A stretch of DNA of 64,000 bases, taken from assembly GCA_031285565.1 (NCBI GenBank), contig JAITVY010000058.1:1-64000 (forward strand), read 5' to 3'. The position numbers and the translations under genes were made by a program. Shown in pieces: positions 1-64,000 of this stretch; positions within the stretch are counted from its first letter, which is position 1, and every line of letters starts with the position of its first letter. The notes beneath the pieces are model-generated. The model was given only the letters and a program-made list of their open reading frames with translations. It made no database searches and was not told the DNA's origin. The DNA is from Tannerella sp. GTDB taxonomy: Bacteria > Bacteroidota > Bacteroidia > Bacteroidales > Tannerellaceae.

Positions 1-492
1 AATATTCAAAGAGCGCATAAGACCAGATCTACATCCGGGCTTTTAATTCATACGATGGGTAAAATTGCCATCGCTTTTATTTATCTTATTTTTTAAATAC
101 TGATTCGCATTATTATTTATTGTATATGTCAAATGAAAAGAGATCTATGGTGGCACATAGTACTACATAATCAAAACTCAGCAACTTTGCTTTTTTGTAA
201 TCAGTCACAAAAATAGTCAATTTATAATATTCAAAACGCATTGTTATTACATGAGTTTTGCATTTCAACCTTAAAAAAAGTGCATTTATCGAAAAAAAAC
301 ACTCATTCGTCTATTTTACTCAATTTGATATAATAATTTTCAAGACTTCCGCGTTTAAAAAACATAAGACGAAAAGGACAAGATAAACAGTTTATAGTAA
401 ACCGGAAGATCTGTTTAGGGTATTTTTAGTAGACAAGAAATTTTTATATGCAATCAAAAAAAATCTGTTAAGATGATAAAACTTCTACATGA
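1..492. other. AT-rich leader region, no gene seen
   Basis: No convincing coding sequence was found here on either strand. The stretch is very AT-rich. A terminator-like hairpin lies near its start (listed separately), which suggests that a plus-strand gene ends just outside the window. The rest is probably the upstream region of the small gene that begins near 493. I see no TAnnTTTG promoter element that I would defend. Confidence 0.5.
53..85 (+). terminator. Probable rho-independent terminator
   Basis: CGATGG (53-58) pairs with CCATCG (68-73) around a 9-nt loop and is followed by a T-rich run. It probably ends a plus-strand gene located before the window. The stem is only six base pairs. 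Confidence 0.45.
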
Positions 493-846
493 ATGATATG
501 TCGAACTTTAAAGAAAAAGAGTATGGTAAGCAAAGAGCCTTTCAGCATTTCTGTAGAAAATCTAAACCGGTATTTGGACTTGTCTCCAAACCAATTTAAT
601 GAAGTATCTGAGATCAACAGTTACTTTTTAGAATTGCAAAAGAAAAGTCGTAAATCAACTCCGGATTCGCAGAAAAAACAAGTGATGCAGGCTGTTTATG
701 ACAATCTGCAATCAATGAAGAACGTATTGAGTCCTAAACAATATCAGAGATATCTGATATTATTAAATGTACTGAATAGTAATCAATTAAAAGCAAGTAA
801 GAAAATTGACACCAGAATGTATCTTGCAAACAATATGGAAATTTAG
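493..846 (+). CDS. Small hypothetical protein with LSPxQ repeats
   Basis: I do not recognise this 117-residue protein. It is hydrophilic, rich in Lys, Gln and Ser, and predicted mostly helical, with no signal peptide or membrane segment. Two similar motifs, LSPNQ and LSPKQ, recur about 50 residues apart. They loosely recall the LTxxQ signature of Spy/CpxP-type periplasmic proteins, but without an export signal that link is weak. A second in-frame ATG at 523 follows a purine-rich stretch and may be the true start. The gene is followed at once by a strong terminator hairpin, so it is monocistronic and lies apart from the regulator pair downstream. A small cytoplasmic helical protein is the safest reading. 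Confidence 0.55.
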   Translation: MICRTLKKKSMVSKEPFSISVENLNRYLDLSPNQFNEVSEINSYFLELQKKSRKSTPDSQKKQVMQAVYDNLQSMKNVLSPKQYQRYLILLNVLNSNQLKASKKIDTRMYLANNMEI

Positions 847-880
847 ATGAGACAGTTTAAGTTTGGAATTAAATTACGGT

Positions 881-917
881 AAAAAGAATTATGCTCAAAA
901 GGTATAATTCTTTTTTT
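881..917 (+). terminator. Strong rho-independent terminator
   Basis: A perfect 12-bp stem (881-892 with 904-915) surrounds an 11-nt loop and ends in a run of T. It terminates the small gene ending at 846. Because the stem also carries A on its 5' side, it could act on both strands. Confidence 0.8.
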
Positions 918-1023
918 GCTCAGCCACCATACAAAATAATTAAAAGCTTTTCTCCTTTACCCTAACTATCTGACTATTTATAGACACAATCATCAAATAA
1001 GAAAAATAATCTGGAGATATTAT

Positions 1024-1031
1024 TATCTTTG
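1024..1031 (+). promoter_or_regulatory. Bacteroidota -7 promoter element for the NtrC-type regulator
   Basis: TATCTTTG matches the TAnnTTTG -7 consensus of the Bacteroidota primary sigma factor. Transcription would start near 1037, which makes the ATG at 1053 the start codon and rules out the in-frame TTG at 1029. No clear -33 TTTG is visible. Confidence 0.6.
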
Positions 1032-1052
1032 CATAAAACAAATGGAAGACCA

Positions 1053-2405
1053 ATGGCAAAAAAAGGAACAGTTTTAGTTGTTGATGATAATAAAGGAATA
1101 CTGACAGCAGTAAAAATGCTGTTGGAGACCTATTTCGAGAAGATAATCACACTTACCTCTCCGAATCTGATTCCTAATACACTTCGTAATGAGGATATTG
1201 ATGTCGTTCTGCTGGATATGAACTTTTCTGCCGGTATTAATACCGGAAACGAAGGACTTTTCTGGCTTACTGAAATCAAAAAAACAGATGCATCCATGCA
1301 GGTGGTACTCTTTACGGCTTATGCCGATATCGATTTAGCGGTGCGCGGAATAAAAGAAGGGGCTACGGATTTTATTGTAAAACCCTGGGACAATACCAAA
1401 CTGATTGAAACACTTCAATATGCATACGAACTGAAAGTTGCCAATAAAAAAGGGATGAAACTGACCCGCGAAAAACAGGTAGTATCCAAAGAAAGCGGCA
1501 TGTTCTGGGGCGAAAGTAACAGCATGCAGCAACTACGTTCGTTAATCGAGAAGGTTGCAAAAACCGATGCCAATATACTCATCACCGGCGAAAACGGAAC
1601 AGGAAAAGAAATGCTGGCACGGGAAATCCATTTGCTTTCAAACCGAAAAAAAGAAATGCTTATCACTGTCGATATGGGGGCAATTACAGAGACCTTATTC
1701 GAAAGCGAACTTTTCGGGCATGTAAAGGGAGCTTTTACGGATGCACGAGCCGACCGTCCGGGTAAATTTGAAGCTGCAAATAACGGTACGCTCTTTCTGG
1801 ATGAAATCGGAAATCTACCCTACCATCTGCAGGCAAAATTACTGACGGCATTGCAAAACCGGAGTATCATACGCGTAGGCAGTAACACTCCTATCCCTGT
1901 TAATATCAGGCTAATCAGTGCAACAAACAAGAACCTGCAGGAAATGGTACAGGCTGATCAATTCCGTGAAGACCTGTTATATCGTATCAATACAATTCAC
2001 GTCGAAATTCCGCCATTGCGCGAACGTACAGAAGATATTATTCCGTTGACCGAAATATTTCTTTCCAAATATGTAAACATATATTCAAAGCCTTCACTCA
2101 AACTAAGCAATAACGCAAAGGAAAAGTTGAAAAAACATCCCTGGTTCGGGAACATCCGGGAACTGCAACATACCATCGAAAAAGCGGTTATTATATCAGA
2201 GGGTAACACTTTGGAAGATACGGATTTTGATTTCCCGCAAAAAAAGGATGCACAGGTAAAAGAGGCCACAACACTGGAAGAAATGGAGTACAACATGATA
2301 AAAAGTGCAATGGACAAATATGGCGGAAATTTATCACTGGTTGCTAATCAGTTAGGAATCTCACGACAAACGCTTTACAATAAAATCAAAAGGTACGAAC
2401 TATAG
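1053..2405 (+). CDS. Sigma-54-dependent response regulator (NtrC family)
   Basis: This is a transcriptional activator that opens sigma-54 RNA polymerase complexes after phosphorylation. The domains are, in order: a receiver (about 1-125, phosphoacceptor D55 in LLDMNF), an AAA+ domain (about 150-385, Walker A GENGTGKE near 180, sigma-54 contact loop GAFTDA near 226, Walker B TLFLDEIG), and a Fis-type helix-turn-helix at the C-terminus (NLSLVANQLGISRQTLYNKI). The start at 1053 is chosen from the promoter and from a typical receiver N-terminus; an upstream TTG at 1029 is in frame but falls inside the promoter. The histidine kinase at 2591 follows on the same strand and is the obvious partner. 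The gap between them holds a 182-bp repeat-like insertion. The regulon cannot be told from the sequence; envelope or exopolysaccharide functions are common for such pairs. Confidence 0.93.
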   Translation: MAKKGTVLVVDDNKGILTAVKMLLETYFEKIITLTSPNLIPNTLRNEDIDVVLLDMNFSAGINTGNEGLFWLTEIKKTDASMQVVLFTAYADIDLAVRGIKEGATDFIVKPWDNTKLIETLQYAYELKVANKKGMKLTREKQVVSKESGMFWGESNSMQQLRSLIEKVAKTDANILITGENGTGKEMLAREIHLLSNRKKEMLITVDMGAITETLFESELFGHVKGAFTDARADRPGKFEAANNGTLFLDEIGNLPYHLQAKLLTALQNRSIIRVGSNTPIPVNIRLISATNKNLQEMVQADQFREDLLYRINTIHVEIPPLRERTEDIIPLTEIFLSKYVNIYSKPSLKLSNNAKEKLKKHPWFGNIRELQHTIEKAVIISEGNTLEDTDFDFPQKKDAQVKEATTLEEMEYNMIKSAMDKYGGNLSLVANQLGISRQTLYNKIKRYEL

Positions 2406-2586
2406 AGTCTGTTTAAGTTTTGCTCGTTAATTTTTTTAGAACTATTTTTAGGGTGATTTTTTCTTTTGAGAGGCGATTATAGCGGGCTATCTGAGCTGAG
2501 CAAAAGGAAAAATCAGACAAAAAGAGACTGAAAAAATAACGAAGACTCTCTATACTAATTTATTCGTGGAAAATTTAAATTGACTC
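2405..2586. repeat. MITE-like repeat, copy A
   Basis: This 182-bp element begins GAGTCTGTTTAA and ends TTAAATTGACTC, an imperfect 12-bp terminal inverted repeat. Its first 60 bases resemble those at 23430, and both copies end a few bases before a start codon. It fills the whole gap between the response regulator and the kinase. It has no coding capacity. Confidence 0.5.
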
Positions 2587-2590
2587 TAAA

Positions 2591-3907
2591 ATGATTAAGG
2601 GGTTCTATGATAGTCTGACATTTCGCCTGTCGTTATTAATCATACTAACTGTGCTGGCTACCTGGCTGTATATACAGCAGGAATGGGTATGGCTTGGTTT
2701 CACAATAGCCGGTTGGCTTGTAGCCATACAATTAATACGGAAATTATATAAACGCAATGCTCAAAAAGTAGCATTTATGTTTGATGCCATTGATAATGCT
2801 GATTATGCATTCAAATATGCTACTACGCGTCGTTTCTCTAACGATAGATTAGTAAATCAGTCATTAAACCGGATGACAAAAATCTTATTCGATGCAAAGG
2901 CCGATGCCGTCCAGAAAGAAAAGTATTATGAATTAATCCTGAACAGCATCACAACCGGTTTTATTGTAATTGATGATGAAGGATATATATATCAAACAAA
3001 CAACGAAGCGCTTCGTGTACTAGGTTTACCGGTTTTCACACATGTAAAACAATTACGGCGGATTGACGAAAGTCTGGAAGCGCTTGTAACAAATATACAG
3101 CCCGGGAATAAACAACAAATTTCATTTACAAACGAGCGTGGAACTGTTCATCTTTCTTTCAGGGTATCTGCTATGACCTTACAGGATAAACACGTGCGTA
3201 TTATTGCAATAAACGATATTAACAGCGAATTAGATGATAAAGAAATTGATTCATGGATTCGGTTGACACGGGTCTTAACACACGAAATCATGAATTCCAT
3301 TACGCCAATCACATCTTTAAGCGAAACACTCCTTTCAATCCATAGTGACGCCAATAAAGAAATCCGTAACGGACTCGAAGTTATCGGAGCCACCGGGAAA
3401 AGCCTGATCTCTTTTGTTGAGTCTTATCGAAAATTCACACATATTCCGGTTCCAACCCCATCCCTGTTCTATGTAAAGAAATTTTCAGAACGGATGGTAC
3501 AACTTGCATCATACCATAATCAATATCCTAATATCTCATTCCGGATCGATGTAGAACCGGAAGATTTAATCGTATATGCAGATGAAAACCTGATCAGTCA
3601 GGTTGTACTTAATCTGCTGAAAAATGCGATGCAGGCAATTGGAGATGACCAGCAAAACGGTCTGGTTAATGTAAAAGCATATTGCAACGAAGACGAAGCA
3701 ATTCTGATTGAAGTCAGTAACAATGGCCCTCTTATTCCACCGGAAGAAGCCGAACACATATTTGTGCCATTCTTTACAACCAAAGAAAACGGAAGCGGTG
3801 TCGGGCTATCTATTTCACGACAGATCATGCGCCTCTCGGGAGGCAGTATTTCACTCAAAAGCAGTCCATCTACGGGAACCACCACCTTTACGCTGATGTT
3901 CCCGTAA
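2591..3907 (+). CDS. NtrY-like membrane sensor histidine kinase
   Basis: This is a sensor kinase expected to phosphorylate the NtrC-type regulator encoded just upstream. Two closely spaced transmembrane helices (about residues 11-45) anchor it with little or no periplasmic loop, so any signal is probably sensed in the membrane or cytoplasm. A PAS-like domain follows (about 110-210, ILNSITTGFIVIDDEG). The dimerization/phosphoacceptor helix carries LTHEIMNSITP with H231, and the ATPase domain shows NLLKNAMQAI (N box), FVPFFTTKENGSGVGLSISR (F/G2 boxes) and a C-terminal SGGSISLKSS stretch. This H-box variant is typical of NtrY-like kinases of Bacteroidota. The gene converges with the isomerase gene, leaving only 26 bases between the stop codons. 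Confidence 0.9.
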   Translation: MIKGFYDSLTFRLSLLIILTVLATWLYIQQEWVWLGFTIAGWLVAIQLIRKLYKRNAQKVAFMFDAIDNADYAFKYATTRRFSNDRLVNQSLNRMTKILFDAKADAVQKEKYYELILNSITTGFIVIDDEGYIYQTNNEALRVLGLPVFTHVKQLRRIDESLEALVTNIQPGNKQQISFTNERGTVHLSFRVSAMTLQDKHVRIIAINDINSELDDKEIDSWIRLTRVLTHEIMNSITPITSLSETLLSIHSDANKEIRNGLEVIGATGKSLISFVESYRKFTHIPVPTPSLFYVKKFSERMVQLASYHNQYPNISFRIDVEPEDLIVYADENLISQVVLNLLKNAMQAIGDDQQNGLVNVKAYCNEDEAILIEVSNNGPLIPPEEAEHIFVPFFTTKENGSGVGLSISRQIMRLSGGSISLKSSPSTGTTTFTLMFP

Positions 3908-3933
3908 TTAATGGAAAATTATCTGATCTCCGG

Positions 3934-5343
3934 TTAACAAATCTGCTTCACCGGAATATTCAGTAAGAATCCTAATTTCTTAATCTTTCCGGATATATGT
4001 CCGATACCGATTGCACAATGATGTGAGGGACCGGCCTTCGACCATTGCTCCATAAATTCCTTTGCCGAAATAGAAAATTTATAGCGACTGTTCGTATTTC
4101 CGATTTGTAAAGTAGGTCCTGCGACCGACTCGCTTTCAGCCAAAAGCAAAGAAAACCCCGATTTATCTTCTACTACAGAAAGTATAGTAACAGGTCCATG
4201 TTTTACTGACATTTGTATAGACAATCCTTTCCCGGGTTTTCCATGGTAAACAGGCAGAGGAACCAACTTTACCTGATCCTCAGCCATATTAAAATGAGCC
4301 GGTCCGTCATGGCCCAGTAAAATAACATCATCGGTAAAATCCATGGCATAAAATTCAGAAAAGGATCCTCCCGCACCAAATTCCGCCATTATTTTCATGG
4401 CCTGAACATTTTTCACTTCACACTCACCGGCAACGGGTATTTTTTTCCCGGTTAGTAAAGTATTACCTGCAATAACAGATGTAACGATATTCGCATAGTC
4501 ATTACCGGCATACCCTTCATAATAATAAGCTAATGCATCGATACGATGGGTGTCCACTAATTTGTCCATTGCTACAGATGTATGTGCCGCACGTTCGATC
4601 TCTGCTTGCTCACAAGCCGGAATTACGTCAAACTTTGTGTTAAACTCATTTATCTTCCGGTCTATTTCTTCTGCGGAAATCTCATCACGGATTGCTTTCA
4701 ATTCGCACATTTCCAGCATTTCAATATGAGTCCCGAATGTAGCGGCCAGTTCCATTAAATCCGTATAAACATCGAGCATTCCGCCATAATAATGGCCCAG
4801 TATACCTAAACGACTATTATTTAATGCACATAAAACATTTGCAGCCTCTATCCATTCTTTTATCTGAGTCCATGTTTCCTGATCATCTAAATACCCTGAT
4901 ACGATATCATACCGGATACCTGAACGATTGAATACACAAGCGACTTCAGGAACAGCACAAGCCTGGCAGTGAGCTAACCATTCACCTGTCATATTGCCAC
5001 GGTCGCCCATAGCATTCAATTTGTCATAATCTATTGCAGCTACAGGCTGAACATTCAACACAATAACAGGCACTTTTATTTGTTGGGCAATTGGTAAGAC
5101 TGTCGATGATAATGCATAAGTAGAAATATAAAGAAAAGCAATATCGATCTTTTCTTCTCTTAAAAAATCAGCTGCCTGATGTGCTTTATCCGGATTGTCG
5201 ACCATACCTGCATCGATAACAGTTACCCCCATCTCTTCTATCCGGGTTTTTATTCGCTGCCGATATCCCTCTAACCGTGGCAATAGCCCGTCAAACTGAG
5301 GCCAGTATGTCTCCAAACCTATTCCAAACAAACCTATCTTCAT
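3934..5343 (-). CDS. L-fucose/L-arabinose isomerase-family enzyme
   Basis: This is a cytoplasmic aldose-ketose isomerase of the arabinose/fucose isomerase fold (469 residues, no signal peptide), which would interconvert a monosaccharide released by the PUL. Metal and catalytic positions of the family appear intact: E307 in GECEVK, E330 in GSFSEFY, H345 in LGHDGPAH, and a late His pair H441-H442. Their spacing is close to E306, E333, H350 and H450 of E. coli arabinose isomerase. The gene is last in the minus-strand rhamnose PUL, 14 bases after the GH78 gene stops, so it is almost surely co-transcribed. The substrate is not evident. L-rhamnose would normally use the unrelated RhaA isomerase, so this enzyme may act on another deoxy-sugar or pentose of the same polysaccharide. 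Confidence 0.85.
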   Translation of the reverse strand: MKIGLFGIGLETYWPQFDGLLPRLEGYRQRIKTRIEEMGVTVIDAGMVDNPDKAHQAADFLREEKIDIAFLYISTYALSSTVLPIAQQIKVPVIVLNVQPVAAIDYDKLNAMGDRGNMTGEWLAHCQACAVPEVACVFNRSGIRYDIVSGYLDDQETWTQIKEWIEAANVLCALNNSRLGILGHYYGGMLDVYTDLMELAATFGTHIEMLEMCELKAIRDEISAEEIDRKINEFNTKFDVIPACEQAEIERAAHTSVAMDKLVDTHRIDALAYYYEGYAGNDYANIVTSVIAGNTLLTGKKIPVAGECEVKNVQAMKIMAEFGAGGSFSEFYAMDFTDDVILLGHDGPAHFNMAEDQVKLVPLPVYHGKPGKGLSIQMSVKHGPVTILSVVEDKSGFSLLLAESESVAGPTLQIGNTNSRYKFSISAKEFMEQWSKAGPSHHCAIGIGHISGKIKKLGFLLNIPVKQIC

Positions 5344-5357
5344 AATTCTCTATATAT

Positions 5358-8135
5358 TTATTTTACAACTTTAAAATTATAAATGCCTGAAGCTATCTTA
5401 ATAACCATATGATTATTTTCATAAAGGACTTCCGACACTCCGTCTGCTTCGGCTATAGAAATACCGCTCTCCGTTATTCCCAACGAGTCTGATGTCGGTA
5501 AATAAACAGATGCAAAACTATTTGCCGGAACTTCCACACGCAGCAGAAATTCATCCTCATTATCTTTCCATTCCGATTTAATAATTCCGTAAGGAGATTC
5601 AAAAGACACATTTGCCTCCCTGACATCACCGACAATTTCCGGTTTAAATGCAATCTCTCTGAATCCAACCGAGCGATCAGCCTGACAAACGCCACCCAGA
5701 CTGCCAAACAACCATTCCATCAGATGCCCCAACATACAATGATTATTCGACACAAATCCATATGCCTGCCATGATTCGGTCAAAGATGTAGCGCCATGCG
5801 CTAATTGCCATCCGTACCCCGGTACATCATATTTACAATTCATATCATATATAATCTCCGAAGCGTTATTTTCTTCCAAAGCACGCAATACATATCGGTA
5901 GCCCACATCGCCCGCCGTCAATGCATTGTTGCGTTTACGAATATCTGCAACCAGGTTACCAAACGTCTTTTCACGATTATCATCCGTGGTTAATCCCATA
6001 TAGATGGCAACGGCATTGGCAGCCTGACTATCGCGGTCATATGTCAGGGTTGTCTGATTCCAGAAAGTATTATTAAAAGCCTTTTTAATTTGAATTGCCA
6101 GCTTCCCATATCTTTCGGCATCATCAGATCGACCCAGTAACAATGCCATTTTTTGCATAAGGGTCGTATTGTAATAATATATGGCAGTAGCTGTTACGCC
6201 ATTAGATGTAAGCTGGGATTCACCGGGATGTTCAGGTCCGATATCATACCAGTCACCCAATCCGTATGCAATAATATGATCATTCGCTTTTGATGTCAGA
6301 TAATCAAGATAACGTTGCATATCCGGATAATAATCTTCAATCAACCGTTTGTCACCATACCATTGGTAGATATACCAGGGACAAATAATAAATGCACTCC
6401 CCCACTCCGGCGTATCCTTAAAACCTCCTTCAAACTCTACCAGTTCGGGGGCAATATCCGGAATTAATCCGTCTACCGTTTGTGTAGAACGCATATCCAT
6501 CATTTTCTTTTCATACAAACGAGCCATGTCGTATCTATATTGAAACGAATATTGCATCAAATGTACTACTTCCAGCCATCCCAGCTTTTCGCGATGCGGA
6601 CAATCCGTTAATACACTCGCCATATTACTTCGCATAGACCAGTCTATCAGATTATAGATCTTATTAAACATCTCATTCGAACAATGGAAGGTTCCGACTT
6701 CTTTAGCCGAATTACATGTATGAAGTCCCGTTATGTCCATTATTTCCGGCAGTTTATCCGGATTTGGTTTTCCTACGGGTACAGCGCCTTCAATCTGCAC
6801 ATAACGAAAGCCATAATACGTAAACTGAGGTTGCCATGTTTCTGTATCATTTCCTTTGGTCGTATATGTATAATAAAAAGGAGATCCCGAAGCACTCTGA
6901 TTTACACTATTATCCGGGTTCAATAATTCCGCCGGATAAAGTTTTACCGGTAGTTTTTCACCACCTTTTATTTTCAGTTCAGGAATTCCTGAAAAATTCT
7001 GCCCAAGGTCATATACCCAGTTCCCCCCTGTTGTTTGCAAAATACGTACCACTGGTATGCGATCCCTGACTTTCAATGGCGCTGCTCGTTGAGAAACAAG
7101 TGTCGTTTTATAACCGGCAATGACAGGCTTATTCCACGATTTATCATCAAAACCGCTTTTCATCCAGCCATCTTGTACCCTGCCGGCATCATAATCTTCG
7201 CCACCATAAATGCTACTGAAAGTTACCGGGCTTTGGACCACTTTCCAACCCTGATCTGTAACAATATGCTCCACTGCCCCATTCGTATATTCTATCTGCA
7301 CATTCATTTTCATTTTAGGAGCGCCATACGAAGTAATCATTTTCAGATAACGTTCGCGGGGGATATTATAGAAACCATTCCCAAGCATAACACCAATCAC
7401 ATTATTACCCGGTTGAAGCATATCCGTAATATCAAACGACACATATAAAGCGCATTTATCATATTTGGTCCAACCCGGATCAAGAAAATTATTCCCGACT
7501 TTATCTCCGTTCAGGTACATTTCTAAATGTCCCAGACCAGAGACATAGGCTGTTGCTCTTTTTATATCTTTCTTTATTGAAAATTCTTTTCTAAACTGGG
7601 GGAGAAGATACATCCCTGTCTTTTTATCACCCAACTCCCTCTCAATATCAGCAATACCCATAGTAAATATTTCATCTTTCTTATCTTTCTCCAGGGCTAT
7701 CCATTGTGCTTTATTCCAGTCTTTCTCATTCAACAGTCCCATTTGAAAATAAGCTACCGGGCTCCAACGGGAAACATTTCCTTCTTTATCCCATATTTTA
7801 ACTTTCCAGAAATAACGTTTCCCGGATTGAAGTGTTTTTCCATCAAAATCATTCAATACGGATGAAGATGAATTTTGCTTTCCACTATCCCATATATTAC
7901 CATTGTCAGTTTTCAATTCCTCTTCCGTATCTGCGACCAGTATTTGCCAGGCGGATTGTTCAAAATTTCTTTTTTGGGCATTAATCTGCCAGCTGAAACG
8001 AGGTTTAACGGTTTCAATGCCTAAAGGATTTCCTTCATGCTCACAGGTAAGATTATATACTGAAAAAGTATTTTGTGCTGTTAGCGACACCGTTATGCCA
8101 ATGCAAAGGAATATGATAATAATACGGTTAATCAT
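5358..8135 (-). CDS. GH78 alpha-L-rhamnosidase, variant active site
   Basis: This is an exported glycoside hydrolase of family 78 (925 residues; signal peptide about 1-20), which removes terminal alpha-L-rhamnose by an inverting mechanism. It shows the family order: an N-terminal beta-sandwich starting YNLTCEHEGNPLGI, carbohydrate-binding-like sandwiches, then an (alpha/alpha)6 barrel (about 480-830) and a C-terminal sandwich. The core motif reads TDCPHREKLGW with D511 and E516. The usual following GD of GWxGD is replaced by LEV, so the second acidic residue is missing. I recall similar GWLEQ-type sequences in Bacteroidota GH78 proteins, so this is probably a subgroup rather than decay. It lies between the GH106-like gene and the isomerase in PUL A. 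Confidence 0.9.
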   Translation of the reverse strand: MINRIIIIFLCIGITVSLTAQNTFSVYNLTCEHEGNPLGIETVKPRFSWQINAQKRNFEQSAWQILVADTEEELKTDNGNIWDSGKQNSSSSVLNDFDGKTLQSGKRYFWKVKIWDKEGNVSRWSPVAYFQMGLLNEKDWNKAQWIALEKDKKDEIFTMGIADIERELGDKKTGMYLLPQFRKEFSIKKDIKRATAYVSGLGHLEMYLNGDKVGNNFLDPGWTKYDKCALYVSFDITDMLQPGNNVIGVMLGNGFYNIPRERYLKMITSYGAPKMKMNVQIEYTNGAVEHIVTDQGWKVVQSPVTFSSIYGGEDYDAGRVQDGWMKSGFDDKSWNKPVIAGYKTTLVSQRAAPLKVRDRIPVVRILQTTGGNWVYDLGQNFSGIPELKIKGGEKLPVKLYPAELLNPDNSVNQSASGSPFYYTYTTKGNDTETWQPQFTYYGFRYVQIEGAVPVGKPNPDKLPEIMDITGLHTCNSAKEVGTFHCSNEMFNKIYNLIDWSMRSNMASVLTDCPHREKLGWLEVVHLMQYSFQYRYDMARLYEKKMMDMRSTQTVDGLIPDIAPELVEFEGGFKDTPEWGSAFIICPWYIYQWYGDKRLIEDYYPDMQRYLDYLTSKANDHIIAYGLGDWYDIGPEHPGESQLTSNGVTATAIYYYNTTLMQKMALLLGRSDDAERYGKLAIQIKKAFNNTFWNQTTLTYDRDSQAANAVAIYMGLTTDDNREKTFGNLVADIRKRNNALTAGDVGYRYVLRALEENNASEIIYDMNCKYDVPGYGWQLAHGATSLTESWQAYGFVSNNHCMLGHLMEWLFGSLGGVCQADRSVGFREIAFKPEIVGDVREANVSFESPYGIIKSEWKDNEDEFLLRVEVPANSFASVYLPTSDSLGITESGISIAEADGVSEVLYENNHMVIKIASGIYNFKVVK

Positions 8136-8557
8136 GATGTATTTTTTTAATACTAATTATATATACAATACAGACATCATTAAACAATGGGAATCCAAAG
8201 TCACTTCTTTCTCGGCCTTGTACGGTGAGCCTAAAAAGAAGCGAAGACAGCGTTAAAAAATCCATGCTGTTTGAATGCGCCGTTTAAACGAGAGCATAAT
8301 ACAAGTAAACTTGTCTTCTGCCGAGTGTAGGCGCTTCGCTGTGATAACAGCAAAGATAAAAGGAACGAGTTTCATGGATTTTAGCCGACAAGCGCCACTT
8401 TTCAGTGCGAAGCGTACTAAGCCTTGATCTTTGTTTCTTTGATTCAAGTCACCAGGATAAGCATATCCAAAAAATGAGCAAGAAACTTACAGGCTGATTT
8501 AATGAGCTTTAAGCCTTGACCAAATTTCTAGTTTCTTAGGAGCCAAAGAAAGTAAAA
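8136..8557. repeat. Gene-free spacer, probable dispersed repeat
   Basis: This 422-bp gap between two PUL genes has no credible gene. A 64-codon open frame on the minus strand (8253-8447) starts MNQRNKDQGLVRF. I recall such frames as spurious ORFs repeated between genes in Bacteroidales, which points to a dispersed non-coding repeat. The segment from about 8200 to 8550 has a different texture (more G, C and mixed sequence) from the AT-rich gaps around it. Confidence 0.4.
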
Positions 8558-11500
8558 TCAGGGTTTATTAACCATTAAGCTAAAGTCCTCCATCAAGCCA
8601 TAATCCATCATCTGGTAGTCAGCGCCGGCTATTGGTTGATCTACATTCTTCCAATGCCATGGAGATGCCAGACCCGGAGCCGGATTCTTATAATGCGGAC
8701 CCAACAGGTTTTTCAAGCTGCCGATAACAGATACATCTATCTGATTGCTTCCTTCTTTCAGGTAGGGAGTAACATTCAACTGGTAAGGATCATACGCGAT
8801 AATACCAGCTTTTGCTCCGTTTACATATACTTCGGCTACCGTACCTGTCCATTCACCTAATTTCACCAGATAAGTGCCGGAAATATCGGTAATATTATAA
8901 GACTTACTATATTTAACATCCCACGAGTAGAAAGGCTGTTTCTGCTCTTTCCAGCTACCTAATGTAAAACTGCTAACCGGAGCGCTTATACTCCAGCCTT
9001 TTTGTTCCGGAACAACAGAAAAATCACCCAGGATATATACCGGTTCAATTTCTGCAAATATACTCATCGGACTAACACTCAGTTCAATCGTATTAATCCC
9101 TTTCTTCACATAACTGCCAATCGAATAAACACCAAACGATTTATCCAGCCACCATTTGCCGGGAACAGGCGTCACTGTTTCTCCGTTTACTTTCACCTTG
9201 AAAAACTCCGGTCTTTCGGCAACCAGTTGCATACCCGAATAATCAAATTCGTCATTAACCATGAAATGATAACCAGCCGTAAATCCTCCATCCGTAAAGT
9301 TATCCTTATCCAGAATATTACGTTTATACTGAACAGAAGTATTCCACGGATTTCCGTTCGAGAAACCATGCGCTTTATAGGCAATATCTGCCGCCTGCGA
9401 AAAATGGACATTCTTAGTAGTTTGCCCCTTTACCGTCACATCACAAAAGTCGATTGTCAATGCATTCTCTTTGACGCGTGTTACAACTGTTTCTCCAACA
9501 GCCGGAACTACCTTATCCGCTTTCTCTTCCGGTTTGGCTGCATATTTATTATTTGTTTTGTACGAACTATATAATAACAAACTTCCTGCCGGTTCGATAT
9601 GGAAAGAAGCCGTTAACATGTCATCTTCTTTCTCCGAAGCATAAGTATAAATCGCTCCGGTTTCGGCATCCATTTCCAATAACGTTTTCCCTTTAACGGA
9701 AAGTTTTCCGGCTGACGCTTCTTCCATTGAAGAGTTCACTATAAATATTAATTCTCCATCCGCATACTGACGGCGATGGTGATACAGGTTTCCATGACTG
9801 AAACTGATATCAAATCCTTTGGATGAAGAAAAATATTTCTTTATTATTTCTTTGCTTGCCTGTGGTTCATAAATAATCGATTCATTTGCCATAAACGACA
9901 CAAGTTCCTGATTGGGCGCTCCATCAATCAGATCAGACTTAGCGAATGTGATCAAACGTCCACCCTGCTCTACAAACTGACGAAGCAAAGCAAAAGTCGG
10001 TTTATTCAATGCTTCATTCATCGGTGGTATAACAACCGTTGAATAAGCTGCTTCTCCTACAATAAATTTACCATTTTCTACCCTTCCCTGATCTTTAATT
10101 ATATTTTCCGATCCCAGATCATATTCTACCTGTCCTTTTTCCAGTAAGGTAACAAAAGCCTGATAATTTTTGCCAATTTTCATCAACGCCGGATTGCTTC
10201 CCGTATGTGAATAGTAGCTCCATAAAGTAGAATTAGGTTCCAATACCAGGATGTCATTTCGTTGAACACCTTTACTCATAACCAACGACAACCGGCCGAA
10301 ATAGTCATTCAGCACTTTATAATTACCAAACCAGGGAGAATGATATGTAAATACGGGCGGGTAATCATATTTACGGGCTCCGGTAAGCGTCATATGGGCA
10401 AGATGCTGGTTCATAAAATTCACACCCAGTACATATTCCCAGTCACCCAGTCGCTTGAAATCCTTGAATGTTTCATCCCATCCGCCACCTCCATACGTTT
10501 CACTGAGTGTACGTTCACGTCCCAGCTGGTTTGCAGCACTACGCAACTCTTTTACTGCACGGATATTGCCAAACTGTGCCTGTGATGATATTTCATCAAA
10601 CTGATTAAAAAGCATATCAATCGCCGGAACCTGATGCCAGGCATACATTGCCATATTATCCGGTCCATCATTCATTTGTGGCCAGCCATGTTCCCAATAA
10701 TGACCGGTCCATTTCAAATTATTCGCTTCCGTATATGCATACCAGGGTTTAGACCAACGGTCAACAAACAATTGCAATAAAGTCTCCATATAATTATGGC
10801 GTACTTTTTTCCATTCCCCGGTTTCTTCGCTCAACAAAGGGATCAATGGCTTCAAATCATATCCCCATTGCTTCTGAAATACATCAAACAAATCCGGTGT
10901 CCAGCGCAGACCTCCTGAAGTAACAATATTCGGTTCATCCGTAAAGACGCCGGGCACTGCTTTTCCAAATTCATCTTTAAACGTATTTTCATACCCTTTC
11001 ATGGTTACATCAATAAACTTCTCAGTTACACCAGGCACAAGTATATCTACATACGAATACCCGCCATACCAGTCTGATTTACCATAATATGTCTTTTCAT
11101 AAAGATAATATTCTCCTTTCTGTCCTTTATATTCATTCAAGGAAGATGTAATATCTTTCCATATATCATTTTCTTTTTTCAGACAGAGATAGTATTTATC
11201 CAAATCAGCGGGCAACATTTCTACTTTTTCTAATTTAAGTCCCTGCCCCTGATTATACGATTCAGGCATTTCCTGCGGCACATGCCCACCGGCAAAACCG
11301 CTGGGATATGAATTTTCATCATAAATCCAGACTTCCACCCCCATTTCTTTCCCTTTTTCGACGGTATATTTATACATCTTAAACCAGTCGTCCGAAAGAT
11401 ACTCGGTTATCATTCCGGGACGCGGATGCACAAAAAGACCGCCAAATCCCGCATCTTTTAATTCTTTCAGCATTCGGTCGAGTTCGGCTTCAGTCACTTT

Positions 11501-11686
11501 ACCGTTCCATACCCATAAAGGCATACTGCGATACTCCGAAGGAGGATCTGCAAATAAGGATTCCAATGTCGCGAAGTTGTCCTTTCCTTCAGAGTTATTA
11601 CCATCGTCACAGCTTAACGTTAGTATAAACATCCCTGAAAGGAAATAAACAGATATTTTCCTGATAAGACAAATAAGTTTTTTCAT
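8558..11686 (-). CDS. GH106-like alpha-L-rhamnosidase lipoprotein
   Basis: This is a large exported glycoside hydrolase (1042 residues) resembling GH106, a family of calcium-dependent inverting alpha-L-rhamnosidases acting on pectic rhamnogalacturonans. A lipobox LTLSC places the lipidated Cys at 26, so it is probably anchored in the outer membrane or periplasm. The (beta/alpha)8-barrel part shows PLWVW (56-60), a GGLFVHPRPG segment and IYDENSYPSGFAGG (about 121-134). Late sandwich domains resemble galactose-binding folds (for example IAYDPYQLNVTPYLKEGSN). It sits between two GH78 genes, which supports a rhamnose-rich target. A related but shorter enzyme is encoded at 19921-22074. I am confident of the broad family but not of the exact linkage cleaved. 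Confidence 0.75.
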   Translation of the reverse strand: MKKLICLIRKISVYFLSGMFILTLSCDDGNNSEGKDNFATLESLFADPPSEYRSMPLWVWNGKVTEAELDRMLKELKDAGFGGLFVHPRPGMITEYLSDDWFKMYKYTVEKGKEMGVEVWIYDENSYPSGFAGGHVPQEMPESYNQGQGLKLEKVEMLPADLDKYYLCLKKENDIWKDITSSLNEYKGQKGEYYLYEKTYYGKSDWYGGYSYVDILVPGVTEKFIDVTMKGYENTFKDEFGKAVPGVFTDEPNIVTSGGLRWTPDLFDVFQKQWGYDLKPLIPLLSEETGEWKKVRHNYMETLLQLFVDRWSKPWYAYTEANNLKWTGHYWEHGWPQMNDGPDNMAMYAWHQVPAIDMLFNQFDEISSQAQFGNIRAVKELRSAANQLGRERTLSETYGGGGWDETFKDFKRLGDWEYVLGVNFMNQHLAHMTLTGARKYDYPPVFTYHSPWFGNYKVLNDYFGRLSLVMSKGVQRNDILVLEPNSTLWSYYSHTGSNPALMKIGKNYQAFVTLLEKGQVEYDLGSENIIKDQGRVENGKFIVGEAAYSTVVIPPMNEALNKPTFALLRQFVEQGGRLITFAKSDLIDGAPNQELVSFMANESIIYEPQASKEIIKKYFSSSKGFDISFSHGNLYHHRRQYADGELIFIVNSSMEEASAGKLSVKGKTLLEMDAETGAIYTYASEKEDDMLTASFHIEPAGSLLLYSSYKTNNKYAAKPEEKADKVVPAVGETVVTRVKENALTIDFCDVTVKGQTTKNVHFSQAADIAYKAHGFSNGNPWNTSVQYKRNILDKDNFTDGGFTAGYHFMVNDEFDYSGMQLVAERPEFFKVKVNGETVTPVPGKWWLDKSFGVYSIGSYVKKGINTIELSVSPMSIFAEIEPVYILGDFSVVPEQKGWSISAPVSSFTLGSWKEQKQPFYSWDVKYSKSYNITDISGTYLVKLGEWTGTVAEVYVNGAKAGIIAYDPYQLNVTPYLKEGSNQIDVSVIGSLKNLLGPHYKNPAPGLASPWHWKNVDQPIAGADYQMMDYGLMEDFSLMVNKP

Positions 11687-11850
11687 GTGGATAATATTTT
11701 ATTATAAGCTTTTTAGTAAATAGATGCAATATTCTTAATACAAAGATTGTGATAAACAAGCATAGATTTATTTTAGAAATGATCTATAATATGTTAAATT
11801 TGATATTTCGGTGTATCCTAATTTTTATCTTTCGACTTTTACCTCTTAAG

Positions 11851-11862
11851 CCCCTTTAGGGG
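11851..11862. other. Small hairpin between PUL genes
   Basis: CCCCTTTAGGGG is a perfect short palindrome just after the GH78 stop codon on the minus strand. No T run follows, so it is more likely an RNA-processing or stability hairpin than a terminator. Confidence 0.3.
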
Positions 11863-11870
11863 TTTGGGGT

Positions 11871-14558
11871 CTACTTTAACTCTAAATGATAATTCCCCGC
11901 AACCAACTCATACACGTTTTCAGATATCCGGTTAAGCTCAATTTTCTCACCCGAAGTTAACCGTATTTTCTTTAGTGTATACCCCGTAGGAATATACAAT
12001 TCGGCCTTGCTATTAGCAGGTATTACTACCTTGTAACTGATCGTCTTTCCTTTACGTTCCCAATTTGAAACAATCTCACCATAGGGTGATTCATACGTAA
12101 CCTTCGAGAAGTTCAAGCCCTTTACAAACTGCGGCTTCAAAAATGTATTTTTGAATCCCGGAGCCTGTTGATCTATCCGTATACCACCCAACGCTTTGTA
12201 AAACCAGGCGCCTATTTCGCCAAACATAATATGATTTAGCGATGTTTCTTTTCCCGGTTCCACCGCCCATGCTTCATAGAGTGTAGTAGCCCCTTTCGAA
12301 ATCCAGTAACCCCACGAAGGATATGTCTGCTGTGAAGCTACGGTAAAAGCCAGATCCGAATATCCGTTTTCACTCAAGGCATTCAGGATCGCTTTCGAAC
12401 CTAGCAACCCTACGTCAATATGTGAACCATCGGTAATCACACGTTTAGCCAGATTATCCGCAACCTTTTGGCGATATGCCTCCGGAACAATACCCCACTG
12501 CAATGGAACACTCAGTTCGGTTTGCACTCCTTCGCCATATATGCCGGTTTCTGTGTTCAGGTACTTATCATTTACAGCTTTTTTTATTTTTTCAGCTAAA
12601 GCATTATATTTCAGACAATCGTCCTGACGGTCAAATAATTTAGCAGCATTTGCCAGGATCATAACATCCACATAATAATAGATCGAAGACGTAAACTCAA
12701 CGGGCGTCCTCGATTTTACCGGCACCCAATCACCCAGCCCCCAATCCGTCAAACCATCCGGGCTTAAATCAGTCACATGATCAACATAACGTTTTATATT
12801 ATCGTAACAATCACTAAGTAAACGTGAATCGCCATAAAATTCGTAGATACTCCATGGAATAATAGCAATCGTACTTGTCCAATCCAGGCCATTGGCCCAA
12901 TGATATCCCCATCCGCTTGTCGGAATGATAGCAGGTAGCACCCCATTGGGTTGCTGCTCATCACGATGATCAGCCAGCCATTTTTCATAAACGGTTAAAG
13001 CATCAAAATTATAAAGCGCCGTCTCAATAGCTATGTGTCCATCGCCAGTCCAGCCGTTCTTTTCCCGGTGCGGACAATCCGTCGGATAACCGAATAAATT
13101 AGACAAATAAGCATTATTGGTCGCCCGCCATATTTTGTTTATCAGAGGATTGGATGTTTCCAACGAACCGATCGGCGGAACGTCACTATGCATAAACCAG
13201 GCCGTCAGGTTATCTTTAGTCAATTCAATAGGCTTACTGGATTTTACTTCTACATACTGAAAACCTTTATAGTTAAATTTCGGCATAAAGACATCTTCCC
13301 CTTTCCCACTCAGAATAAAAATATCTTTCTGAAACGGATCACTATCGTCTGTCGGGCGGTAATGTTCATTCAGATTAGACATCCTGATCCGGCCGTTTTC
13401 ATCCAATAATTCTGCATGCTCCAACGTAATAATGGTTCCTGCATCCCCTTCCACCCGGAATTCGGTTACACCGGAAATATTCTGCTCCAGATCATAACGA
13501 TATGTATAATCATCTATCTTTGTTACAGATCTTACAGGTATTTTTTCAACATTCCGTATGGGGTATAATTGTTGTGAAGCAATGTTTTGCGAAGGAACGC
13601 CCCGCAATGTTATCCGCCCCCACCCGGAATCATCAAAACCGGTTTTATCCCATCCGGGTTGCTCCAGCCTTGCATCATAATGTTCAGCAGTATAAATGCT
13701 ATTGAATATAAGCGGACTCGGTGATGTTTTCCAGCTATTGTCTGTTGTTATAATTTCAGTCGATCCGTCCTCATACGTTACACGTACATCCATACAAAAA
13801 GCAGGCCGGTTGCGCCACGGAGCCCGGTCGAAATACCATACAGCCATCGACTGATGGTTATACCAGCCATTCCCCAGCAATACGCCTAATGCATTGTCTC
13901 CATTTTTCAAATTAGAAGTAATATCATAGGATACATACAAATTACGGCGGTCAAAACGGGTATACATTGGGTCAAGACGATGATTACCGATCTTCTCTCC
14001 ATTGATATATAATTCATATAAACCTGCAACAGCAATATAAGCCCGTGCGGATTTAACCTTTTTGGCTGCGGCAAATTCTTTCCTGAAATAAGGAGCCGAT
14101 TTATCATAGATATCTTTTCCATGCAATTCATGCCCATCACTGATCCATGAACCTTTCCAGTTACTGATATGCATCATCCCGGTCTCAAAAGCAACAACAT
14201 CCGATGTCCTTACTTCCTGATCCTTATCCCGGATATCCACTTTCCAGTAGTATCTGGTAAAAGGTGACAAGGGAAGCCCGTTATAACAGACCAACATCTG
14301 GTCGGAAGCAACCTTTTGCGTATCCCACATATTGCCTTTTCCTACCACAACAGCAGCAGAATCGGTTCCTACTATAACACGGTATTCCTGTTGCAAGGCG
14401 CCATACCGGTCATCTTTCAGTTGCCACGACAAACGGGGCTCAGGCGTATCAATCCCCAAAGGATTTACAAGATGTTCGCACTGTAATTTAACCGGTTTGA
14501 TTTGAGCGTACGATAAAACACACGCTATACAAAAAAGTATTGTCAATAAGGTTCTCAT
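11871..14558 (-). CDS. GH78 alpha-L-rhamnosidase, canonical active site
   Basis: This is an exported family 78 alpha-L-rhamnosidase (895 residues; signal peptide about 1-18, ending SYAQ). It starts VKLQCEHLVNPLGIDTPEPRLSW, the usual GH78 N-terminal sandwich. In the (alpha/alpha)6 barrel the motif TDCPHREKNGWTGD is complete, giving D494, E499 and D506 at the positions of the catalytic and substrate-binding acids described for GH78 enzymes. This contrasts with the second GH78 protein of the locus, which lacks the last Asp. It directly follows susD (99-base gap) in the minus-strand operon. Having two GH78 enzymes and one GH106-like enzyme together suggests a substrate with rhamnose in more than one linkage or context, as in rhamnogalacturonans or bacterial/algal heteroglycans. 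Confidence 0.93.
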   Translation of the reverse strand: MRTLLTILFCIACVLSYAQIKPVKLQCEHLVNPLGIDTPEPRLSWQLKDDRYGALQQEYRVIVGTDSAAVVVGKGNMWDTQKVASDQMLVCYNGLPLSPFTRYYWKVDIRDKDQEVRTSDVVAFETGMMHISNWKGSWISDGHELHGKDIYDKSAPYFRKEFAAAKKVKSARAYIAVAGLYELYINGEKIGNHRLDPMYTRFDRRNLYVSYDITSNLKNGDNALGVLLGNGWYNHQSMAVWYFDRAPWRNRPAFCMDVRVTYEDGSTEIITTDNSWKTSPSPLIFNSIYTAEHYDARLEQPGWDKTGFDDSGWGRITLRGVPSQNIASQQLYPIRNVEKIPVRSVTKIDDYTYRYDLEQNISGVTEFRVEGDAGTIITLEHAELLDENGRIRMSNLNEHYRPTDDSDPFQKDIFILSGKGEDVFMPKFNYKGFQYVEVKSSKPIELTKDNLTAWFMHSDVPPIGSLETSNPLINKIWRATNNAYLSNLFGYPTDCPHREKNGWTGDGHIAIETALYNFDALTVYEKWLADHRDEQQPNGVLPAIIPTSGWGYHWANGLDWTSTIAIIPWSIYEFYGDSRLLSDCYDNIKRYVDHVTDLSPDGLTDWGLGDWVPVKSRTPVEFTSSIYYYVDVMILANAAKLFDRQDDCLKYNALAEKIKKAVNDKYLNTETGIYGEGVQTELSVPLQWGIVPEAYRQKVADNLAKRVITDGSHIDVGLLGSKAILNALSENGYSDLAFTVASQQTYPSWGYWISKGATTLYEAWAVEPGKETSLNHIMFGEIGAWFYKALGGIRIDQQAPGFKNTFLKPQFVKGLNFSKVTYESPYGEIVSNWERKGKTISYKVVIPANSKAELYIPTGYTLKKIRLTSGEKIELNRISENVYELVAGNYHLELK

Positions 14559-14657
14559 TTTATTTATAAAGTTTTAGTTAACTGTCCAAAAGTAAATGCA
14601 GTTATGGTGCGATAAAATAACATTCATCGCACCACCTACAAAATTAATTAATCAGAA

Positions 14658-16208
14658 TCAATAATCCCCTTTATATCCGGGGTTTTGTTTTAACTCTTTA
14701 TTCACCTGTAATTCTCTGTAATGGAACGGATATACCAAACGCTCCTGCGTTACATTAAATGCTGCCGGAAGTATCCAGGGATACAATGCTTTCATTTCCT
14801 GTCCGAACTTTGTCATTACTTCAATCGCTTGTCCGGTACGAACCAGATCCGTCCAGCGATGGTTCTCAAATGCCAGTTCGTGACGCATTTCATCCAGAAC
14901 ATTCTGCTTGGTTACATTGGCTAATGCAGGTAATCCCGCTCTTGCCCGTACCTGATTAATCCACTGCAATGCCTCCGCATTCTTTCCTTGCTCTACCAGA
15001 CATTCGGCTAATAGCAGCAATGCACCGGAGTAACGATAGACCGGAAAATTATCGCCGGCTTTCAAGCCATAATTATAAGGCGGATGATAATACTTCTTTG
15101 TAAAATAGCGGAACGCTTTGCCCGGAGGACATACATATCCTTTCGGCTCTTTCAATTCTTCAAAAGTAAACTGTTCGGAAGCATCAACCGTACCTTCGGC
15201 AACAACGATAGTAGCAGATAAACGCTTATCGCCGGCTTCATACGAATCAATCATTTCCTGCGTAGGAACTACCCATCCGCCACTCGTATATGCATAATTA
15301 TTGGCTGCAACGCCCATCAACAGATCCGTATTACTACATTTCGGAATTAATCGCCATGGAAAATCACTGTGTTGTCCGCCATCACCATCCAAATACTGCA
15401 CCTCAAAGATAGACTCTTTCGAATTCTTGTTACCCAGTTCAAAAACATCCGCATAATTATCCAGCAAACCATAGTTCATATTGGTAATGTCCAGCAAATC
15501 CTGCTCTGCTTTCGCATATTCTCTTGAAGGCTTGGATATATACGTATAAGCCCGTAACATCTTGGCAGCCCCCATCGTAGCTCTCCCTGTCTGCGGAAAA
15601 GAAGAGGCTACCGGCAAACCGATACTGATTGCCTCGTTAACATCCGCCAAAATTTGATTATACACTTCTTCTACAGTTGAATTGGGAACGAAAGCATCCG
15701 TTTCAGTCTTTACTTCTTCCAGCATTAACGGTACGCCTCCCCAATGGGTTACCAAATCAAAATAATAAAAAGCTCTCAGAAAAAGAGCTTCTGCCCTCAC
15801 CGCATTCTTTTCACCATCAGTCAGAGATGATGCATCCATCCTGCTTAAAACCGTATTCACACGCGAAATACCGGAATATACGTCATTATAGCGATCCGAA
15901 ACCCAATTACCGGTTGTTTCGTCATCTAAAAATAAAGAAATCACTTCTGTAGTTAAATAAGGACCTCTGTCGCCGGAATACATCGTATAAAAGGCATTAT
16001 CCGAACGCATCTCATCCATAATAAGCCCTCTCAGAGCAATGGATCGCATTTTTTCATAAGAAGCTACCAATGCCTGATCAAAATGGTCGGCTGTTTTGTA
16101 AAAAGTTTCAGAACTGACAGAAGTTTCCGGATACACATTCAAAAAATCCTCGCTGCAGGAAGTCAAACCTATTGCTCCTAAAAAGATATATAATAATATA
16201 CGTTTCAT
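14658..16208 (-). CDS. SusD/RagB-family outer-membrane glycan-binding lipoprotein
   Basis: This is the surface lipoprotein that captures oligosaccharide and acts as the lid of its SusC transporter. It is 516 residues with lipobox GLTSC (Cys18), the N-terminal SusD-like segment (FLNVYPETSVSSETFYKTADHF) and the C-terminal RagB/SusD domain, including ALQWINQVRARAGLPAL and the family-typical end PGYKGDY. Tetratricopeptide-like helices occur between (EAISIGLP, AMGAAKMLRAYTYI). It starts 19 bases after the SusC stop and precedes the first GH78 gene, which fixes its role in the rhamnose PUL. The ligand cannot be read from the sequence. Confidence 0.94.
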   Translation of the reverse strand: MKRILLYIFLGAIGLTSCSEDFLNVYPETSVSSETFYKTADHFDQALVASYEKMRSIALRGLIMDEMRSDNAFYTMYSGDRGPYLTTEVISLFLDDETTGNWVSDRYNDVYSGISRVNTVLSRMDASSLTDGEKNAVRAEALFLRAFYYFDLVTHWGGVPLMLEEVKTETDAFVPNSTVEEVYNQILADVNEAISIGLPVASSFPQTGRATMGAAKMLRAYTYISKPSREYAKAEQDLLDITNMNYGLLDNYADVFELGNKNSKESIFEVQYLDGDGGQHSDFPWRLIPKCSNTDLLMGVAANNYAYTSGGWVVPTQEMIDSYEAGDKRLSATIVVAEGTVDASEQFTFEELKEPKGYVCPPGKAFRYFTKKYYHPPYNYGLKAGDNFPVYRYSGALLLLAECLVEQGKNAEALQWINQVRARAGLPALANVTKQNVLDEMRHELAFENHRWTDLVRTGQAIEVMTKFGQEMKALYPWILPAAFNVTQERLVYPFHYRELQVNKELKQNPGYKGDY

Positions 16209-16227
16209 AATTCTTCGTATTTATAAA

Positions 16228-19200
16228 TTAGAATTTTATATTTACACCTAATGTGTAGATCGCTGCCACAGGATACGAACTGATATCAACCCCTTGTTTT
16301 AATCCTTCGGAACCATGATTATTCACTTCCGGATTCATTCCCGGATACTTTGACAGTGTAAGCAGGTTCTGGGCGCTGAAATAAACGCGCAATCCATTCA
16401 CATAATTATTCATCTTAAGCGGAACAGTATAGCCCACCGTCAGATTTTTAACTGCAATATAGGAACCGTCGAACACCCAGCGGCTATTATTATAACGGAA
16501 TAATTCTGTCGTACCGGCCCGTGTTCGCGGAATCTTTCCATTACCCGGATTTTCTATTGATCTCCATCGTTGGGCCACTTCTTTCGTAACATTAAATACC
16601 CCGTCGATATTTTCCGTCCATTCCAGTGTTCCGTCAATAATATCGCCTCCGATAGATCCGGCCAAGACCAGACTGGCATCAAAATTCTTATAGCTGAATT
16701 CGTTGGTAATACCGAAAATCATATCCGGATTCGGGTCACCAATAAAGGTACGGTCGCTCATATCAATAATACCGTCTCCGTTCAGGTCTTTCATACGTAC
16801 GGTACCAACCATCGAAGAAGCATGTTTCGGACCGGCCTGATATTCTGCCTCCGTCATAAATACGCCATCATACACATATCCATAAAATTGTCCGAGAGGC
16901 TGACCGACTTCAGTCCGGTTATAATTGCCCTGGTTATCGGTTCCACCGATAGGCGTATCATTCGTACCTAATTTAACGGCTTTATTCTTATTGAATGTCA
17001 TATTCAGACTTGTACTCCATTTAAAATCACCCACCAGATTTTTCGTTTCGATACCGATTTCATGTCCCCAGAATCGTAACTCACCGATATTGGAATAAAT
17101 AGCCGAAAATCCTGCTTGACGAGGGATATCAATCTGATACAATAACCCTTCTGTTTTTTTCCAGTAATAGTCATAAACCAGAAATACACGGTCGTTAAAT
17201 AAGCCTATATCCAATCCCAGGTCATATTGTTTGGTTGTTTCCCAGGTCAGGCTACTGTTTCCGATACCGTTTAATGCCCGACCGGCAGTAATACCGCCTC
17301 CAAACACATAATTAGCAGCTTCGGCCGATGCCAGGTATCTGTAATTTCCGATATTATAATTACCGACCTCACCATAGCTGGCTCTTAATTTCAGATAACT
17401 TAACCAGTCAAAATCTTCCATAAACGATTCATCGGAGATTATCCATCCGGCTGATACGGAGGGAAAATTCGCCCACTTGGAATCAGGCCCGAAACGAGAA
17501 CATCCATCCCGGCGCAGAGACAAAGAAAGCAGATACTTGCCGTCATAATCATAATTTACACGTCCCAGATAAGAGATCATGGACCATTCACGCCTAAAGC
17601 TATTGGGATTATTGACATCTGTTCCCAGATCCCCCACCTTTGTAGAAGCAGCTCCCCACCAGGCAACTTCATCATCCGGATAATTGCTGGCGCTTATCCG
17701 CGCCTGGTCTTCCCAGGATTTTTGTGTCGTATAACCGGCTAATAAATCAATATTATGTTTTTCTGCAATTGTTTTTTTATACGTCAAGGTATTTTCAATC
17801 AACCAGTTTCTGTAATTATAGTTTTGATGCCAACCGACTGCAGGTTGGGGAGGCGCTGAAAACATTGCTCCGTTTGCTACTGAAGGTACCCATCGCTCCT
17901 TCATTTCATTCCCCAGATTTGCATTAGCGCTTATTCTGTATTGCAATCCGTCAATCAATTCAATATTCATATACGCATTAACCGTACCCCGTAAATGTTT
18001 TTGCGGATGTTTTTGTTCTTTCAATACGGTATAATAATTCGGATTAGCAAACATACCCGGTTGTGTATAAGAGACCGGATAACTTCCATCGTCATTCTTA
18101 TATTTTAACTGCGGGTCCATCAGGAATGCTGAACCGATAATATTCCGGCCTCCACCTAATGATTCCGTCAATTGTCCCATTCTGTAAGATCCGGATAAAT
18201 TTAATCCGAATGTGATCTTCTCCGTAGCATTAAACACATTATTCGAGCGCGCCGAAATACGTTCGGAATACGTCTCCAAAATCACTCCTTCCTGCTTGTT
18301 ATAGTTGAGATTTACAGACGACTTAACTTTGGATGTTCCCGTAGTTAAAGATAAATTATAATTCTGTGCAATTGCATCCCGCAATAAAATATCAAACCAA
18401 TCCGTACCGTCTCCCAGCGATTGCGGATCCTGATACACCTTAGGAACACCGTCGGTATATCCTTCATAAATAGCCGCATCCTCATAATACTCCTTTTTAA
18501 ATTGACCAAACTCACGGGCATTCATTACATCAGGCATACCTTTTCTGGGCACATGTGTAACTCCGAAATAGGCAGACAGTTCAATATTGGTTTTGCCTTC
18601 TTTCGCACCTTTCGTCGTTACCAGAATAACACCATTAGCCGCACGCGATCCATATAATGCAGCAGAAGCGGCATCTTTTAATACGGTAATATTCTCAATT
18701 TCATCCGGGCTTAAATTTTCCAGACCCATTGAAGATGGAAACCCGTCGATTACAATCAATGGTTCATTACCTCCGTTTAAAGAAGCCTGACCACGAATAC
18801 GAAAAGCTAATCCAGCACCAGGTTCTCCGTTTGCCTGATAAATCTGCACACCGGAAAATTTCCCTTGCAGCTTTTGTCCAATATTAGCCACCGGCATATC
18901 AGCCAGCTCTTCCGTATTCATTTTACTCATAGCGCCGGTTACCGAACGTGCCTTTTGTGTACCATAAGCCACAACAACTACTTCGTCCAAAGCTTTTGTG
19001 TCTTCCCGCAGGAGGATTTGTAAATTCGACTGGTTCCCTACCGGAATCTCCTGAGGTAGATAACCAATAAATGATACATATAAAACAGCTCCGGAAGAAA
19101 CTGTTAAAGAAAAATTACCATCTACATCTGTGATCGTACCATTGGTAGTTCCTTTTTCAAGAATATTGGCACCGATAACCGGCTCTTTCCTATCATCAAT

Positions 19201-19338
19201 TACCTGCCCCGTAATTCTACGGGTAGATTGATTTAAGCCTGAGGTGTAGATTTCATTACTAGCATAGACCGGATTCATTATTTGAACCAATAGGCTCAAA
19301 ACGAATATTAACACAGTACATTTTGTTAAATGATTCAT
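16228..19338 (-). CDS. SusC/RagA-family TonB-dependent transporter (PUL A)
   Basis: This is the outer-membrane TonB-dependent importer of the rhamnose PUL (1036 residues). After the signal peptide comes a carboxypeptidase-D-like repeat (RRITGQVIDDRKEPVIGANI to FIGYLPQEIPV), then a TonB-box region (ALDEVVVVAYG), the plug domain with the SusC-type insert (VLKDAASAALYGSRAANGVILVTTKKG-like), and a 22-strand barrel ending in a terminal aromatic/Phe residue (LGVNIKF). No N-terminal FecR-interacting extension is present, so control by an anti-sigma pair is unlikely. It is transcribed leftward into susD. The first gene upstream on the same strand is a GH106-like enzyme 582 bases away, so it probably has its own promoter. 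Confidence 0.95.
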   Translation of the reverse strand: MNHLTKCTVLIFVLSLLVQIMNPVYASNEIYTSGLNQSTRRITGQVIDDRKEPVIGANILEKGTTNGTITDVDGNFSLTVSSGAVLYVSFIGYLPQEIPVGNQSNLQILLREDTKALDEVVVVAYGTQKARSVTGAMSKMNTEELADMPVANIGQKLQGKFSGVQIYQANGEPGAGLAFRIRGQASLNGGNEPLIVIDGFPSSMGLENLSPDEIENITVLKDAASAALYGSRAANGVILVTTKGAKEGKTNIELSAYFGVTHVPRKGMPDVMNAREFGQFKKEYYEDAAIYEGYTDGVPKVYQDPQSLGDGTDWFDILLRDAIAQNYNLSLTTGTSKVKSSVNLNYNKQEGVILETYSERISARSNNVFNATEKITFGLNLSGSYRMGQLTESLGGGRNIIGSAFLMDPQLKYKNDDGSYPVSYTQPGMFANPNYYTVLKEQKHPQKHLRGTVNAYMNIELIDGLQYRISANANLGNEMKERWVPSVANGAMFSAPPQPAVGWHQNYNYRNWLIENTLTYKKTIAEKHNIDLLAGYTTQKSWEDQARISASNYPDDEVAWWGAASTKVGDLGTDVNNPNSFRREWSMISYLGRVNYDYDGKYLLSLSLRRDGCSRFGPDSKWANFPSVSAGWIISDESFMEDFDWLSYLKLRASYGEVGNYNIGNYRYLASAEAANYVFGGGITAGRALNGIGNSSLTWETTKQYDLGLDIGLFNDRVFLVYDYYWKKTEGLLYQIDIPRQAGFSAIYSNIGELRFWGHEIGIETKNLVGDFKWSTSLNMTFNKNKAVKLGTNDTPIGGTDNQGNYNRTEVGQPLGQFYGYVYDGVFMTEAEYQAGPKHASSMVGTVRMKDLNGDGIIDMSDRTFIGDPNPDMIFGITNEFSYKNFDASLVLAGSIGGDIIDGTLEWTENIDGVFNVTKEVAQRWRSIENPGNGKIPRTRAGTTELFRYNNSRWVFDGSYIAVKNLTVGYTVPLKMNNYVNGLRVYFSAQNLLTLSKYPGMNPEVNNHGSEGLKQGVDISSYPVAAIYTLGVNIKF

Positions 19339-19920
19339 AGTATTAAGATTAATATAAAAATAATTATTACTTTTTGCTTTTTTAATTGAAATTTAGATAG
19401 ATCAATGGTTTCTTGTCATAGGCATTCAGTTTTAAATTATATTTTTTGTAGATAAATCCATTAGTAGGATAAAGAGGGAAGAGGGAAAAATATACCCCAA
19501 AAAAAGCATCAGAAGGTTTGTAAAATGGTTTCTATAGATATTTATTGTTAAAATTCAAACAGCATCTTATTCAAGCATAGTCAATTTATTCAATGGGGTT
19601 ATTATTCGGTTTCTCATGCCATTCGGCTTCTCAATTTATAATCATTTCTTAAGTTCGGTAATTAATTAACGTATATATGCCAACTAATGCTAAATCAAAT
19701 AACGGTTTTGAACAAGATAAATATATACGTTTTTTATACCGGACATACTATATCTATGAGTTATTAAATCTATCACAAAGGTTCCTCTTTTTGTTTATAC
19801 AAATATTAAAAAAATGATATATAAATTGCCAAAAATGATAATTTACTGTTTATAGTAAAAAGACACAGGACACGCTGTCTTTATTGCCAATTTTCCATTT
19901 TGACTATGGTCAGTTTTTAA
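19339..19920. other. Long AT-rich region upstream of PUL A susC
   Basis: I see no gene in these 582 bases. On the minus strand the region must hold the susC promoter and the end of the GH106-like transcript. I searched for the reversed -7 element (CAAAnnTA) and found only near matches, so no promoter is called. The AraC-family protein encoded at 22179-23084 is the likeliest regulator acting here. Confidence 0.5.
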
Positions 19921-22074
19921 TTAACTTAAAGCAACTACAAACACAGACATTCCTTTATCTAAACTCAATCTGAATAAAGTTTGTCCATCTTCATGACTGA
20001 CTTCTATCGCTTTTCCGGTTTCACCCGTATGAGGATTCCACAACTCAAGGCGATGCTCTCCTTTTATCTCAATTTCAACATTTTTTAATCTTTCAGACGG
20101 ATTAGCAAAATACCATAGCTCTCTCCCTTCCCATATTTTATGCATATTTTGTAGTCTTTCTTTTCCTTTGAATCTCAAAGAAAAAGAGGACGACACCGGA
20201 TCTAAAGCACCGGCTAAATTCCGTACGGAAGGTTCTTCAATAAATATGGCTTTCTTATCCCGGATCATCGTATGAATGATGTTTTTCACTTTATCATCGT
20301 CGGCCTGCACAGTCGCTTTTTCCGGTAATTCGGTCGTAAAAACAACCGTACCGCCGGCATCAGCAAACGCTTTTATCTTCGCAAGATTACTAAGTGAGAT
20401 CGTCCGGCATCCGGGAACAATCAACGTAGAAAAAGAATTATATTGAATTTCATTATTCAGGAAAATCGTATTTTTCTTCACGCTACACTGCCCATCCAGC
20501 ACTTCAGGATGCAAAAACTGATAATCGTACCCCAGACTGTCAAACAAATGAATCCCCACTTCGACATAATCCAGTCCCGGTATCTCAACCCCTCCTTTAT
20601 AATGCCCCAAAGGCCCATCCATATAATGGCCGCTTTGCATCGTATGTATCGGATATAAAACAGCGATATCCCCCTCCCAACGGGCATCATTCTGCATAAT
20701 GGCATTCAGTCTTGTCAGGAAATCATTGAATATACGAAGGCTGTCGGCATATAACGGATTACGTAAAGATAATTCAGGCAAGAACACAACTTTTTCCATA
20801 TTATACCAGGTTGCATGTGGGATCAGTAAGTTAATACCTTTCGAATACTGATCCATGGCGATATTAAATATTTCTGTCCACGATATATTCCCCATAGCGC
20901 CATAGGTCTCCGACATCACGAGTGAATGATCCCAGTTGTATGCTGCAGAACTGACTATTTTATAGAAATGCTCAGCAGGACGATCTCCTCCGATTTTATC
21001 AATACCTGGCACTTCAAGATATTTAAAACACTTCATCAAATCACCGGAAGTCCCGACACTGTTAATAATCTCCTCGTTATCCTGATGACCCGTTGCCAGG
21101 AGACCGTGCTTCAGACTCCAGTCATTTACCTGCCTGATAAAACCTTCGGCATATAAATCCGTACGAAATCCGAAAAGATAGTTTCTCGCCTCTTCCGTTT
21201 CTTTACCTATATCGTACCACAAGGCCGGGTAATAGAGAGCCGGACTAAAACCATATTTCTTCTCAAATTTCCTGTTAAAATCAGGTGTCCACGAACGGCC
21301 CTCTGCATAATACAAGGTCGGTTCGTCAAAAAAAGTCCCGATAATCGTTGACCCGAAATATTCTTTGAAATGTTTATAATACTGCTCATGAGTCATATCT
21401 ATAAACAGATCTATGGCTTCCGGGCTCATATAGTCTACAATTGTATTCCCTGCATCCACGCAGGTAAATATCATTACTTTCCAATTTCCTTCAGGCACAT
21501 CCCATTTCAATTGATTATCTGAAATTAACGGAGCAAGATCAATCCGTTTAAACGATACGGTATCCATAGCAACGGCAGCCATCAATAAATCAAGTGAAAG
21601 TGTTTTTGTAAATATTTTCCTTGATTCGGGAATAAACTCCTTTTTGTCCAAACGTTTATTGGTGTGTTCGGGGTATTTTTGTTTAAACCGCCCTATTCCG
21701 TCTCCGTTTATATCGCCGGCCGTACCGCTTGGAAATCCATATTCATCATAAAGCCAAAGCGTCAAACCCAGCTTTTCAGCTTCTTCTATACAGGTACGAT
21801 ATACATCAAAATACGCTTCCGAAAGATATTCCGGCTCGAAATTTTTGCCGAAAGGTAATATGCTTAATCCGCCATATCCGGCATCCTTAGATAATCGCAT
21901 CTGCCGGATAAGTTCTCCTTTCTCTACTTTGGTATCATTCCAGAACCAAAGCGGATTAGGGCGCAGATTTAAAGGAGCGGTTTCAAAATTGCTCCGGATT
22001 TGCTGCCATTTATCATTTGCTTTAGAAACCCCTGCAAAACATAAGATAACTAAAATAAGGATGTATTTATTCAT
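19921..22074 (-). CDS. GH106-like exported glycoside hydrolase, short form
   Basis: This is an exported glycosidase (717 residues from the chosen start) related to the larger GH106-like protein of the same PUL. The start at 22074 gives a normal signal peptide (MNKYILILVILCFAGVSKAN); a longer frame from 22095 would only add MFFNTYI. Shared features are PLWFWN (41-46), a GYGGLSILPFG segment, PEYLSEAYF and LWLYDEYGFPSG (106-117). A later FFDEPTLYY stretch has the look of a barrel acidic site. It lacks most of the extra C-terminal sandwich domains of the 1042-residue relative and has no lipobox. It lies 104 bases downstream of the AraC gene on the same strand and may be co-transcribed with it. 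Rhamnosidase activity is inferred from the family and neighbours, not proven. Confidence 0.7.
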   Translation of the reverse strand: MNKYILILVILCFAGVSKANDKWQQIRSNFETAPLNLRPNPLWFWNDTKVEKGELIRQMRLSKDAGYGGLSILPFGKNFEPEYLSEAYFDVYRTCIEEAEKLGLTLWLYDEYGFPSGTAGDINGDGIGRFKQKYPEHTNKRLDKKEFIPESRKIFTKTLSLDLLMAAVAMDTVSFKRIDLAPLISDNQLKWDVPEGNWKVMIFTCVDAGNTIVDYMSPEAIDLFIDMTHEQYYKHFKEYFGSTIIGTFFDEPTLYYAEGRSWTPDFNRKFEKKYGFSPALYYPALWYDIGKETEEARNYLFGFRTDLYAEGFIRQVNDWSLKHGLLATGHQDNEEIINSVGTSGDLMKCFKYLEVPGIDKIGGDRPAEHFYKIVSSAAYNWDHSLVMSETYGAMGNISWTEIFNIAMDQYSKGINLLIPHATWYNMEKVVFLPELSLRNPLYADSLRIFNDFLTRLNAIMQNDARWEGDIAVLYPIHTMQSGHYMDGPLGHYKGGVEIPGLDYVEVGIHLFDSLGYDYQFLHPEVLDGQCSVKKNTIFLNNEIQYNSFSTLIVPGCRTISLSNLAKIKAFADAGGTVVFTTELPEKATVQADDDKVKNIIHTMIRDKKAIFIEEPSVRNLAGALDPVSSSFSLRFKGKERLQNMHKIWEGRELWYFANPSERLKNVEIEIKGEHRLELWNPHTGETGKAIEVSHEDGQTLFRLSLDKGMSVFVVALS

Positions 22075-22178
22075 GATATATGTATTGAAAAACAAATATC
22101 CGTTTTTTGGAAAAAGTATAATTTACAAAAATGATCTATTAATTAAAAGAAATGAGATATATAAAAATCAGGATTTCC

Positions 22179-23084
22179 TTAAGACGATTTTTTAACGTTT
22201 TGTATTATCTTACGATATTGCAGCGGAGGCACACCTTCTTTTTTATGAAAGAAAGTCGAGAATTGACCGGCATTCTCAAAACAAAGCTTATAAGCAATAT
22301 CTGTAATGTTTAAATCAGTTGTATCCAATAACTCTTTAGCACGTAAAAATTTTAAATTGGCATAATATTGAGCAGGCGAAACATCTACGTATTTTTTAAA
22401 CATTTTCCGAAACCACGAATAGCTAACCCCCAAATCCTCTGCAATTTGCTTGAGAGATATATCTGCTTCTATATTTTGTTTCATGACCGTACGTGCTTCA
22501 TTAATTTTTATTACGGCAAACGAATCCGTAAATGTTTCATTCCGGTGCCTGAAATAGACCTCCCCTAAAATATAAAGTACAATACTGGAAATAAGTTGCT
22601 GATAACCGGCCTTTTCTTCTGCCGCATGATTGAGTATATCTTCATACAATCCAATAATGGTAGAACTGAATCCTAAATGAAAAACAGGTCGCTTTGGAGA
22701 AAAAAAACCATTTTCTACCCGCTTGTCAATATGAACGCCCCGAAAGCCTACCCAATATTCAAACCAGCCGGAACCTTTATCCGGTTCATACGTATGCCAT
22801 TCATTGGGAAACAACAAAATCATAGTACCCGGAGAAATTCGTTGCCGTTTACAGGACTGCGATTCAAAATACCCCCCTCCTTTTGAGATATAAATCAATT
22901 GATACTCTTTTAGCACTCTTCCATTAGCCGGATTAAAAATATGCGATTCGGGATGCTGAGACCGGGGATACGGACTCTGCGGAGGAATTAATTGACGTCC
23001 TACTGTAGAAACAACAATGCCCCAACTCTCATCATTTGAACTGATATTAAAATATTTAATATTCTTACTCCCCGATATTTCCAT
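22179..23084 (-). CDS. AraC-family transcriptional regulator
   Basis: This is a cytoplasmic sugar-responsive regulator (302 residues from the chosen start). The N-terminal half is an AraC-type cupin ligand-binding domain (about 20-160: RVLKEYQLIYISKGGGYFES, LLFPNEWHTYEPD, WFEYWVGFRG). The C-terminal half is a double helix-turn-helix (ISLKQIAEDLGVSYSWFRKMF and ITDIAYKLCFENAGQFSTFF), ending in the usual GVPPLQYRK. The start at 23084 is chosen because a -7 promoter element lies at 23102-23109; the longer frame from 23159 would run through it. It heads the minus-strand block that contains the GH106-like gene and the rhamnose PUL, so it probably activates that PUL with rhamnose or a rhamnose oligosaccharide as ligand. 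Confidence 0.92.
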   Translation of the reverse strand: MEISGSKNIKYFNISSNDESWGIVVSTVGRQLIPPQSPYPRSQHPESHIFNPANGRVLKEYQLIYISKGGGYFESQSCKRQRISPGTMILLFPNEWHTYEPDKGSGWFEYWVGFRGVHIDKRVENGFFSPKRPVFHLGFSSTIIGLYEDILNHAAEEKAGYQQLISSIVLYILGEVYFRHRNETFTDSFAVIKINEARTVMKQNIEADISLKQIAEDLGVSYSWFRKMFKKYVDVSPAQYYANLKFLRAKELLDTTDLNITDIAYKLCFENAGQFSTFFHKKEGVPPLQYRKIIQNVKKSS

Positions 23085-23101
23085 AAGCAGAAAATATACT
23101 A

Positions 23102-23109
23102 CAAAATTA
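23102..23109 (-). promoter_or_regulatory. -7 promoter element of the AraC-family gene
   Basis: Read on the minus strand this is TAATTTTG, a match to TAnnTTTG. It lies 18 bases before the ATG at 23084, which implies a short leader. This supports the downstream start codon. No convincing -33 TTTG was seen. Confidence 0.5.
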
Positions 23110-23429
23110 AACTTAATATGAAACCTGCAATAAAACAGATCATTTCTTATCAACAACAAATATAATATGTATTTTACAACATAATTATCTCAAATTATAA
23201 TATACAACAAAACATTCGGACACCGTATTCATAAGTAACTTATAATCTGTTATTTCCCACAATCAAAGTCCCACTAAACTCACAGCAAACTCACACTAAG
23301 AACTATGACTGTAGTATTTGATATATGTATATGCAGAATACATACAGATATTAGCAGCAAAATTGGCTAAGTAAAACATACAAATAACGACAGGAGAATA
23401 AAGGTTTAAAAGAAAGACACCGTAAATAA
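23110..23429. other. Gene-free divergent region between AraC and GH29 genes
   Basis: These 320 AT-rich bases lie between the AraC promoter and the repeat element before the fucosidase gene. I see no ORF worth reporting and no clear TAnnTTTG on the plus strand. Operator sites for the AraC protein could lie here, but none is obvious by eye. Confidence 0.4.
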
Positions 23430-23521
23430 GAGATTGTTGGGAATTTTGCCTGTTAATTTTTTAGCGTTATCTTTAAGGTGATTTATTTGTGGCAAACCCT
23501 AATGGTTTATTAAACTGACTC
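23430..23521. repeat. MITE-like repeat, copy B
   Basis: This 92-bp element resembles the first part and the end of copy A (2405-2586). Shared blocks are a GTTAATTTTTT run, a TTTAxGGTGATTT block and the end AACTGACTC. It is shorter and lacks the middle of copy A. It ends 13 bases before the start codon of the GH29 gene, so it forms most of that gene's upstream region. Confidence 0.45.
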
Positions 23522-23534
23522 TTAATTAAATTCG

Positions 23535-24959
23535 ATGAAAACAGTTCTTTTTATTTTAGTTTTTAGCCTGAGCTTATTTACAGTAAGTGCTCAGCACACT
23601 CATTTTCAATCATCCCAATACGAATATCCTGAAATACCGGAGGTTAGGGAGAAACTCGAACAATGGCGTGATCAGAAATTCGGTATTATTATCCACTGGG
23701 GAATTTATGCCGTTCCGGGCATCATCGAATCGTGGAGCATCTGTTCAGAAGATTGGATCGGGCGCGATTCTACAACCACATACGAAAAATATAAACGTTG
23801 GTACTTCGATCTGGCAAAGGAATTCAATCCCGTTAAATTCGATCCCGATCAATGGGCCGGCGCGGCATCGGATGCCGGAATGAAATACCTGGTATTTACT
23901 ACTAAGCATCACGACGGCTTTTGTATGTTCGATACCCGGGAAACAGATTACTCTATTGCCAAAGGCCCTTTTCAAAATCATCCCAAAGCCGATGTTGCGA
24001 ACTATGTGTTTGATGCTTTCCGTAAAAAAGGATTGATGATCGGCGCATATTTTTCTAAACCCGATTGGCATTCCCAATATTACTGGTGGGACAAATATGC
24101 AACAGCCGACCGGAATAATAATTACGATATTCGCAAAAACCCCTGGCGTTGGGATCAGTTTAAAAAATACACTTTTAACCAGGTTGATGAACTCATGCGA
24201 AACTATGGGTCGATTGATATACTTTGGTTGGATGGCGGATGGGTACGTCCGCTCTCGACCGTAACCGACGAAGTTCGTTCGTGGGGAGCGCGTATTCCTG
24301 AATGGGATCAGGATATCGACCTTCCACGCATCGTAGCCAATGCCCGTACCTTACAACCCGGATTGTTAGTTGTAGACCGTACGGTGCATGGAAAATACGA
24401 AAATTATCAAACACCCGAACAACGGATCCCTGAAACACAGTTGGATGATCCGTGGGAATCCTGTATAACCTTGGGTCATGCCTGGGGTTGGGTACCCAAT
24501 CAGCAGTACAAGTCGACAACACAGATTATCCATTCATTAGTAGAAGTTGTTGCCAAAGGCGGAAGTTTATTGTTAGGTGTAGGACCGACAGCCGAAGGTG
24601 AATTCCCTGCCGAAGTAAATCAATACCTGAAAGAAATCGGTCAGTGGACAAGTCGAAACGGAAAAGCGATCTATCAGACACGCAATACCAAACATTATCA
24701 TGACGGTAGCACATGGTTTACCCAAAGCAAGGATGCTAAAAAGTTATATGCTATTCATTGCATCAATGAAGGTGAGCGGCTACCTACTCAGATCGAATGG
24801 AGTGGCAATGAACCTGCAAAAGGTAGCAAAGTTATACTATTACACACGGGTAAAGAAGTTAAATGGAATACCAAAGCAGGCAAAACTACCCTGTTTATAC
24901 CTAAGAGCCTGCCCGGCAGTTTGCCGGCTTTAGCGTTTGAGATCAGTAAGGAACTTTAA
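23535..24959 (+). CDS. GH29 alpha-L-fucosidase
   Basis: This is an exported retaining alpha-L-fucosidase (474 residues; signal peptide about 1-19 ending VSAQ). The TIM barrel begins REKLEQWRDQKFGIIIHWGIY, with the family-typical KYLVFTTKHHDGFCMFDT, and the nucleophile is probably D233 in DILWLDGGW. A small C-terminal sandwich follows (about 385-474). The end of the barrel shows KGGSLLLGVGPTAEGEFP, which is characteristic of GH29. The gene is divergent from the AraC regulator and lies between PULs A and B, so it may supply fucose release for either one. L-fucose in the same glycan would fit the fucose/arabinose-type isomerase of PUL A. The 5' region contains repeat copy B. Confidence 0.94.
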   Translation: MKTVLFILVFSLSLFTVSAQHTHFQSSQYEYPEIPEVREKLEQWRDQKFGIIIHWGIYAVPGIIESWSICSEDWIGRDSTTTYEKYKRWYFDLAKEFNPVKFDPDQWAGAASDAGMKYLVFTTKHHDGFCMFDTRETDYSIAKGPFQNHPKADVANYVFDAFRKKGLMIGAYFSKPDWHSQYYWWDKYATADRNNNYDIRKNPWRWDQFKKYTFNQVDELMRNYGSIDILWLDGGWVRPLSTVTDEVRSWGARIPEWDQDIDLPRIVANARTLQPGLLVVDRTVHGKYENYQTPEQRIPETQLDDPWESCITLGHAWGWVPNQQYKSTTQIIHSLVEVVAKGGSLLLGVGPTAEGEFPAEVNQYLKEIGQWTSRNGKAIYQTRNTKHYHDGSTWFTQSKDAKKLYAIHCINEGERLPTQIEWSGNEPAKGSKVILLHTGKEVKWNTKAGKTTLFIPKSLPGSLPALAFEISKEL

Positions 24960-25007
24960 TGGTATACGTGACCGATATAGTAATAATACATATAAAAACA
25001 GATAATC

Positions 25008-25638
25008 ATGAAAACAAACAGGCGTAAATTTTTTAGGAACAGTCGGTGCCGGAACAATGGCATTAGGCATAAATGCAGTAGAAAACAAGTTATCGGCCAT
25101 TTCCATAGAAGAGACTAATGCCGTTGCGCAAAATGATAAACAATTAGTGATATTGCTGGCTCATCCGAACTTCAAAGATTCCAAAGCAAACAAAGCGCTT
25201 ATTGATGCTGTTAAAGGTTCAAATGATGTTACCGTTATCGATTTGTATGACGCACCGTTTACTCTTGACACCTACAAACAAGTCATAACGGAAGCGGGTA
25301 CTGTGGTATTTCAGTTTCCTTTTTACTGGGCCAGCGCTCCCTCGCAACTGAAAAAATGGTGTGATGAAATCTTTATGGGATTAACTTCTATCATCAAGGG
25401 CAAAAAGCTGATGGTTGCAGCAACCACAGGATCCGAATACGAAGCGTATCGTTCGGGTGGCCGAAATCAATTTACAATGGATGAATTATTACGCCCCTAT
25501 CAATTATTAGCCAATCACTCTGGAATGGTATGGCAAACGCCTTTTGTGGTATATGGAGCCTCATTGCCTACAGCACCTCAAAGCATTACCGAAGGAGCAG
25601 GAGCCTACAAAAAAAGAATCGATGAATTTGTGAAATAA
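25008..25638 (+). pseudogene. Flavodoxin-like NAD(P)H oxidoreductase with frameshifted Tat leader
   Basis: The main frame encodes a flavodoxin-fold quinone or NAD(P)H oxidoreductase (VILLAHPNFKDSKANKAL, FQFPFYWASAPSQLKKWCDE, TTGSEYEAYRSGG). An upstream ATG at 25008 begins MKTNRRKFF, a twin-arginine leader. After a run of six T (25029-25034) the frame must shift by one base to continue GTVGAGTMALGINAV, the expected rest of the Tat signal, and then the enzyme. With five T the leader would read KFLGTVGAGTMAL without a break. As given, translation from 25008 would not make the enzyme, and only an internal ATG near 25057 would give a leaderless form. It could be a real inactivation, a slippage-controlled gene or a sequencing error in a homopolymer. 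The enzyme part itself is intact to its stop. Confidence 0.75.
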
Positions 25639-25756
25639 GAATCTGAACAAAAACAATTAACAACCGAAAAATAGATAAATACCGGATCATATATAATCCA
25701 TATATCAACATTATGGTATCTCAGCCAATGTATATGTGTATTATAAAAAAAGATTC

Positions 25757-26803
25757 ATGATTATGTTGCCAGAAAAATCAAACAGCGAATTATTATTGTA
25801 TCAATCAGAAGACGGAAAGATTAAGATACAGGTACATCTGGAAGATAATACCGTTTGGCTGACACAAGCTGATATGGTAGAATTATTTCAATCATCTAAA
25901 TCAAATATAAGCGAACACATAAAACATATTTTTGAAGAAGAAGAACTTAACGAAAAAGTGGTTGTTCGGAAATTCCGAACAACCACTCAACATGGAGCAA
26001 TTCCGGAAAAAACTCAAACGGTTAACGTAAAAGTCTATAATTTGGATGTTATCATATCTGTAGGCTACAGAGTAAAATCTCTTCGGGGCACACAATTTCG
26101 GATTTGGGCTACAGAACGTTTGCGTGAATACCTAATTAAAGGATTCACGATGAATGATGAGTTATTGAAACAGGGTAGTGGATATTATGAAGAACTACTC
26201 GAACGTATTCGTGATATACGTTCGTCTGAAAAAATATTCTACCGGAAAGTGCTCGAAATCTATGCAACAAGTATTGATTATAATCCCCGGACAGATATTA
26301 CACAAAAATTTTTCCAAACAGTACAAAATAAGTTGCATTGGGCGGCACACGGACATACAGCAGCAGAAGTTATCTACCAGAGAACTAATGCAGAACAACC
26401 ATTTATGGGACTAACATCTTTCAAAGGCAAAAAGCCCACTAAACAGGAAATTACTGTTGCTAAAAATTATCTTACCGAAAAAGAATTAGCTCTTTTGAAT
26501 CGACTCGTTTCAGCCTATCTGGATATAGCAGAAATAAATGCGATACAGCAGAAACCCATGTACATGAAAGATTGGATTGAAGTATTGGACGGGTTTATCA
26601 CACTGGGTAGACAAGACGTTTTAACTCACGCAGGAAAAATATCTGCGGAACTGGCTCAGAGAAAAGCATTGGAAGAATATGATATTTATAAAATAAAAAG
26701 TATCAACGAACTATCTGAAGTAGAAAAACAATTTATTGCAAGTATTGAACAGGCGAAAGATAAATTGAAAACACTCAATCCAAAGAAAAAAAATAATTTA
26801 TAA
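25757..26803 (+). CDS. RhuM-family protein
   Basis: This is a member of the RhuM family (named after a Salmonella pathogenicity-island gene); its molecular function is not settled. Typical segments are VWLTQADMVELFQSSKSNISEHIKHIFEEEEL (a KilA-N/Bro-like, possibly DNA-binding start), YNLDVIISVGYRVKSLRGTQFRIWATERLREYLIKGF, and LHWAAHGHTAAEVIYQRTNAEQPFMGLTSFKG, followed by a helical C-terminus. There is no signal peptide. The frame is open from a GTG at 25736, but ATG at 25757 or 25763 is the more likely start. Such genes are patchily distributed and often sit in mobile or defence-rich DNA. Here it stands alone between sugar genes, 17 bases before the next lipoprotein gene. That makes it a probable acquired cargo gene. 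Confidence 0.88.
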   Translation: MIMLPEKSNSELLLYQSEDGKIKIQVHLEDNTVWLTQADMVELFQSSKSNISEHIKHIFEEEELNEKVVVRKFRTTTQHGAIPEKTQTVNVKVYNLDVIISVGYRVKSLRGTQFRIWATERLREYLIKGFTMNDELLKQGSGYYEELLERIRDIRSSEKIFYRKVLEIYATSIDYNPRTDITQKFFQTVQNKLHWAAHGHTAAEVIYQRTNAEQPFMGLTSFKGKKPTKQEITVAKNYLTEKELALLNRLVSAYLDIAEINAIQQKPMYMKDWIEVLDGFITLGRQDVLTHAGKISAELAQRKALEEYDIYKIKSINELSEVEKQFIASIEQAKDKLKTLNPKKKNNL

Positions 26804-26819
26804 AACAATACCAAACATC

Positions 26820-27371
26820 ATGAAACAAAAACTGATAATTCTCATTAGTACATTAAGCCTGTTTGCTTTACTCTTTTCCTGCAACGTTTCAGAACCAAGG
26901 GAAATAGTAACAAACAACAAGTTCAAAATGCAGATACCCAAATTCATGCGTTCACAGAAAAACCTGAATGAAGAGGCATCAATGGTATATGCAAGTGGTC
27001 TCAGAGAGTTATATGTTATGGTACTCGATGAACCGGCTGAACAAATAGAACAAGTCATTTCGGAGAATGATTTAGACGGTCTGATAGATACCGACCTGGA
27101 TGGATTTAGTCAGCTAATAGGCAGCAATGAAGGAGAATATTTTCTGACACCTACCGATCTGGATAAACTGAAAAATGCTTCCATTAATGGATTAAAAGCC
27201 AGAATATTTGACAATACACGCAAAATAAACGGAATAAACGTCTATTATAAGGTCGCTCTGATTGAAGGTAAAAACACCTATTACCAAGTCATTGCATGGA
27301 CATTAGCCGGCAGGGAAATAAAAAACGGAGCGCTTATCGACAATATCATCAATTCATTTGAAGAATTGTGA
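26820..27371 (+). CDS. Small lipoprotein of unknown function
   Basis: This is a 183-residue lipoprotein with a clear type II signal (LLFSC, Cys21). I do not recognise its family. The mature part mixes beta strands and helices (FKMQIPKFM, ELYVMVLDEP, GLKARIFDN, VYYKVALIEGKNTYYQVIAWT), a layout reminiscent of PsbP/Mog1-like periplasmic proteins, where a small domain senses or stabilises partners. That comparison is only a shape impression. It starts 17 bases after the RhuM gene, so the two are probably co-transcribed. Its stop is 22 bases from the stop of the convergent hybrid sensor gene. Confidence 0.65.
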   Translation: MKQKLIILISTLSLFALLFSCNVSEPREIVTNNKFKMQIPKFMRSQKNLNEEASMVYASGLRELYVMVLDEPAEQIEQVISENDLDGLIDTDLDGFSQLIGSNEGEYFLTPTDLDKLKNASINGLKARIFDNTRKINGINVYYKVALIEGKNTYYQVIAWTLAGREIKNGALIDNIINSFEEL

Positions 27372-27393
27372 TGAAAGAATTGATTAACAGCGG

Positions 27394-30300
27394 TTAATTT
27401 CTTCCATCTCCTATCTTATTACTCTGTACAAACTCTTTGGGTGAAACTTTATAGCATTTGATAAATGCTTTGGTAAAATAGGAAGCAGAATTGAATCCGA
27501 CCTGAAACGCCACTTCATTGATACGAAGAGGCGTTTCTATTAATAAATGACATGCTTTCCTCAAACGATAGTTTCTCAGATATTCCCCAGGAGTCACTCC
27601 GCAGATGCCTTTCAATTTGCGTTGAAAGTTAGACCGGCTGATACTTAAAACATCAGTTAATGATTCAACAGAAAAGTTTTCATCGGAAATATTTTTTTCG
27701 ATCTCTTCATTTAGTCTGGTCAGAAAAGCCTCATCACTCTTAGTGGACACTAATGTTGAATAAGGCAACCATGGAGATCTGTTAAACGTTTCCCTGACCG
27801 TTTTTCTATTTTCCAATAAACTTAAAATTTGCGCCTTTAAAAAGGATGTAGAAAACGGCTTTTCTATAAATACTTCCGCACCGGACTGTAGTCCTTCCAC
27901 TTTGACAGTATTCTCCGTCTTGGCAGATAATAACACTACAGGAATATGACTAAAATTAATATCCGCTTTGATTTTCTTTGTAAACGATATTCCATCGATA
28001 TCGGGCATCATAATATCCGATATGATCAGATCGAAATTGCCTTTCTCTAATAACAGCCACGCATCAGAAGCATGCAATGCACTCTCTACCTTGTAATCGT
28101 TTCGAAGACATTTAACTATAAAAGCAGTAATATCCGGATTATCATCAACAACCAGAATGGATGCCTTCCGATCTTTTAAAATCTCATAATTAACCATCTC
28201 AGTTTCATTCCCTTTTTCCACCGGCTGATTATCCGAAACAATACTCATCTCGAGATCAGTAAACGTAAATGTAAACACAGCGCCTCCCGAATCACTATCA
28301 GAGACATCTATACGTCCATTCAATAGAGGTGTAAGACTTTTTACGAGAGACAAACCAACCCCGGTACCTTTACCACTCTCCGGATTAACCTGATAAAACG
28401 GATCAAAAATAAGGGATTTGTGTTCATCGGCCACACCTATTCCATTATCTTCGACCGAGATTATATATTCTTTTATATTCTTTTTCTCTAATTTCAATAT
28501 AATCTTATCAGTAGTATATTTCAATGCATTTGTCAATAAATTACCTACTATTTTCGTTAATGCATCCTGATCCGAAATGGCATATAGTTCTACATCTTCA
28601 ATTGTTTCCAAAACAAAATCTATTTTATTTTTCTGGGCTGTTTTCCTGAATCTTTCAAACAATTCCTGGATACATTGTTTAAGATTTATCTTTTCAGGAT
28701 TTACCGTATACTTCATAGAATCTATCTTCCGGAAATCAAGCAATTGATTGATCAACAGATTCAACCGATTACTGTTCTTTTCGATAATCGACAAATTTTG
28801 TTTTGTTTCTTCATTGCCATCGCCGGAGAGCAGCACTTCTTCTAATGGGGCTTTTATCAGACTTACCGGAGTACGTATTTCATGAGCTATGGTTGTAAAA
28901 AAATCCAATTTTGATTTGACCGACAGCTTTTCCTGTTCCATTTTAAACTCTTCGAGTTGTCTGGTTTGTTTCTGTTTATTCCGGTTCCAGTAATACCTTA
29001 ACAATAAATAGATGCTGGTTGCAATCAGGAATAGATAAATAATTTTAGCAGGTATACTTAACCAAAACGGAGGAAGTATTTCAAATGTCATTACTGTACC
29101 CTCTTCATTCCATATACCATCATTATTCGATGCTTTTACATGAAAGACATAGTTTCCGGGAGAAAGCCCCACATAGGTAACACTTTTATTATTTCCGGCA
29201 TACTTCCAATCCCTATCTATTCCCTCTAATCGATATGCATATTGATTCTTCGATTGGGATTGATAACTCAGGCTAACATAAGATATTGTAAATGACGATT
29301 GATTGTATGGTAACCGGATCTTTTCTTTTTTATTTAAAAGTACACGGATATCACTTTGCCGCTTAGGATCAGCGTCATCCAAAAGTTGTATATCCGTAAT
29401 TTCTACTGCCGGCACTGCCGGATTATGAAGTGAGACCAGGTTTTGCGGATAAAACGAACTAAAACCATTGATTCCACCAAAGTAAAACTTCCCGTTTTTT
29501 GCTTTATAACTTGATTTATAATTGAATTGATTGCTTTGTAAGCCATCGCTTTTATCGAACAATTTGTATTCTGCCGGCTTTTCCGTATTAAAACAAACAA
29601 TTCCTCTATTACAACTCATCCATAAATTCCCAAAAGAGTCATCCAATACACCATATACAACATTATTAGGCAATCCATCTGCCTCGGATATGTTCCTGAA
29701 ACCATCGGTTTTGTAATCATACAAAAACAGCCCCCTACCCTCGCTTGTAAAAATGACCCTCTTCCGATTATCAATATAAATACTTGTTAATTTACTATTA
29801 ACAATAGGATTGTTAAGAGGTAGCAAAGTGTTGTAGTTAACCCATTCACCGGTTGTTGCATCCAGCTTCATCACACCTAAATCATATAACGCAAGCCATA
29901 AATTGCCTGAATCGTCTTCTTTAATATCGTACACAAAGCCAAAAACTTCATTTACCCTTACAAACGAATTGGTATTCCTGTCATAACGGTTCAAGCCTAA
30001 AGGTGTACCGGCATACATATCCCCTTTCCGGGTTTTATACAACGAAAAGATACAATCATCATTTAAAGAATTAGTATCTGTCGGATTATTCCTGAAATTT
30101 GTCAATTTTCCGGTTCTCGTATTGTATATATCTATTCCGCGGGAAAACGTACCTATCAATAAATTATCCCCGTCCCATAACAAGGCGTGCGTATTGTGGT
30201 AAGTTGTTTTAATCGGCTGTGTGATTTGTTTTGTTTGCGGATTAAAATAGTTAATTCCTCCATCTTCCGTTGCAATCCATAAATTCCCGTCTTTATCCTC

Positions 30301-31473
30301 GCAAAACTGACTAACCGCTTTACCCGACAACATACCATCCTGCACATCCGGATAATAAGTTTCAATTGTACGGTTGGATGCATTCACATAATTAACACCA
30401 CCAAAATAAGTTCCAATCCACAACCCGTTTTCACGGTCACCTGCGAGAGAATATACGTTTTGGTCACTCATACTGTTTTTCAACAAAGGAATATCGATCC
30501 GTTTTATACTCCGGGAATCCATATTAAATAAAAACAAACCGTCATCTGCCCCTATCAAAAGATGTTTTTCATCGTATGGATAAATAGCACGTATATGTGT
30601 GATATATAAAGATCTATTTTCATTGCCATAATACGAAATTCCATCATAATGTTGCTTGTTATAAAATTTGATGCCATGCCCCCATGTCCCCAACCATAAA
30701 TTACCATTGATATCTTCATGTATACATAAAATTTCATGTCCATAGTTAGCTACCGGATGAAAAAGACCATCCACGGCATCAAATATCATTGTCAATGGAT
30801 TATACCTGAGCAATCCCATTCGGCTCCCGGCCCAGATTATTCCCGACTTATCACCATAGATAGACCATACGGCATGTTCGCCATGCTCAAATAGCTCTAT
30901 TTCCACTTTCTGCAAAGCGCCTGTTTGATGATTATACCTGAAGATGCCTTGCCGCATCGTTCCTATCCATATATTCTGATCCGGATCCTTATATAGTGTA
31001 TTAATTTCAGAGGTAACAGATATATCCTCCTGCGTTTTACTTTGTACTAAACAGAATGTTTCATGAACTACATCCATATAGTATAGACCGGCATCTGTTC
31101 CTACAAATAAATTACCATCATCTGTTTCAATAATACTTCTCACAAAATTATTCCCTAACGAAGATGTATTAAATGCCGTATTACGAAATATACGAAAACC
31201 GGTACCATCAAACCGGTTCAGGCCATCTTTAGTTCCAAACCACATATATCCCCTGGAATCCTGCAATATGCAATAAACTGCATTCTCCGACAAACCATCA
31301 TCAACCTGCAATGTTTTGAAATGGAAATTTATATTTTCGACCTGAGCTATTACCGATGAAACAGCCAGAAGAAAGACAGCTAACAATAAGTATATTTTTT
31401 TCACACGATAATAATTATTTTTTCTACTAAGGTCATATAATATAGTAGTTAGTAGATTATCTCTTTTTTTCAT
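27394..31473 (-). CDS. Hybrid two-component system sensor-regulator of PUL B
   Basis: This is a single-protein two-component system (1359 residues) that senses a glycan fragment in the periplasm and binds DNA in the cytoplasm. In order it has a signal/anchor, about 14 two-bladed-propeller repeats (for example RGYMWFGTKDGLNRFD, NLWIATEDGGINYF), a Y_Y_Y domain (near 730-800), a transmembrane helix (about 808-828), HisKA with H864 in AHEIRTP, HATPase (VEDNGIGVADEH, GTGVGLSLVKSL), a receiver with D1153 in IISDIMMPDIDG, and an AraC-type helix-turn-helix (FQRKLKGICGVTPGEYL). A GTG at 31404 would give a shorter, more usual signal peptide. It is divergent from susC of PUL B with 271 bases between, and so very probably controls that locus. 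Confidence 0.96.
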   Translation of the reverse strand: MKKRDNLLTTILYDLSRKNNYYRVKKIYLLLAVFLLAVSSVIAQVENINFHFKTLQVDDGLSENAVYCILQDSRGYMWFGTKDGLNRFDGTGFRIFRNTAFNTSSLGNNFVRSIIETDDGNLFVGTDAGLYYMDVVHETFCLVQSKTQEDISVTSEINTLYKDPDQNIWIGTMRQGIFRYNHQTGALQKVEIELFEHGEHAVWSIYGDKSGIIWAGSRMGLLRYNPLTMIFDAVDGLFHPVANYGHEILCIHEDINGNLWLGTWGHGIKFYNKQHYDGISYYGNENRSLYITHIRAIYPYDEKHLLIGADDGLFLFNMDSRSIKRIDIPLLKNSMSDQNVYSLAGDRENGLWIGTYFGGVNYVNASNRTIETYYPDVQDGMLSGKAVSQFCEDKDGNLWIATEDGGINYFNPQTKQITQPIKTTYHNTHALLWDGDNLLIGTFSRGIDIYNTRTGKLTNFRNNPTDTNSLNDDCIFSLYKTRKGDMYAGTPLGLNRYDRNTNSFVRVNEVFGFVYDIKEDDSGNLWLALYDLGVMKLDATTGEWVNYNTLLPLNNPIVNSKLTSIYIDNRKRVIFTSEGRGLFLYDYKTDGFRNISEADGLPNNVVYGVLDDSFGNLWMSCNRGIVCFNTEKPAEYKLFDKSDGLQSNQFNYKSSYKAKNGKFYFGGINGFSSFYPQNLVSLHNPAVPAVEITDIQLLDDADPKRQSDIRVLLNKKEKIRLPYNQSSFTISYVSLSYQSQSKNQYAYRLEGIDRDWKYAGNNKSVTYVGLSPGNYVFHVKASNNDGIWNEEGTVMTFEILPPFWLSIPAKIIYLFLIATSIYLLLRYYWNRNKQKQTRQLEEFKMEQEKLSVKSKLDFFTTIAHEIRTPVSLIKAPLEEVLLSGDGNEETKQNLSIIEKNSNRLNLLINQLLDFRKIDSMKYTVNPEKINLKQCIQELFERFRKTAQKNKIDFVLETIEDVELYAISDQDALTKIVGNLLTNALKYTTDKIILKLEKKNIKEYIISVEDNGIGVADEHKSLIFDPFYQVNPESGKGTGVGLSLVKSLTPLLNGRIDVSDSDSGGAVFTFTFTDLEMSIVSDNQPVEKGNETEMVNYEILKDRKASILVVDDNPDITAFIVKCLRNDYKVESALHASDAWLLLEKGNFDLIISDIMMPDIDGISFTKKIKADINFSHIPVVLLSAKTENTVKVEGLQSGAEVFIEKPFSTSFLKAQILSLLENRKTVRETFNRSPWLPYSTLVSTKSDEAFLTRLNEEIEKNISDENFSVESLTDVLSISRSNFQRKLKGICGVTPGEYLRNYRLRKACHLLIETPLRINEVAFQVGFNSASYFTKAFIKCYKVSPKEFVQSNKIGDGRN

Positions 31474-31683
31474 TCTACTAACTACTTACTACCAACTACT
31501 ATTCTACTCTGAATTTTCATACTTGTAAAAATACATCCCTTACTCTAAATATAAAATCAGCAATTTCATCTAATCCTTGTCTTTTTGGGTCATTCCATGT
31601 AATTCATGGTCTCAGACCTACCCAATACTATATTTTACATTATTTTTATTAAAAAGTGCTACAATGACCAGTCAAACACTTCA

Positions 31684-31691
31684 TACTTTTG
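31684..31691 (+). promoter_or_regulatory. -7 promoter element of PUL B susC
   Basis: TACTTTTG matches TAnnTTTG and lies 53 bases before the susC ATG at 31745. The hybrid sensor-regulator encoded divergently would be expected to bind just upstream. No clear -33 element is visible, as is usual for activator-dependent PUL promoters. Confidence 0.55.
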
Positions 31692-31744
31692 CCACACAAA
31701 GATGCACAAATTTCATATTGTTAATCCCACAAAATTAAAAACAC

Positions 31745-34700
31745 ATGCAAAAAAGAATTTTATTTCTGCTGTTAGCATTTTGTTCATTTAATATCATGTA
31801 CGGACAAAATGTATTATTAAAAGGAAAAGTATTTGACGATCAACGGGAACCTTTACCAGGTGTAACAATCAGTATTAAAGGTATGGCAACCGGTACAATT
31901 ACCGGTATTGACGGAGACTATTCCCTGAATGTATCATCCGGCCAGACATTGGTTTTTTCCTATATCGGGTATGCGACACAGGAAATCGCCTATAAAGGAC
32001 AAGCTACATTGGATGTCACGATGGCATCCAATATGGAAGCATTGGATGAAGTAGTTGTCATCGGGTATCAAACCGTAAAAAAATCAGACCTTACAGGCGC
32101 CGTAGCAATTGTCGATGCCAATGAGATGAAGAAAAGCGCGGCAGGAACTATCGGTAACCAGCTGCAGGGATTGGCTACCGGAGTAAACGTACGTTCTACC
32201 GGTAAGGCCGGGGCAGACGCATCCATAGAAATCAGGGGGGTCGGAACACTTAGCGACAGAAGTCCGTTGTGGATAGTAGACGGTATGATTATGGATCCGG
32301 GCGTAGGTTTTAACCCGATGGATATTGAGTCCATACAGGTACTGAAAGATGCCTCTGCTGCTGCCATTTATGGTTCCAGGGCTGCGAATGGAGTTATTAT
32401 TGTTACAACTAAAAAAGGACATTCAGGCCCGATGAAAGTAAACATCAGTGTAAAAGAATCCTTTGACTGGACACCGCGGTTCGACCTGATGAACGCTACG
32501 GATTATAAGAAATACAATGACATGGCTTACCGGGAAGGTATTGCCAACGGAAGCTGGACGGGAGAACTTCAACAACACTCAAATTATGATACCAACTGGC
32601 AGGATGAAGTTTTTAAAACCGGTTTTATACAGGATTATAATGTATCCCTTTCCGGAGGAGGCGAAAGCGGACATTATTTTGTTTCCGGCGGATATTACAA
32701 TAACGATGGGGTTTCATATGGTAATAACTTCGAACGTTATAGTTTCCGTGTCAATACGGAAGGTAAAAAAGGGATCTTCTCTTTTGGAGAAAGCTTAGCC
32801 TTTTCTGTTACGGAAACCGATCCGTTGCAAACAAATCCGTATAACGATGTGGTTCGAATGATGCCTACGATTCCGGTTTATGACGAAAATAATCCCGGAG
32901 GGTATGGATATGGGGATGCAAACGCAAATACGTTTGGTACGAACCCTATTGCACGTGAAGACCTGGAAAAACAGGACGAAAAACAAAGCCGTATAAATGG
33001 AGCTGTATGGCTACAAATCAAACCGGTATCTTTTTTATCATATAAGCTAAACACCGGTATCGATTTCTATTATTTCGAAAAAGCATGGTTCCGTGGCGAA
33101 GGTAACTGGACACGTAACCAGGAACATCGTGATCCGGAAAGCCAGAAAGAACGCACCAATACCTATAATATGCTGGTTGAACATACGCTTAACTTCGATA
33201 AGGATTTCGGCAAACATCATGTGGATGCCGTAGCAGGTTTAACGTATCAAAACTATCAAAAGGAATACCTATGGGCTTCACGCCTTAATTTCCCTATGGC
33301 AGGAGACGGTTATCTGGAAGTATTGGATGCAGGACAAACCAACCAGCAAAATGCAAACAATATTAAAAAGAATGCAATGATTTCTTATCTGGGACGTGTC
33401 AATTATAATTACGACAACAAATATTACCTGACAGGAACAATCCGCCGCGACGGAACATCACGGCTTTCCAAAGATAACCGGTGGGGAAATTTCCCTTCTA
33501 TCTCCGGAGCATGGCGGATTTCACAGGAAGGATTCTTCGATGTCAGCTGGATAGACGACCTGAAGTTACGTGCTAACTGGGGACGTTTAGGGAATGCTAA
33601 CATCGGTGACTGGGACTATTTGGGAACAATCAACCAGAGCATGGTTACAGTTATTGGAGGATCTTTAGTATCGGGAGCGGCACAGGTTAAAATGGTAAAT
33701 TCCAACTTAAAATGGGAAACCAAAGAGACTACTAATATCGGATTTGATGCCGCATTCCTTGGTCAACGGCTGGGTATTAGTGCAGAGTATTATGTTTCAA
33801 AGTCTAAAGATGTTCTTACAACTATGCCTATTGCTATCTCTACCGGTAATCAGGGAGGAGCTCCGTTAGCCAACGCTGCCAGCCTGAAAAACAGCGGATT
33901 TGAATTAACAACTTCCTGGAAAGATAAAGCCGGGGATTTTAATTATGGCGCCATTGTCAATCTTACAACATTGAAAAATGAAATTGAAGACCTGGGATAT
34001 GGTAAAGATGTATATTATTCCGGAAGAACCAAATCGGAAATAGGTCAACCCCTCTCTATGTACTATTTATATAAAACAAAAGGTATATTCAGGACACAGG
34101 AACAGATTGACAATTATGTAACATCAAACGGAACACCAATCCTTATCGGGGAAAAACGTCCTCAATTGGGTGATGTTATCTATGTAGATACGGATGATAA
34201 CGGCGCCATCACGGCAAATGATCGTCAGATAGTAGGTAGCCCCTGGGCAGATGTTCAATTATCATTGACAACGAATGTAAGCTGGAAAAACTTTGATTTC
34301 TCCATGATGTGGTATGGCCAGTTCGGCAATAAGATCTTCAATACAACGAAATGGCAGGGACGCTTATTTTCCGACAATTCTAACTATATAAAATTTGAGA
34401 AAGGAGAAGAACCTTATCAGGAAAATCCGAATTCAAGTACACCTCGAATCATTTATGGGGATTCCAGAAATAATTATGACAGTGACAGGCATCTTGAAGA
34501 CGGTTCTTTCTTCAGGATGAAAAATATCCAGTTAGGATATAACTTTGATAGAAAACTGATTCAACGATTTGGAGTAGAAGGATTACGCCTGTACGTTACA
34601 GGAGGTAACCTGATCACATTCACAAAATACAGCGGACTTGACCCTGATTTTGTAACCAAAAAAGATGATAACTCTGATGTATGGGACAGGGGAACAGACA

Positions 34701-34756
34701 GTTTTGCATTTCCTAATATGCGTTCGTTTATGGTTGGTCTTGACCTGACTTTCTAA
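31745..34756 (+). CDS. SusC/RagA-family TonB-dependent transporter (PUL B)
   Basis: This is the outer-membrane importer of PUL B (1003 residues; signal peptide ending NIMYGQ). A carboxypeptidase-D-like domain (VLLKGKVFDDQREPLPGVTISI to FSYIGYATQEIAY) is followed by EALDEVVVIGYQ, the plug (VRSTGKAGADASIEIRGVG, VLKDASAAAIYGSRAANG) and the large barrel (LQLGYNF, RMKNIQLGYNFDR), ending SFMVGLDLTF. It is first in the plus-strand operon and divergent from the hybrid sensor. A 98-base gap with short tandem repeats separates it from susD. The substrate is inferred only from the downstream GH43 enzymes. Confidence 0.95.
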   Translation: MQKRILFLLLAFCSFNIMYGQNVLLKGKVFDDQREPLPGVTISIKGMATGTITGIDGDYSLNVSSGQTLVFSYIGYATQEIAYKGQATLDVTMASNMEALDEVVVIGYQTVKKSDLTGAVAIVDANEMKKSAAGTIGNQLQGLATGVNVRSTGKAGADASIEIRGVGTLSDRSPLWIVDGMIMDPGVGFNPMDIESIQVLKDASAAAIYGSRAANGVIIVTTKKGHSGPMKVNISVKESFDWTPRFDLMNATDYKKYNDMAYREGIANGSWTGELQQHSNYDTNWQDEVFKTGFIQDYNVSLSGGGESGHYFVSGGYYNNDGVSYGNNFERYSFRVNTEGKKGIFSFGESLAFSVTETDPLQTNPYNDVVRMMPTIPVYDENNPGGYGYGDANANTFGTNPIAREDLEKQDEKQSRINGAVWLQIKPVSFLSYKLNTGIDFYYFEKAWFRGEGNWTRNQEHRDPESQKERTNTYNMLVEHTLNFDKDFGKHHVDAVAGLTYQNYQKEYLWASRLNFPMAGDGYLEVLDAGQTNQQNANNIKKNAMISYLGRVNYNYDNKYYLTGTIRRDGTSRLSKDNRWGNFPSISGAWRISQEGFFDVSWIDDLKLRANWGRLGNANIGDWDYLGTINQSMVTVIGGSLVSGAAQVKMVNSNLKWETKETTNIGFDAAFLGQRLGISAEYYVSKSKDVLTTMPIAISTGNQGGAPLANAASLKNSGFELTTSWKDKAGDFNYGAIVNLTTLKNEIEDLGYGKDVYYSGRTKSEIGQPLSMYYLYKTKGIFRTQEQIDNYVTSNGTPILIGEKRPQLGDVIYVDTDDNGAITANDRQIVGSPWADVQLSLTTNVSWKNFDFSMMWYGQFGNKIFNTTKWQGRLFSDNSNYIKFEKGEEPYQENPNSSTPRIIYGDSRNNYDSDRHLEDGSFFRMKNIQLGYNFDRKLIQRFGVEGLRLYVTGGNLITFTKYSGLDPDFVTKKDDNSDVWDRGTDSFAFPNMRSFMVGLDLTF

Positions 34757-34801
34757 AAATATAAAGTTCAAAGTTTCAGGTTTAAAGTTCCAAGCAAAAC
34801 C

Positions 34802-34834
34802 ATTGAACATTGAACATTAAACATTAAACATTAG
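34802..34834. repeat. Heptamer tandem repeat between susC and susD
   Basis: Four full units and one partial unit of a 7-bp repeat (ATTGAAC twice, ATTAAAC twice, then ATTAG) lie between the SusC stop and the SusD start. Copy-number change here would alter the spacing in front of susD without touching any reading frame. Confidence 0.7.
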
Positions 34835-34853
34835 TATAAAAATAAAATATCGT

Positions 34854-36410
34854 ATGAAAAAAATATATGCCTTATTCATTACCACGATGCTATTTTTATC
34901 AGCATGCAATGCTGACTTACTCGACATCGACAATCCCAATGAAGCGACAACTGAAACATTCTGGAAAACAGAAGCCGATGCCCAGGCCGGTATTAATGCC
35001 TGTTATAGCGCCCTTTATAAAGAAGGTACCTGGATGCGCTGGCTTTCATTCCGCTACGACCTTACTTCCGACGAAGGATTAAGTACTTCTCCCTGGATTG
35101 AACTGGCTAACTGGACACATTTCAACTACACGAACTACAATTTCTATGAAGGAAACAATATCCATTGGGAACATTTCTATATGGCTATTTACCGTACCAA
35201 CCAGGTATTGAAATTTGTTCCGGAAATTGATTTTGATGCCACTAAGAAAGAACAAATCCTGGCGCAGGCTCATTTTATGCGGGCACTGTGGTACTTTCAA
35301 ATCAACCTGTTATGGGAAAAAGCCCCGATCATTACAGAACCGACTGATGCAGGTTATGTTCCGGTTGAATCATCTGAGGAGCAAATCTGGGAGCAAATAG
35401 AAAGTGATCTTACCACAGCAGCAAACGTACTTCCGGAAAGTTGGGATGCAGCAAATTTAGGGCGTGCAACAAAAGGTGCAGCAAAAGCCCTCCTGGCAAA
35501 AGCCTATATGCAACAGCACAAATATACCCAGGCAAAGACCGAACTTGAATGGCTGATCAGTAAAGAAGGTTCTTTATATGGTTTAATCGATAACTGGGTA
35601 AACAATTTTACCCATCTTGATGAAAATAATATAGAAGGCGTCTTTGAAATACAGTTTGATGATACCAATAAAGGTGGCACCGGCAATAATGCCAGTATGG
35701 CTACCGGTTTCCAACGCACTCAATTCTATGCACCCAACGGGATCGGCTGGGCTGACGGCAAAGCCAGAAGATGGGTGGTAGATGAATTCCTCAAAGAAAA
35801 AAGAGCGGATGGAAAGAATGACACACGATTGTATTACAGCGTGTTGTATCGTGATTATTTAAAAGATTTCCCGGATGGAGACGAAATGTATTATTCTGTT
35901 AATACAAATACAGGATGGGATGAAAAAGGCTGGGGTAACGACTGTTACATCCGTAAATACGGCACATCCTACTACCGGGACAGGGAAGATTACTTTGCCC
36001 CGAACAACTACCGGATCATACGTTATGCGGATGTACTGTTAAGCTATGCAGAATGTATCATTGAGACAGGAGGTACAACGGCACAAGCGGCTGAGTATGT
36101 TGACAAAATACGTGTGCGTGCCGGTTTAAATAAACTTAGCGAAAGTACATACGCAAGTTCCCTTTCGTCCAAAGATGCTTTCCTGAAAAGGCTCCAGATG
36201 GAACGCGCCCTTGAATTATGTTTTGAAGGATGGAGATGGGCAGACCTTAAACGCTGGGGATTACTTGATTCCGAAGCAGGTCTTAACGAGTTAAGAAGCA
36301 GGGATGAAGATTTCAACAATTTTGTATTAGGCAAACACAACCGTTTGCCGATACCACAAATTGAAATTGACAACAGTGAAGGCGGATTAACGCAGAACCC
36401 GAAATACTAA
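34854..36410 (+). CDS. SusD/RagB-family lipoprotein (PUL B)
   Basis: This is the surface glycan-binding partner of the PUL B SusC (518 residues). The lipobox LFLSAC gives Cys18. The N-terminal SusD-like part begins LLDIDNPNEATTETFWKTEADAQAGINACY, and the C-terminal RagB part contains YADVLLSYAECIIETGG, VDKIRVRAGL, ERALELCFEGWRWADLKRWG and the final LTQNPKY. It is followed by a strong terminator-like hairpin before the GH43 gene. The hairpin may reduce read-through so that the importer pair is expressed more strongly than the enzymes, a known pattern in sus-like operons. Confidence 0.94.
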   Translation: MKKIYALFITTMLFLSACNADLLDIDNPNEATTETFWKTEADAQAGINACYSALYKEGTWMRWLSFRYDLTSDEGLSTSPWIELANWTHFNYTNYNFYEGNNIHWEHFYMAIYRTNQVLKFVPEIDFDATKKEQILAQAHFMRALWYFQINLLWEKAPIITEPTDAGYVPVESSEEQIWEQIESDLTTAANVLPESWDAANLGRATKGAAKALLAKAYMQQHKYTQAKTELEWLISKEGSLYGLIDNWVNNFTHLDENNIEGVFEIQFDDTNKGGTGNNASMATGFQRTQFYAPNGIGWADGKARRWVVDEFLKEKRADGKNDTRLYYSVLYRDYLKDFPDGDEMYYSVNTNTGWDEKGWGNDCYIRKYGTSYYRDREDYFAPNNYRIIRYADVLLSYAECIIETGGTTAQAAEYVDKIRVRAGLNKLSESTYASSLSSKDAFLKRLQMERALELCFEGWRWADLKRWGLLDSEAGLNELRSRDEDFNNFVLGKHNRLPIPQIEIDNSEGGLTQNPKY

Positions 36411-36425
36411 TTTACTAAATTCTTC

Positions 36426-36475
36426 AGGGAAATACAGGTAATTTCCATACTTTTACCTTGTATTTCCCTTTAATA
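36426..36475 (+). terminator. Attenuating hairpin after susD
   Basis: A 16-bp stem with a one-base bulge (36426-36441 with 36453-36469) around an 11-nt loop ends in a short T run. It falls between susD and the GH43 gene, where partial termination would favour the importer pair. Confidence 0.7.
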
Positions 36476-36488
36476 TATATGAATACCT

Positions 36489-39218
36489 ATGTCAAACAAA
36501 CTTCTTATTGCTTTATTACTTTCTATTGCATTTTCTGTATCAATAATACCACTTCAGGCACAAAACATACAGAATCCTGTACTGTCCGGAGTGGCAGATG
36601 CCGGAGTAATCAAATTTAACGGGAAATATTATATCGGTGGAGTGTTCACAAATGGTGATTTTTATATATCAAAAGATCTTACGAACTGGACAGGTCCCGT
36701 TCATGTAATTGATATGGACAATGAATGGACTGCCGGGACAGGTGCTAAAAATAACCAGATCCATGCAAACGATATGATTTACCTGAATGGTAAATTCCAC
36801 CTGTACTGGTCTGTCAATCACTGGGGAAAAGACAAACACATAGTACATATTGCACATGCAGAGTCTGATAGTATATTGGGTTCCTACCATGAACCCATAA
36901 AAGACACCTGGATGGATAACCGGATCGACCCCCATGTATTCAAAGACGATGACGGCAAACTCTATATGTATATGGTACGGTTTACCGACGGCAATACGAT
37001 TTGGGTTCGTCCGATGAAAGATCCTTACACTTTCGATGGACATCCTTTCTGTTTGTTTGCCTCGCTTCCGGGCACATGGGAAACGATAGACAACCGCGTT
37101 GCCGAAGGCCCATGGGTTATCAAATACAGAGGACGTTACTATATGATGTATAATGCAAACCATACCGGAACAGATTGGGGAAACTATCAACTGGGTGTAT
37201 CTGAAGCCGGTTCGCCGCTTTTATTTAATAACGGGAATAAATATCCCTACCCGCTCCTTTTGTCAAACCAAACCATCCTGGAAGAAAAATATGCAGATAT
37301 ACTGCGTATTGGAAACGGTTATGATCCTTATTTCAATTATTCCACAGAGCAGCCCCAGGCAAACTGGACAATGCCCGGATATGACGATTCTGCATGGCAG
37401 AAAGGGAAAGGCGGATTTGCATCCGAAGTCATTGCCGGCTCAACGACCCGCCATCAGGGATCCGAATGGAATGCGCAAAGCCTGTATATCCGGAAAGAAT
37501 TCGTAACGGATGCAAATACCAGAAACCTGGCTCTACGTTTATTACATGACGGTGATACACGAGTATATCTCAATGGGACAATCATCTATGATAAAAAAGG
37601 GGCAGACCATTGCATATACAATCTTTCACAGAAAGATAAAGCTCTTCTGAAAAATGGAAAAAACCTGTTGGCCATAGAAAGTGCGAAGGGCAGGAAAAAT
37701 TACCTGAACGTTGCCCTTTTTGATACGAAAAATGAGAAGGCAGACGATATCCTCTATTCGCCCGGGCAACCTAATATCGTCCGGGGACCAAACGGTTTCC
37801 AATGGTGGCTGGTCTATATGGCAAATAAAAACAGGGAACGGAGAAGCCAGTATATTAACCAAATCCATTTTCATAACAAGAAAATGTATGCCGATAATAT
37901 CAGTTCATCGAAAACGAATGGCTATTTTCCCGAACCGGCAAAAGCGACCTATGCAAATAACCGGGAACAAACACTTTCCGGGATTACACAATGGCTTTAT
38001 CCGCAAAAAGAACAAAGTGCAACCGCCTACTTATTCGAATCGGGTATAAAAACAAATACGAAAGCAGGTGTGATAGCATGGTGGCTGGATAATGAAAACT
38101 GGCTGAAAATTGGGTTGAATGCAGCAGACAACACCTGGTTTATGGAATTATGTGAGGGCAATGTTCTCAAACAACAGGCGTATCCTTTACCTGTAGATTT
38201 CAGGTTTGGCGTTTACCATTCGATCAGGGTTGAGAGGAATTATAATGATTTCACAATAAAAATTGATGGAATTCCTGCACCGGGAATACACTCCATTCAA
38301 ACACCGTTTGCCGGAAAAGGTATTCCGGGACTGTTTTCGGAAGCAGGTAACAATTCTTTTGAGGGAGTGACCTATACAATCGGATGGGATGAATATGATC
38401 AGCATATTTCAGCCTGGGGAAATTCACTTTCCAGGGAAAAAATGGCCGGAGAATACCTTGTTACAGACAATGGGCTTCATACGATTTCCGATGAATTCAA
38501 GGCATTTAAAGGGGACCTATTAACCCGGTATGAATTCACAACCCAGATTACCAACGAAGAGGGTAAAGGTAAAACCGGCGCTTATCCTGTCTATATTGAT
38601 AATAAAAATTATGTAAAAGTTGTATTTGATTATGATGCACAAAAAATCGGAGTGACACGGATAGCCAATGGGAAAAGTGTATTTTCTGAAAATTATAAAC
38701 CGGAGAACTGGAAAACACACTATGCAGACATAAAATATACTGATTTTATAGAAAAAGGATATACTTTTGATGTGCCGGTATGGATAGATGGTATCATGCT
38801 AAACCGCCAGGCATATGGTAACAATGACCTTTTTGTAGATGATATGTTTGAAAAAGTGTATGCTGAATATAAGCAGGACGGGAAGTGGCTTCCCGCACCG
38901 GTCAGTACAGTAAAAAACGCGGACAATCCTTTTTATAATGAAGCTATATTCTCACATCCTGTAAAAACCGCAGCTTTGCGGTTCACCAACAAAGATGCCG
39001 AGGATCAAAATCCTTATATTTATAAAATACGGATAAAAGAACTTTTTAAAGATTCTTATAACATCAGATGTGCAAAATCTGACAATCAACTCTTGTTATT
39101 CATTGATGGAGTGCAATTCTGTACTTTGCCTATCGACAATAATCCGGCACAGGTCGGTTTATTTTCCGAACAGGCAAACTCATCTTTTAACGGTATTTTA
39201 AGGTACCATACTCCATAA
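36489..39218 (+). CDS. Large multidomain GH43-family glycosidase
   Basis: This is an exported inverting glycosidase (909 residues; signal peptide ending PLQAQ). The first part is a five-bladed GH43 propeller with the expected triad: D37 (base, VADAGVIKFNGKYYIGG), D147 (IDPHVFKDDDGKLY) and E206 (acid, RVAEGPWVIKYRGRYYMMY). A galactose-binding-like sandwich is inserted near 275-395 (WNAQSLYIRKEFV, GDTRVYLNGTIIYD), and two laminin-G/GH43-accessory-like sandwiches follow (about 475-620 and 630-905, each with FRFGVYHSIRV- or YNIRCAKS-type strands). GH43 enzymes usually act on L-arabinofuranose, xylose or galactose. Multiple accessory domains suggest a branched polysaccharide. The neighbour downstream is a second, single-domain GH43 lipoprotein starting 15 bases later. 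Confidence 0.85.
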   Translation: MSNKLLIALLLSIAFSVSIIPLQAQNIQNPVLSGVADAGVIKFNGKYYIGGVFTNGDFYISKDLTNWTGPVHVIDMDNEWTAGTGAKNNQIHANDMIYLNGKFHLYWSVNHWGKDKHIVHIAHAESDSILGSYHEPIKDTWMDNRIDPHVFKDDDGKLYMYMVRFTDGNTIWVRPMKDPYTFDGHPFCLFASLPGTWETIDNRVAEGPWVIKYRGRYYMMYNANHTGTDWGNYQLGVSEAGSPLLFNNGNKYPYPLLLSNQTILEEKYADILRIGNGYDPYFNYSTEQPQANWTMPGYDDSAWQKGKGGFASEVIAGSTTRHQGSEWNAQSLYIRKEFVTDANTRNLALRLLHDGDTRVYLNGTIIYDKKGADHCIYNLSQKDKALLKNGKNLLAIESAKGRKNYLNVALFDTKNEKADDILYSPGQPNIVRGPNGFQWWLVYMANKNRERRSQYINQIHFHNKKMYADNISSSKTNGYFPEPAKATYANNREQTLSGITQWLYPQKEQSATAYLFESGIKTNTKAGVIAWWLDNENWLKIGLNAADNTWFMELCEGNVLKQQAYPLPVDFRFGVYHSIRVERNYNDFTIKIDGIPAPGIHSIQTPFAGKGIPGLFSEAGNNSFEGVTYTIGWDEYDQHISAWGNSLSREKMAGEYLVTDNGLHTISDEFKAFKGDLLTRYEFTTQITNEEGKGKTGAYPVYIDNKNYVKVVFDYDAQKIGVTRIANGKSVFSENYKPENWKTHYADIKYTDFIEKGYTFDVPVWIDGIMLNRQAYGNNDLFVDDMFEKVYAEYKQDGKWLPAPVSTVKNADNPFYNEAIFSHPVKTAALRFTNKDAEDQNPYIYKIRIKELFKDSYNIRCAKSDNQLLLFIDGVQFCTLPIDNNPAQVGLFSEQANSSFNGILRYHTP

Positions 39219-39233
39219 ACTAAAAAAATCAAT

Positions 39234-40187
39234 ATGAAGAAGTATATTTTTCTATTTCTCCCTATATTCGTCTTCCTCAGTTGTAAGCAGGCCGCGAATA
39301 TGGATAATAATACGGAAGTGACAGACCAACTGGTTCCTTTTGGGGATCCCTTTATAATGCTCTATGACAATATGTATTACGCATATGGAACCCATGCTGA
39401 TGACGGGATTGAAGTATATATGTCGCCAGACCTTCTCACATGGCAGAAAAGCGAACAACCGGCCCTGCATAAAAATGACACCTGGGCCGACCGCTGGTTT
39501 TGGGCACCCGAAGTATACTATGTGAATGATAAGTTTTACATGTATTTTTCAGCAGATGAACATATTTCAGTTGCCGTATCCGATTCACCTTTAGGCCCTT
39601 TCAGGCAAACAATCAAAAAACCGATGCTTGAAGGAGAAAAGGGTATTGATAACTCTTTATTCATCGATGAAGACGGTAAAGCATATCTTTATTTCGACCG
39701 TTTTAATGACGGATTGAATATTTGGGTTGCCGAACTGGAAGATGACCTGCAAACGATCAAAGAAAATACAATGCAGAAATGTATCCATGTCTCCCAGGAA
39801 TGGGAAGAAGTATGGCCGCGTGTAAATGAAGGCGCTTTTGTCTTAAAATATAAAGACAAGTATTACATGACCTATTCAGCCAACAGTTATGAAAGTCCGT
39901 TTTACGGAATCGGATATGCTACAGCAGATTCGCCTTTAGGTCCATGGACTAAATATGATAAAAATCCGATTTATCAAAAGCCTGACACCTTAGTCGGGAT
40001 CGGACATAGCGCCATGTTTACAGATAAGGAGGGCAAATTGAAAATTGTATTCCATGCCCATCATAACCGGGAAAACATCCATCCGCGCAATATGAATATT
40101 GCAGATGTATCATTCACTGATGATGAAGTGCCGGTAATGCAGATTACAGGCAAAATTCTTCGCCCGACTTTAAAGGATTCAAAATAA
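39234..40187 (+). CDS. Single-domain GH43 glycosidase lipoprotein
   Basis: This is a compact GH43 enzyme of 317 residues with lipobox FVFLSC (Cys17), so it is probably membrane-attached. The propeller carries the complete catalytic set: D38 in FGDPFIMLYDNMYYAYG (base), D139 in GIDNSLFIDEDGKAYLYF (pKa modulator) and E199 in RVNEGAFVLKYKDKYYMTY (acid). It lacks accessory domains. It starts 15 bases after the larger GH43 gene and 19 bases before the next gene, so it is clearly in one operon. Arabinofuranosidase or beta-galactosidase activity is most usual for such small GH43 proteins, but the subfamily cannot be fixed by eye. Confidence 0.88.
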   Translation: MKKYIFLFLPIFVFLSCKQAANMDNNTEVTDQLVPFGDPFIMLYDNMYYAYGTHADDGIEVYMSPDLLTWQKSEQPALHKNDTWADRWFWAPEVYYVNDKFYMYFSADEHISVAVSDSPLGPFRQTIKKPMLEGEKGIDNSLFIDEDGKAYLYFDRFNDGLNIWVAELEDDLQTIKENTMQKCIHVSQEWEEVWPRVNEGAFVLKYKDKYYMTYSANSYESPFYGIGYATADSPLGPWTKYDKNPIYQKPDTLVGIGHSAMFTDKEGKLKIVFHAHHNRENIHPRNMNIADVSFTDDEVPVMQITGKILRPTLKDSK

Positions 40188-40206
40188 TTATATAAAATAT
40201 TATCAC

Positions 40207-42219
40207 ATGAGAAAGTTATTTTTACCAGCCGTCTTGATATGCAGTTTATGCTTCCTGACGAATGCAGCAGAAAAACAATTATCGAGTAGTATATCTATTA
40301 AAGCGCCCGGGAATAAAGCAATTACCTATGCGTTGAAATCCGATAATAACGGAAACCTGACAGCTCAGGAAAAGCTGCCTTTAACAATTGAGCAGAAAAT
40401 AACCGAGACAGACGGACATACACGTATATCGGTGGCATTAACAGCACAGGAAACAGTGTATTATAACTTCGGACAGATTTATTCATTGCCGGAGATGCTG
40501 CATGACGATTGTGAGTTTTATATGCCGGGCTTCTGGTATCATCGTAATATGCGCTCGCCCAAAGAAGCGCCCTCTTTTCATACCAGCGACAGCTGGCAGG
40601 TAAGGGAAGACCGCCTGAGTACACCTCTCACCGGGGTTTATAATAATAAGACCGGGGATTATTATACGGTATTAAGAGAAGACAGGTTTGCTGATGAATG
40701 TTTGGCTCAACATACATCGGGAGAGATAATCCTCTCAGGTAAAACGTCCATTGGTTTTACCGGCTTCCGTAATATAGAAGGTAATTCTGCATTAGTGTTC
40801 GGTTTTCCTTATCATGAGGCTCCGAAGACTTATATCCGTAAGTTAACATTAATACCTCCCGCACAGGCTTTTGAGAAACTGGAAAAAGGAGAAAGGCGTC
40901 AGCTTACATGGGAAGTATGCAAAAGCAATGCAACAAACTACGCCGGCTTCGTAACGGATGTATGGAACTATTCTTTTGATAAACTCAGCCCGAAAACAGT
41001 CGATACAGGATATGACACCGGTAAAGCAAAAGAGGTGCTGTCAAATTTCTTTGTAGAAAGTTATGTGGATAAATATGATTTGAAATATTATTCAGGAGTA
41101 CATATGCGCACGGATGATTGTATGAGTACAGGTTCTGTTGAAGTTGGTTTTGTCGGCCGTGTATTATTGAATGCATTCAATGCACTGGAATATGGCGAAG
41201 CAAACAACCGTGCCAACCTGATTAAAAGCGCTAATGCGATTTTCGACAGCTATTTATTACACGGATTCACGCCGAATGGTTTCTTCCGCGAGTTTGTAGA
41301 TTATACCCACAACAACGAAACGGATATTTATAGTATTCGCCGCCAGTCTGAAGCGACATTTGCAGTTCTTAACTATCTGCAATATGAGAAATCAAAAGGC
41401 CGGAAACACCCGGAATGGGAAACGAAGACAAAACAGATCCTCGATAACTTTCTGAAAGTGCAAAAAGAAGATGGAAGTTTTCCCCGTAAATTCAAAGATA
41501 ATTTTGAGGTTGCAGATATCTCAGGCGGAAGCACCCCATCGGCAACATTGCCATTGACAATGGCTTATTCTTATTTCAAGAATAAAAACTACCTGGAAAG
41601 CGCTAAGAAAACAGCTGTATACCTGGAAAAAGAGCTCATTTCCAAATCCGATTATTTTTCGTCGACATTAGATGCTAACTGCGAAGATAAAGAATCATCG
41701 CTTTATGCTTCTACCGCACTATATTACCTCTCGTTTGTGACCAAAGGGAAAGAGCGGGAACATTATATTGATTTATGTAAAGAAGCGGCTTATTTTTGCC
41801 TGTCATGGTATTATATGTGGGACGTTCCTTTCGCACAGGGACAAATGCTGGGCGACGTAGGACTTAAATCGCGCGGCTGGGGAAACGTATCCGTAGAAAA
41901 CAATCATATTGATGTTTTCATCTTCGAATTTGCAACTATACTGGATTGGTTGGCAAAGGAACGTAATGAGCCTCGTTTCACCGGTTTTTCATCGGTAATC
42001 AAAACCTCCATGCTTCAGTTAATGCCGGTAAAAGGACACATGTTCGATATCGCCAAAACCGGCTACTATCCGGAAGTAGTACAACATACAAACTGGGATT
42101 ACGGCAAGAATGGAAAAGGTTTTTATAATGACATTTTTGCTCCGGGATGGACTGTTGCATCACTTTGGCAAATGTTATCTCCAGATCGCGTATCCGATTA
42201 TTTCAAGGCTGCGAAATAA
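40207..42219 (+). CDS. Exported alpha/alpha-barrel protein, probable unclassified glycosidase
   Basis: I do not recognise the family of this 670-residue exported protein (signal peptide ending LTNAA). Residues about 25-245 look like a beta-sandwich; about 270-665 is helix-rich with repeated SYLLHGF, AVLNYLQYE, TMAYSYFKNKNYLESAKKTAVYLEK and YASTALYYLSFVTKG, as in (alpha/alpha)6 six-hairpin glycosidases and lyases. Candidate acidic residues include those in MRTDDCMSTGSVEVGF and LDANCEDKESSLYA. It ends the PUL B operon. Its position after two GH43 genes implies a role on the same glycan, perhaps removing the next sugar, such as a uronic acid or an arabinose-type residue. Confidence 0.65.
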   Translation: MRKLFLPAVLICSLCFLTNAAEKQLSSSISIKAPGNKAITYALKSDNNGNLTAQEKLPLTIEQKITETDGHTRISVALTAQETVYYNFGQIYSLPEMLHDDCEFYMPGFWYHRNMRSPKEAPSFHTSDSWQVREDRLSTPLTGVYNNKTGDYYTVLREDRFADECLAQHTSGEIILSGKTSIGFTGFRNIEGNSALVFGFPYHEAPKTYIRKLTLIPPAQAFEKLEKGERRQLTWEVCKSNATNYAGFVTDVWNYSFDKLSPKTVDTGYDTGKAKEVLSNFFVESYVDKYDLKYYSGVHMRTDDCMSTGSVEVGFVGRVLLNAFNALEYGEANNRANLIKSANAIFDSYLLHGFTPNGFFREFVDYTHNNETDIYSIRRQSEATFAVLNYLQYEKSKGRKHPEWETKTKQILDNFLKVQKEDGSFPRKFKDNFEVADISGGSTPSATLPLTMAYSYFKNKNYLESAKKTAVYLEKELISKSDYFSSTLDANCEDKESSLYASTALYYLSFVTKGKEREHYIDLCKEAAYFCLSWYYMWDVPFAQGQMLGDVGLKSRGWGNVSVENNHIDVFIFEFATILDWLAKERNEPRFTGFSSVIKTSMLQLMPVKGHMFDIAKTGYYPEVVQHTNWDYGKNGKGFYNDIFAPGWTVASLWQMLSPDRVSDYFKAAK

Positions 42220-42235
42220 TCTCTAACCAGACAGA

Positions 42236-42273
42236 AGAGGAATGGCAAGCATATAAGCGATCGTCATTCCTCT
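42236..42273. terminator. Possible terminator between convergent operons
   Basis: AGAGGAATG (42236-42244) pairs with CATTCCTCT (42265-42273). It lies just after PUL B and before the end of the convergent regulator gene. No good T run follows, so the call is tentative. Confidence 0.35.
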
Positions 42274-42356
42274 CTTCGATCGTCATCGCATAAAAAACAT
42301 AGATTACATTGTGGATATGGCCGATTTTCAATTTACATGAGGACAGAATACTCAGA

Positions 42357-44870
42357 TTATGATATCAGTTCCGCCATTTTCTTCCCATAAGCATTTCCCG
42401 TTAATTGTTTATATTCAGTTATAAAAAGTAGATATTTACGCTTTGCTTCATCCTTTCTATTCAATTTAACCAACGAGTTTATAATGAAATACAATGCGTG
42501 TTCATTGGCCGGATCAATATTAAGAATACTTTCGCTTAACAAAACAGATATCTGGTATTTTTCACTTTTATAACTATTATCCGCTTCTAGCAAAAGAAAC
42601 GGCTCCAGTTCTTTTTCTACAGAAGCTTTAAAAGAATCAAAAAATTCATCATCTAATGATTTCAAAAACTTGCCGCGAGATACGATGTTTACAAACTCAG
42701 ACAAATCATCATCCGCATTTTTTTTGTTAATAATATCCAGGCAACGCATATAATCACAATAACATGTATCTTCTTTGAGAATCCGGTATCTGCCCTTATC
42801 ATAAACAAGGCTAAGTCCTTCCAGTTCACTGAGAATCTTTCGTAGATTATTCAATGTAACCCCTCTGGAATTTTTAACCTTATCTTCCAGTTTATCCGGC
42901 CATAACTGTTCGCTCAGGTCACGGGAAGTAATCCCGTTCTTCTGATTACTATTCAGAAGTATCAAAAGGAAAGCCTGCCTCAACTTCGCACTAAGCATAT
43001 AAGTTATATTTCTGTTCTTCCGGTCGAATACAGACAATTCGCCAAACAAATAAATGGAATTCGGTACAGAAATGTCCGACTGTGAATCAGATACTTTTAT
43101 TACCGAAATTTCAGAATCATCATTGATAACGTCCGGCATATCTACCCTACTTTTTTTTCTTCTGATACTCCTTACTATCAGAAACGCTGCGACTAATAGA
43201 AGAATGATCAACAGGCAAACGATAATATATTTAACCGGACCTTTACCGGATTTATAGTATAACAGATCATTTTGGGTTGCAGGCGGACACAGCAGGGAAT
43301 ATAATTTCATTCCGGATGCAATATCATCATTTTCAAACTCCTGTACAATACTGTACAATTCATTGGAGTGTTGATCAAAATACAGATTTGCATGTGTTGT
43401 TATTTTTTCCGAGACAATAGGCATTGAATCTCCCAGCATAAGAAAACTTCCGTCATCTATAGAAAAACGATACAACTTTAGCAATGAATGAGAAAAGTGT
43501 TCCGGATAACATAAGGCATAAAAGGTGCTATCGTCTGCAAGAACCATATTCCGTACAGGAACCATATTTTCTTTTTCCCAGGGTATTTCCCACATTTTCC
43601 GAACAACTCCGCTATCAAGGTCTACCGAATACAAGTCGTAATAATAGATTCTACCGACCGACTGATATCCTGATTCATTTCCCATCCCTCCGAACAGATA
43701 AAGTGTTTTCCCTGATGAGGAACATCCCATGGAAGAAAAATAGCGCGGTGTAATCCGGTCTCCACGTAATTCGAGGGTATCCCATTTATTCAGATCCAAT
43801 TTATACACATAAAGTTTGTCACTGTAAAGACCATTTCCAAATCCGCCGAATATAAAATAAGACCGGCTTTCCTGGTCAAAATGATTACTATGATGATGCA
43901 GTTGTATCGGTAGAACATCTGTAGAAAGTGCAGTCCATTGATAGGTATTAAGATCCAGATAAGAAATAGTTGTGCTTCCGGCAGATTCCACAGATACTTC
44001 ATAAACATAGATCCTGTTATTCTCCCTATCCAGAAAATTAGTACCCAAAAACATCTGCATCGGACATTTATTTGCATATCTTCGGGAAAGCGTTTCTTTT
44101 GTCCCGATGTTATAAATAATTATTGAATCCTCATTAAAATAATAAACATCTTCCGTATCCGGATTGAAATTTGAACCTGCTGTTTTCCCTGAAGAAAAAG
44201 AAGGTCCGAAAGCCCAGTAGTAAGCAGAGTTAATAAGCCATACCGGGTTATCAACATGTCCGGTAATTTTTTTATTGCAATCATGAACATCTTCGCCATC
44301 GCTCTCATTTAACGGAAAGAAAAAGTTTTTCCTGTTTTCATCATTAACTTTTAAATTCCGAAGTCCGTATGTAAGGATATCAATCACATGTTCACTCTTC
44401 CCGAAATGGATTACCGGCGACCATTGCTCTTCCAGATCCAGTCCTTTTGCTGTAAAACGTTCATCATTTATATAGAGTACGACTGAATCATTAATCAAAT
44501 CAAAATCAAGGCATAGCTGTAGCCAATGGCTTTCACTGATTAACATTTGTTTTACCGGCGCTTCTATCAATATATTTTTGCCTTCATGATTCAACGTAAA
44601 GACCAGTGATTCGCCGTTACCATCATACAATAAATTATATGTAGAATTGGTTTCTTCATTCATTATCCTCATGACATATCCGATGTTCCCTATAGGAGCA
44701 ATCTCGAAATCAATCTTCAAACGATTATCAAAAACCGGTTTTACATTATTAAAAACACAATACGTGGAACGGTCCTCAATCAAATAATCATTTCCTTTTA
44801 TCAGAAGTCCTTCAGAACGACATGTGACAGATATACATATATAAATCAAGACCAAACTAAACCGTAGCAT
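42357..44870 (-). CDS. Membrane-anchored Kelch/LamG sensor with SARP-like DNA-binding domain
   Basis: This is a one-component transmembrane transcription regulator. The start at 44870 gives a normal signal peptide (MLRFSLVLIYICISVTC); an upstream frame to 44984 adds only a poor leader. Counting from that 44984 frame, residues about 80-215 look like a LamG/concanavalin sandwich, and about 265-565 a Kelch-type propeller (FIFGGFGNG at 377, LYLFGGMGN at 428). Residues 585-605 are a strong membrane helix followed by RRKK. About 642-735 is an OmpR/SARP-type winged helix (FGELSVFDRKNRNI, EQLWPDK, NSRGVTLNNLRKIL), and about 740-870 is a BTAD-like tetratricopeptide module (ESILNIDPANEHALYFIINSLVKLNRKDEA). 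There is no kinase or receiver. It is divergent from the GH92 gene of PUL C and probably controls it. The sensed ligand is unknown. Confidence 0.85.
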   Translation of the reverse strand: MLRFSLVLIYICISVTCRSEGLLIKGNDYLIEDRSTYCVFNNVKPVFDNRLKIDFEIAPIGNIGYVMRIMNEETNSTYNLLYDGNGESLVFTLNHEGKNILIEAPVKQMLISESHWLQLCLDFDLINDSVVLYINDERFTAKGLDLEEQWSPVIHFGKSEHVIDILTYGLRNLKVNDENRKNFFFPLNESDGEDVHDCNKKITGHVDNPVWLINSAYYWAFGPSFSSGKTAGSNFNPDTEDVYYFNEDSIIIYNIGTKETLSRRYANKCPMQMFLGTNFLDRENNRIYVYEVSVESAGSTTISYLDLNTYQWTALSTDVLPIQLHHHSNHFDQESRSYFIFGGFGNGLYSDKLYVYKLDLNKWDTLELRGDRITPRYFSSMGCSSSGKTLYLFGGMGNESGYQSVGRIYYYDLYSVDLDSGVVRKMWEIPWEKENMVPVRNMVLADDSTFYALCYPEHFSHSLLKLYRFSIDDGSFLMLGDSMPIVSEKITTHANLYFDQHSNELYSIVQEFENDDIASGMKLYSLLCPPATQNDLLYYKSGKGPVKYIIVCLLIILLLVAAFLIVRSIRRKKSRVDMPDVINDDSEISVIKVSDSQSDISVPNSIYLFGELSVFDRKNRNITYMLSAKLRQAFLLILLNSNQKNGITSRDLSEQLWPDKLEDKVKNSRGVTLNNLRKILSELEGLSLVYDKGRYRILKEDTCYCDYMRCLDIINKKNADDDLSEFVNIVSRGKFLKSLDDEFFDSFKASVEKELEPFLLLEADNSYKSEKYQISVLLSESILNIDPANEHALYFIINSLVKLNRKDEAKRKYLLFITEYKQLTGNAYGKKMAELIS

Positions 44871-45405
44871 ATCTAAAATATTTTTTATGTTACAAATCCA
44901 AGTACATGACAAAAATTTAAAAGTCAGACCATCTATCAATAGTGCTTTCTCTCTTTTGTCCTGTTTCTTCATATTTGCATTCATAAAAAAATGACGTGGA
45001 CCTTACACGTTCGTAGAAGAGGCACTGGTATACCTGACAGATGAAACGAATAAGCCCACGCCAATACGGCATGAACATTACACATTCCACTCGTCTATCT
45101 TTTGAAAATTACCAGTTTTCTTCTACGAGAGTAATATGAATGTCATCGTTATATTATAAGTAACGCTTTACTTTTCTATTGTCTACAAAGATATAATTTT
45201 TTTTAGTCGTTAACTAAATAAAAAAAACAGAAAAACCACACTTTCATATTACTCTAAAAACCAGCCATGTTACATTTTAATACATTTTTCATCTAAGATT
45301 AATAAAAAAGAATAAAATTAACCTGAATTTAATCCTGATTTAACCCTAAAAATTAACCCTGACATATTCATTTTTGTAAAAATTTTACATTAATTCTAAA
45401 TACTC
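44871..45405. promoter_or_regulatory. Divergent control region of PUL C with inverted repeats
   Basis: This 535-bp gap separates the SARP-like regulator from the GH92 gene. It holds a long imperfect inverted repeat (44991-45146), listed separately, and a 13-bp exact inverted pair: AGAGTAATATGAA at 45128-45140 and TTCATATTACTCT at 45243-45255. A weak -7-like CATTTTTG lies at 45369-45376, before the GH92 start. These repeats are good candidates for the regulator's operators. Confidence 0.5.
44991..45146. repeat. Long imperfect inverted repeat
   Basis: The best arms are 45011-45030 (TCGTAGAAGAGGCACTGGTA) and 45110-45128, whose reverse complement is TCGTAGAAGAAAACTGGTA. Weaker pairing continues inward (GATGAAACGA with TCGTCTATC) and outward (ATGAC at 44991 with GTCAT at 45142). 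The whole 156-bp segment could fold into a cruciform or RNA hairpin. It may also be a small non-coding mobile element. Confidence 0.65.
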
Positions 45406-47706
45406 ATGATACAGAAGTTCTTTTGGGCTAGCCTTTTTTATATCGCATTTTGCTTTCAATCATTAGCATCTTCCACTTTCAGTCCTGTAGATTATGTAAA
45501 CCCTTTAGTCGGTACATTTTCGAAACATTTGCTTTCTACAGGAAATACATACCCGGCTATAGCATTACCATGGGCCATGAACTTCTGGATGCCACAAACC
45601 GGAAAAATGGGTGACGGATGGGCATATACATATGATGCTGATAAAATCCGCGGTTTCAAACAGACACATCAACCCAGTCCATGGATTAATGATTACGGAC
45701 AGTTTGCCATCATGCCAGTTACCGGTAAAGCTGTCTTTGATCAGGATAAACGTGCAAGCTGGTTTTCCCATAAGGCAGAAACAGCAAAACCTTACTATTA
45801 CAAAGTTTATCTGGCAGACCATGATGTCGTAACAGAAATAGCTCCAACGGAACGTGCTGCTATATTTCGCTTTACTTTTCCCGAAAATGACAGTTCTTTT
45901 ATTGTTGTTGATGCATTCGATAACGGCTCATACATAAAAATTATTCCTGAAGAAAATAAAATCATAGGTTACACAACAAAAAACTCAGGTGGAGTACCTG
46001 ATAATTTCCGTAACTACTTTGTAATTATATTCGATAAGAATTACACATATAAGGCATCGGTAAAAGAGAATATTATAAATGAAAATGATCTTGAATCAGA
46101 AAGCAGTCATTCCGGTGCAATAATAGGTTTCAATACCCAAAAAGGCGAAGTAGTAAATGCGCGTGTGGCATCTTCTTTTATCAGTTTTGAACAGGCAGAA
46201 CTCAATCTGAAAGAACTCGCGAATGATGATTTTGATACAATAGCCCAAAAAGGACGCCGGGAATGGAACGATGTACTGGGGCGAATACAGGTTGAAGACA
46301 ACAACCTGGACAACCTGAGAACTTTTTATTCCTGTTTATATCGTTCGGTACTATTCCCACGTAGTTTCTATGAGATTAATGCAAATGGTGAAATAATTCA
46401 TTACAGCCCCTATAATGGTCAAATAATTCCGGGATATATGTTTACCGATACGGGATTTTGGGACACTTTCCGTTCACTCTTTCCATTTTTAAATATGATG
46501 TTTCCTTCAATGAATGTAAAAATGCAGGAAGGACTTGCAAATGCATATAAGGAAAGTGGTTTTTTGCCGGAGTGGGCCAGCCCGGGACACCGGGGTTGCA
46601 TGGTCGGTAACAACTCGGCATCAGTCGTTGCCGATGCATGGCTGAAAGGTCTTCGTGATTATGACATTGAAACATTATGGGAAGCGGTTAAACATGGAGC
46701 AAACGCAGTGCATCCGACAGTAAGCTCTACCGGTAGACTTGGCTACGAATATTACAATAAGCTCGGATACGTTCCCTATGATGTAGATATCAATGAAAAC
46801 GCAGCCCGCACACTCGAATACGCCTACAACGACTGGTGTATCTACAAACTGGGACAGGCACTGGGTAAATCTAAAAAAGAAATTGATGTATATGCCAAAA
46901 GAGCTATGAACTATAAAAATCTTTTTGATCCCACACATAAACTAATGAGGGGCAGAAATGCAGACGGCACTTTTCAAGCGCCTTTCAACCCATTGAAATG
47001 GGGTGATGCTTTTACAGAAGGAAACAGCTGGCATTATACATGGTCTGTATTCCACGATCCGGCAGGTCTTATTCAGCTTATGGGAGGCCCGAAGGAGTTC
47101 AACAATATGATGGATTCAATATTTAATGTGCCACCGTTATTTGATGATAGTTACTATGGATTCATAATACACGAAATACGCGAAATGCAAATTATGAACA
47201 TGGGTAATTATGCGCATGGAAACCAGCCTATTCAACATTTCATCTATTTATATAATTATTCCGGAGAACCCTGGAAAGCCCAGTACTGGACAAGAGAGGT
47301 AATGGACAAACTATATAATGCAAATCCGGATGGTTATTGCGGAGATGAAGACAATGGGCAAACTTCGGCCTGGTATGTTCTTTCGGCTATGGGATTTTAC
47401 ACGGTATGTCCGGGTATGGATGAATATGTTATAGGGTCTCCTCTCTTCAGAAAAATGACAATGAACCTCGAAAACGGAAAACAAATCGTGATAAACGCAC
47501 CCGGCAATAATAAAGATAACAGATATATTGAATCAATGAAAATAAACGGGGTGTCCTATTCCAAAAACTATATCAAACACGAAACATTGATGAATGGTGG
47601 TGTCATAGATTTTCAGATGTCATTGTCGCCTAATAAATCAAGAGGTACTAACAAGGAAGACTTTCCTTATTCTTTTTCAGACGAAATAACCGGAAAAACA
47701 AAATAA
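45406..47706 (+). CDS. GH92 exo-alpha-mannosidase
   Basis: This is an exported calcium-dependent inverting alpha-mannosidase (766 residues; signal peptide ending SLASS). The N-terminal sandwich starts VDYVNPLVGTFS, and the (alpha/alpha)6 barrel contains the family core. Aligned by spacing with Bacteroides BT3990, the general acid is E538 (FTEGNSWHYTW), the base pair D647/D649 (GDEDNGQTSAWY), and H589-E590 match the His-Glu pair that I recall as marking alpha-1,2 specificity. The GNEP motif reads GNQP (Q607), but that is not the catalytic acid. It is first in PUL C, divergent from the SARP-like regulator, and upstream of susC. Alpha-1,2-mannosidase activity is the best prediction. Confidence 0.92.
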   Translation: MIQKFFWASLFYIAFCFQSLASSTFSPVDYVNPLVGTFSKHLLSTGNTYPAIALPWAMNFWMPQTGKMGDGWAYTYDADKIRGFKQTHQPSPWINDYGQFAIMPVTGKAVFDQDKRASWFSHKAETAKPYYYKVYLADHDVVTEIAPTERAAIFRFTFPENDSSFIVVDAFDNGSYIKIIPEENKIIGYTTKNSGGVPDNFRNYFVIIFDKNYTYKASVKENIINENDLESESSHSGAIIGFNTQKGEVVNARVASSFISFEQAELNLKELANDDFDTIAQKGRREWNDVLGRIQVEDNNLDNLRTFYSCLYRSVLFPRSFYEINANGEIIHYSPYNGQIIPGYMFTDTGFWDTFRSLFPFLNMMFPSMNVKMQEGLANAYKESGFLPEWASPGHRGCMVGNNSASVVADAWLKGLRDYDIETLWEAVKHGANAVHPTVSSTGRLGYEYYNKLGYVPYDVDINENAARTLEYAYNDWCIYKLGQALGKSKKEIDVYAKRAMNYKNLFDPTHKLMRGRNADGTFQAPFNPLKWGDAFTEGNSWHYTWSVFHDPAGLIQLMGGPKEFNNMMDSIFNVPPLFDDSYYGFIIHEIREMQIMNMGNYAHGNQPIQHFIYLYNYSGEPWKAQYWTREVMDKLYNANPDGYCGDEDNGQTSAWYVLSAMGFYTVCPGMDEYVIGSPLFRKMTMNLENGKQIVINAPGNNKDNRYIESMKINGVSYSKNYIKHETLMNGGVIDFQMSLSPNKSRGTNKEDFPYSFSDEITGKTK

Positions 47707-48066
47707 CCTACCCCACTTCAGGTAATGGGGATTAAAAACAAAACTATTATTGCTTATGAAGAAAAGAATCGTGCAATAACAACTATTCGCCGGTTTGAAA
47801 CACTTACGACCCTCTATTTTAAATCAGAACAAATGAACGTTTTAAGTAGCAAGGGCAGAAACCAAGCTTGTTTGGGTTATGCCGAGTCACGCGAAACGAC
47901 TAATTTAATTGAACGTTTTAAGAACAGTATTCGCTGCTTAGCAGCAATCGGAGATCGGCCGTAGCCAAATAGCATTCGCTGCTTAGCAGCAATTGAAAAT
48001 CGGCCATAGCCAAAACGACTATTTTAAATGAATCTATTTATTGAGAAAATAACAATTTTAACTAAC
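47707..48066. other. Gap with 45-bp tandem duplication before susC
   Basis: This 360-bp gap lies between GH92 and susC. A 79-codon open frame (47725-47964) has no credible features, and its end runs into the repeat. No TAnnTTTG element was seen, so susC may be read through from the GH92 promoter. Confidence 0.45.
47929..48018. repeat. 45-bp direct tandem repeat with internal hairpin
   Basis: Two 45-bp units (47929-47973 and 47974-48018) differ at only a few positions. Each contains GCTGCTTAGCAGC, a 5-bp stem with a 3-base loop. An ACGACTA-rich block at about 47896 recurs at about 48015, which suggests that a longer segment was duplicated. It ends about 50 bases before the susC start. Confidence 0.75.
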
Positions 48067-51000
48067 ATGAATCAGAAAATCTTATTAAAAAAGCACACAT
48101 CTGCAGGTAAATTTATTTTAGCCCTCATATGCCTTATCTGTTCGTTAGGTTTATATGCCCAGAATGAAAGAATTACCATTTCCGGAACAGTAACCGATAA
48201 TACGGGAGAAGCTCTTATTGGAGTAAATATTATTGAAAAAGGCACAACAAATGGTACATCCACAAATGTAGACGGTCAGTATATGCTATCAAACGTAGCA
48301 TCCGGCGGCACACTCGAATTCAGCTATATTGGATTCAAAACACAGGAAATAAAAGTAAACGGACGAACAAATATTCAGATTACAATGAGTGAAGATGGAG
48401 CTTTACTCGATGAAGTGGTAGTAGTCGGATATGGGGTACAGAAGAAAGTCACATTGACCGGAGCTGTTGCTGCCGTTACAAATGATCAGATCATAACGAC
48501 TAAAAACGAAAACATACAAAATATGTTGACGGGTAAATTACCCGGGGTGCGTGTGGTTCAGAAAAGTAGTGAACCCGGATCTTTCGGCAATAGTTTTGAT
48601 ATCCGTGGTATGGGTAACCCTCTTATTATTGTAGATGGTGTGCCCCGTGATAATTTTGACCGTTTTGATGCGAATGACATAGAAAGCATATCTGTTCTTA
48701 AGGATGCATCAGCTGCCATTTACGGGGTACGTGCTGCAAACGGAGTTGTACTTATCACTACAAAAAAAGGAAGCAGCGGAAGCATTAACATTGAATATTC
48801 GGGAAATGTAGGATGGCAGAATCCGAGCGGAGCACCCAAAAGTGTAAATGCAGCCGACTGGATGGTTCTGAAAAACGAACGAAGCATGCATAATGTAAAC
48901 GGAGGATTCCGTCCTTATAGCGACGAAGATATTGCAGAATATCGTAATGGTACAAAAACCAGTACTAACTGGTGGGATGAAATAATGCGTAGCGCGGCAC
49001 CACAAACACAACATTCTGTCAGTGCTACAGGTGGAAACGACAATATAAATTTCTATGTAAGTGGAGGATATTTATATCAGGAATCTTTCATGCGTAGTAA
49101 TGATCTCAATTACGAACGTTTCAACGTACGTTCCAATATATCAGCCAAAATAAGCAAACGCCTGACGATTGATCTTAATATCAGCGGAATTATGGACGAA
49201 AAGAATCAACCATGGACAAATGCGGACTGGATGATTCGTGGTATGCAACGCGCCCCGGCCATACAACCGGTATATGCAAATGATAATCCGCTTTATTATC
49301 AGTTCGGTTATATTGAAGGTGTTAATCCGAAAGCACAAACAGATGCCGACCTGACAGGATATAAAAAGCATAATAACAAATGGTTCCAGTCTTCTGCTTC
49401 TTTCACGTATGACGTTCCGTATATCGATGGTCTAAAACTAAAAGGTACATACAGTTACGATTATCAGGTAAGAGACAATGAAGAATACGAAAAAAAATAT
49501 CCTTTATATGAATATGATGCTGCTTCGAATAAATACGAAACAAAAGACCAGGGTAGTATAAATAAATTAAAAAGAGCATTCTATACCAACAATTCCACTT
49601 TATATAATCTGGCTCTCGACTATAGGAAACTATTTGCGGAAGTACATAATGTAAACGCTTTTTTCGCAGTGGAAGGCAGTTGGAAAAAAGGAGACAACTT
49701 TTTTGCATTCAGAGAATTGTCGCTTGACCTACCTTACCTTTTTGCCGGAAATACCGAAAAACAGGAAGGCAGCATGTCGACCACATACAATGATGATGAA
49801 AAAGATATGTATGAACAGGCAAATCTCGCATGGATAGGACGTCTTGGATACGACTATAAATCAAAATACATGATTGAGGGTAGCTTTCGTTATGACGGTT
49901 CTTCACTTTTCCCTTCCAATAGCCGATGGGGATTTTTCCCGTCCGTATCCGGAGGCTGGAGAATATCGGAAGAAGCTTTTTGGCAAAATTCTCCATTATC
50001 TTTTATCAACAATTTAAAGCTACGTGCCTCTTACGGAAAACTGGGAGATGATAGTGCTGCCAGATATCAGTACCTTGCCGGATTCAGTTATCCAGCGCAA
50101 AGCGGAGGCGACGCCCTTGATATAGGCACTAATCGTTTACCATCAGGATACATATTTGACGGTACCTATGTAAATGCGGTTTCCAACAAGGGTATTCCAA
50201 ATGCCGATATAACCTGGTATGTATCTAAAACATTGGATGTGGGTCTTGATCTCGAAGCATGGAATGGACTATTTGGTCTTGGCTTCGACTATTTTGAAAG
50301 AAGACGATCCGGTTTATTAGCAACAAGGGTACTAAGCCTTCCGGTTGTAGTAGGCGCCGTTTTGCCACAAGAAAATCTTGAAAGTGATCTGACACACGGA
50401 ATCGAGCTGGAATTATCACATCGTAATCAGATCAGTGATTTCAGGTATAACGTAAAAGGAATACTGACCATAACACGTATCAAGAAATTGCATGATGAAA
50501 GAGCAAGAGCCGGTAATTCCTGGGAAAACTGGATAAATAATAACGAAGACCGCTATATGAACCGCCTTCGTGGACATGCTGCGGACGGCCGTTGGTCTTC
50601 TTATGCCGACATCGCAAATAGCTCTATATATGTAGGTCGCGGCACATTACCCGGAGACTACCGTTATCTTGACTGGAATGGTGATGGACGGATAGATGAC
50701 GATGATAAGTATTATTATGCATTTGAAGATAGTAAAACTCCGTTCATGAACTTTAGTATCAATATGGGTGCCGAATGGAGAAACTTTGACTTCAATATGC
50801 TATGGCAAGGGTCTGCACTTGGTAATGTCAGATATATTGAGCAATTACGTGAGCCCATGTGGGGACATGACCAATCAAATGCATTGAAGTATTTTATGGA
50901 TCGCTGGCATCCTACCGATCCGAATGCCGACCCTTACAACCATACCACACAATGGATTAGCGGAAAATATGCCTATACGGGAACCATGCCCGACGAATGG

Positions 51001-51240
51001 TCGGAACATAATGTCTATAAATCGGATTATGTACGTCTGAAAAGTCTCGAATTGGGTTATACACTATCCGGCAATGTAATCAACAAAATCGGTATAAAGG
51101 GAGCACGGATATACGTAAATGGATATAATTTACTGACATTCAAATATGTAGAATTAGACCCGGAACATAATAGTGATAACTATGGAAATACATATCCGTT
51201 AAATCGCACATTCTCCATAGGAGCAAATATTAAATTTTAA
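48067..51240 (+). CDS. SusC/RagA-family TonB-dependent transporter (PUL C)
   Basis: This is the outer-membrane importer of the mannan-type PUL (1057 residues from ATG 48067; the frame opens at 48028). The chosen start gives MNQKILLKKHTSAGKFILALICLICSLGLYAQ, a good signal peptide. The carboxypeptidase-D-like domain (RITISGTVTDNTGEALIGVNI to SYIGFKTQEIKV), LLDEVVVVGYG, the plug (VRVVQKSSEPGSFGNSFDIRGMG, VLKDASAAIYGVRAANG) and the barrel with the terminal SIGANIKF all follow the family. It is 12 bases from susD. It probably imports manno-oligosaccharides released by a surface enzyme not encoded here, or by the unclassified lipoprotein downstream. Confidence 0.95.
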   Translation: MNQKILLKKHTSAGKFILALICLICSLGLYAQNERITISGTVTDNTGEALIGVNIIEKGTTNGTSTNVDGQYMLSNVASGGTLEFSYIGFKTQEIKVNGRTNIQITMSEDGALLDEVVVVGYGVQKKVTLTGAVAAVTNDQIITTKNENIQNMLTGKLPGVRVVQKSSEPGSFGNSFDIRGMGNPLIIVDGVPRDNFDRFDANDIESISVLKDASAAIYGVRAANGVVLITTKKGSSGSINIEYSGNVGWQNPSGAPKSVNAADWMVLKNERSMHNVNGGFRPYSDEDIAEYRNGTKTSTNWWDEIMRSAAPQTQHSVSATGGNDNINFYVSGGYLYQESFMRSNDLNYERFNVRSNISAKISKRLTIDLNISGIMDEKNQPWTNADWMIRGMQRAPAIQPVYANDNPLYYQFGYIEGVNPKAQTDADLTGYKKHNNKWFQSSASFTYDVPYIDGLKLKGTYSYDYQVRDNEEYEKKYPLYEYDAASNKYETKDQGSINKLKRAFYTNNSTLYNLALDYRKLFAEVHNVNAFFAVEGSWKKGDNFFAFRELSLDLPYLFAGNTEKQEGSMSTTYNDDEKDMYEQANLAWIGRLGYDYKSKYMIEGSFRYDGSSLFPSNSRWGFFPSVSGGWRISEEAFWQNSPLSFINNLKLRASYGKLGDDSAARYQYLAGFSYPAQSGGDALDIGTNRLPSGYIFDGTYVNAVSNKGIPNADITWYVSKTLDVGLDLEAWNGLFGLGFDYFERRRSGLLATRVLSLPVVVGAVLPQENLESDLTHGIELELSHRNQISDFRYNVKGILTITRIKKLHDERARAGNSWENWINNNEDRYMNRLRGHAADGRWSSYADIANSSIYVGRGTLPGDYRYLDWNGDGRIDDDDKYYYAFEDSKTPFMNFSINMGAEWRNFDFNMLWQGSALGNVRYIEQLREPMWGHDQSNALKYFMDRWHPTDPNADPYNHTTQWISGKYAYTGTMPDEWSEHNVYKSDYVRLKSLELGYTLSGNVINKIGIKGARIYVNGYNLLTFKYVELDPEHNSDNYGNTYPLNRTFSIGANIKF

Positions 51241-51252
51241 TTACGCATAGAT

Positions 51253-53193
51253 ATGAAAACATTCAGATATTCAATTATATGCATGTTCTTTACCCTTACA
51301 GGCATGCTTTCATGTACCGATCTAGACATCGATCCGGTGGACGTGGTACAGGATAAAGATATTTTTAGTAGTGAAAGCGGAGTAAAAAGCTATCTGGCTC
51401 GTATTTACGGGCAAATGCCGATAGAGGATTTCCGCTATACCCCACGACGTGGGTTTAACCATTTCTGGATTATTGACCCATTCCCTACCATCACGGGAGA
51501 AGCCTTGTGTGGCAACCAGAATTCGGCAGAAACAGAAAGTAAAGACGCACGCCGCTTCTTCAGGGATGCCTATAAACTACTACGTGATATTAATTATTTT
51601 ATTGAAACGCTACCTCAGTATACAGCATCCTCCAACTTTACGGATAATCAAGTAAATACATGGACAGGAGAGGCTTATCTGGTACGTGGATTCACGTATT
51701 TTGCTTTAGCCAAACGTTTTGGTGGCGTGCCCATTATTAATGAGGTACTGGAATATCCGGAAAAGTCTGTTGAAGAACTAATGCTACCCCGTTCATCTGA
51801 ACAGGATACATGGGAACAGGCTGCAGCCGATCTTGACAAAGCATATTCTTTATTACCTGAAACAAATCAACGCGGACGTGCCAACAAATATACAGCCGCA
51901 GGATTCAAATCACGTGTTATGCTATATGCAGGATCTATTGCCAAATATAATACGATTTCACTTATGGATAACAATGGGAACAGATTATGTGGTATCCCTG
52001 AAAATAAGGCAGCGGATTATTTCCGGGCAGCTTACGATGCGGCAAAATTAACAGATGGTAAATATTCCCTTTATAAATCAAATTGGGCAGCAGACGACAA
52101 ACAAGCTCAATATCAAAATTATATTAACATGTATTTTGATAATAGCAGCCCCGAAAATCTTTTTGTACGCGAATACCAATATCCTGTCTCCGTACATGGA
52201 TACGATGCCTATTGCATCCCTTATCAGTTTATGGTATCAGGCTATACATCATCCGTAAATCCGACACTTGATTTCGTTGAAATGTTTGACGGACTTCCTA
52301 AAAATGCAGACGGTACAATGAATGTATATGATGAAAACGGAAAATATCTCCTCTTCGACAAACAGATGGACTTTTTTGCAAATGCAGAACCGCGTCTCCG
52401 TGCCAATGTTATTTTCCCGGGTGATGATTTCAAAGGAAATGAAGTCGAAATATGGAGGGGTATCTATACCGGCTCTGTAAGCGGAGGTATTTCCCGCCTT
52501 CTGCCTGAAGGTACACGTGATACGTATGAAAATTCATCTGCTGCATCTGTTCTTGTTACTTCAGCTAACGATGACCAGACTCCGCATACATTGCCTAATG
52601 GGAAAAAAATGAATCCTGCCGGACGTAGCGGACATTTCTATGACAAACGCGCACATGCTCTTTCCGGATTTACCGTACGTAAATGGCTAAACCCGGATAT
52701 GCCGGCTGCCGATGTACGTGAAAATTATTCGGATCAGACATGGATTGAACTTCGTTATGCAGAAGTACTCCTCAACCGGGCAGAAGCAGCTTACGAACTA
52801 CATTTATCAGGCAAAAATGATGCCGATTATGTAACAGATGCCTACAATTGTATCAATCAGATACGTGAACGTGCAGGAGCGGATCTTTTAACAGATGCGG
52901 GTAATTTGAATGATATCGATATCATACGTACGGAACGTCGTAAAGAGTTGGCTTTCGAAAACCAGACATGGTGGGATCTCCGCCGCTGGAGGATTATGGA
53001 TAAAGAACAAAACAGCCGCACATATCGTGTACTACACTCTTTTTATGCAGAAAATGCAGGAAAATGGTTTTTTGACGATCGTTACGATGAACGCAACGGA
53101 TATTTCACATTTGATTTACGCTGGTATTATGCAGAAATCAATAGTGATTTTATGAACAGTAATTCTAATTTAATTCAAAACCCAGGTTATTAA
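51253..53193 (+). CDS. SusD/RagB-family lipoprotein (PUL C)
   Basis: This is the glycan-binding lid partner of the PUL C SusC (646 residues, longer than most SusD proteins). Lipobox TGMLSC gives Cys21. The N-terminal segment (DLDIDPVDVVQDKDIFSSESGVKSYLARIYGQMP) and the C-terminal RagB elements (WIELRYAEVLLNRAEAAYELHLSGKND, INQIRERAGADLL, ERRKELAFENQTWWDLRRWR, NSNLIQNPGY) are clear. It follows susC by 12 bases and precedes a DUF3823 gene by 19 bases, the usual SusCD-DUF3823 order in mannan and similar loci. Confidence 0.94.
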   Translation: MKTFRYSIICMFFTLTGMLSCTDLDIDPVDVVQDKDIFSSESGVKSYLARIYGQMPIEDFRYTPRRGFNHFWIIDPFPTITGEALCGNQNSAETESKDARRFFRDAYKLLRDINYFIETLPQYTASSNFTDNQVNTWTGEAYLVRGFTYFALAKRFGGVPIINEVLEYPEKSVEELMLPRSSEQDTWEQAAADLDKAYSLLPETNQRGRANKYTAAGFKSRVMLYAGSIAKYNTISLMDNNGNRLCGIPENKAADYFRAAYDAAKLTDGKYSLYKSNWAADDKQAQYQNYINMYFDNSSPENLFVREYQYPVSVHGYDAYCIPYQFMVSGYTSSVNPTLDFVEMFDGLPKNADGTMNVYDENGKYLLFDKQMDFFANAEPRLRANVIFPGDDFKGNEVEIWRGIYTGSVSGGISRLLPEGTRDTYENSSAASVLVTSANDDQTPHTLPNGKKMNPAGRSGHFYDKRAHALSGFTVRKWLNPDMPAADVRENYSDQTWIELRYAEVLLNRAEAAYELHLSGKNDADYVTDAYNCINQIRERAGADLLTDAGNLNDIDIIRTERRKELAFENQTWWDLRRWRIMDKEQNSRTYRVLHSFYAENAGKWFFDDRYDERNGYFTFDLRWYYAEINSDFMNSNSNLIQNPGY

Positions 53194-53212
53194 TACAATA
53201 AAACAGTTACGT

Positions 53213-53944
53213 ATGAAAACGATCAGATATTTTTTATTCATATGTTTAATTCCTTTAGCTTTTACAGCTTGCGAGGTTGATAATTACGACGAACCGGCGG
53301 AAACTCTCTACGGTACGATTATCGATAAAAATACAGGTAAAGGTTTACAGGCAGACATGACTTGCGACAGAGGGAATCGTCTTAAATTGATGGAGTATTC
53401 CTGGAGTGAAAGCCCTACTCCTTACTATTTTATAGGAAATCAGGACGGAACATTCAATCATACTAAAATCTTCAAAGGACATTATGGAGTAACTCCTTTC
53501 GGGCCATTTGTTCCTGTTGAAGAAAAAGAAATCGATATAAAAGGTAAAGTTGAATTGAGCTGGGAAGTAGAACCGTTTCTTAATGTAGAATGGGTAGGCG
53601 AACCTGTCCTTAACTCAAACGGAAGTATCACCGTACAGGTAAAAGTAACACGCGGAACAAATAATCCGAATTACCAGCAGAAAGTTACGGATATCTGGCT
53701 GATGATTAACTCAAGCAGCCCTTACGTAGGAGAAGATAACCGGGATGACCGCTATACTGCCAAATTGGAAGGTGATGCAGCAAATAATGCATTAGGTCAG
53801 GTAATAACCATGACGACTCCGGGTTCATTTTCTATGGAACGGGATTATTATATCCGCGTAGGTGCGCGTATTGATACCAGTATAGAAGGTGCACGCAGAT
53901 TTAATTTCAATGAATCCAAGGAAGTTAAAGTATTAAGTAAATAA
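53213..53944 (+). CDS. DUF3823-type lipoprotein of a SusCD operon
   Basis: This is a 243-residue lipoprotein (lipobox AFTAC, Cys20) of the DUF3823 type, found almost only beside SusCD pairs and thought to be an accessory surface glycan-binding protein. The mature protein is beta-rich, with an N-terminal sandwich (ETLYGTIIDKNTGKGLQADMTC, FKGHYGVTPFGPFVPVEEKEIDIKG) and a second one (LNVEWVGEPVLNSNGSITVQVKVTRG). A terminator hairpin follows the gene at 53973-54017, so it ends the GH92-susC-susD-DUF3823 operon. Ligand binding is inferred from context. Confidence 0.85.
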   Translation: MKTIRYFLFICLIPLAFTACEVDNYDEPAETLYGTIIDKNTGKGLQADMTCDRGNRLKLMEYSWSESPTPYYFIGNQDGTFNHTKIFKGHYGVTPFGPFVPVEEKEIDIKGKVELSWEVEPFLNVEWVGEPVLNSNGSITVQVKVTRGTNNPNYQQKVTDIWLMINSSSPYVGEDNRDDRYTAKLEGDAANNALGQVITMTTPGSFSMERDYYIRVGARIDTSIEGARRFNFNESKEVKVLSK

Positions 53945-53972
53945 TATTTTCTCCATAGATTTTGAGTGAAGC

Positions 53973-54017
53973 AGACAGGGGATTCGGAAATAAATATTTT
54001 CAGTCTCCTGTCTTTTA
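53973..54017 (+). terminator. Rho-independent terminator of PUL C operon
   Basis: AGACAGGGGA (53973-53982) pairs with TCTCCTGTCT (54004-54013), including one G-T pair, and runs into TTTT. It separates the DUF3823 gene from the independently promoted gene downstream. Confidence 0.7.
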
Positions 54018-54119
54018 CTTTTGAAATGTAAGTTCCGTATAACCTTAATATAAGAAACAAAAGAAATTTATGACAAAACACCACTATCCAACCTTGTGTA
54101 GTAAGCCGTAAAACAAATG

Positions 54120-54148
54120 ACGGTGACGTAAAAAATCTATCTCACCGT
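54120..54148. promoter_or_regulatory. Inverted repeat upstream of the lipoprotein promoter
   Basis: ACGGTGA (54120-54126) and TCACCGT (54142-54148) form a 7-bp inverted repeat with a 15-base spacer. It ends 13 bases before the -7 element at 54162. The two arms are centred 22 bases apart, about two turns of the helix, as expected for a dimeric activator site. Confidence 0.5.
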
Positions 54149-54161
54149 GATAACTTTTTGC

Positions 54162-54169
54162 TACTTTTG
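54162..54169 (+). promoter_or_regulatory. -7 promoter element of the TIM-barrel lipoprotein gene
   Basis: TACTTTTG matches TAnnTTTG. Transcription would start near 54176, which falls on the ATG at 54175 and makes the downstream ATG at 54238 the real start. Confidence 0.6.
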
Positions 54170-54237
54170 TACCAATGCAAAAACACCAAAGAAGACAGAG
54201 TGTAAACATAGAGATAATCATTAAAAGAAATAATCAC

Positions 54238-56454
54238 ATGAAAACAAACTTTATTATCATATCTATACTACTTTCCGGATATATATTATCCGGATGCGGA
54301 AATAAGAGCGAACAGCAGAATGAAATCGTAACAAAGAAAGAAAAAACAGTATTTCAGACCTCACGCGAATGGCGTCCTACCATAGACAACCGGGGAGATG
54401 TAGCGATTATCTATGGCGTAGGTGGAAATCCAAGCGATAAATCCAAACGTATGCCTTTCGAAGAGCGCGTCAGGTCGTGGCAGGAACGCGGCTATACGAC
54501 TCATTTTATGACCGGAATCGCATGGGGCTCATATCAGGATTACTTTACCGGCGAATGGGACGGCAAATGGCATCTTGATGAAGGGCAGGTGGAACAGGAA
54601 GGAGACACGATCTGGCATGGACGCATGGTTCCGTATATTGTTCCTTCCAAAAACTTCCTGGCTTATCTGAAAGAAAAACATGTCAAACGGGTTATTGACG
54701 CCGGAATAGATGCCATCTATATGGAAGAGCCTGAATTCTGGGCGCGTGCAGGCTATAGTGAAGCTTTTAAGAACGAATGGCAGGAATATTATGGCTTTCC
54801 ATGGCGTCCGCAACATGAATCACCGGAAAACACCTGGTTGTCAAACAAACTAAAATATGTTTTATATTACCGTGCCATTGAAGAGGTATTTACTTATGCC
54901 AAGGAATACGGAAAAAGTAAAGGGATGGATGTTCGTTGTTATGTTCCGACCCATTCATTGGTAAACTACTCCCAATGGAGTATCGTAAGCCCGGAGGCCA
55001 GCCTGGCATCCTTACCCTGTGTGGACGGATATATTGCACAGGTATGGACAGGCACATCAAGGGAACCCAATTACTATCAGGGAGTCTGTAAAGAACGTGT
55101 ATTTGAAACAGCCTTTCTGGAATACGGATGCATGGAATCCATGACGGCTCCGACAGGACGTAAGATGTTCTTCCTCACCGACCCTATAGAAGACTGGCCC
55201 CGTGATTGGGAAGACTACCGCCGGAATTATCAGGCAACGTTCACTGCTCAATTACTTTATCCGGGTATTGACAACTACGAGATCATGCCCTGGCCGGAAA
55301 GGATTTACGAGGGACTCTACAGCGTATCGGCCGGCAGTAGTGAAAAGGCACGTATACCACGCGATTATGCCACACAAATGCATGTAATGATCAATACGCT
55401 TAACGACATGCCTTTGTCAGACAATAAAGTGAATGGCTCACATGGTATAAGTGTTTTGATGGGTAACTCTTTAATGTTTCAACGCCTGCCTGTACACGAC
55501 GGCTATGACGATCCTCAACTCAGTAATTTTTACGGGCATGTGCTTCCGTTCCTGAAAAGAGGCGTGCCTGTCCATATCGTTCATATTGAAAATCTTCCGT
55601 ATAAAAATACTTTGGCCGACACAAAAATACTTTTGATGACTTATTCCAATATGAAACCTCTTGAAAAAGAAGCTCACGAGTATCTCGCAGACTGGGTAAA
55701 AAAAGGAGGTATACTTGTATACAACGGAAGCGATAAAGATCCTTTTCAGCATGTTTCCGAATGGTGGAACCAAAATGGAAACCAATACCCTACTGCTTCA
55801 GCTCATCTGTTTGAATTACTCGGGTTAAAGCAACATCCGGAGGAAGGAGAATACAAGGTTGGAAACGGTACGATATGTGTTATTCGCCACGATCCGAAAG
55901 AATTTGTACTAACTCCTGATTCGGAGACGAAGCTTCTTGAAAAAATTTCAGCCTTGTATGAAAAGATAGACGGAGAAAAACTCATATTCAAAAATAATTT
56001 TTATCTCCGCCGCGGACCGTATGAGCTGATTTCTGTACTGGACGAAAGTATTTATGACAACCCATTTGTTATCAACGGGCTTTTTATAGATCTTTTCGAT
56101 CCGGCACTCCCTGTATTGAAACAAAAAACAGTTATGCCCGGCAATCAGTCCCTATTATACAATATAGAAAGCATAGTCGATAAAAAGAAACCTTGTGTCC
56201 TGGCTACCGGAGCACGTATAAGTGATGAAATACATTCCGGTAACAGCTATTCTTTTATAGCAAAAAGCCCGGTTGAAACAACAAATGTGATGCGTATATC
56301 CGTACCCGGAAAGCCGAAAGAATGTACCACTTCATACAATGATAAAACTATTTCGTATCCTATTCCCGAATGGGAATGGGATGATACGAGTCATACCGTT
56401 TTAATGCATTTTGAAAATCATCCGGATGGTGTTACCGTAAAAATAAAATATTAA
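54238..56454 (+). CDS. Unclassified TIM-barrel glycosidase-like lipoprotein
   Basis: This is a 738-residue lipoprotein from ATG 54238 (lipobox ILSGC, Cys20). The promoter position rules out the in-frame ATG at 54175. The N-terminal domain looks like a (beta/alpha)8 hydrolase: GDVAIIYGVGG, GYTTHFMTGIAWGSYQDYF, DAGIDAIYMEEPEFWARAGY (acidic cluster E163, E164, E166), DVRCYVPTHSL and GIDNYEIMPWPERIY. Near 445-505 there is a Rossmann-like segment (TKILLMTYSNMKPLEKEAHEYLADWVKKGGILVY), as in the second domain of GH42-like beta-galactosidases. The C-terminal part is beta-rich. I cannot assign a GH family. It has its own promoter and inverted repeat after PUL C's terminator, so it may be co-regulated with, but not co-transcribed with, the PUL. 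Confidence 0.7.
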   Translation: MKTNFIIISILLSGYILSGCGNKSEQQNEIVTKKEKTVFQTSREWRPTIDNRGDVAIIYGVGGNPSDKSKRMPFEERVRSWQERGYTTHFMTGIAWGSYQDYFTGEWDGKWHLDEGQVEQEGDTIWHGRMVPYIVPSKNFLAYLKEKHVKRVIDAGIDAIYMEEPEFWARAGYSEAFKNEWQEYYGFPWRPQHESPENTWLSNKLKYVLYYRAIEEVFTYAKEYGKSKGMDVRCYVPTHSLVNYSQWSIVSPEASLASLPCVDGYIAQVWTGTSREPNYYQGVCKERVFETAFLEYGCMESMTAPTGRKMFFLTDPIEDWPRDWEDYRRNYQATFTAQLLYPGIDNYEIMPWPERIYEGLYSVSAGSSEKARIPRDYATQMHVMINTLNDMPLSDNKVNGSHGISVLMGNSLMFQRLPVHDGYDDPQLSNFYGHVLPFLKRGVPVHIVHIENLPYKNTLADTKILLMTYSNMKPLEKEAHEYLADWVKKGGILVYNGSDKDPFQHVSEWWNQNGNQYPTASAHLFELLGLKQHPEEGEYKVGNGTICVIRHDPKEFVLTPDSETKLLEKISALYEKIDGEKLIFKNNFYLRRGPYELISVLDESIYDNPFVINGLFIDLFDPALPVLKQKTVMPGNQSLLYNIESIVDKKKPCVLATGARISDEIHSGNSYSFIAKSPVETTNVMRISVPGKPKECTTSYNDKTISYPIPEWEWDDTSHTVLMHFENHPDGVTVKIKY

Positions 56455-56461
56455 GAATCTC

Positions 56462-56508
56462 AATAGCCCATGCGAAATAAAACAAAAAACAGCATGGGCT
56501 ATTACTTT
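56462..56508. terminator. Bidirectional terminator between convergent genes
   Basis: A perfect 12-bp stem (56462-56473 with 56492-56503) lies between the TIM-barrel gene (plus) and the small lipoprotein gene (minus). The plus side runs into a T-rich tail. Confidence 0.75.
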
Positions 56509-56509
56509 T

Positions 56510-57106
56510 TCAGTCCTTCCTGCTGGAAACAGAATAGTTAACAAGACTTCTGACCTTTCCACCTTCCGGAATCTTATCCACTACAATTCCAGATACATAA
56601 ACAAAAACAGGTATTTCATTCCATTCATTGCCATAATATGAATGATGTCGAATATAGTAATAATCATAATTTTCATATTCCTCTAATAAATATGAATTTC
56701 TCGCCGCATATTCACTTGTATAAAAATAAGAATTCATTTCAATACAATCTTCGGGGTCAAACGATTGAATAAAGTTCGATAATAACAATGTATATTTTGA
56801 GAAATCCACCGAAGTATATTCGGGATACTTCTTCCGGAAACCTTTATCATAAAGATTTTCTATTTCACTTAAGCAGTTCTCCAAATCAGCCTCTGACTGA
56901 ATCACAATAGCCTCTCTATTCCTCAGAATCTCCAATATAGCTTCTTTGTTCGTAGTATCAATGTCGCTCAATGAATAACTGCATAAAGGCAATTCCGAAC
57001 TAATGGGAAGGCGATAATTAATGGTATCACTCTCATTATTGCAGGAAAAAAATAGAACACCTGCAAATAATAATTGCACTAAAATAACAAAGGGTTTCTT
57101 TTTCAT
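56510..57106 (-). CDS. Small lipoprotein, paralog 1
   Basis: This is a 198-residue lipoprotein (lipobox LFFSC, Cys22) of unknown function. It is clearly related to the next minus-strand gene. Shared segments are SSELPLCSYSL versus RSELPLYSYTI, VIQSEADL versus IIQSEEEL, PEYTSVDFSKYTLLL versus PEYTTFNFLKHTVIL, and SGIVVDKIP in both. The mature part is acidic and rich in Tyr (ENYDYYYIRHHSYYGNEW). I recognise no catalytic motif. The downstream terminator is shared with the convergent gene. A secreted binding or surface protein is plausible, but nothing in the context decides its role. Confidence 0.7.
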   Translation of the reverse strand: MKKKPFVILVQLLFAGVLFFSCNNESDTINYRLPISSELPLCSYSLSDIDTTNKEAILEILRNREAIVIQSEADLENCLSEIENLYDKGFRKKYPEYTSVDFSKYTLLLSNFIQSFDPEDCIEMNSYFYTSEYAARNSYLLEEYENYDYYYIRHHSYYGNEWNEIPVFVYVSGIVVDKIPEGGKVRSLVNYSVSSRKD

Positions 57107-57248
57107 AAGATATTTATTTTTTACATTAAGGATGTATAGAATGAGTCTGTCGAGTGATTAACGGTTAGTGGTAAGCGGTTAATTAATCACTAATCATTAA
57201 CCATTAGTTTACATGCTTCGTTTTATATCATTTATGGTTTATAAAAAA

Positions 57249-57827
57249 TCAGTCATCCCACCCATCTGAAACAGTAAAGTTAATAACCCCCATTACCTTT
57301 TTATCGTTTGGTATTTTATCCACAACAATTCCCGAAAGAGAAATGAAAATACCATCATCATCTAAATGATGGGCCTTAAACGAACAAATCTGGGAATAAT
57401 AATAAGAATAGCCCTCAGATTTAAATTGATCCGACAAATAATCTTTTGAAAAAAAATAAGATTCAGTTTCTCTCAACTTACTAGGATGATACCCATGAAA
57501 AAAGAACTTTAAGATTACGGTATGCTTCAAAAAATTAAAAGTAGTATATTCAGGAAGTGTTCTAAGAGGATTAGTACCTAAAAGTTCATCCACTTTATCA
57601 AAAAAAGCCTGCAATTCCTCCTCTGACTGAATGATAAAAGGATCGGCAGTAACCAACTCTTCAATATTATCTATTTTACCCTCAAACTTCTCACTGTCTA
57701 TGGTATAACTATATAAAGGCAATTCCGAGCGGATTGGCAATACATGATCAGCGACTTCACTCTTATTACAAGAAACAAAAAGTATATCTGCAATAAGTAA
57801 TAATATAAGAACTAAATAATTTTTCAT
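57249..57827 (-). CDS. Small lipoprotein, paralog 2
   Basis: This is a 192-residue lipoprotein (lipobox LFVSC, Cys20), the upstream member of the tandem pair. It keeps the shared blocks of its neighbour but diverges in the middle (LLGTNPLRTLPEYTTF, SYYYSQICSFKAHHLDDDGIF). The 142-base gap between the genes holds AT-rich short repeats built on TTAAxxATTA, without an obvious promoter. The pair probably arose by duplication followed by divergence. It has no recognised domain, and the dapF gene is divergent from it. Confidence 0.7.
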   Translation of the reverse strand: MKNYLVLILLLIADILFVSCNKSEVADHVLPIRSELPLYSYTIDSEKFEGKIDNIEELVTADPFIIQSEEELQAFFDKVDELLGTNPLRTLPEYTTFNFLKHTVILKFFFHGYHPSKLRETESYFFSKDYLSDQFKSEGYSYYYSQICSFKAHHLDDDGIFISLSGIVVDKIPNDKKVMGVINFTVSDGWDD

Positions 57828-58021
57828 TTATACATGTTATTTATGGTTTTCTAAATAACGGGCAATACACTTTTTTAGTATGATAAATTATCCCTAAATG
57901 CTTCATCTTTCAATTTATAACAAAATTGCAGCATATCATAACAGATTACCACTATACAGCCGCAAAAAACAGACAAATATTCATATTCGTGAAAATAAAA
58001 ATCATTTTGAAATTAATTTCT

Positions 58022-58052
58022 TTTGTTTTTATTTCAAAATGTCATACATTTG
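58022..58052 (+). promoter_or_regulatory. Complete Bacteroidota promoter of dapF
   Basis: A -33 TTTG at 58022-58025 and a -7 TACATTTG at 58045-58052 are separated by 19 bases, the canonical arrangement. The transcript would start near 58059, so the ATG at 58093 is the dapF start rather than the in-frame codon at 57898. Confidence 0.75.
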
Positions 58053-58092
58053 CATCGAAACAAATCAAAAAGACATAAATAACACGACAAAT

Positions 58093-58914
58093 ATGGCCAA
58101 TCAGATAAAATTCCACAAAATGCATGGTGCCGGAAATGATTACATTTATGTAAACACTATGATTTATCCCATATCAAATCCGGAAAATTTTGCCATTCGG
58201 TGGAGTAAGTTTCACACTGGAATCGGATCAGATGGCTTAGTCCTGATCGGCGCTTCGAATAAAGCTGATTTTAGCATGCGTATTTTCAATGCCGATGGTT
58301 CGGAAGCGCTGATGTGCGGAAATGCCAGCCGATGTATTGGTAAATATGTATATGACCTGGGATTAACATCTAAAAAAGAGATTGCTCTTGAGACGCTATC
58401 CGGTATAAAAAGGCTGAATCTGCATGTTGTTAACAATAAAGTGGAAACGGTTAGTGTTGACATGGGTGAACCGGAAACGAGAGAAAAGCTAACAGAAATA
58501 GAAATTGACGGAATGAAAATCAAGGGAACCATCGTTTCAATGGGCAATCCGCATTTCGTCATCTTTACCGAAGATGCACATTCCGTCAATTTGCCTACTA
58601 TTGGTCCGTTAATCGAACATCACCCGGTTTTTCCAGACCGGACAAATGTTGAGTTCGCCCAAACACTTTCCCGGAATGAAATACGTATGAGGGTCTGGGA
58701 AAGAGGATCAGGAATAACACAAGCATGCGGGACAGGAGCTTGTGCTACATTGGTTGCCGGTGTTCAGACCGGAAAAACAGACCGGAAAGCTTCTGTCGAA
58801 ATGGATGGAGGAATACTCATCATTGAATGGGACGAAACAACCAATAAGGTATGGATGACCGGTGAAGCGGTAATGGTATATGAAGGGTTTTTAGAATTGA
58901 CAATGGAGAATTAA
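58093..58914 (+). CDS. dapF: Diaminopimelate epimerase
   Basis: This enzyme converts LL- to meso-diaminopimelate for peptidoglycan and lysine, without cofactors, by a two-cysteine mechanism. Both cysteines are present: C75 in [10 protein letters not shown] and C212 in [11 protein letters not shown]. The start [20 protein letters not shown] is typical. An in-frame extension back to 57898 is excluded by the promoter at 58022-58052. The protein is 273 residues, the usual length. It is followed 39 bases later by dapL, which makes the LL-isomer that this enzyme uses, so the two form one pathway operon. Confidence 0.97.
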
Positions 58915-58953
58915 AGAAAACAAACATAACTAAATAGTTTAACGATTAAACAA

Positions 58954-60183
58954 ATGGCGCTTATTAACGAACATTTTCTGAAGTTACCCGGCAGTTATCT
59001 TTTTTCGGATATTGCCAAAAAAGTACAAACATTTAAAATTACGCATCCGAAAGCTGATGTAATCAGCCTGGGCATTGGTGATGTAACCCGTCCATTACCA
59101 CAGGCCGTACGTGACGCTATGCATAAAGCCGTAGACGAAATGGGAAGTATGGATACGTTCCGCGGTTACGGACCTGAACAAGGCTATTCTTTTCTGTCGG
59201 AAGCGATTATCAAACACGATTATGCACCAAGAGGCGTATCACTGGATAGCAGTGAAATTTTCATAAACGACGGAGCAAAAAGTGATACAGGAAATATGGG
59301 TGATATTCTTCGTCATGATAATTGTGTAGGCGTTACGGATCCTATCTATCCCGTATATATAGATTCTAATGTGATGGGAGGTCGCACCGGCGTATTGGAA
59401 GAAGGAAAATGGAGTAATATCGTATATATACCCTGCACGGAAGAAAACAATTTCGTACCTGAAATTCCTGCACGACGTATGGATATACTTTATTTATGCT
59501 ACCCCAATAATCCAACGGGAGCATCGATAACAAAAGATGCATTGAAAATGTGGGTGGAATACGCTATAAAGAACAATGTACTAATACTTTATGATGGTGC
59601 ATACGAGGCGTTTATACAGGATTCTGATATTCCACATTCTATTTATGAAATCAAAGGAGCTAAAAAAGTGGCTATTGAATTCCGTAGTTATTCAAAGACG
59701 GCCGGTTTTACCGGTGTGCGATGTGGATACACAGTAGTACCTAAAGAATTAATGGGGTTCACCCTGAGTGGTGAAAAAGTATCATTGAATCAATTATGGA
59801 ATCGTCGCCAATCTACGAAATTCAATGGTACCAGTTACATCACTCAACGTGGAGCTGAAGCAACATACAGTCCTGAAGGGAAAATACAGGTAAAGGAAAT
59901 AATAGATTATTATATGAACAATGCAAAAATCATGAAACAGGGTCTCGAATCTGTAGGTTTAAAAGTATATGGCGGAGAAAATGCACCTTATTTATGGTTA
60001 AAAATGCCCAATGGCATATCATCCTGGAAATTCTTCGATCAATTGCTTTATGGGGCAAATGTTGTCGGTACGCCCGGAGTTGGTTTTGGACCAAGTGGAG
60101 AAGGATATTTCCGGTTAACTGCTTTCGGTACATACGAAAATTGTATCACAGCAATGGAACGAATACATAATTGGTTAAAATAG
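58954..60183 (+). CDS. dapL: LL-diaminopimelate aminotransferase
   Basis: This is a PLP-dependent aminotransferase that makes LL-diaminopimelate directly from tetrahydrodipicolinate and glutamate, bypassing the acylated DapD/DapC/DapE route. It is 409 residues with the family start [24 protein letters not shown], the substrate loop [10 protein letters not shown], the cofactor-contacting YPNNPTGA and DGAYEAFI, and the Schiff-base lysine K248 in [16 protein letters not shown]. It is downstream of dapF in the same transcript. DapL is common in Bacteroidota and supports the taxonomic call. Confidence 0.97.
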
Positions 60184-60217
60184 ATTGAAAATAGGTTTTT
60201 ATAGGTATTAGTTTTTT

Positions 60218-60242
60218 ATACTATTGAAGCGCGCAATAGTAT
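60218..60242. other. Perfect 9-bp hairpin after dapL
   Basis: ATACTATTG (60218-60226) pairs with CAATAGTAT (60234-60242) around a 7-nt loop. It lies between dapL and the nitrogen locus. No T run follows on the plus strand, so it is a weak terminator or a binding site. Confidence 0.5.
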
Positions 60243-60252
60243 GGGTTTATTA

Positions 60253-60268
60253 CAAAAGAGCTCTTTTG
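60253..60268. promoter_or_regulatory. 16-bp perfect palindrome upstream of nitrogen genes
   Basis: CAAAAGAGCTCTTTTG is an exact 16-bp palindrome, 30 bases before the start of the outer-membrane protein gene that heads the glnK-amt block. It has the form of an operator for a dimeric regulator. Confidence 0.5.
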
Positions 60269-60298
60269 ATTTTTCTAATTTTATAAAGATAAATCAAA

Positions 60299-61000
60299 AT
60301 GAAAAAGAACAATTGTATTACAAAAGGATGTTTAGGTTTAATGATCACTTGTATGTTAGTTCATCTAAATAAGGCAAATGCGCAGGAAACAATTGAGGTT
60401 TCCGTAGGGGGAGATCTAGTCAGCAGTTACATCTGGCGTGGTCAGGACTGTGCCGGAGTCAGTATCCAACCCGATATATCCCTTTCATTAAAAGGGTTTT
60501 CATTAACAGCTTGGGGATCGGTCGGGTTTGATAATGCAGATACAAAAGAGTTTGATTTTATATTGGGCTACGGGATTGGCGGATTTAGTATTGCATTGAC
60601 CGATTATTGGTTTGACACCCACCGTTACTTTGATTACTCGGCGCATACGACGTCACACATGTTCGAAGCAACAGTAGGTTACGATTTCGGTCCGTTAGCA
60701 TTGCAATGGAACACGTATTTTGCCGGAGGGGATTATACGAAAGAAAACGGAGACAGGGGTTATTCTACCTATATCGAAGCCAGCGCCCCATTTGCATTGG
60801 GTGGGATTGACTTCAATGCCGAAATAGGATGTACTCCGTGGGAAGGACTTTATTCGGATAAATTTAATGTTGTAAATATCGGTTTAAAAGCAGGTAAAGA
60901 AATAAAAATAACCGACACATTCAATCTTCCGGTATTTGCAAAAATGACTTTCAATCCTTATACAGACAATGCTTATTTTGTATTTGGGGTCAGTTTATAA
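60299..61000 (+). CDS. Outer-membrane beta-barrel protein of nitrogen locus
   Basis: This is a 233-residue exported protein (signal peptide ending NANAQ) made of alternating short strands with aromatic belts (VSVGGDLVSSYIWRGQDCAG, LSLKGFSLTAWGSVGFDN, GYDFGPLALQWNTYF) and a C-terminal Phe-containing strand (AYFVFGVSL). It resembles the TorF/Gcw_chp type of small putative porins. It lies 33 bases before the P-II gene, and this link to nitrogen genes suggests a channel for ammonium or small nitrogen compounds, or an envelope partner of the transporter. It is not a member of any family I can name firmly. Confidence 0.7.
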   Translation: MKKNNCITKGCLGLMITCMLVHLNKANAQETIEVSVGGDLVSSYIWRGQDCAGVSIQPDISLSLKGFSLTAWGSVGFDNADTKEFDFILGYGIGGFSIALTDYWFDTHRYFDYSAHTTSHMFEATVGYDFGPLALQWNTYFAGGDYTKENGDRGYSTYIEASAPFALGGIDFNAEIGCTPWEGLYSDKFNVVNIGLKAGKEIKITDTFNLPVFAKMTFNPYTDNAYFVFGVSL

Positions 61001-61033
61001 AAAAACGATTTGTTAACGAACAATATATAAGTA

Positions 61034-61390
61034 ATGAAAAAAATAGAAGCTATTATACGCCGGACAAAATTTGAAGATGTAAAAGATGCTCTTCTTGAAG
61101 CTGATATTGAATGGTTTTCATACTACGATGTCAGGGGAGTTGGAAAATCTCGCCAGGGAAGGATCTACAGGGGTGTCGTATATGATACAAGCTATATAGA
61201 ACGTATCCTGGTTTCCATTGTTGTACGTGATAAAAATACGGAAAAGACTGTTCAGGCAATCCTCAAAGCTGCGCAGACAGGCGAAATCGGAGATGGCAGG
61301 ATATTTATCATCCCGATTGAAGATGCAATACGCATCCGTACAGGAGAACGGGGAGATATTGCACTGTATAATGCAGAGCATGAAGAATAG
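61034..61390 (+). CDS. glnK: P-II nitrogen regulatory protein
   Basis: This is a trimeric signal protein that reads 2-oxoglutarate, ATP and ADP levels and blocks the ammonium channel when nitrogen is ample. It is 118 residues with the family start MKKIEAIIRRTKFEDVKDAL. The T-loop carries Tyr at 45 and 50 (QGRIYRGVVYDTSY), one of which corresponds to the modified Tyr51 of GlnB. A BC loop TGEIGDGRIFIIPIEDAIRIRTGERG completes the signature. It lies 140 bases before the transporter gene, the usual GlnK-AmtB arrangement. Whether it is uridylylated here cannot be seen. Confidence 0.95.
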   Translation: MKKIEAIIRRTKFEDVKDALLEADIEWFSYYDVRGVGKSRQGRIYRGVVYDTSYIERILVSIVVRDKNTEKTVQAILKAAQTGEIGDGRIFIIPIEDAIRIRTGERGDIALYNAEHEE

Positions 61391-61530
61391 GCCAATATGA
61401 GTGGTTAATGATTAATTGTTAATGGTTAGTGAATTCAGTATACTCAACGGATTCAATTATTCAGTTACTCAATCATTCGGTTATTCAATCTTCAAACTAG
61501 TTAATTACAACAATAAAAAACGAGTTATAA
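61391..61530. repeat. Short tandem repeats between glnK and amt
   Basis: Two 16-bp units lie at 61459-61474 and 61475-61490 (ATTCAGTTACTCAATC, ATTCGGTTATTCAATC), with a related shorter block before them. Upstream is a TTAAT/GTTAA-rich stretch. I see no promoter element. Confidence 0.6.
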
Positions 61531-62886
61531 ATGGATAAATATATATACACAATAAGAAAAGCGGCTATAAGTGCTATACTTTTAGGAGTTTTTATTTTTA
61601 GCGCTTTCCCGCAAGACACAAACGCTGCAACAGATGCGATTGCAGATTTAGCATTAAGCCTGGATACTGTCTGGATGCTTTTAGCTGCCATGCTGGTATT
61701 CTTCATGCAACCCGGATTTGCATTGGTAGAGGCTGGTTTTACACGAACAAAAAACACCGCAAATATTCTAATGAAAAATCTGCTTGATTTTTCACTCGGC
61801 TCATTACTCTTTGCTGCAATCGGTTTTGGAATCATGTTCGGTTCGGGAGGATTTATGGGTGCTCCCAATTTTTTCAACCTGAATTTTCTTGATTCCGAAC
61901 TTCCGATAGAAGGTTTTTTAGTTTTCCAAACCGTATTCTGTGCAACTGCAGCAACAATTGTATCCGGAGCAATGGCTGAACGCACTAAATTCTCGATGTA
62001 TTTAGCATATTCGATCCTTATCTGCGTTCTGATTTACCCGATATCCGGTCATTGGACCTGGGGTGGCGGATGGTTAATGAACGATGCAGCCGACAGTTTC
62101 ATTATGAAAACTTTTGGTACTGTATTTCATGACTTTGCCGGTTCAACAATCGTTCATTCGGTCGGAGGATGGGTAGCCCTCATAGGAGCGGCTATTGTCG
62201 GTCCTCGCATAGGTAAATATGGGAAAGATGGGAAGTCACGGGCAATTCCGGGTCACAATTTAACGTTAGCTTGCCTTGGAGTTTTCATACTTTGGTTTGG
62301 CTGGTTCGGGTTCAACCCCGGTTCGCAGTTAGCCGCCTCAGGCGAGGAAAACCGGATCGCTATATCCCATGTATTCCTGACAACTAACTTATCTGCCTGT
62401 GCAGGCGGTTTCTTTTCGCTGCTCACAGGATGGATAAAATACAAAAAGCCATCATTGTCTTTAACTTTAAACGGTGTTTTAGCCGGATTGGTTGGAATAA
62501 CCGCCGGATGTGACCTGGTTTCACCTATAGGCGCTATCATTATCGGTGCAATATGTGGTGTTATCATGGTGTTTGCAGTAGAGTTTATTGATAAAGTACT
62601 AAAAATCGATGATCCGGTAGGAGCTTCCAGCGTTCATGGTGTTTGCGGGTTTCTGGGAACCATATTGACAGGATTATTTGCCACAAGCGAGGGTCTGTTT
62701 TACGGAGCCGGAACCGGTTTTTTCTTTGCTCAATTATTTGGTGCCCTGGTGGTAAGTTGCTGGGCGCTTGGCATGGGATTCATCATATTCAAGGAATTAG
62801 ATATCGTACACGGATTAAGGGTTCCTCCACGTGTTGAGGAAGAAGGTCTGGATATTTATGAACACGGAGAAACAACATATAATTAA
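61531..62886 (+). CDS. amtB: Ammonium transporter
   Basis: This is an inner-membrane ammonium channel of the Amt/MEP family (451 residues) with a signal peptide (IFSAFPQ) and about 11 transmembrane helices. Family motifs are LDTVWMLLAAMLVFFMQPGFALVEAGFTRTKN, the pore histidines in FHDFAGSTIVHSVGGW and SSVHGVCGFLGT, and ACLGVFILWFGWFGFNPGSQ. The C-terminal tail (GLRVPPRVEEEGLDIYEHGE) is the part that P-II proteins bind. It follows glnK and precedes asnA, so imported ammonium would be used nearby for asparagine synthesis. Growth on low ammonium probably induces it. Confidence 0.96.
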   Translation: MDKYIYTIRKAAISAILLGVFIFSAFPQDTNAATDAIADLALSLDTVWMLLAAMLVFFMQPGFALVEAGFTRTKNTANILMKNLLDFSLGSLLFAAIGFGIMFGSGGFMGAPNFFNLNFLDSELPIEGFLVFQTVFCATAATIVSGAMAERTKFSMYLAYSILICVLIYPISGHWTWGGGWLMNDAADSFIMKTFGTVFHDFAGSTIVHSVGGWVALIGAAIVGPRIGKYGKDGKSRAIPGHNLTLACLGVFILWFGWFGFNPGSQLAASGEENRIAISHVFLTTNLSACAGGFFSLLTGWIKYKKPSLSLTLNGVLAGLVGITAGCDLVSPIGAIIIGAICGVIMVFAVEFIDKVLKIDDPVGASSVHGVCGFLGTILTGLFATSEGLFYGAGTGFFFAQLFGALVVSCWALGMGFIIFKELDIVHGLRVPPRVEEEGLDIYEHGETTYN

Positions 62887-62958
62887 GCATGAGGAATGGT
62901 ATTGATTTTTCACAAAATCAAGATGGTAAATAAAAAATACAGTGAGTTTTTTTTATTC

Positions 62959-63008
62959 TCGGAGGGGAATAGTACTTTTGTGTTGGGAAGTATAGCCCTC
63001 CCCTCCGA
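62959..63008. promoter_or_regulatory. Inverted repeat bracketing the asnA promoter
   Basis: TCGGAGGGGA (62959-62968) and TCCCCTCCGA (62999-63008) form an exact 10-bp inverted repeat. The 30 bases between contain the -7 element TACTTTTG. One arm would lie upstream of the start site and the other downstream. No T run follows, so it is not a standard terminator. Confidence 0.65.
62973..62980 (+). promoter_or_regulatory. -7 promoter element of asnA
   Basis: TACTTTTG matches TAnnTTTG. The start site would be near 62987, giving a leader of about 90 bases before the ATG at 63078. The element sits inside the loop of the inverted repeat at 62959-63008. Confidence 0.6.
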
Positions 63009-63077
63009 TTCCTTAATGACAGAATGACAATAAGAAAACAAACATAATATTAAAAATAACAACTAATTTCTAGCTAA

Positions 63078-64000
63078 ATGAAACTTTACATTCCAACAAA
63101 CTATCAACCTACATTACCTCCTGAAATGATGGAGCAGTCAATTAAAATGCTGAAAGGTCTTTTTCAGGATGAACTGGCAGATTCATTAAATTTAAGGCGT
63201 GTGACAGCTCCTTTATTTGTTCTTTCAGGTACGGGTATTAACGACGATCTGAATGGCACCGAAAGAGCGGTTTCGTTCCCAATCAAAGATATGGACGACC
63301 GGAAGGCCGAAGTGGTTCATTCGCTTGCCAAGTGGAAACGCATGAAATTAGGAGCCTATAACTTTCCTCCCGGATATGGTCTATACACAGATATGAATGC
63401 AATCCGTGCCGATGAAGAGTTAGATAATATCCACTCGCTGTATGTAGACCAATGGGATTGGGAATGTACCATTACCGATGAAGAGCGTACATTGGATTAC
63501 CTGAAAGATACAGTTGATAAAATCTTCCAGGTATTAAAAAAGGTTGAAAAAAAGACATATGAAACTTTTCCTCACATCAAGCCCTACTTACCCGAGAAGA
63601 TTACCTATATCCACTCGGAAGATTTGTTAGCCGAATATCCGGATCTTTCGCCTAAAGACCGGGAAACGGAAGCTGCCAAAAAATACAAAGCAGTTTTTAT
63701 TATCGGTATCGGGGCTAAACTGGCAAATGGTGAAAAACATGACGGACGTGCTCCGGACTATGACGACTGGTCGACTCCTACAGATGATACTCATCAGGGA
63801 CTAAACGGTGATATTATCCTTTGGAATCCGATATTAAATTCACCACTTGAAATCTCATCGATGGGAATACGTGTTGATAAAGCCGCCCTACTGCGTCAGT
63901 TAGAACTAGGTAACTGCCTGGAACGCCAGTCACTGACATTTCACAAAGCATTGTTAAATGATGAAATACCACTCTCAATAGGCGGAGGTATCGGACAATC
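63078..64000 (+). CDS. asnA: Aspartate-ammonia ligase (asparagine synthetase A), partial at window end
   Basis: This enzyme makes asparagine from aspartate, ammonia and ATP, without glutamine. I translated it directly: MKLYIPTNYQPTLPPEMMEQ starts the typical N-terminus, followed by RRVTAPLFVLSGTGINDDLN, ERAVSFPIKDMDDRKAEVVH, SLAKWKRMKLGAYNFPPGY, GLYTDMNAIRADEELDNIHS, LYVDQWDWECTITDEERTLD, HDGRAPDYDDWS and ISSMGIRVDKAALLRQL. It runs open through the last base, so the final part (about 40 residues, from the family length near 345) is missing. It follows the ammonium transporter, its natural source of ammonia. A promoter inside an inverted repeat precedes it. Confidence 0.95.
   Translation, partial: MKLYIPTNYQPTLPPEMMEQSIKMLKGLFQDELADSLNLRRVTAPLFVLSGTGINDDLNGTERAVSFPIKDMDDRKAEVVHSLAKWKRMKLGAYNFPPGYGLYTDMNAIRADEELDNIHSLYVDQWDWECTITDEERTLDYLKDTVDKIFQVLKKVEKKTYETFPHIKPYLPEKITYIHSEDLLAEYPDLSPKDRETEAAKKYKAVFIIGIGAKLANGEKHDGRAPDYDDWSTPTDDTHQGLNGDIILWNPILNSPLEISSMGIRVDKAALLRQLELGNCLERQSLTFHKALLNDEIPLSIGGGIGQ

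Follow-up and report, generated by a model that had tools for sequence, protein, structure and literature searches.

The regulator gene and its neighbourhood

The window, by which we mean the whole analysed stretch of 64,000 nucleotides, carries at 42357..44870 on the minus strand a gene for an 837-aa membrane-spanning regulator of the SARP type. Its order of domains, jellyroll, Kelch propeller, transmembrane helix, winged helix and BTAD, was read from the open reading frame, the Pfam Kelch match and an AlphaFold2 model. Relatives are alignable from about the start of the 837-aa protein, and a signal peptide lies at its N-terminus, ahead of the jellyroll. On the minus strand, with residue numbers of the 875-aa open reading frame, we placed the jellyroll or LamG-like ectodomain at 44235..44819 (residues ~56-250; AlphaFold2-predicted strands), the Kelch propeller at 43275..44234 (residues ~251-570), the single transmembrane helix at 43149..43235 (residues ~584-612; AlphaFold2 helix and hydropathy), the OmpR/SARP-type winged helix at 42774..43058 (residues ~643-737) and the BTAD-like helical module at 42360..42755 (residues ~744-875). 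The LamG-like assignment is supported by Laminin_G_3, detected in 1 of 23 family members, and by the LamG-like annotation of a distant named relative.

Positive charges flank the transmembrane helix on its C-terminal side. Sequence and model together predict that the N-terminal half (jellyroll plus Kelch) is secreted and that the winged helix and BTAD are cytoplasmic, and the regulator seems to take its signal from beyond the inner membrane and to bind DNA in the cytoplasm. The topology expected of a SusR-like protein, a periplasmic sensor, a membrane segment and a cytoplasmic DNA-binding part, is predicted here. A Pfam scan of the regulator detected neither HisKA, HATPase, receiver or AraC HTH domains nor a sigma or anti-sigma domain, indicating that it is neither a hybrid two-component protein nor an ECF sigma or anti-sigma factor. 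It also does not have the N-terminal SARP domain in a soluble protein that marks the canonical actinobacterial SARP; its output domain is C-terminal, behind the membrane helix, and we therefore file it as a membrane regulator with a SARP domain.

We then examined the basis of the SARP assignment. When the winged helix and BTAD were modelled alone by AlphaFold2, the pLDDT was 91.7, and the best solved-structure matches of this output domain were SARPs, AfsR first and EmbR second. The model joins an OmpR-type winged helix and a following BTAD within one fold, as in the SARP structural class. For the whole single regulator protein, Pfam gave no regulatory domain and no BTAD and NCBIfam found nothing. 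A PDB sequence profile of the output domain returned nothing significant (SaeR at about 0.1), so that it is the fold and a profile bridge that carry the SARP claim. Pfam detected a weak BTAD signal in 6 of 23 family members (best 0.0023), and the output-domain profile A2 reached four proteins (L093, L098, L100 and L101) that are all Pfam BTAD proteins (2.1e-25 to 1.1e-6), establishing sequence homology to BTAD proteins through this bridge. The preliminary description had reported an ectodomain with Kelch propeller, one membrane helix and a winged helix plus BTAD beside GH92-SusCD genes; open reading frame, Pfam and AlphaFold2 bear this out, and the winged-helix/BTAD similarity that it proposed for the C-terminal part is present in both the structure matches and the profile bridge.

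The predicted target is a divergent GH92 gene (alpha-mannosidase family; 45406..47706, plus strand; Pfam 4.8e-172). Further genes on the same strand encode a SusC-like TonB-dependent transporter (48028..51240; Plug and CarbopepD_reg_2), a SusD-like lipoprotein (51253..53193; SusD_RagB 3.1e-41), a DUF3823 protein (53213..53944; PF12866, 2.1e-11) and a 759-aa protein (54175..56454) with no Pfam match at 1e-5 and no PDB sequence relative at 0.01. This last protein is likely part of the PUL and has a strong relative (1296 bits) at the regulator locus of genome G055. An HTCS at 27394-31473, with sensor propeller, kinase, receiver and AraC domains, is divergent from another PUL (SusC at 31745). A PUL protein with no Pfam match at 1e-5 lies at 40207-42219.

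Between the regulator gene and GH92, we found four direct repeats resembling TTAAYCC (45318..45359, plus strand), which start at 45318 (TTAACCT), 45329 (TTAATCC), 45340 (TTAACCC) and 45353 (TTAACCC) and are thus spaced 11, 11 and 13 bp. A -7-box-like element, CATTTTTG (45369..45376, plus strand), lies 9 bp past the last repeat and agrees at 5 of 6 positions with the TAnnTTTG -7 consensus (given in the excerpt used of PMC7366714). These repeats are a candidate operator for the regulator and are new here. The error-free pair TTAAYCC-N4-TTAAYCC occurs once in the window's genome, at this site; allowing one mismatch raises this to 6, of which two fall in the window array, and the reversed pattern then also gives 6. 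Immediately before susC lies a tandem pair of 45-nt copies (47923-48012), each containing an inverted element (GCTGCTTAGCAGC); it has no TTAA core and was not retained as an operator.

Relatives and their linkage to PUL genes

Family matches were present in 17 of 61 near genomes, the window's own counted, and order-wide in 31 of 393 sampled genomes and 21 of 206 genera; two of the 31 (G076 and G166) match by Kelch only, and neither holds the promoter pattern discussed below. The output domain alone was found phylum-wide in 21 of 395 genomes, which include ordinary BTAD proteins (11 matches are strong, with E below 1e-40), and class-wide in 5 of 345. Because scoring in the order, phylum and class surveys stopped at the best 2, 7 or 8 candidates of each genome, these figures undercount paralogues. 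Named relatives occur in Parabacteroides distasonis, where the protein is annotated as a LamG-like jellyroll protein, and in Persicobacter (5 plasmid records), where it is a hypothetical protein; the regulatory role has thus been missed in annotation there. The P. distasonis 'plasmid 23' (NZ_OY725768.1) has rpsA and surE and looks like a chromosome piece labelled as a plasmid. The closest orthologue (L031, 73% identity) is split over two frames in a metagenome assembly (3081-4328 and 4025-5617), reflecting either an assembly error or a broken gene.

The loci retrieved were a part of those in the order-wide survey. For linkage we counted L109-L136, 28 full-length loci that belong to the class but to other genera than the window's; the window's genus (full-length L033-L048 and L051), L032, L145, L146 and short or split copies were left out. 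SusC, SusD, GH92, GH43 and DUF3823 were called by HMMs seeded from the window proteins, so that members may be missed; the controls were regions picked arbitrarily on the same contigs (one of just 7.4 kb), and loci within one genus are not independent. SusC lay within 10 kb in 19 of 28 loci vs 7 of 20 controls (Fisher p 0.039), a linkage that by itself is only modestly above controls. GH92 was nearby in 12/28 vs 3/20 (Fisher p 0.059), and either SusC or GH92 in 25/28 vs 9/20 (Fisher p 0.0013). The results showed that the conserved linkage to PUL genes on which the preliminary description depended recurs in same-class relatives. Among the full-length loci of the window's genus, 13 of 17 had SusC, and in L032, from another genus of the order, it was 8.4 kb away; SusC, SusD and DUF3823 occurred together, as in the window, in 12 of 61 loci. 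The HMM found no SusC in 7 full-length loci outside the class, nor in L145 and L146 (same order, other ectodomain), indicating that PUL control is probably not the family's sole use.

Two isolated BTAD-end remnants of ~60 residues were seen in the window's own genome (contig C56, L148; 7422-7601 and 9961-10164, minus strand). They flank a GH43 gene, lie upstream of a GH92 gene and are apparently decayed paralogues. Outside the class, a shorter output-domain ORF adjoins a full regulator in L141 (277 aa, 10240-11070) and in L142 (685 aa).

Repeat arrays and promoter geometry in the family

By eye, repeats like those of the window also stand next to L031 and L032, two orthologues; the unit TTAAYCC was read, likewise by eye, from these three loci. 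In noncoding sequence of the 61 loci, the commonest distances between two such units were 11 bp (24 pairs) and 12 bp (17); a lag of 24 bp gave 13 pairs, and no other lag from 7 to 35 gave more than 5. The 20 control regions held none at 11 or 12 bp. Three-unit arrays with at least 19 of 21 matches occurred in 16/94 regulator-adjacent intergenic regions (the window and L032 included), vs 1/245 other regions of the same loci and 0/145 controls, and none appeared in 20 shuffles. At 18 of 21 matches, the counts were 20/94, 6/245 and 0/145. The arrays pointed to the downstream gene in 17 of 20 cases. When L031, which lies outside the 94 regions, was added as the 21st array, 12/21 had TAnnTTTG, with at most one mismatch, starting 8 bp (in 8 loci) or 9 bp (in 4) past the last repeat. 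A -7 box, spotted by eye ahead of its scoring, lay within 7-17 bp of 14/21 arrays; over 2000 mononucleotide shuffles, the count averaged 3.0 and never got as high as 14.

We compared this arrangement with published SARP sites. In the parts of the two sources drawn on here, SARP targets are direct repeats 11 or 22 bp apart whose 3' repeat lies 8 bp from the -10 element, with AfsR protomers side by side on repeats 11 bp apart (PMC10936776), and a review gives heptameric repeats, commonly with 4-nt spacers, in classical 11-bp units (PMC10972967). The predicted sites of the family, with 11-bp repeats ending 8-9 bp from a -7 box, have this operator layout. The window array departs from the rule in its last spacing of 13, its 9 bp offset and the one mismatch of its box.

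A search that prescribed no unit and required only that three 7-mers resembling one another stand at this position ahead of an exact -7 box gave, over all sets of regions, 16 sites scoring at least 15. Fourteen were TTAA-type and preceded SusC, GH92, GH43 and other genes; of the two non-conforming sites, that in L046 was not TTAA-type and that in L140 was an array read on the opposite strand. TTAA units with the box were found in 26/339 family-locus regions vs 1/145 controls, and altered geometry reduced the yield to 1-2 for other spacings and 2-5 for other offsets. In L119, three TTAA-type promoters precede two GH92 genes and one GH43 gene. By either test, 38/61 loci had an array (union made by hand, with L123, L129, L139 and L145 among the weak or non-regulator-adjacent cases). 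The other 23 had none by either test, some perhaps because contigs end, and at the thresholds used 0/4 named loci (1 Parabacteroides, 3 Persicobacter) had one. Lag counting in array-free regions was discarded, being swamped by low-complexity or repeated sequence.

These sequences suggest an operator core of TTAA plus a variable triplet. By eye, recognition helices like GVT.N.LR are paired with the triplet YCC, those like VYFNKLR with GCG, and those like VNIRKLR in many cases with TGT, and the triplet seems to vary with the recognition helix. With the predicted operator, regulons could be proposed from sequence and tested by binding assays, and triplet differences between the repeats of paralogues would make a DNA-recognition code testable.

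To judge how specific the geometry is, the exact promoter pattern was counted genome-wide in the order. It was present in 12/31 genomes with the regulator vs 64/362 without (p 0.008), and a reversed control pattern, by our own count, in 1/31 and 38/362. The window's genome is without the exact pattern, its box being one base off and 9 bp away. Since the reversed control occurred in 39 of the 393 genomes against 76 for the pattern itself, much of the genome-wide pattern is background. Among 13 pattern sites examined, a regulator was nearby for 1/3 from regulator genomes, a site in L221 lying 3.4 kb from a previously unlisted regulator gene, and for 0/10 from the others. In genomes with no regulator detected, several matches precede a small CarboxypepD_reg protein beside a TonB receptor. 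The pattern thus also occurs without a detected regulator, so the geometry alone is no proof of the family and other OmpR-type regulators may share it. In L210, L211, L212, L215 and L216, TTAACA/TTAATA units in the same geometry precede a protein of ~130 aa whose N-terminal domain is SusC-like, with a TonB receptor close by; no regulator was detected in those genomes, and these are perhaps sites of another OmpR-type regulator.

Mechanism and relation to known regulators

ToxR and CadC are, like the regulator, membrane-anchored proteins with an OmpR-type winged helix that work without a phosphorelay. Their DNA-binding part is N-terminal and their sensor C-terminal; in the regulator, this order is reversed and a BTAD is added. 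EmbR of Mycobacterium tuberculosis, unlike the regulator, is not known to have a membrane or propeller part. It also differs in its C-terminal FHA domain, as stated in the excerpt used of PMC10936776. AfsR, a large SARP of Streptomyces coelicolor, resembles the regulator in its winged helix plus BTAD fold and in the repeat geometry of its sites. In AfsR, as that excerpt describes it, the SARP domain is N-terminal and followed by NOD and TPR parts (PMC10936776), whereas here it is C-terminal; the regulator further differs in its membrane helix and secreted sensor, its TTAA-based DNA unit and its Bacteroidota host. PUL HTCS proteins likewise combine a large periplasmic sensor and a DNA-binding part in one PUL-linked polypeptide, but they have kinase, receiver and AraC domains, as the window's own HTCS does.

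According to the portion of PMC3878776 drawn on, SusR is a membrane protein that has its sensor in the periplasm and its DNA-binding domain in the cytoplasm and that activates PUL genes; it is thus a precedent for one-component PUL activation from the membrane. The same portion reports no significant similarity of the SusR DNA-binding domain to those of other known factors, a description that would set it apart from the SARP fold predicted here, and predicted SusR sites 67 or 77 bp apart, whereas the window repeats lie 11-13 bp apart and do not follow that layout (PMC3878776). A search of the open-access literature for SARP, BTAD or Kelch combined with PULs or Bacteroidota returned nothing relevant, and no precedent for a SARP output controlling a PUL was found in it. 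The preliminary description had proposed a PUL regulator of no standard class. The regulatory reading gains support from the SARP similarity, the PUL linkage and, beyond what was then proposed, the repeat arrays beside family genes in published SARP geometry; the novelty of a membrane one-component PUL regulator does not stand, given SusR.

The best reading of sequence and models, to which we give a probability of roughly 80%, is a membrane-anchored SARP that activates the adjacent PUL. The anatomy and the operator are supported by computation; for the steps of binding, activation, ligand and membrane signalling we infer the following. The protein would activate transcription as a single, membrane-anchored component with the structure of a SARP. 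Comparative DNA evidence supports its action on the adjacent PUL promoter, divergent in the window, through 3-5 direct repeats, each a TTAA with its triplet and roughly one to a helical turn, which end 8-9 bp upstream of the -7 box TAnnTTTG. A periplasmic ligand, most likely an oligosaccharide imported by SusCD and at the window locus, because of the GH92 in the PUL, perhaps a mannose-containing one, may bind the ectodomain and change dimerisation or clustering across the membrane. With no phosphorelay involved, the SARP heads would then settle on the array and bring in RNA polymerase. In the portion drawn on of PMC10936776, AfsR activates in a sigma-adaptation mode; by the same AfsR/SARP arrangement, side-by-side protomers on the repeats could contact the sigma factor, in SARPs at its region 4, where the -35 element of the promoter is poor.

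The repeats lie in the promoter region, which would also suit a repressor whose apo-protein blocks the promoter until the ligand releases it. We regard this as quite improbable, as the 12/21 arrays with a well-placed -7 box end 8-9 bp upstream of it and not over it, the published position of SARP activators, and 17/20 arrays are oriented like the downstream gene. Only slightly less improbable is that a different regulator, of the OmpR/PhoB type, uses the arrays, and that the membrane protein has other targets or works by another route. OmpR-type winged helices can use 11-bp direct repeats, and 64/362 genomes hold the pattern with no regulator detected; against this stand the enrichment beside family genes (16/94 vs 1/245 and 0/145), the pattern in 12/31 regulator genomes vs 1/31 for the reversed control, the triplet that by eye seems to follow the recognition helix, and the error-free TTAAYCC pair, unique in the window's genome. 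The poorest case is that of the HTCS controlling the PUL, with the membrane SARP an accessory or decaying gene. The HTCS is in the same window and has sensor propeller, kinase, receiver and AraC domains, but it diverges from the other PUL, and the SARP gene is a full-length open frame with an array alongside; we consider this very unlikely.

A rival reading concerns the signal: instead of a free glycan, the Kelch propeller or jellyroll may detect a protein partner, for example the SusC complex or some other protein of the envelope. By their titles, many solved Kelch matches are complexes with proteins or peptides, and PUL anti-sigma factors read SusC-like porins (so the portion used of PMC3878776). 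No SusC was found nearby, however, in 9/28 in-class loci, and the loci showed no single partner gene shared by all of them; a protein signal is a possibility that we hold doubtful.

PUL regulation decides which glycans Bacteroidota use, and this family places a SARP output, studied in actinobacterial (Streptomyces) antibiotic control, in a PUL-linked membrane-spanning sensor. We lean slightly towards a wider Bacteroidota class of transmembrane SARPs with a conserved winged-helix/BTAD output, exchangeable ectodomains (jellyroll plus Kelch, short, LamG with a different N-terminal region, possibly beta-helix), and wiring to the own operon through TTAA repeats and a specificity triplet tracking the recognition helix, in SARP geometry on TAnnTTTG. 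If true, such a class would add one more route from glycan to DNA to those of SusR, HTCS and ECF/anti-sigma systems. The output domain was found behind LamG and a different N-terminal region in L145 and L146 (Laminin_G_3 by Pfam in both), behind short ectodomains without a LamG match in L147, L049 and L142, and, below the cut-off, possibly behind a beta-helix in L099.

In L145, L146, L076-L078 and L080, the transmembrane SARP output follows LamG and an unassigned N-terminal region that is perhaps phosphodiesterase-like by eye. In L077, L078 and L080, a gene for a protein that by eye is cytochrome-c-like and formylglycine-enzyme-like adjoins the transmembrane SARP gene.
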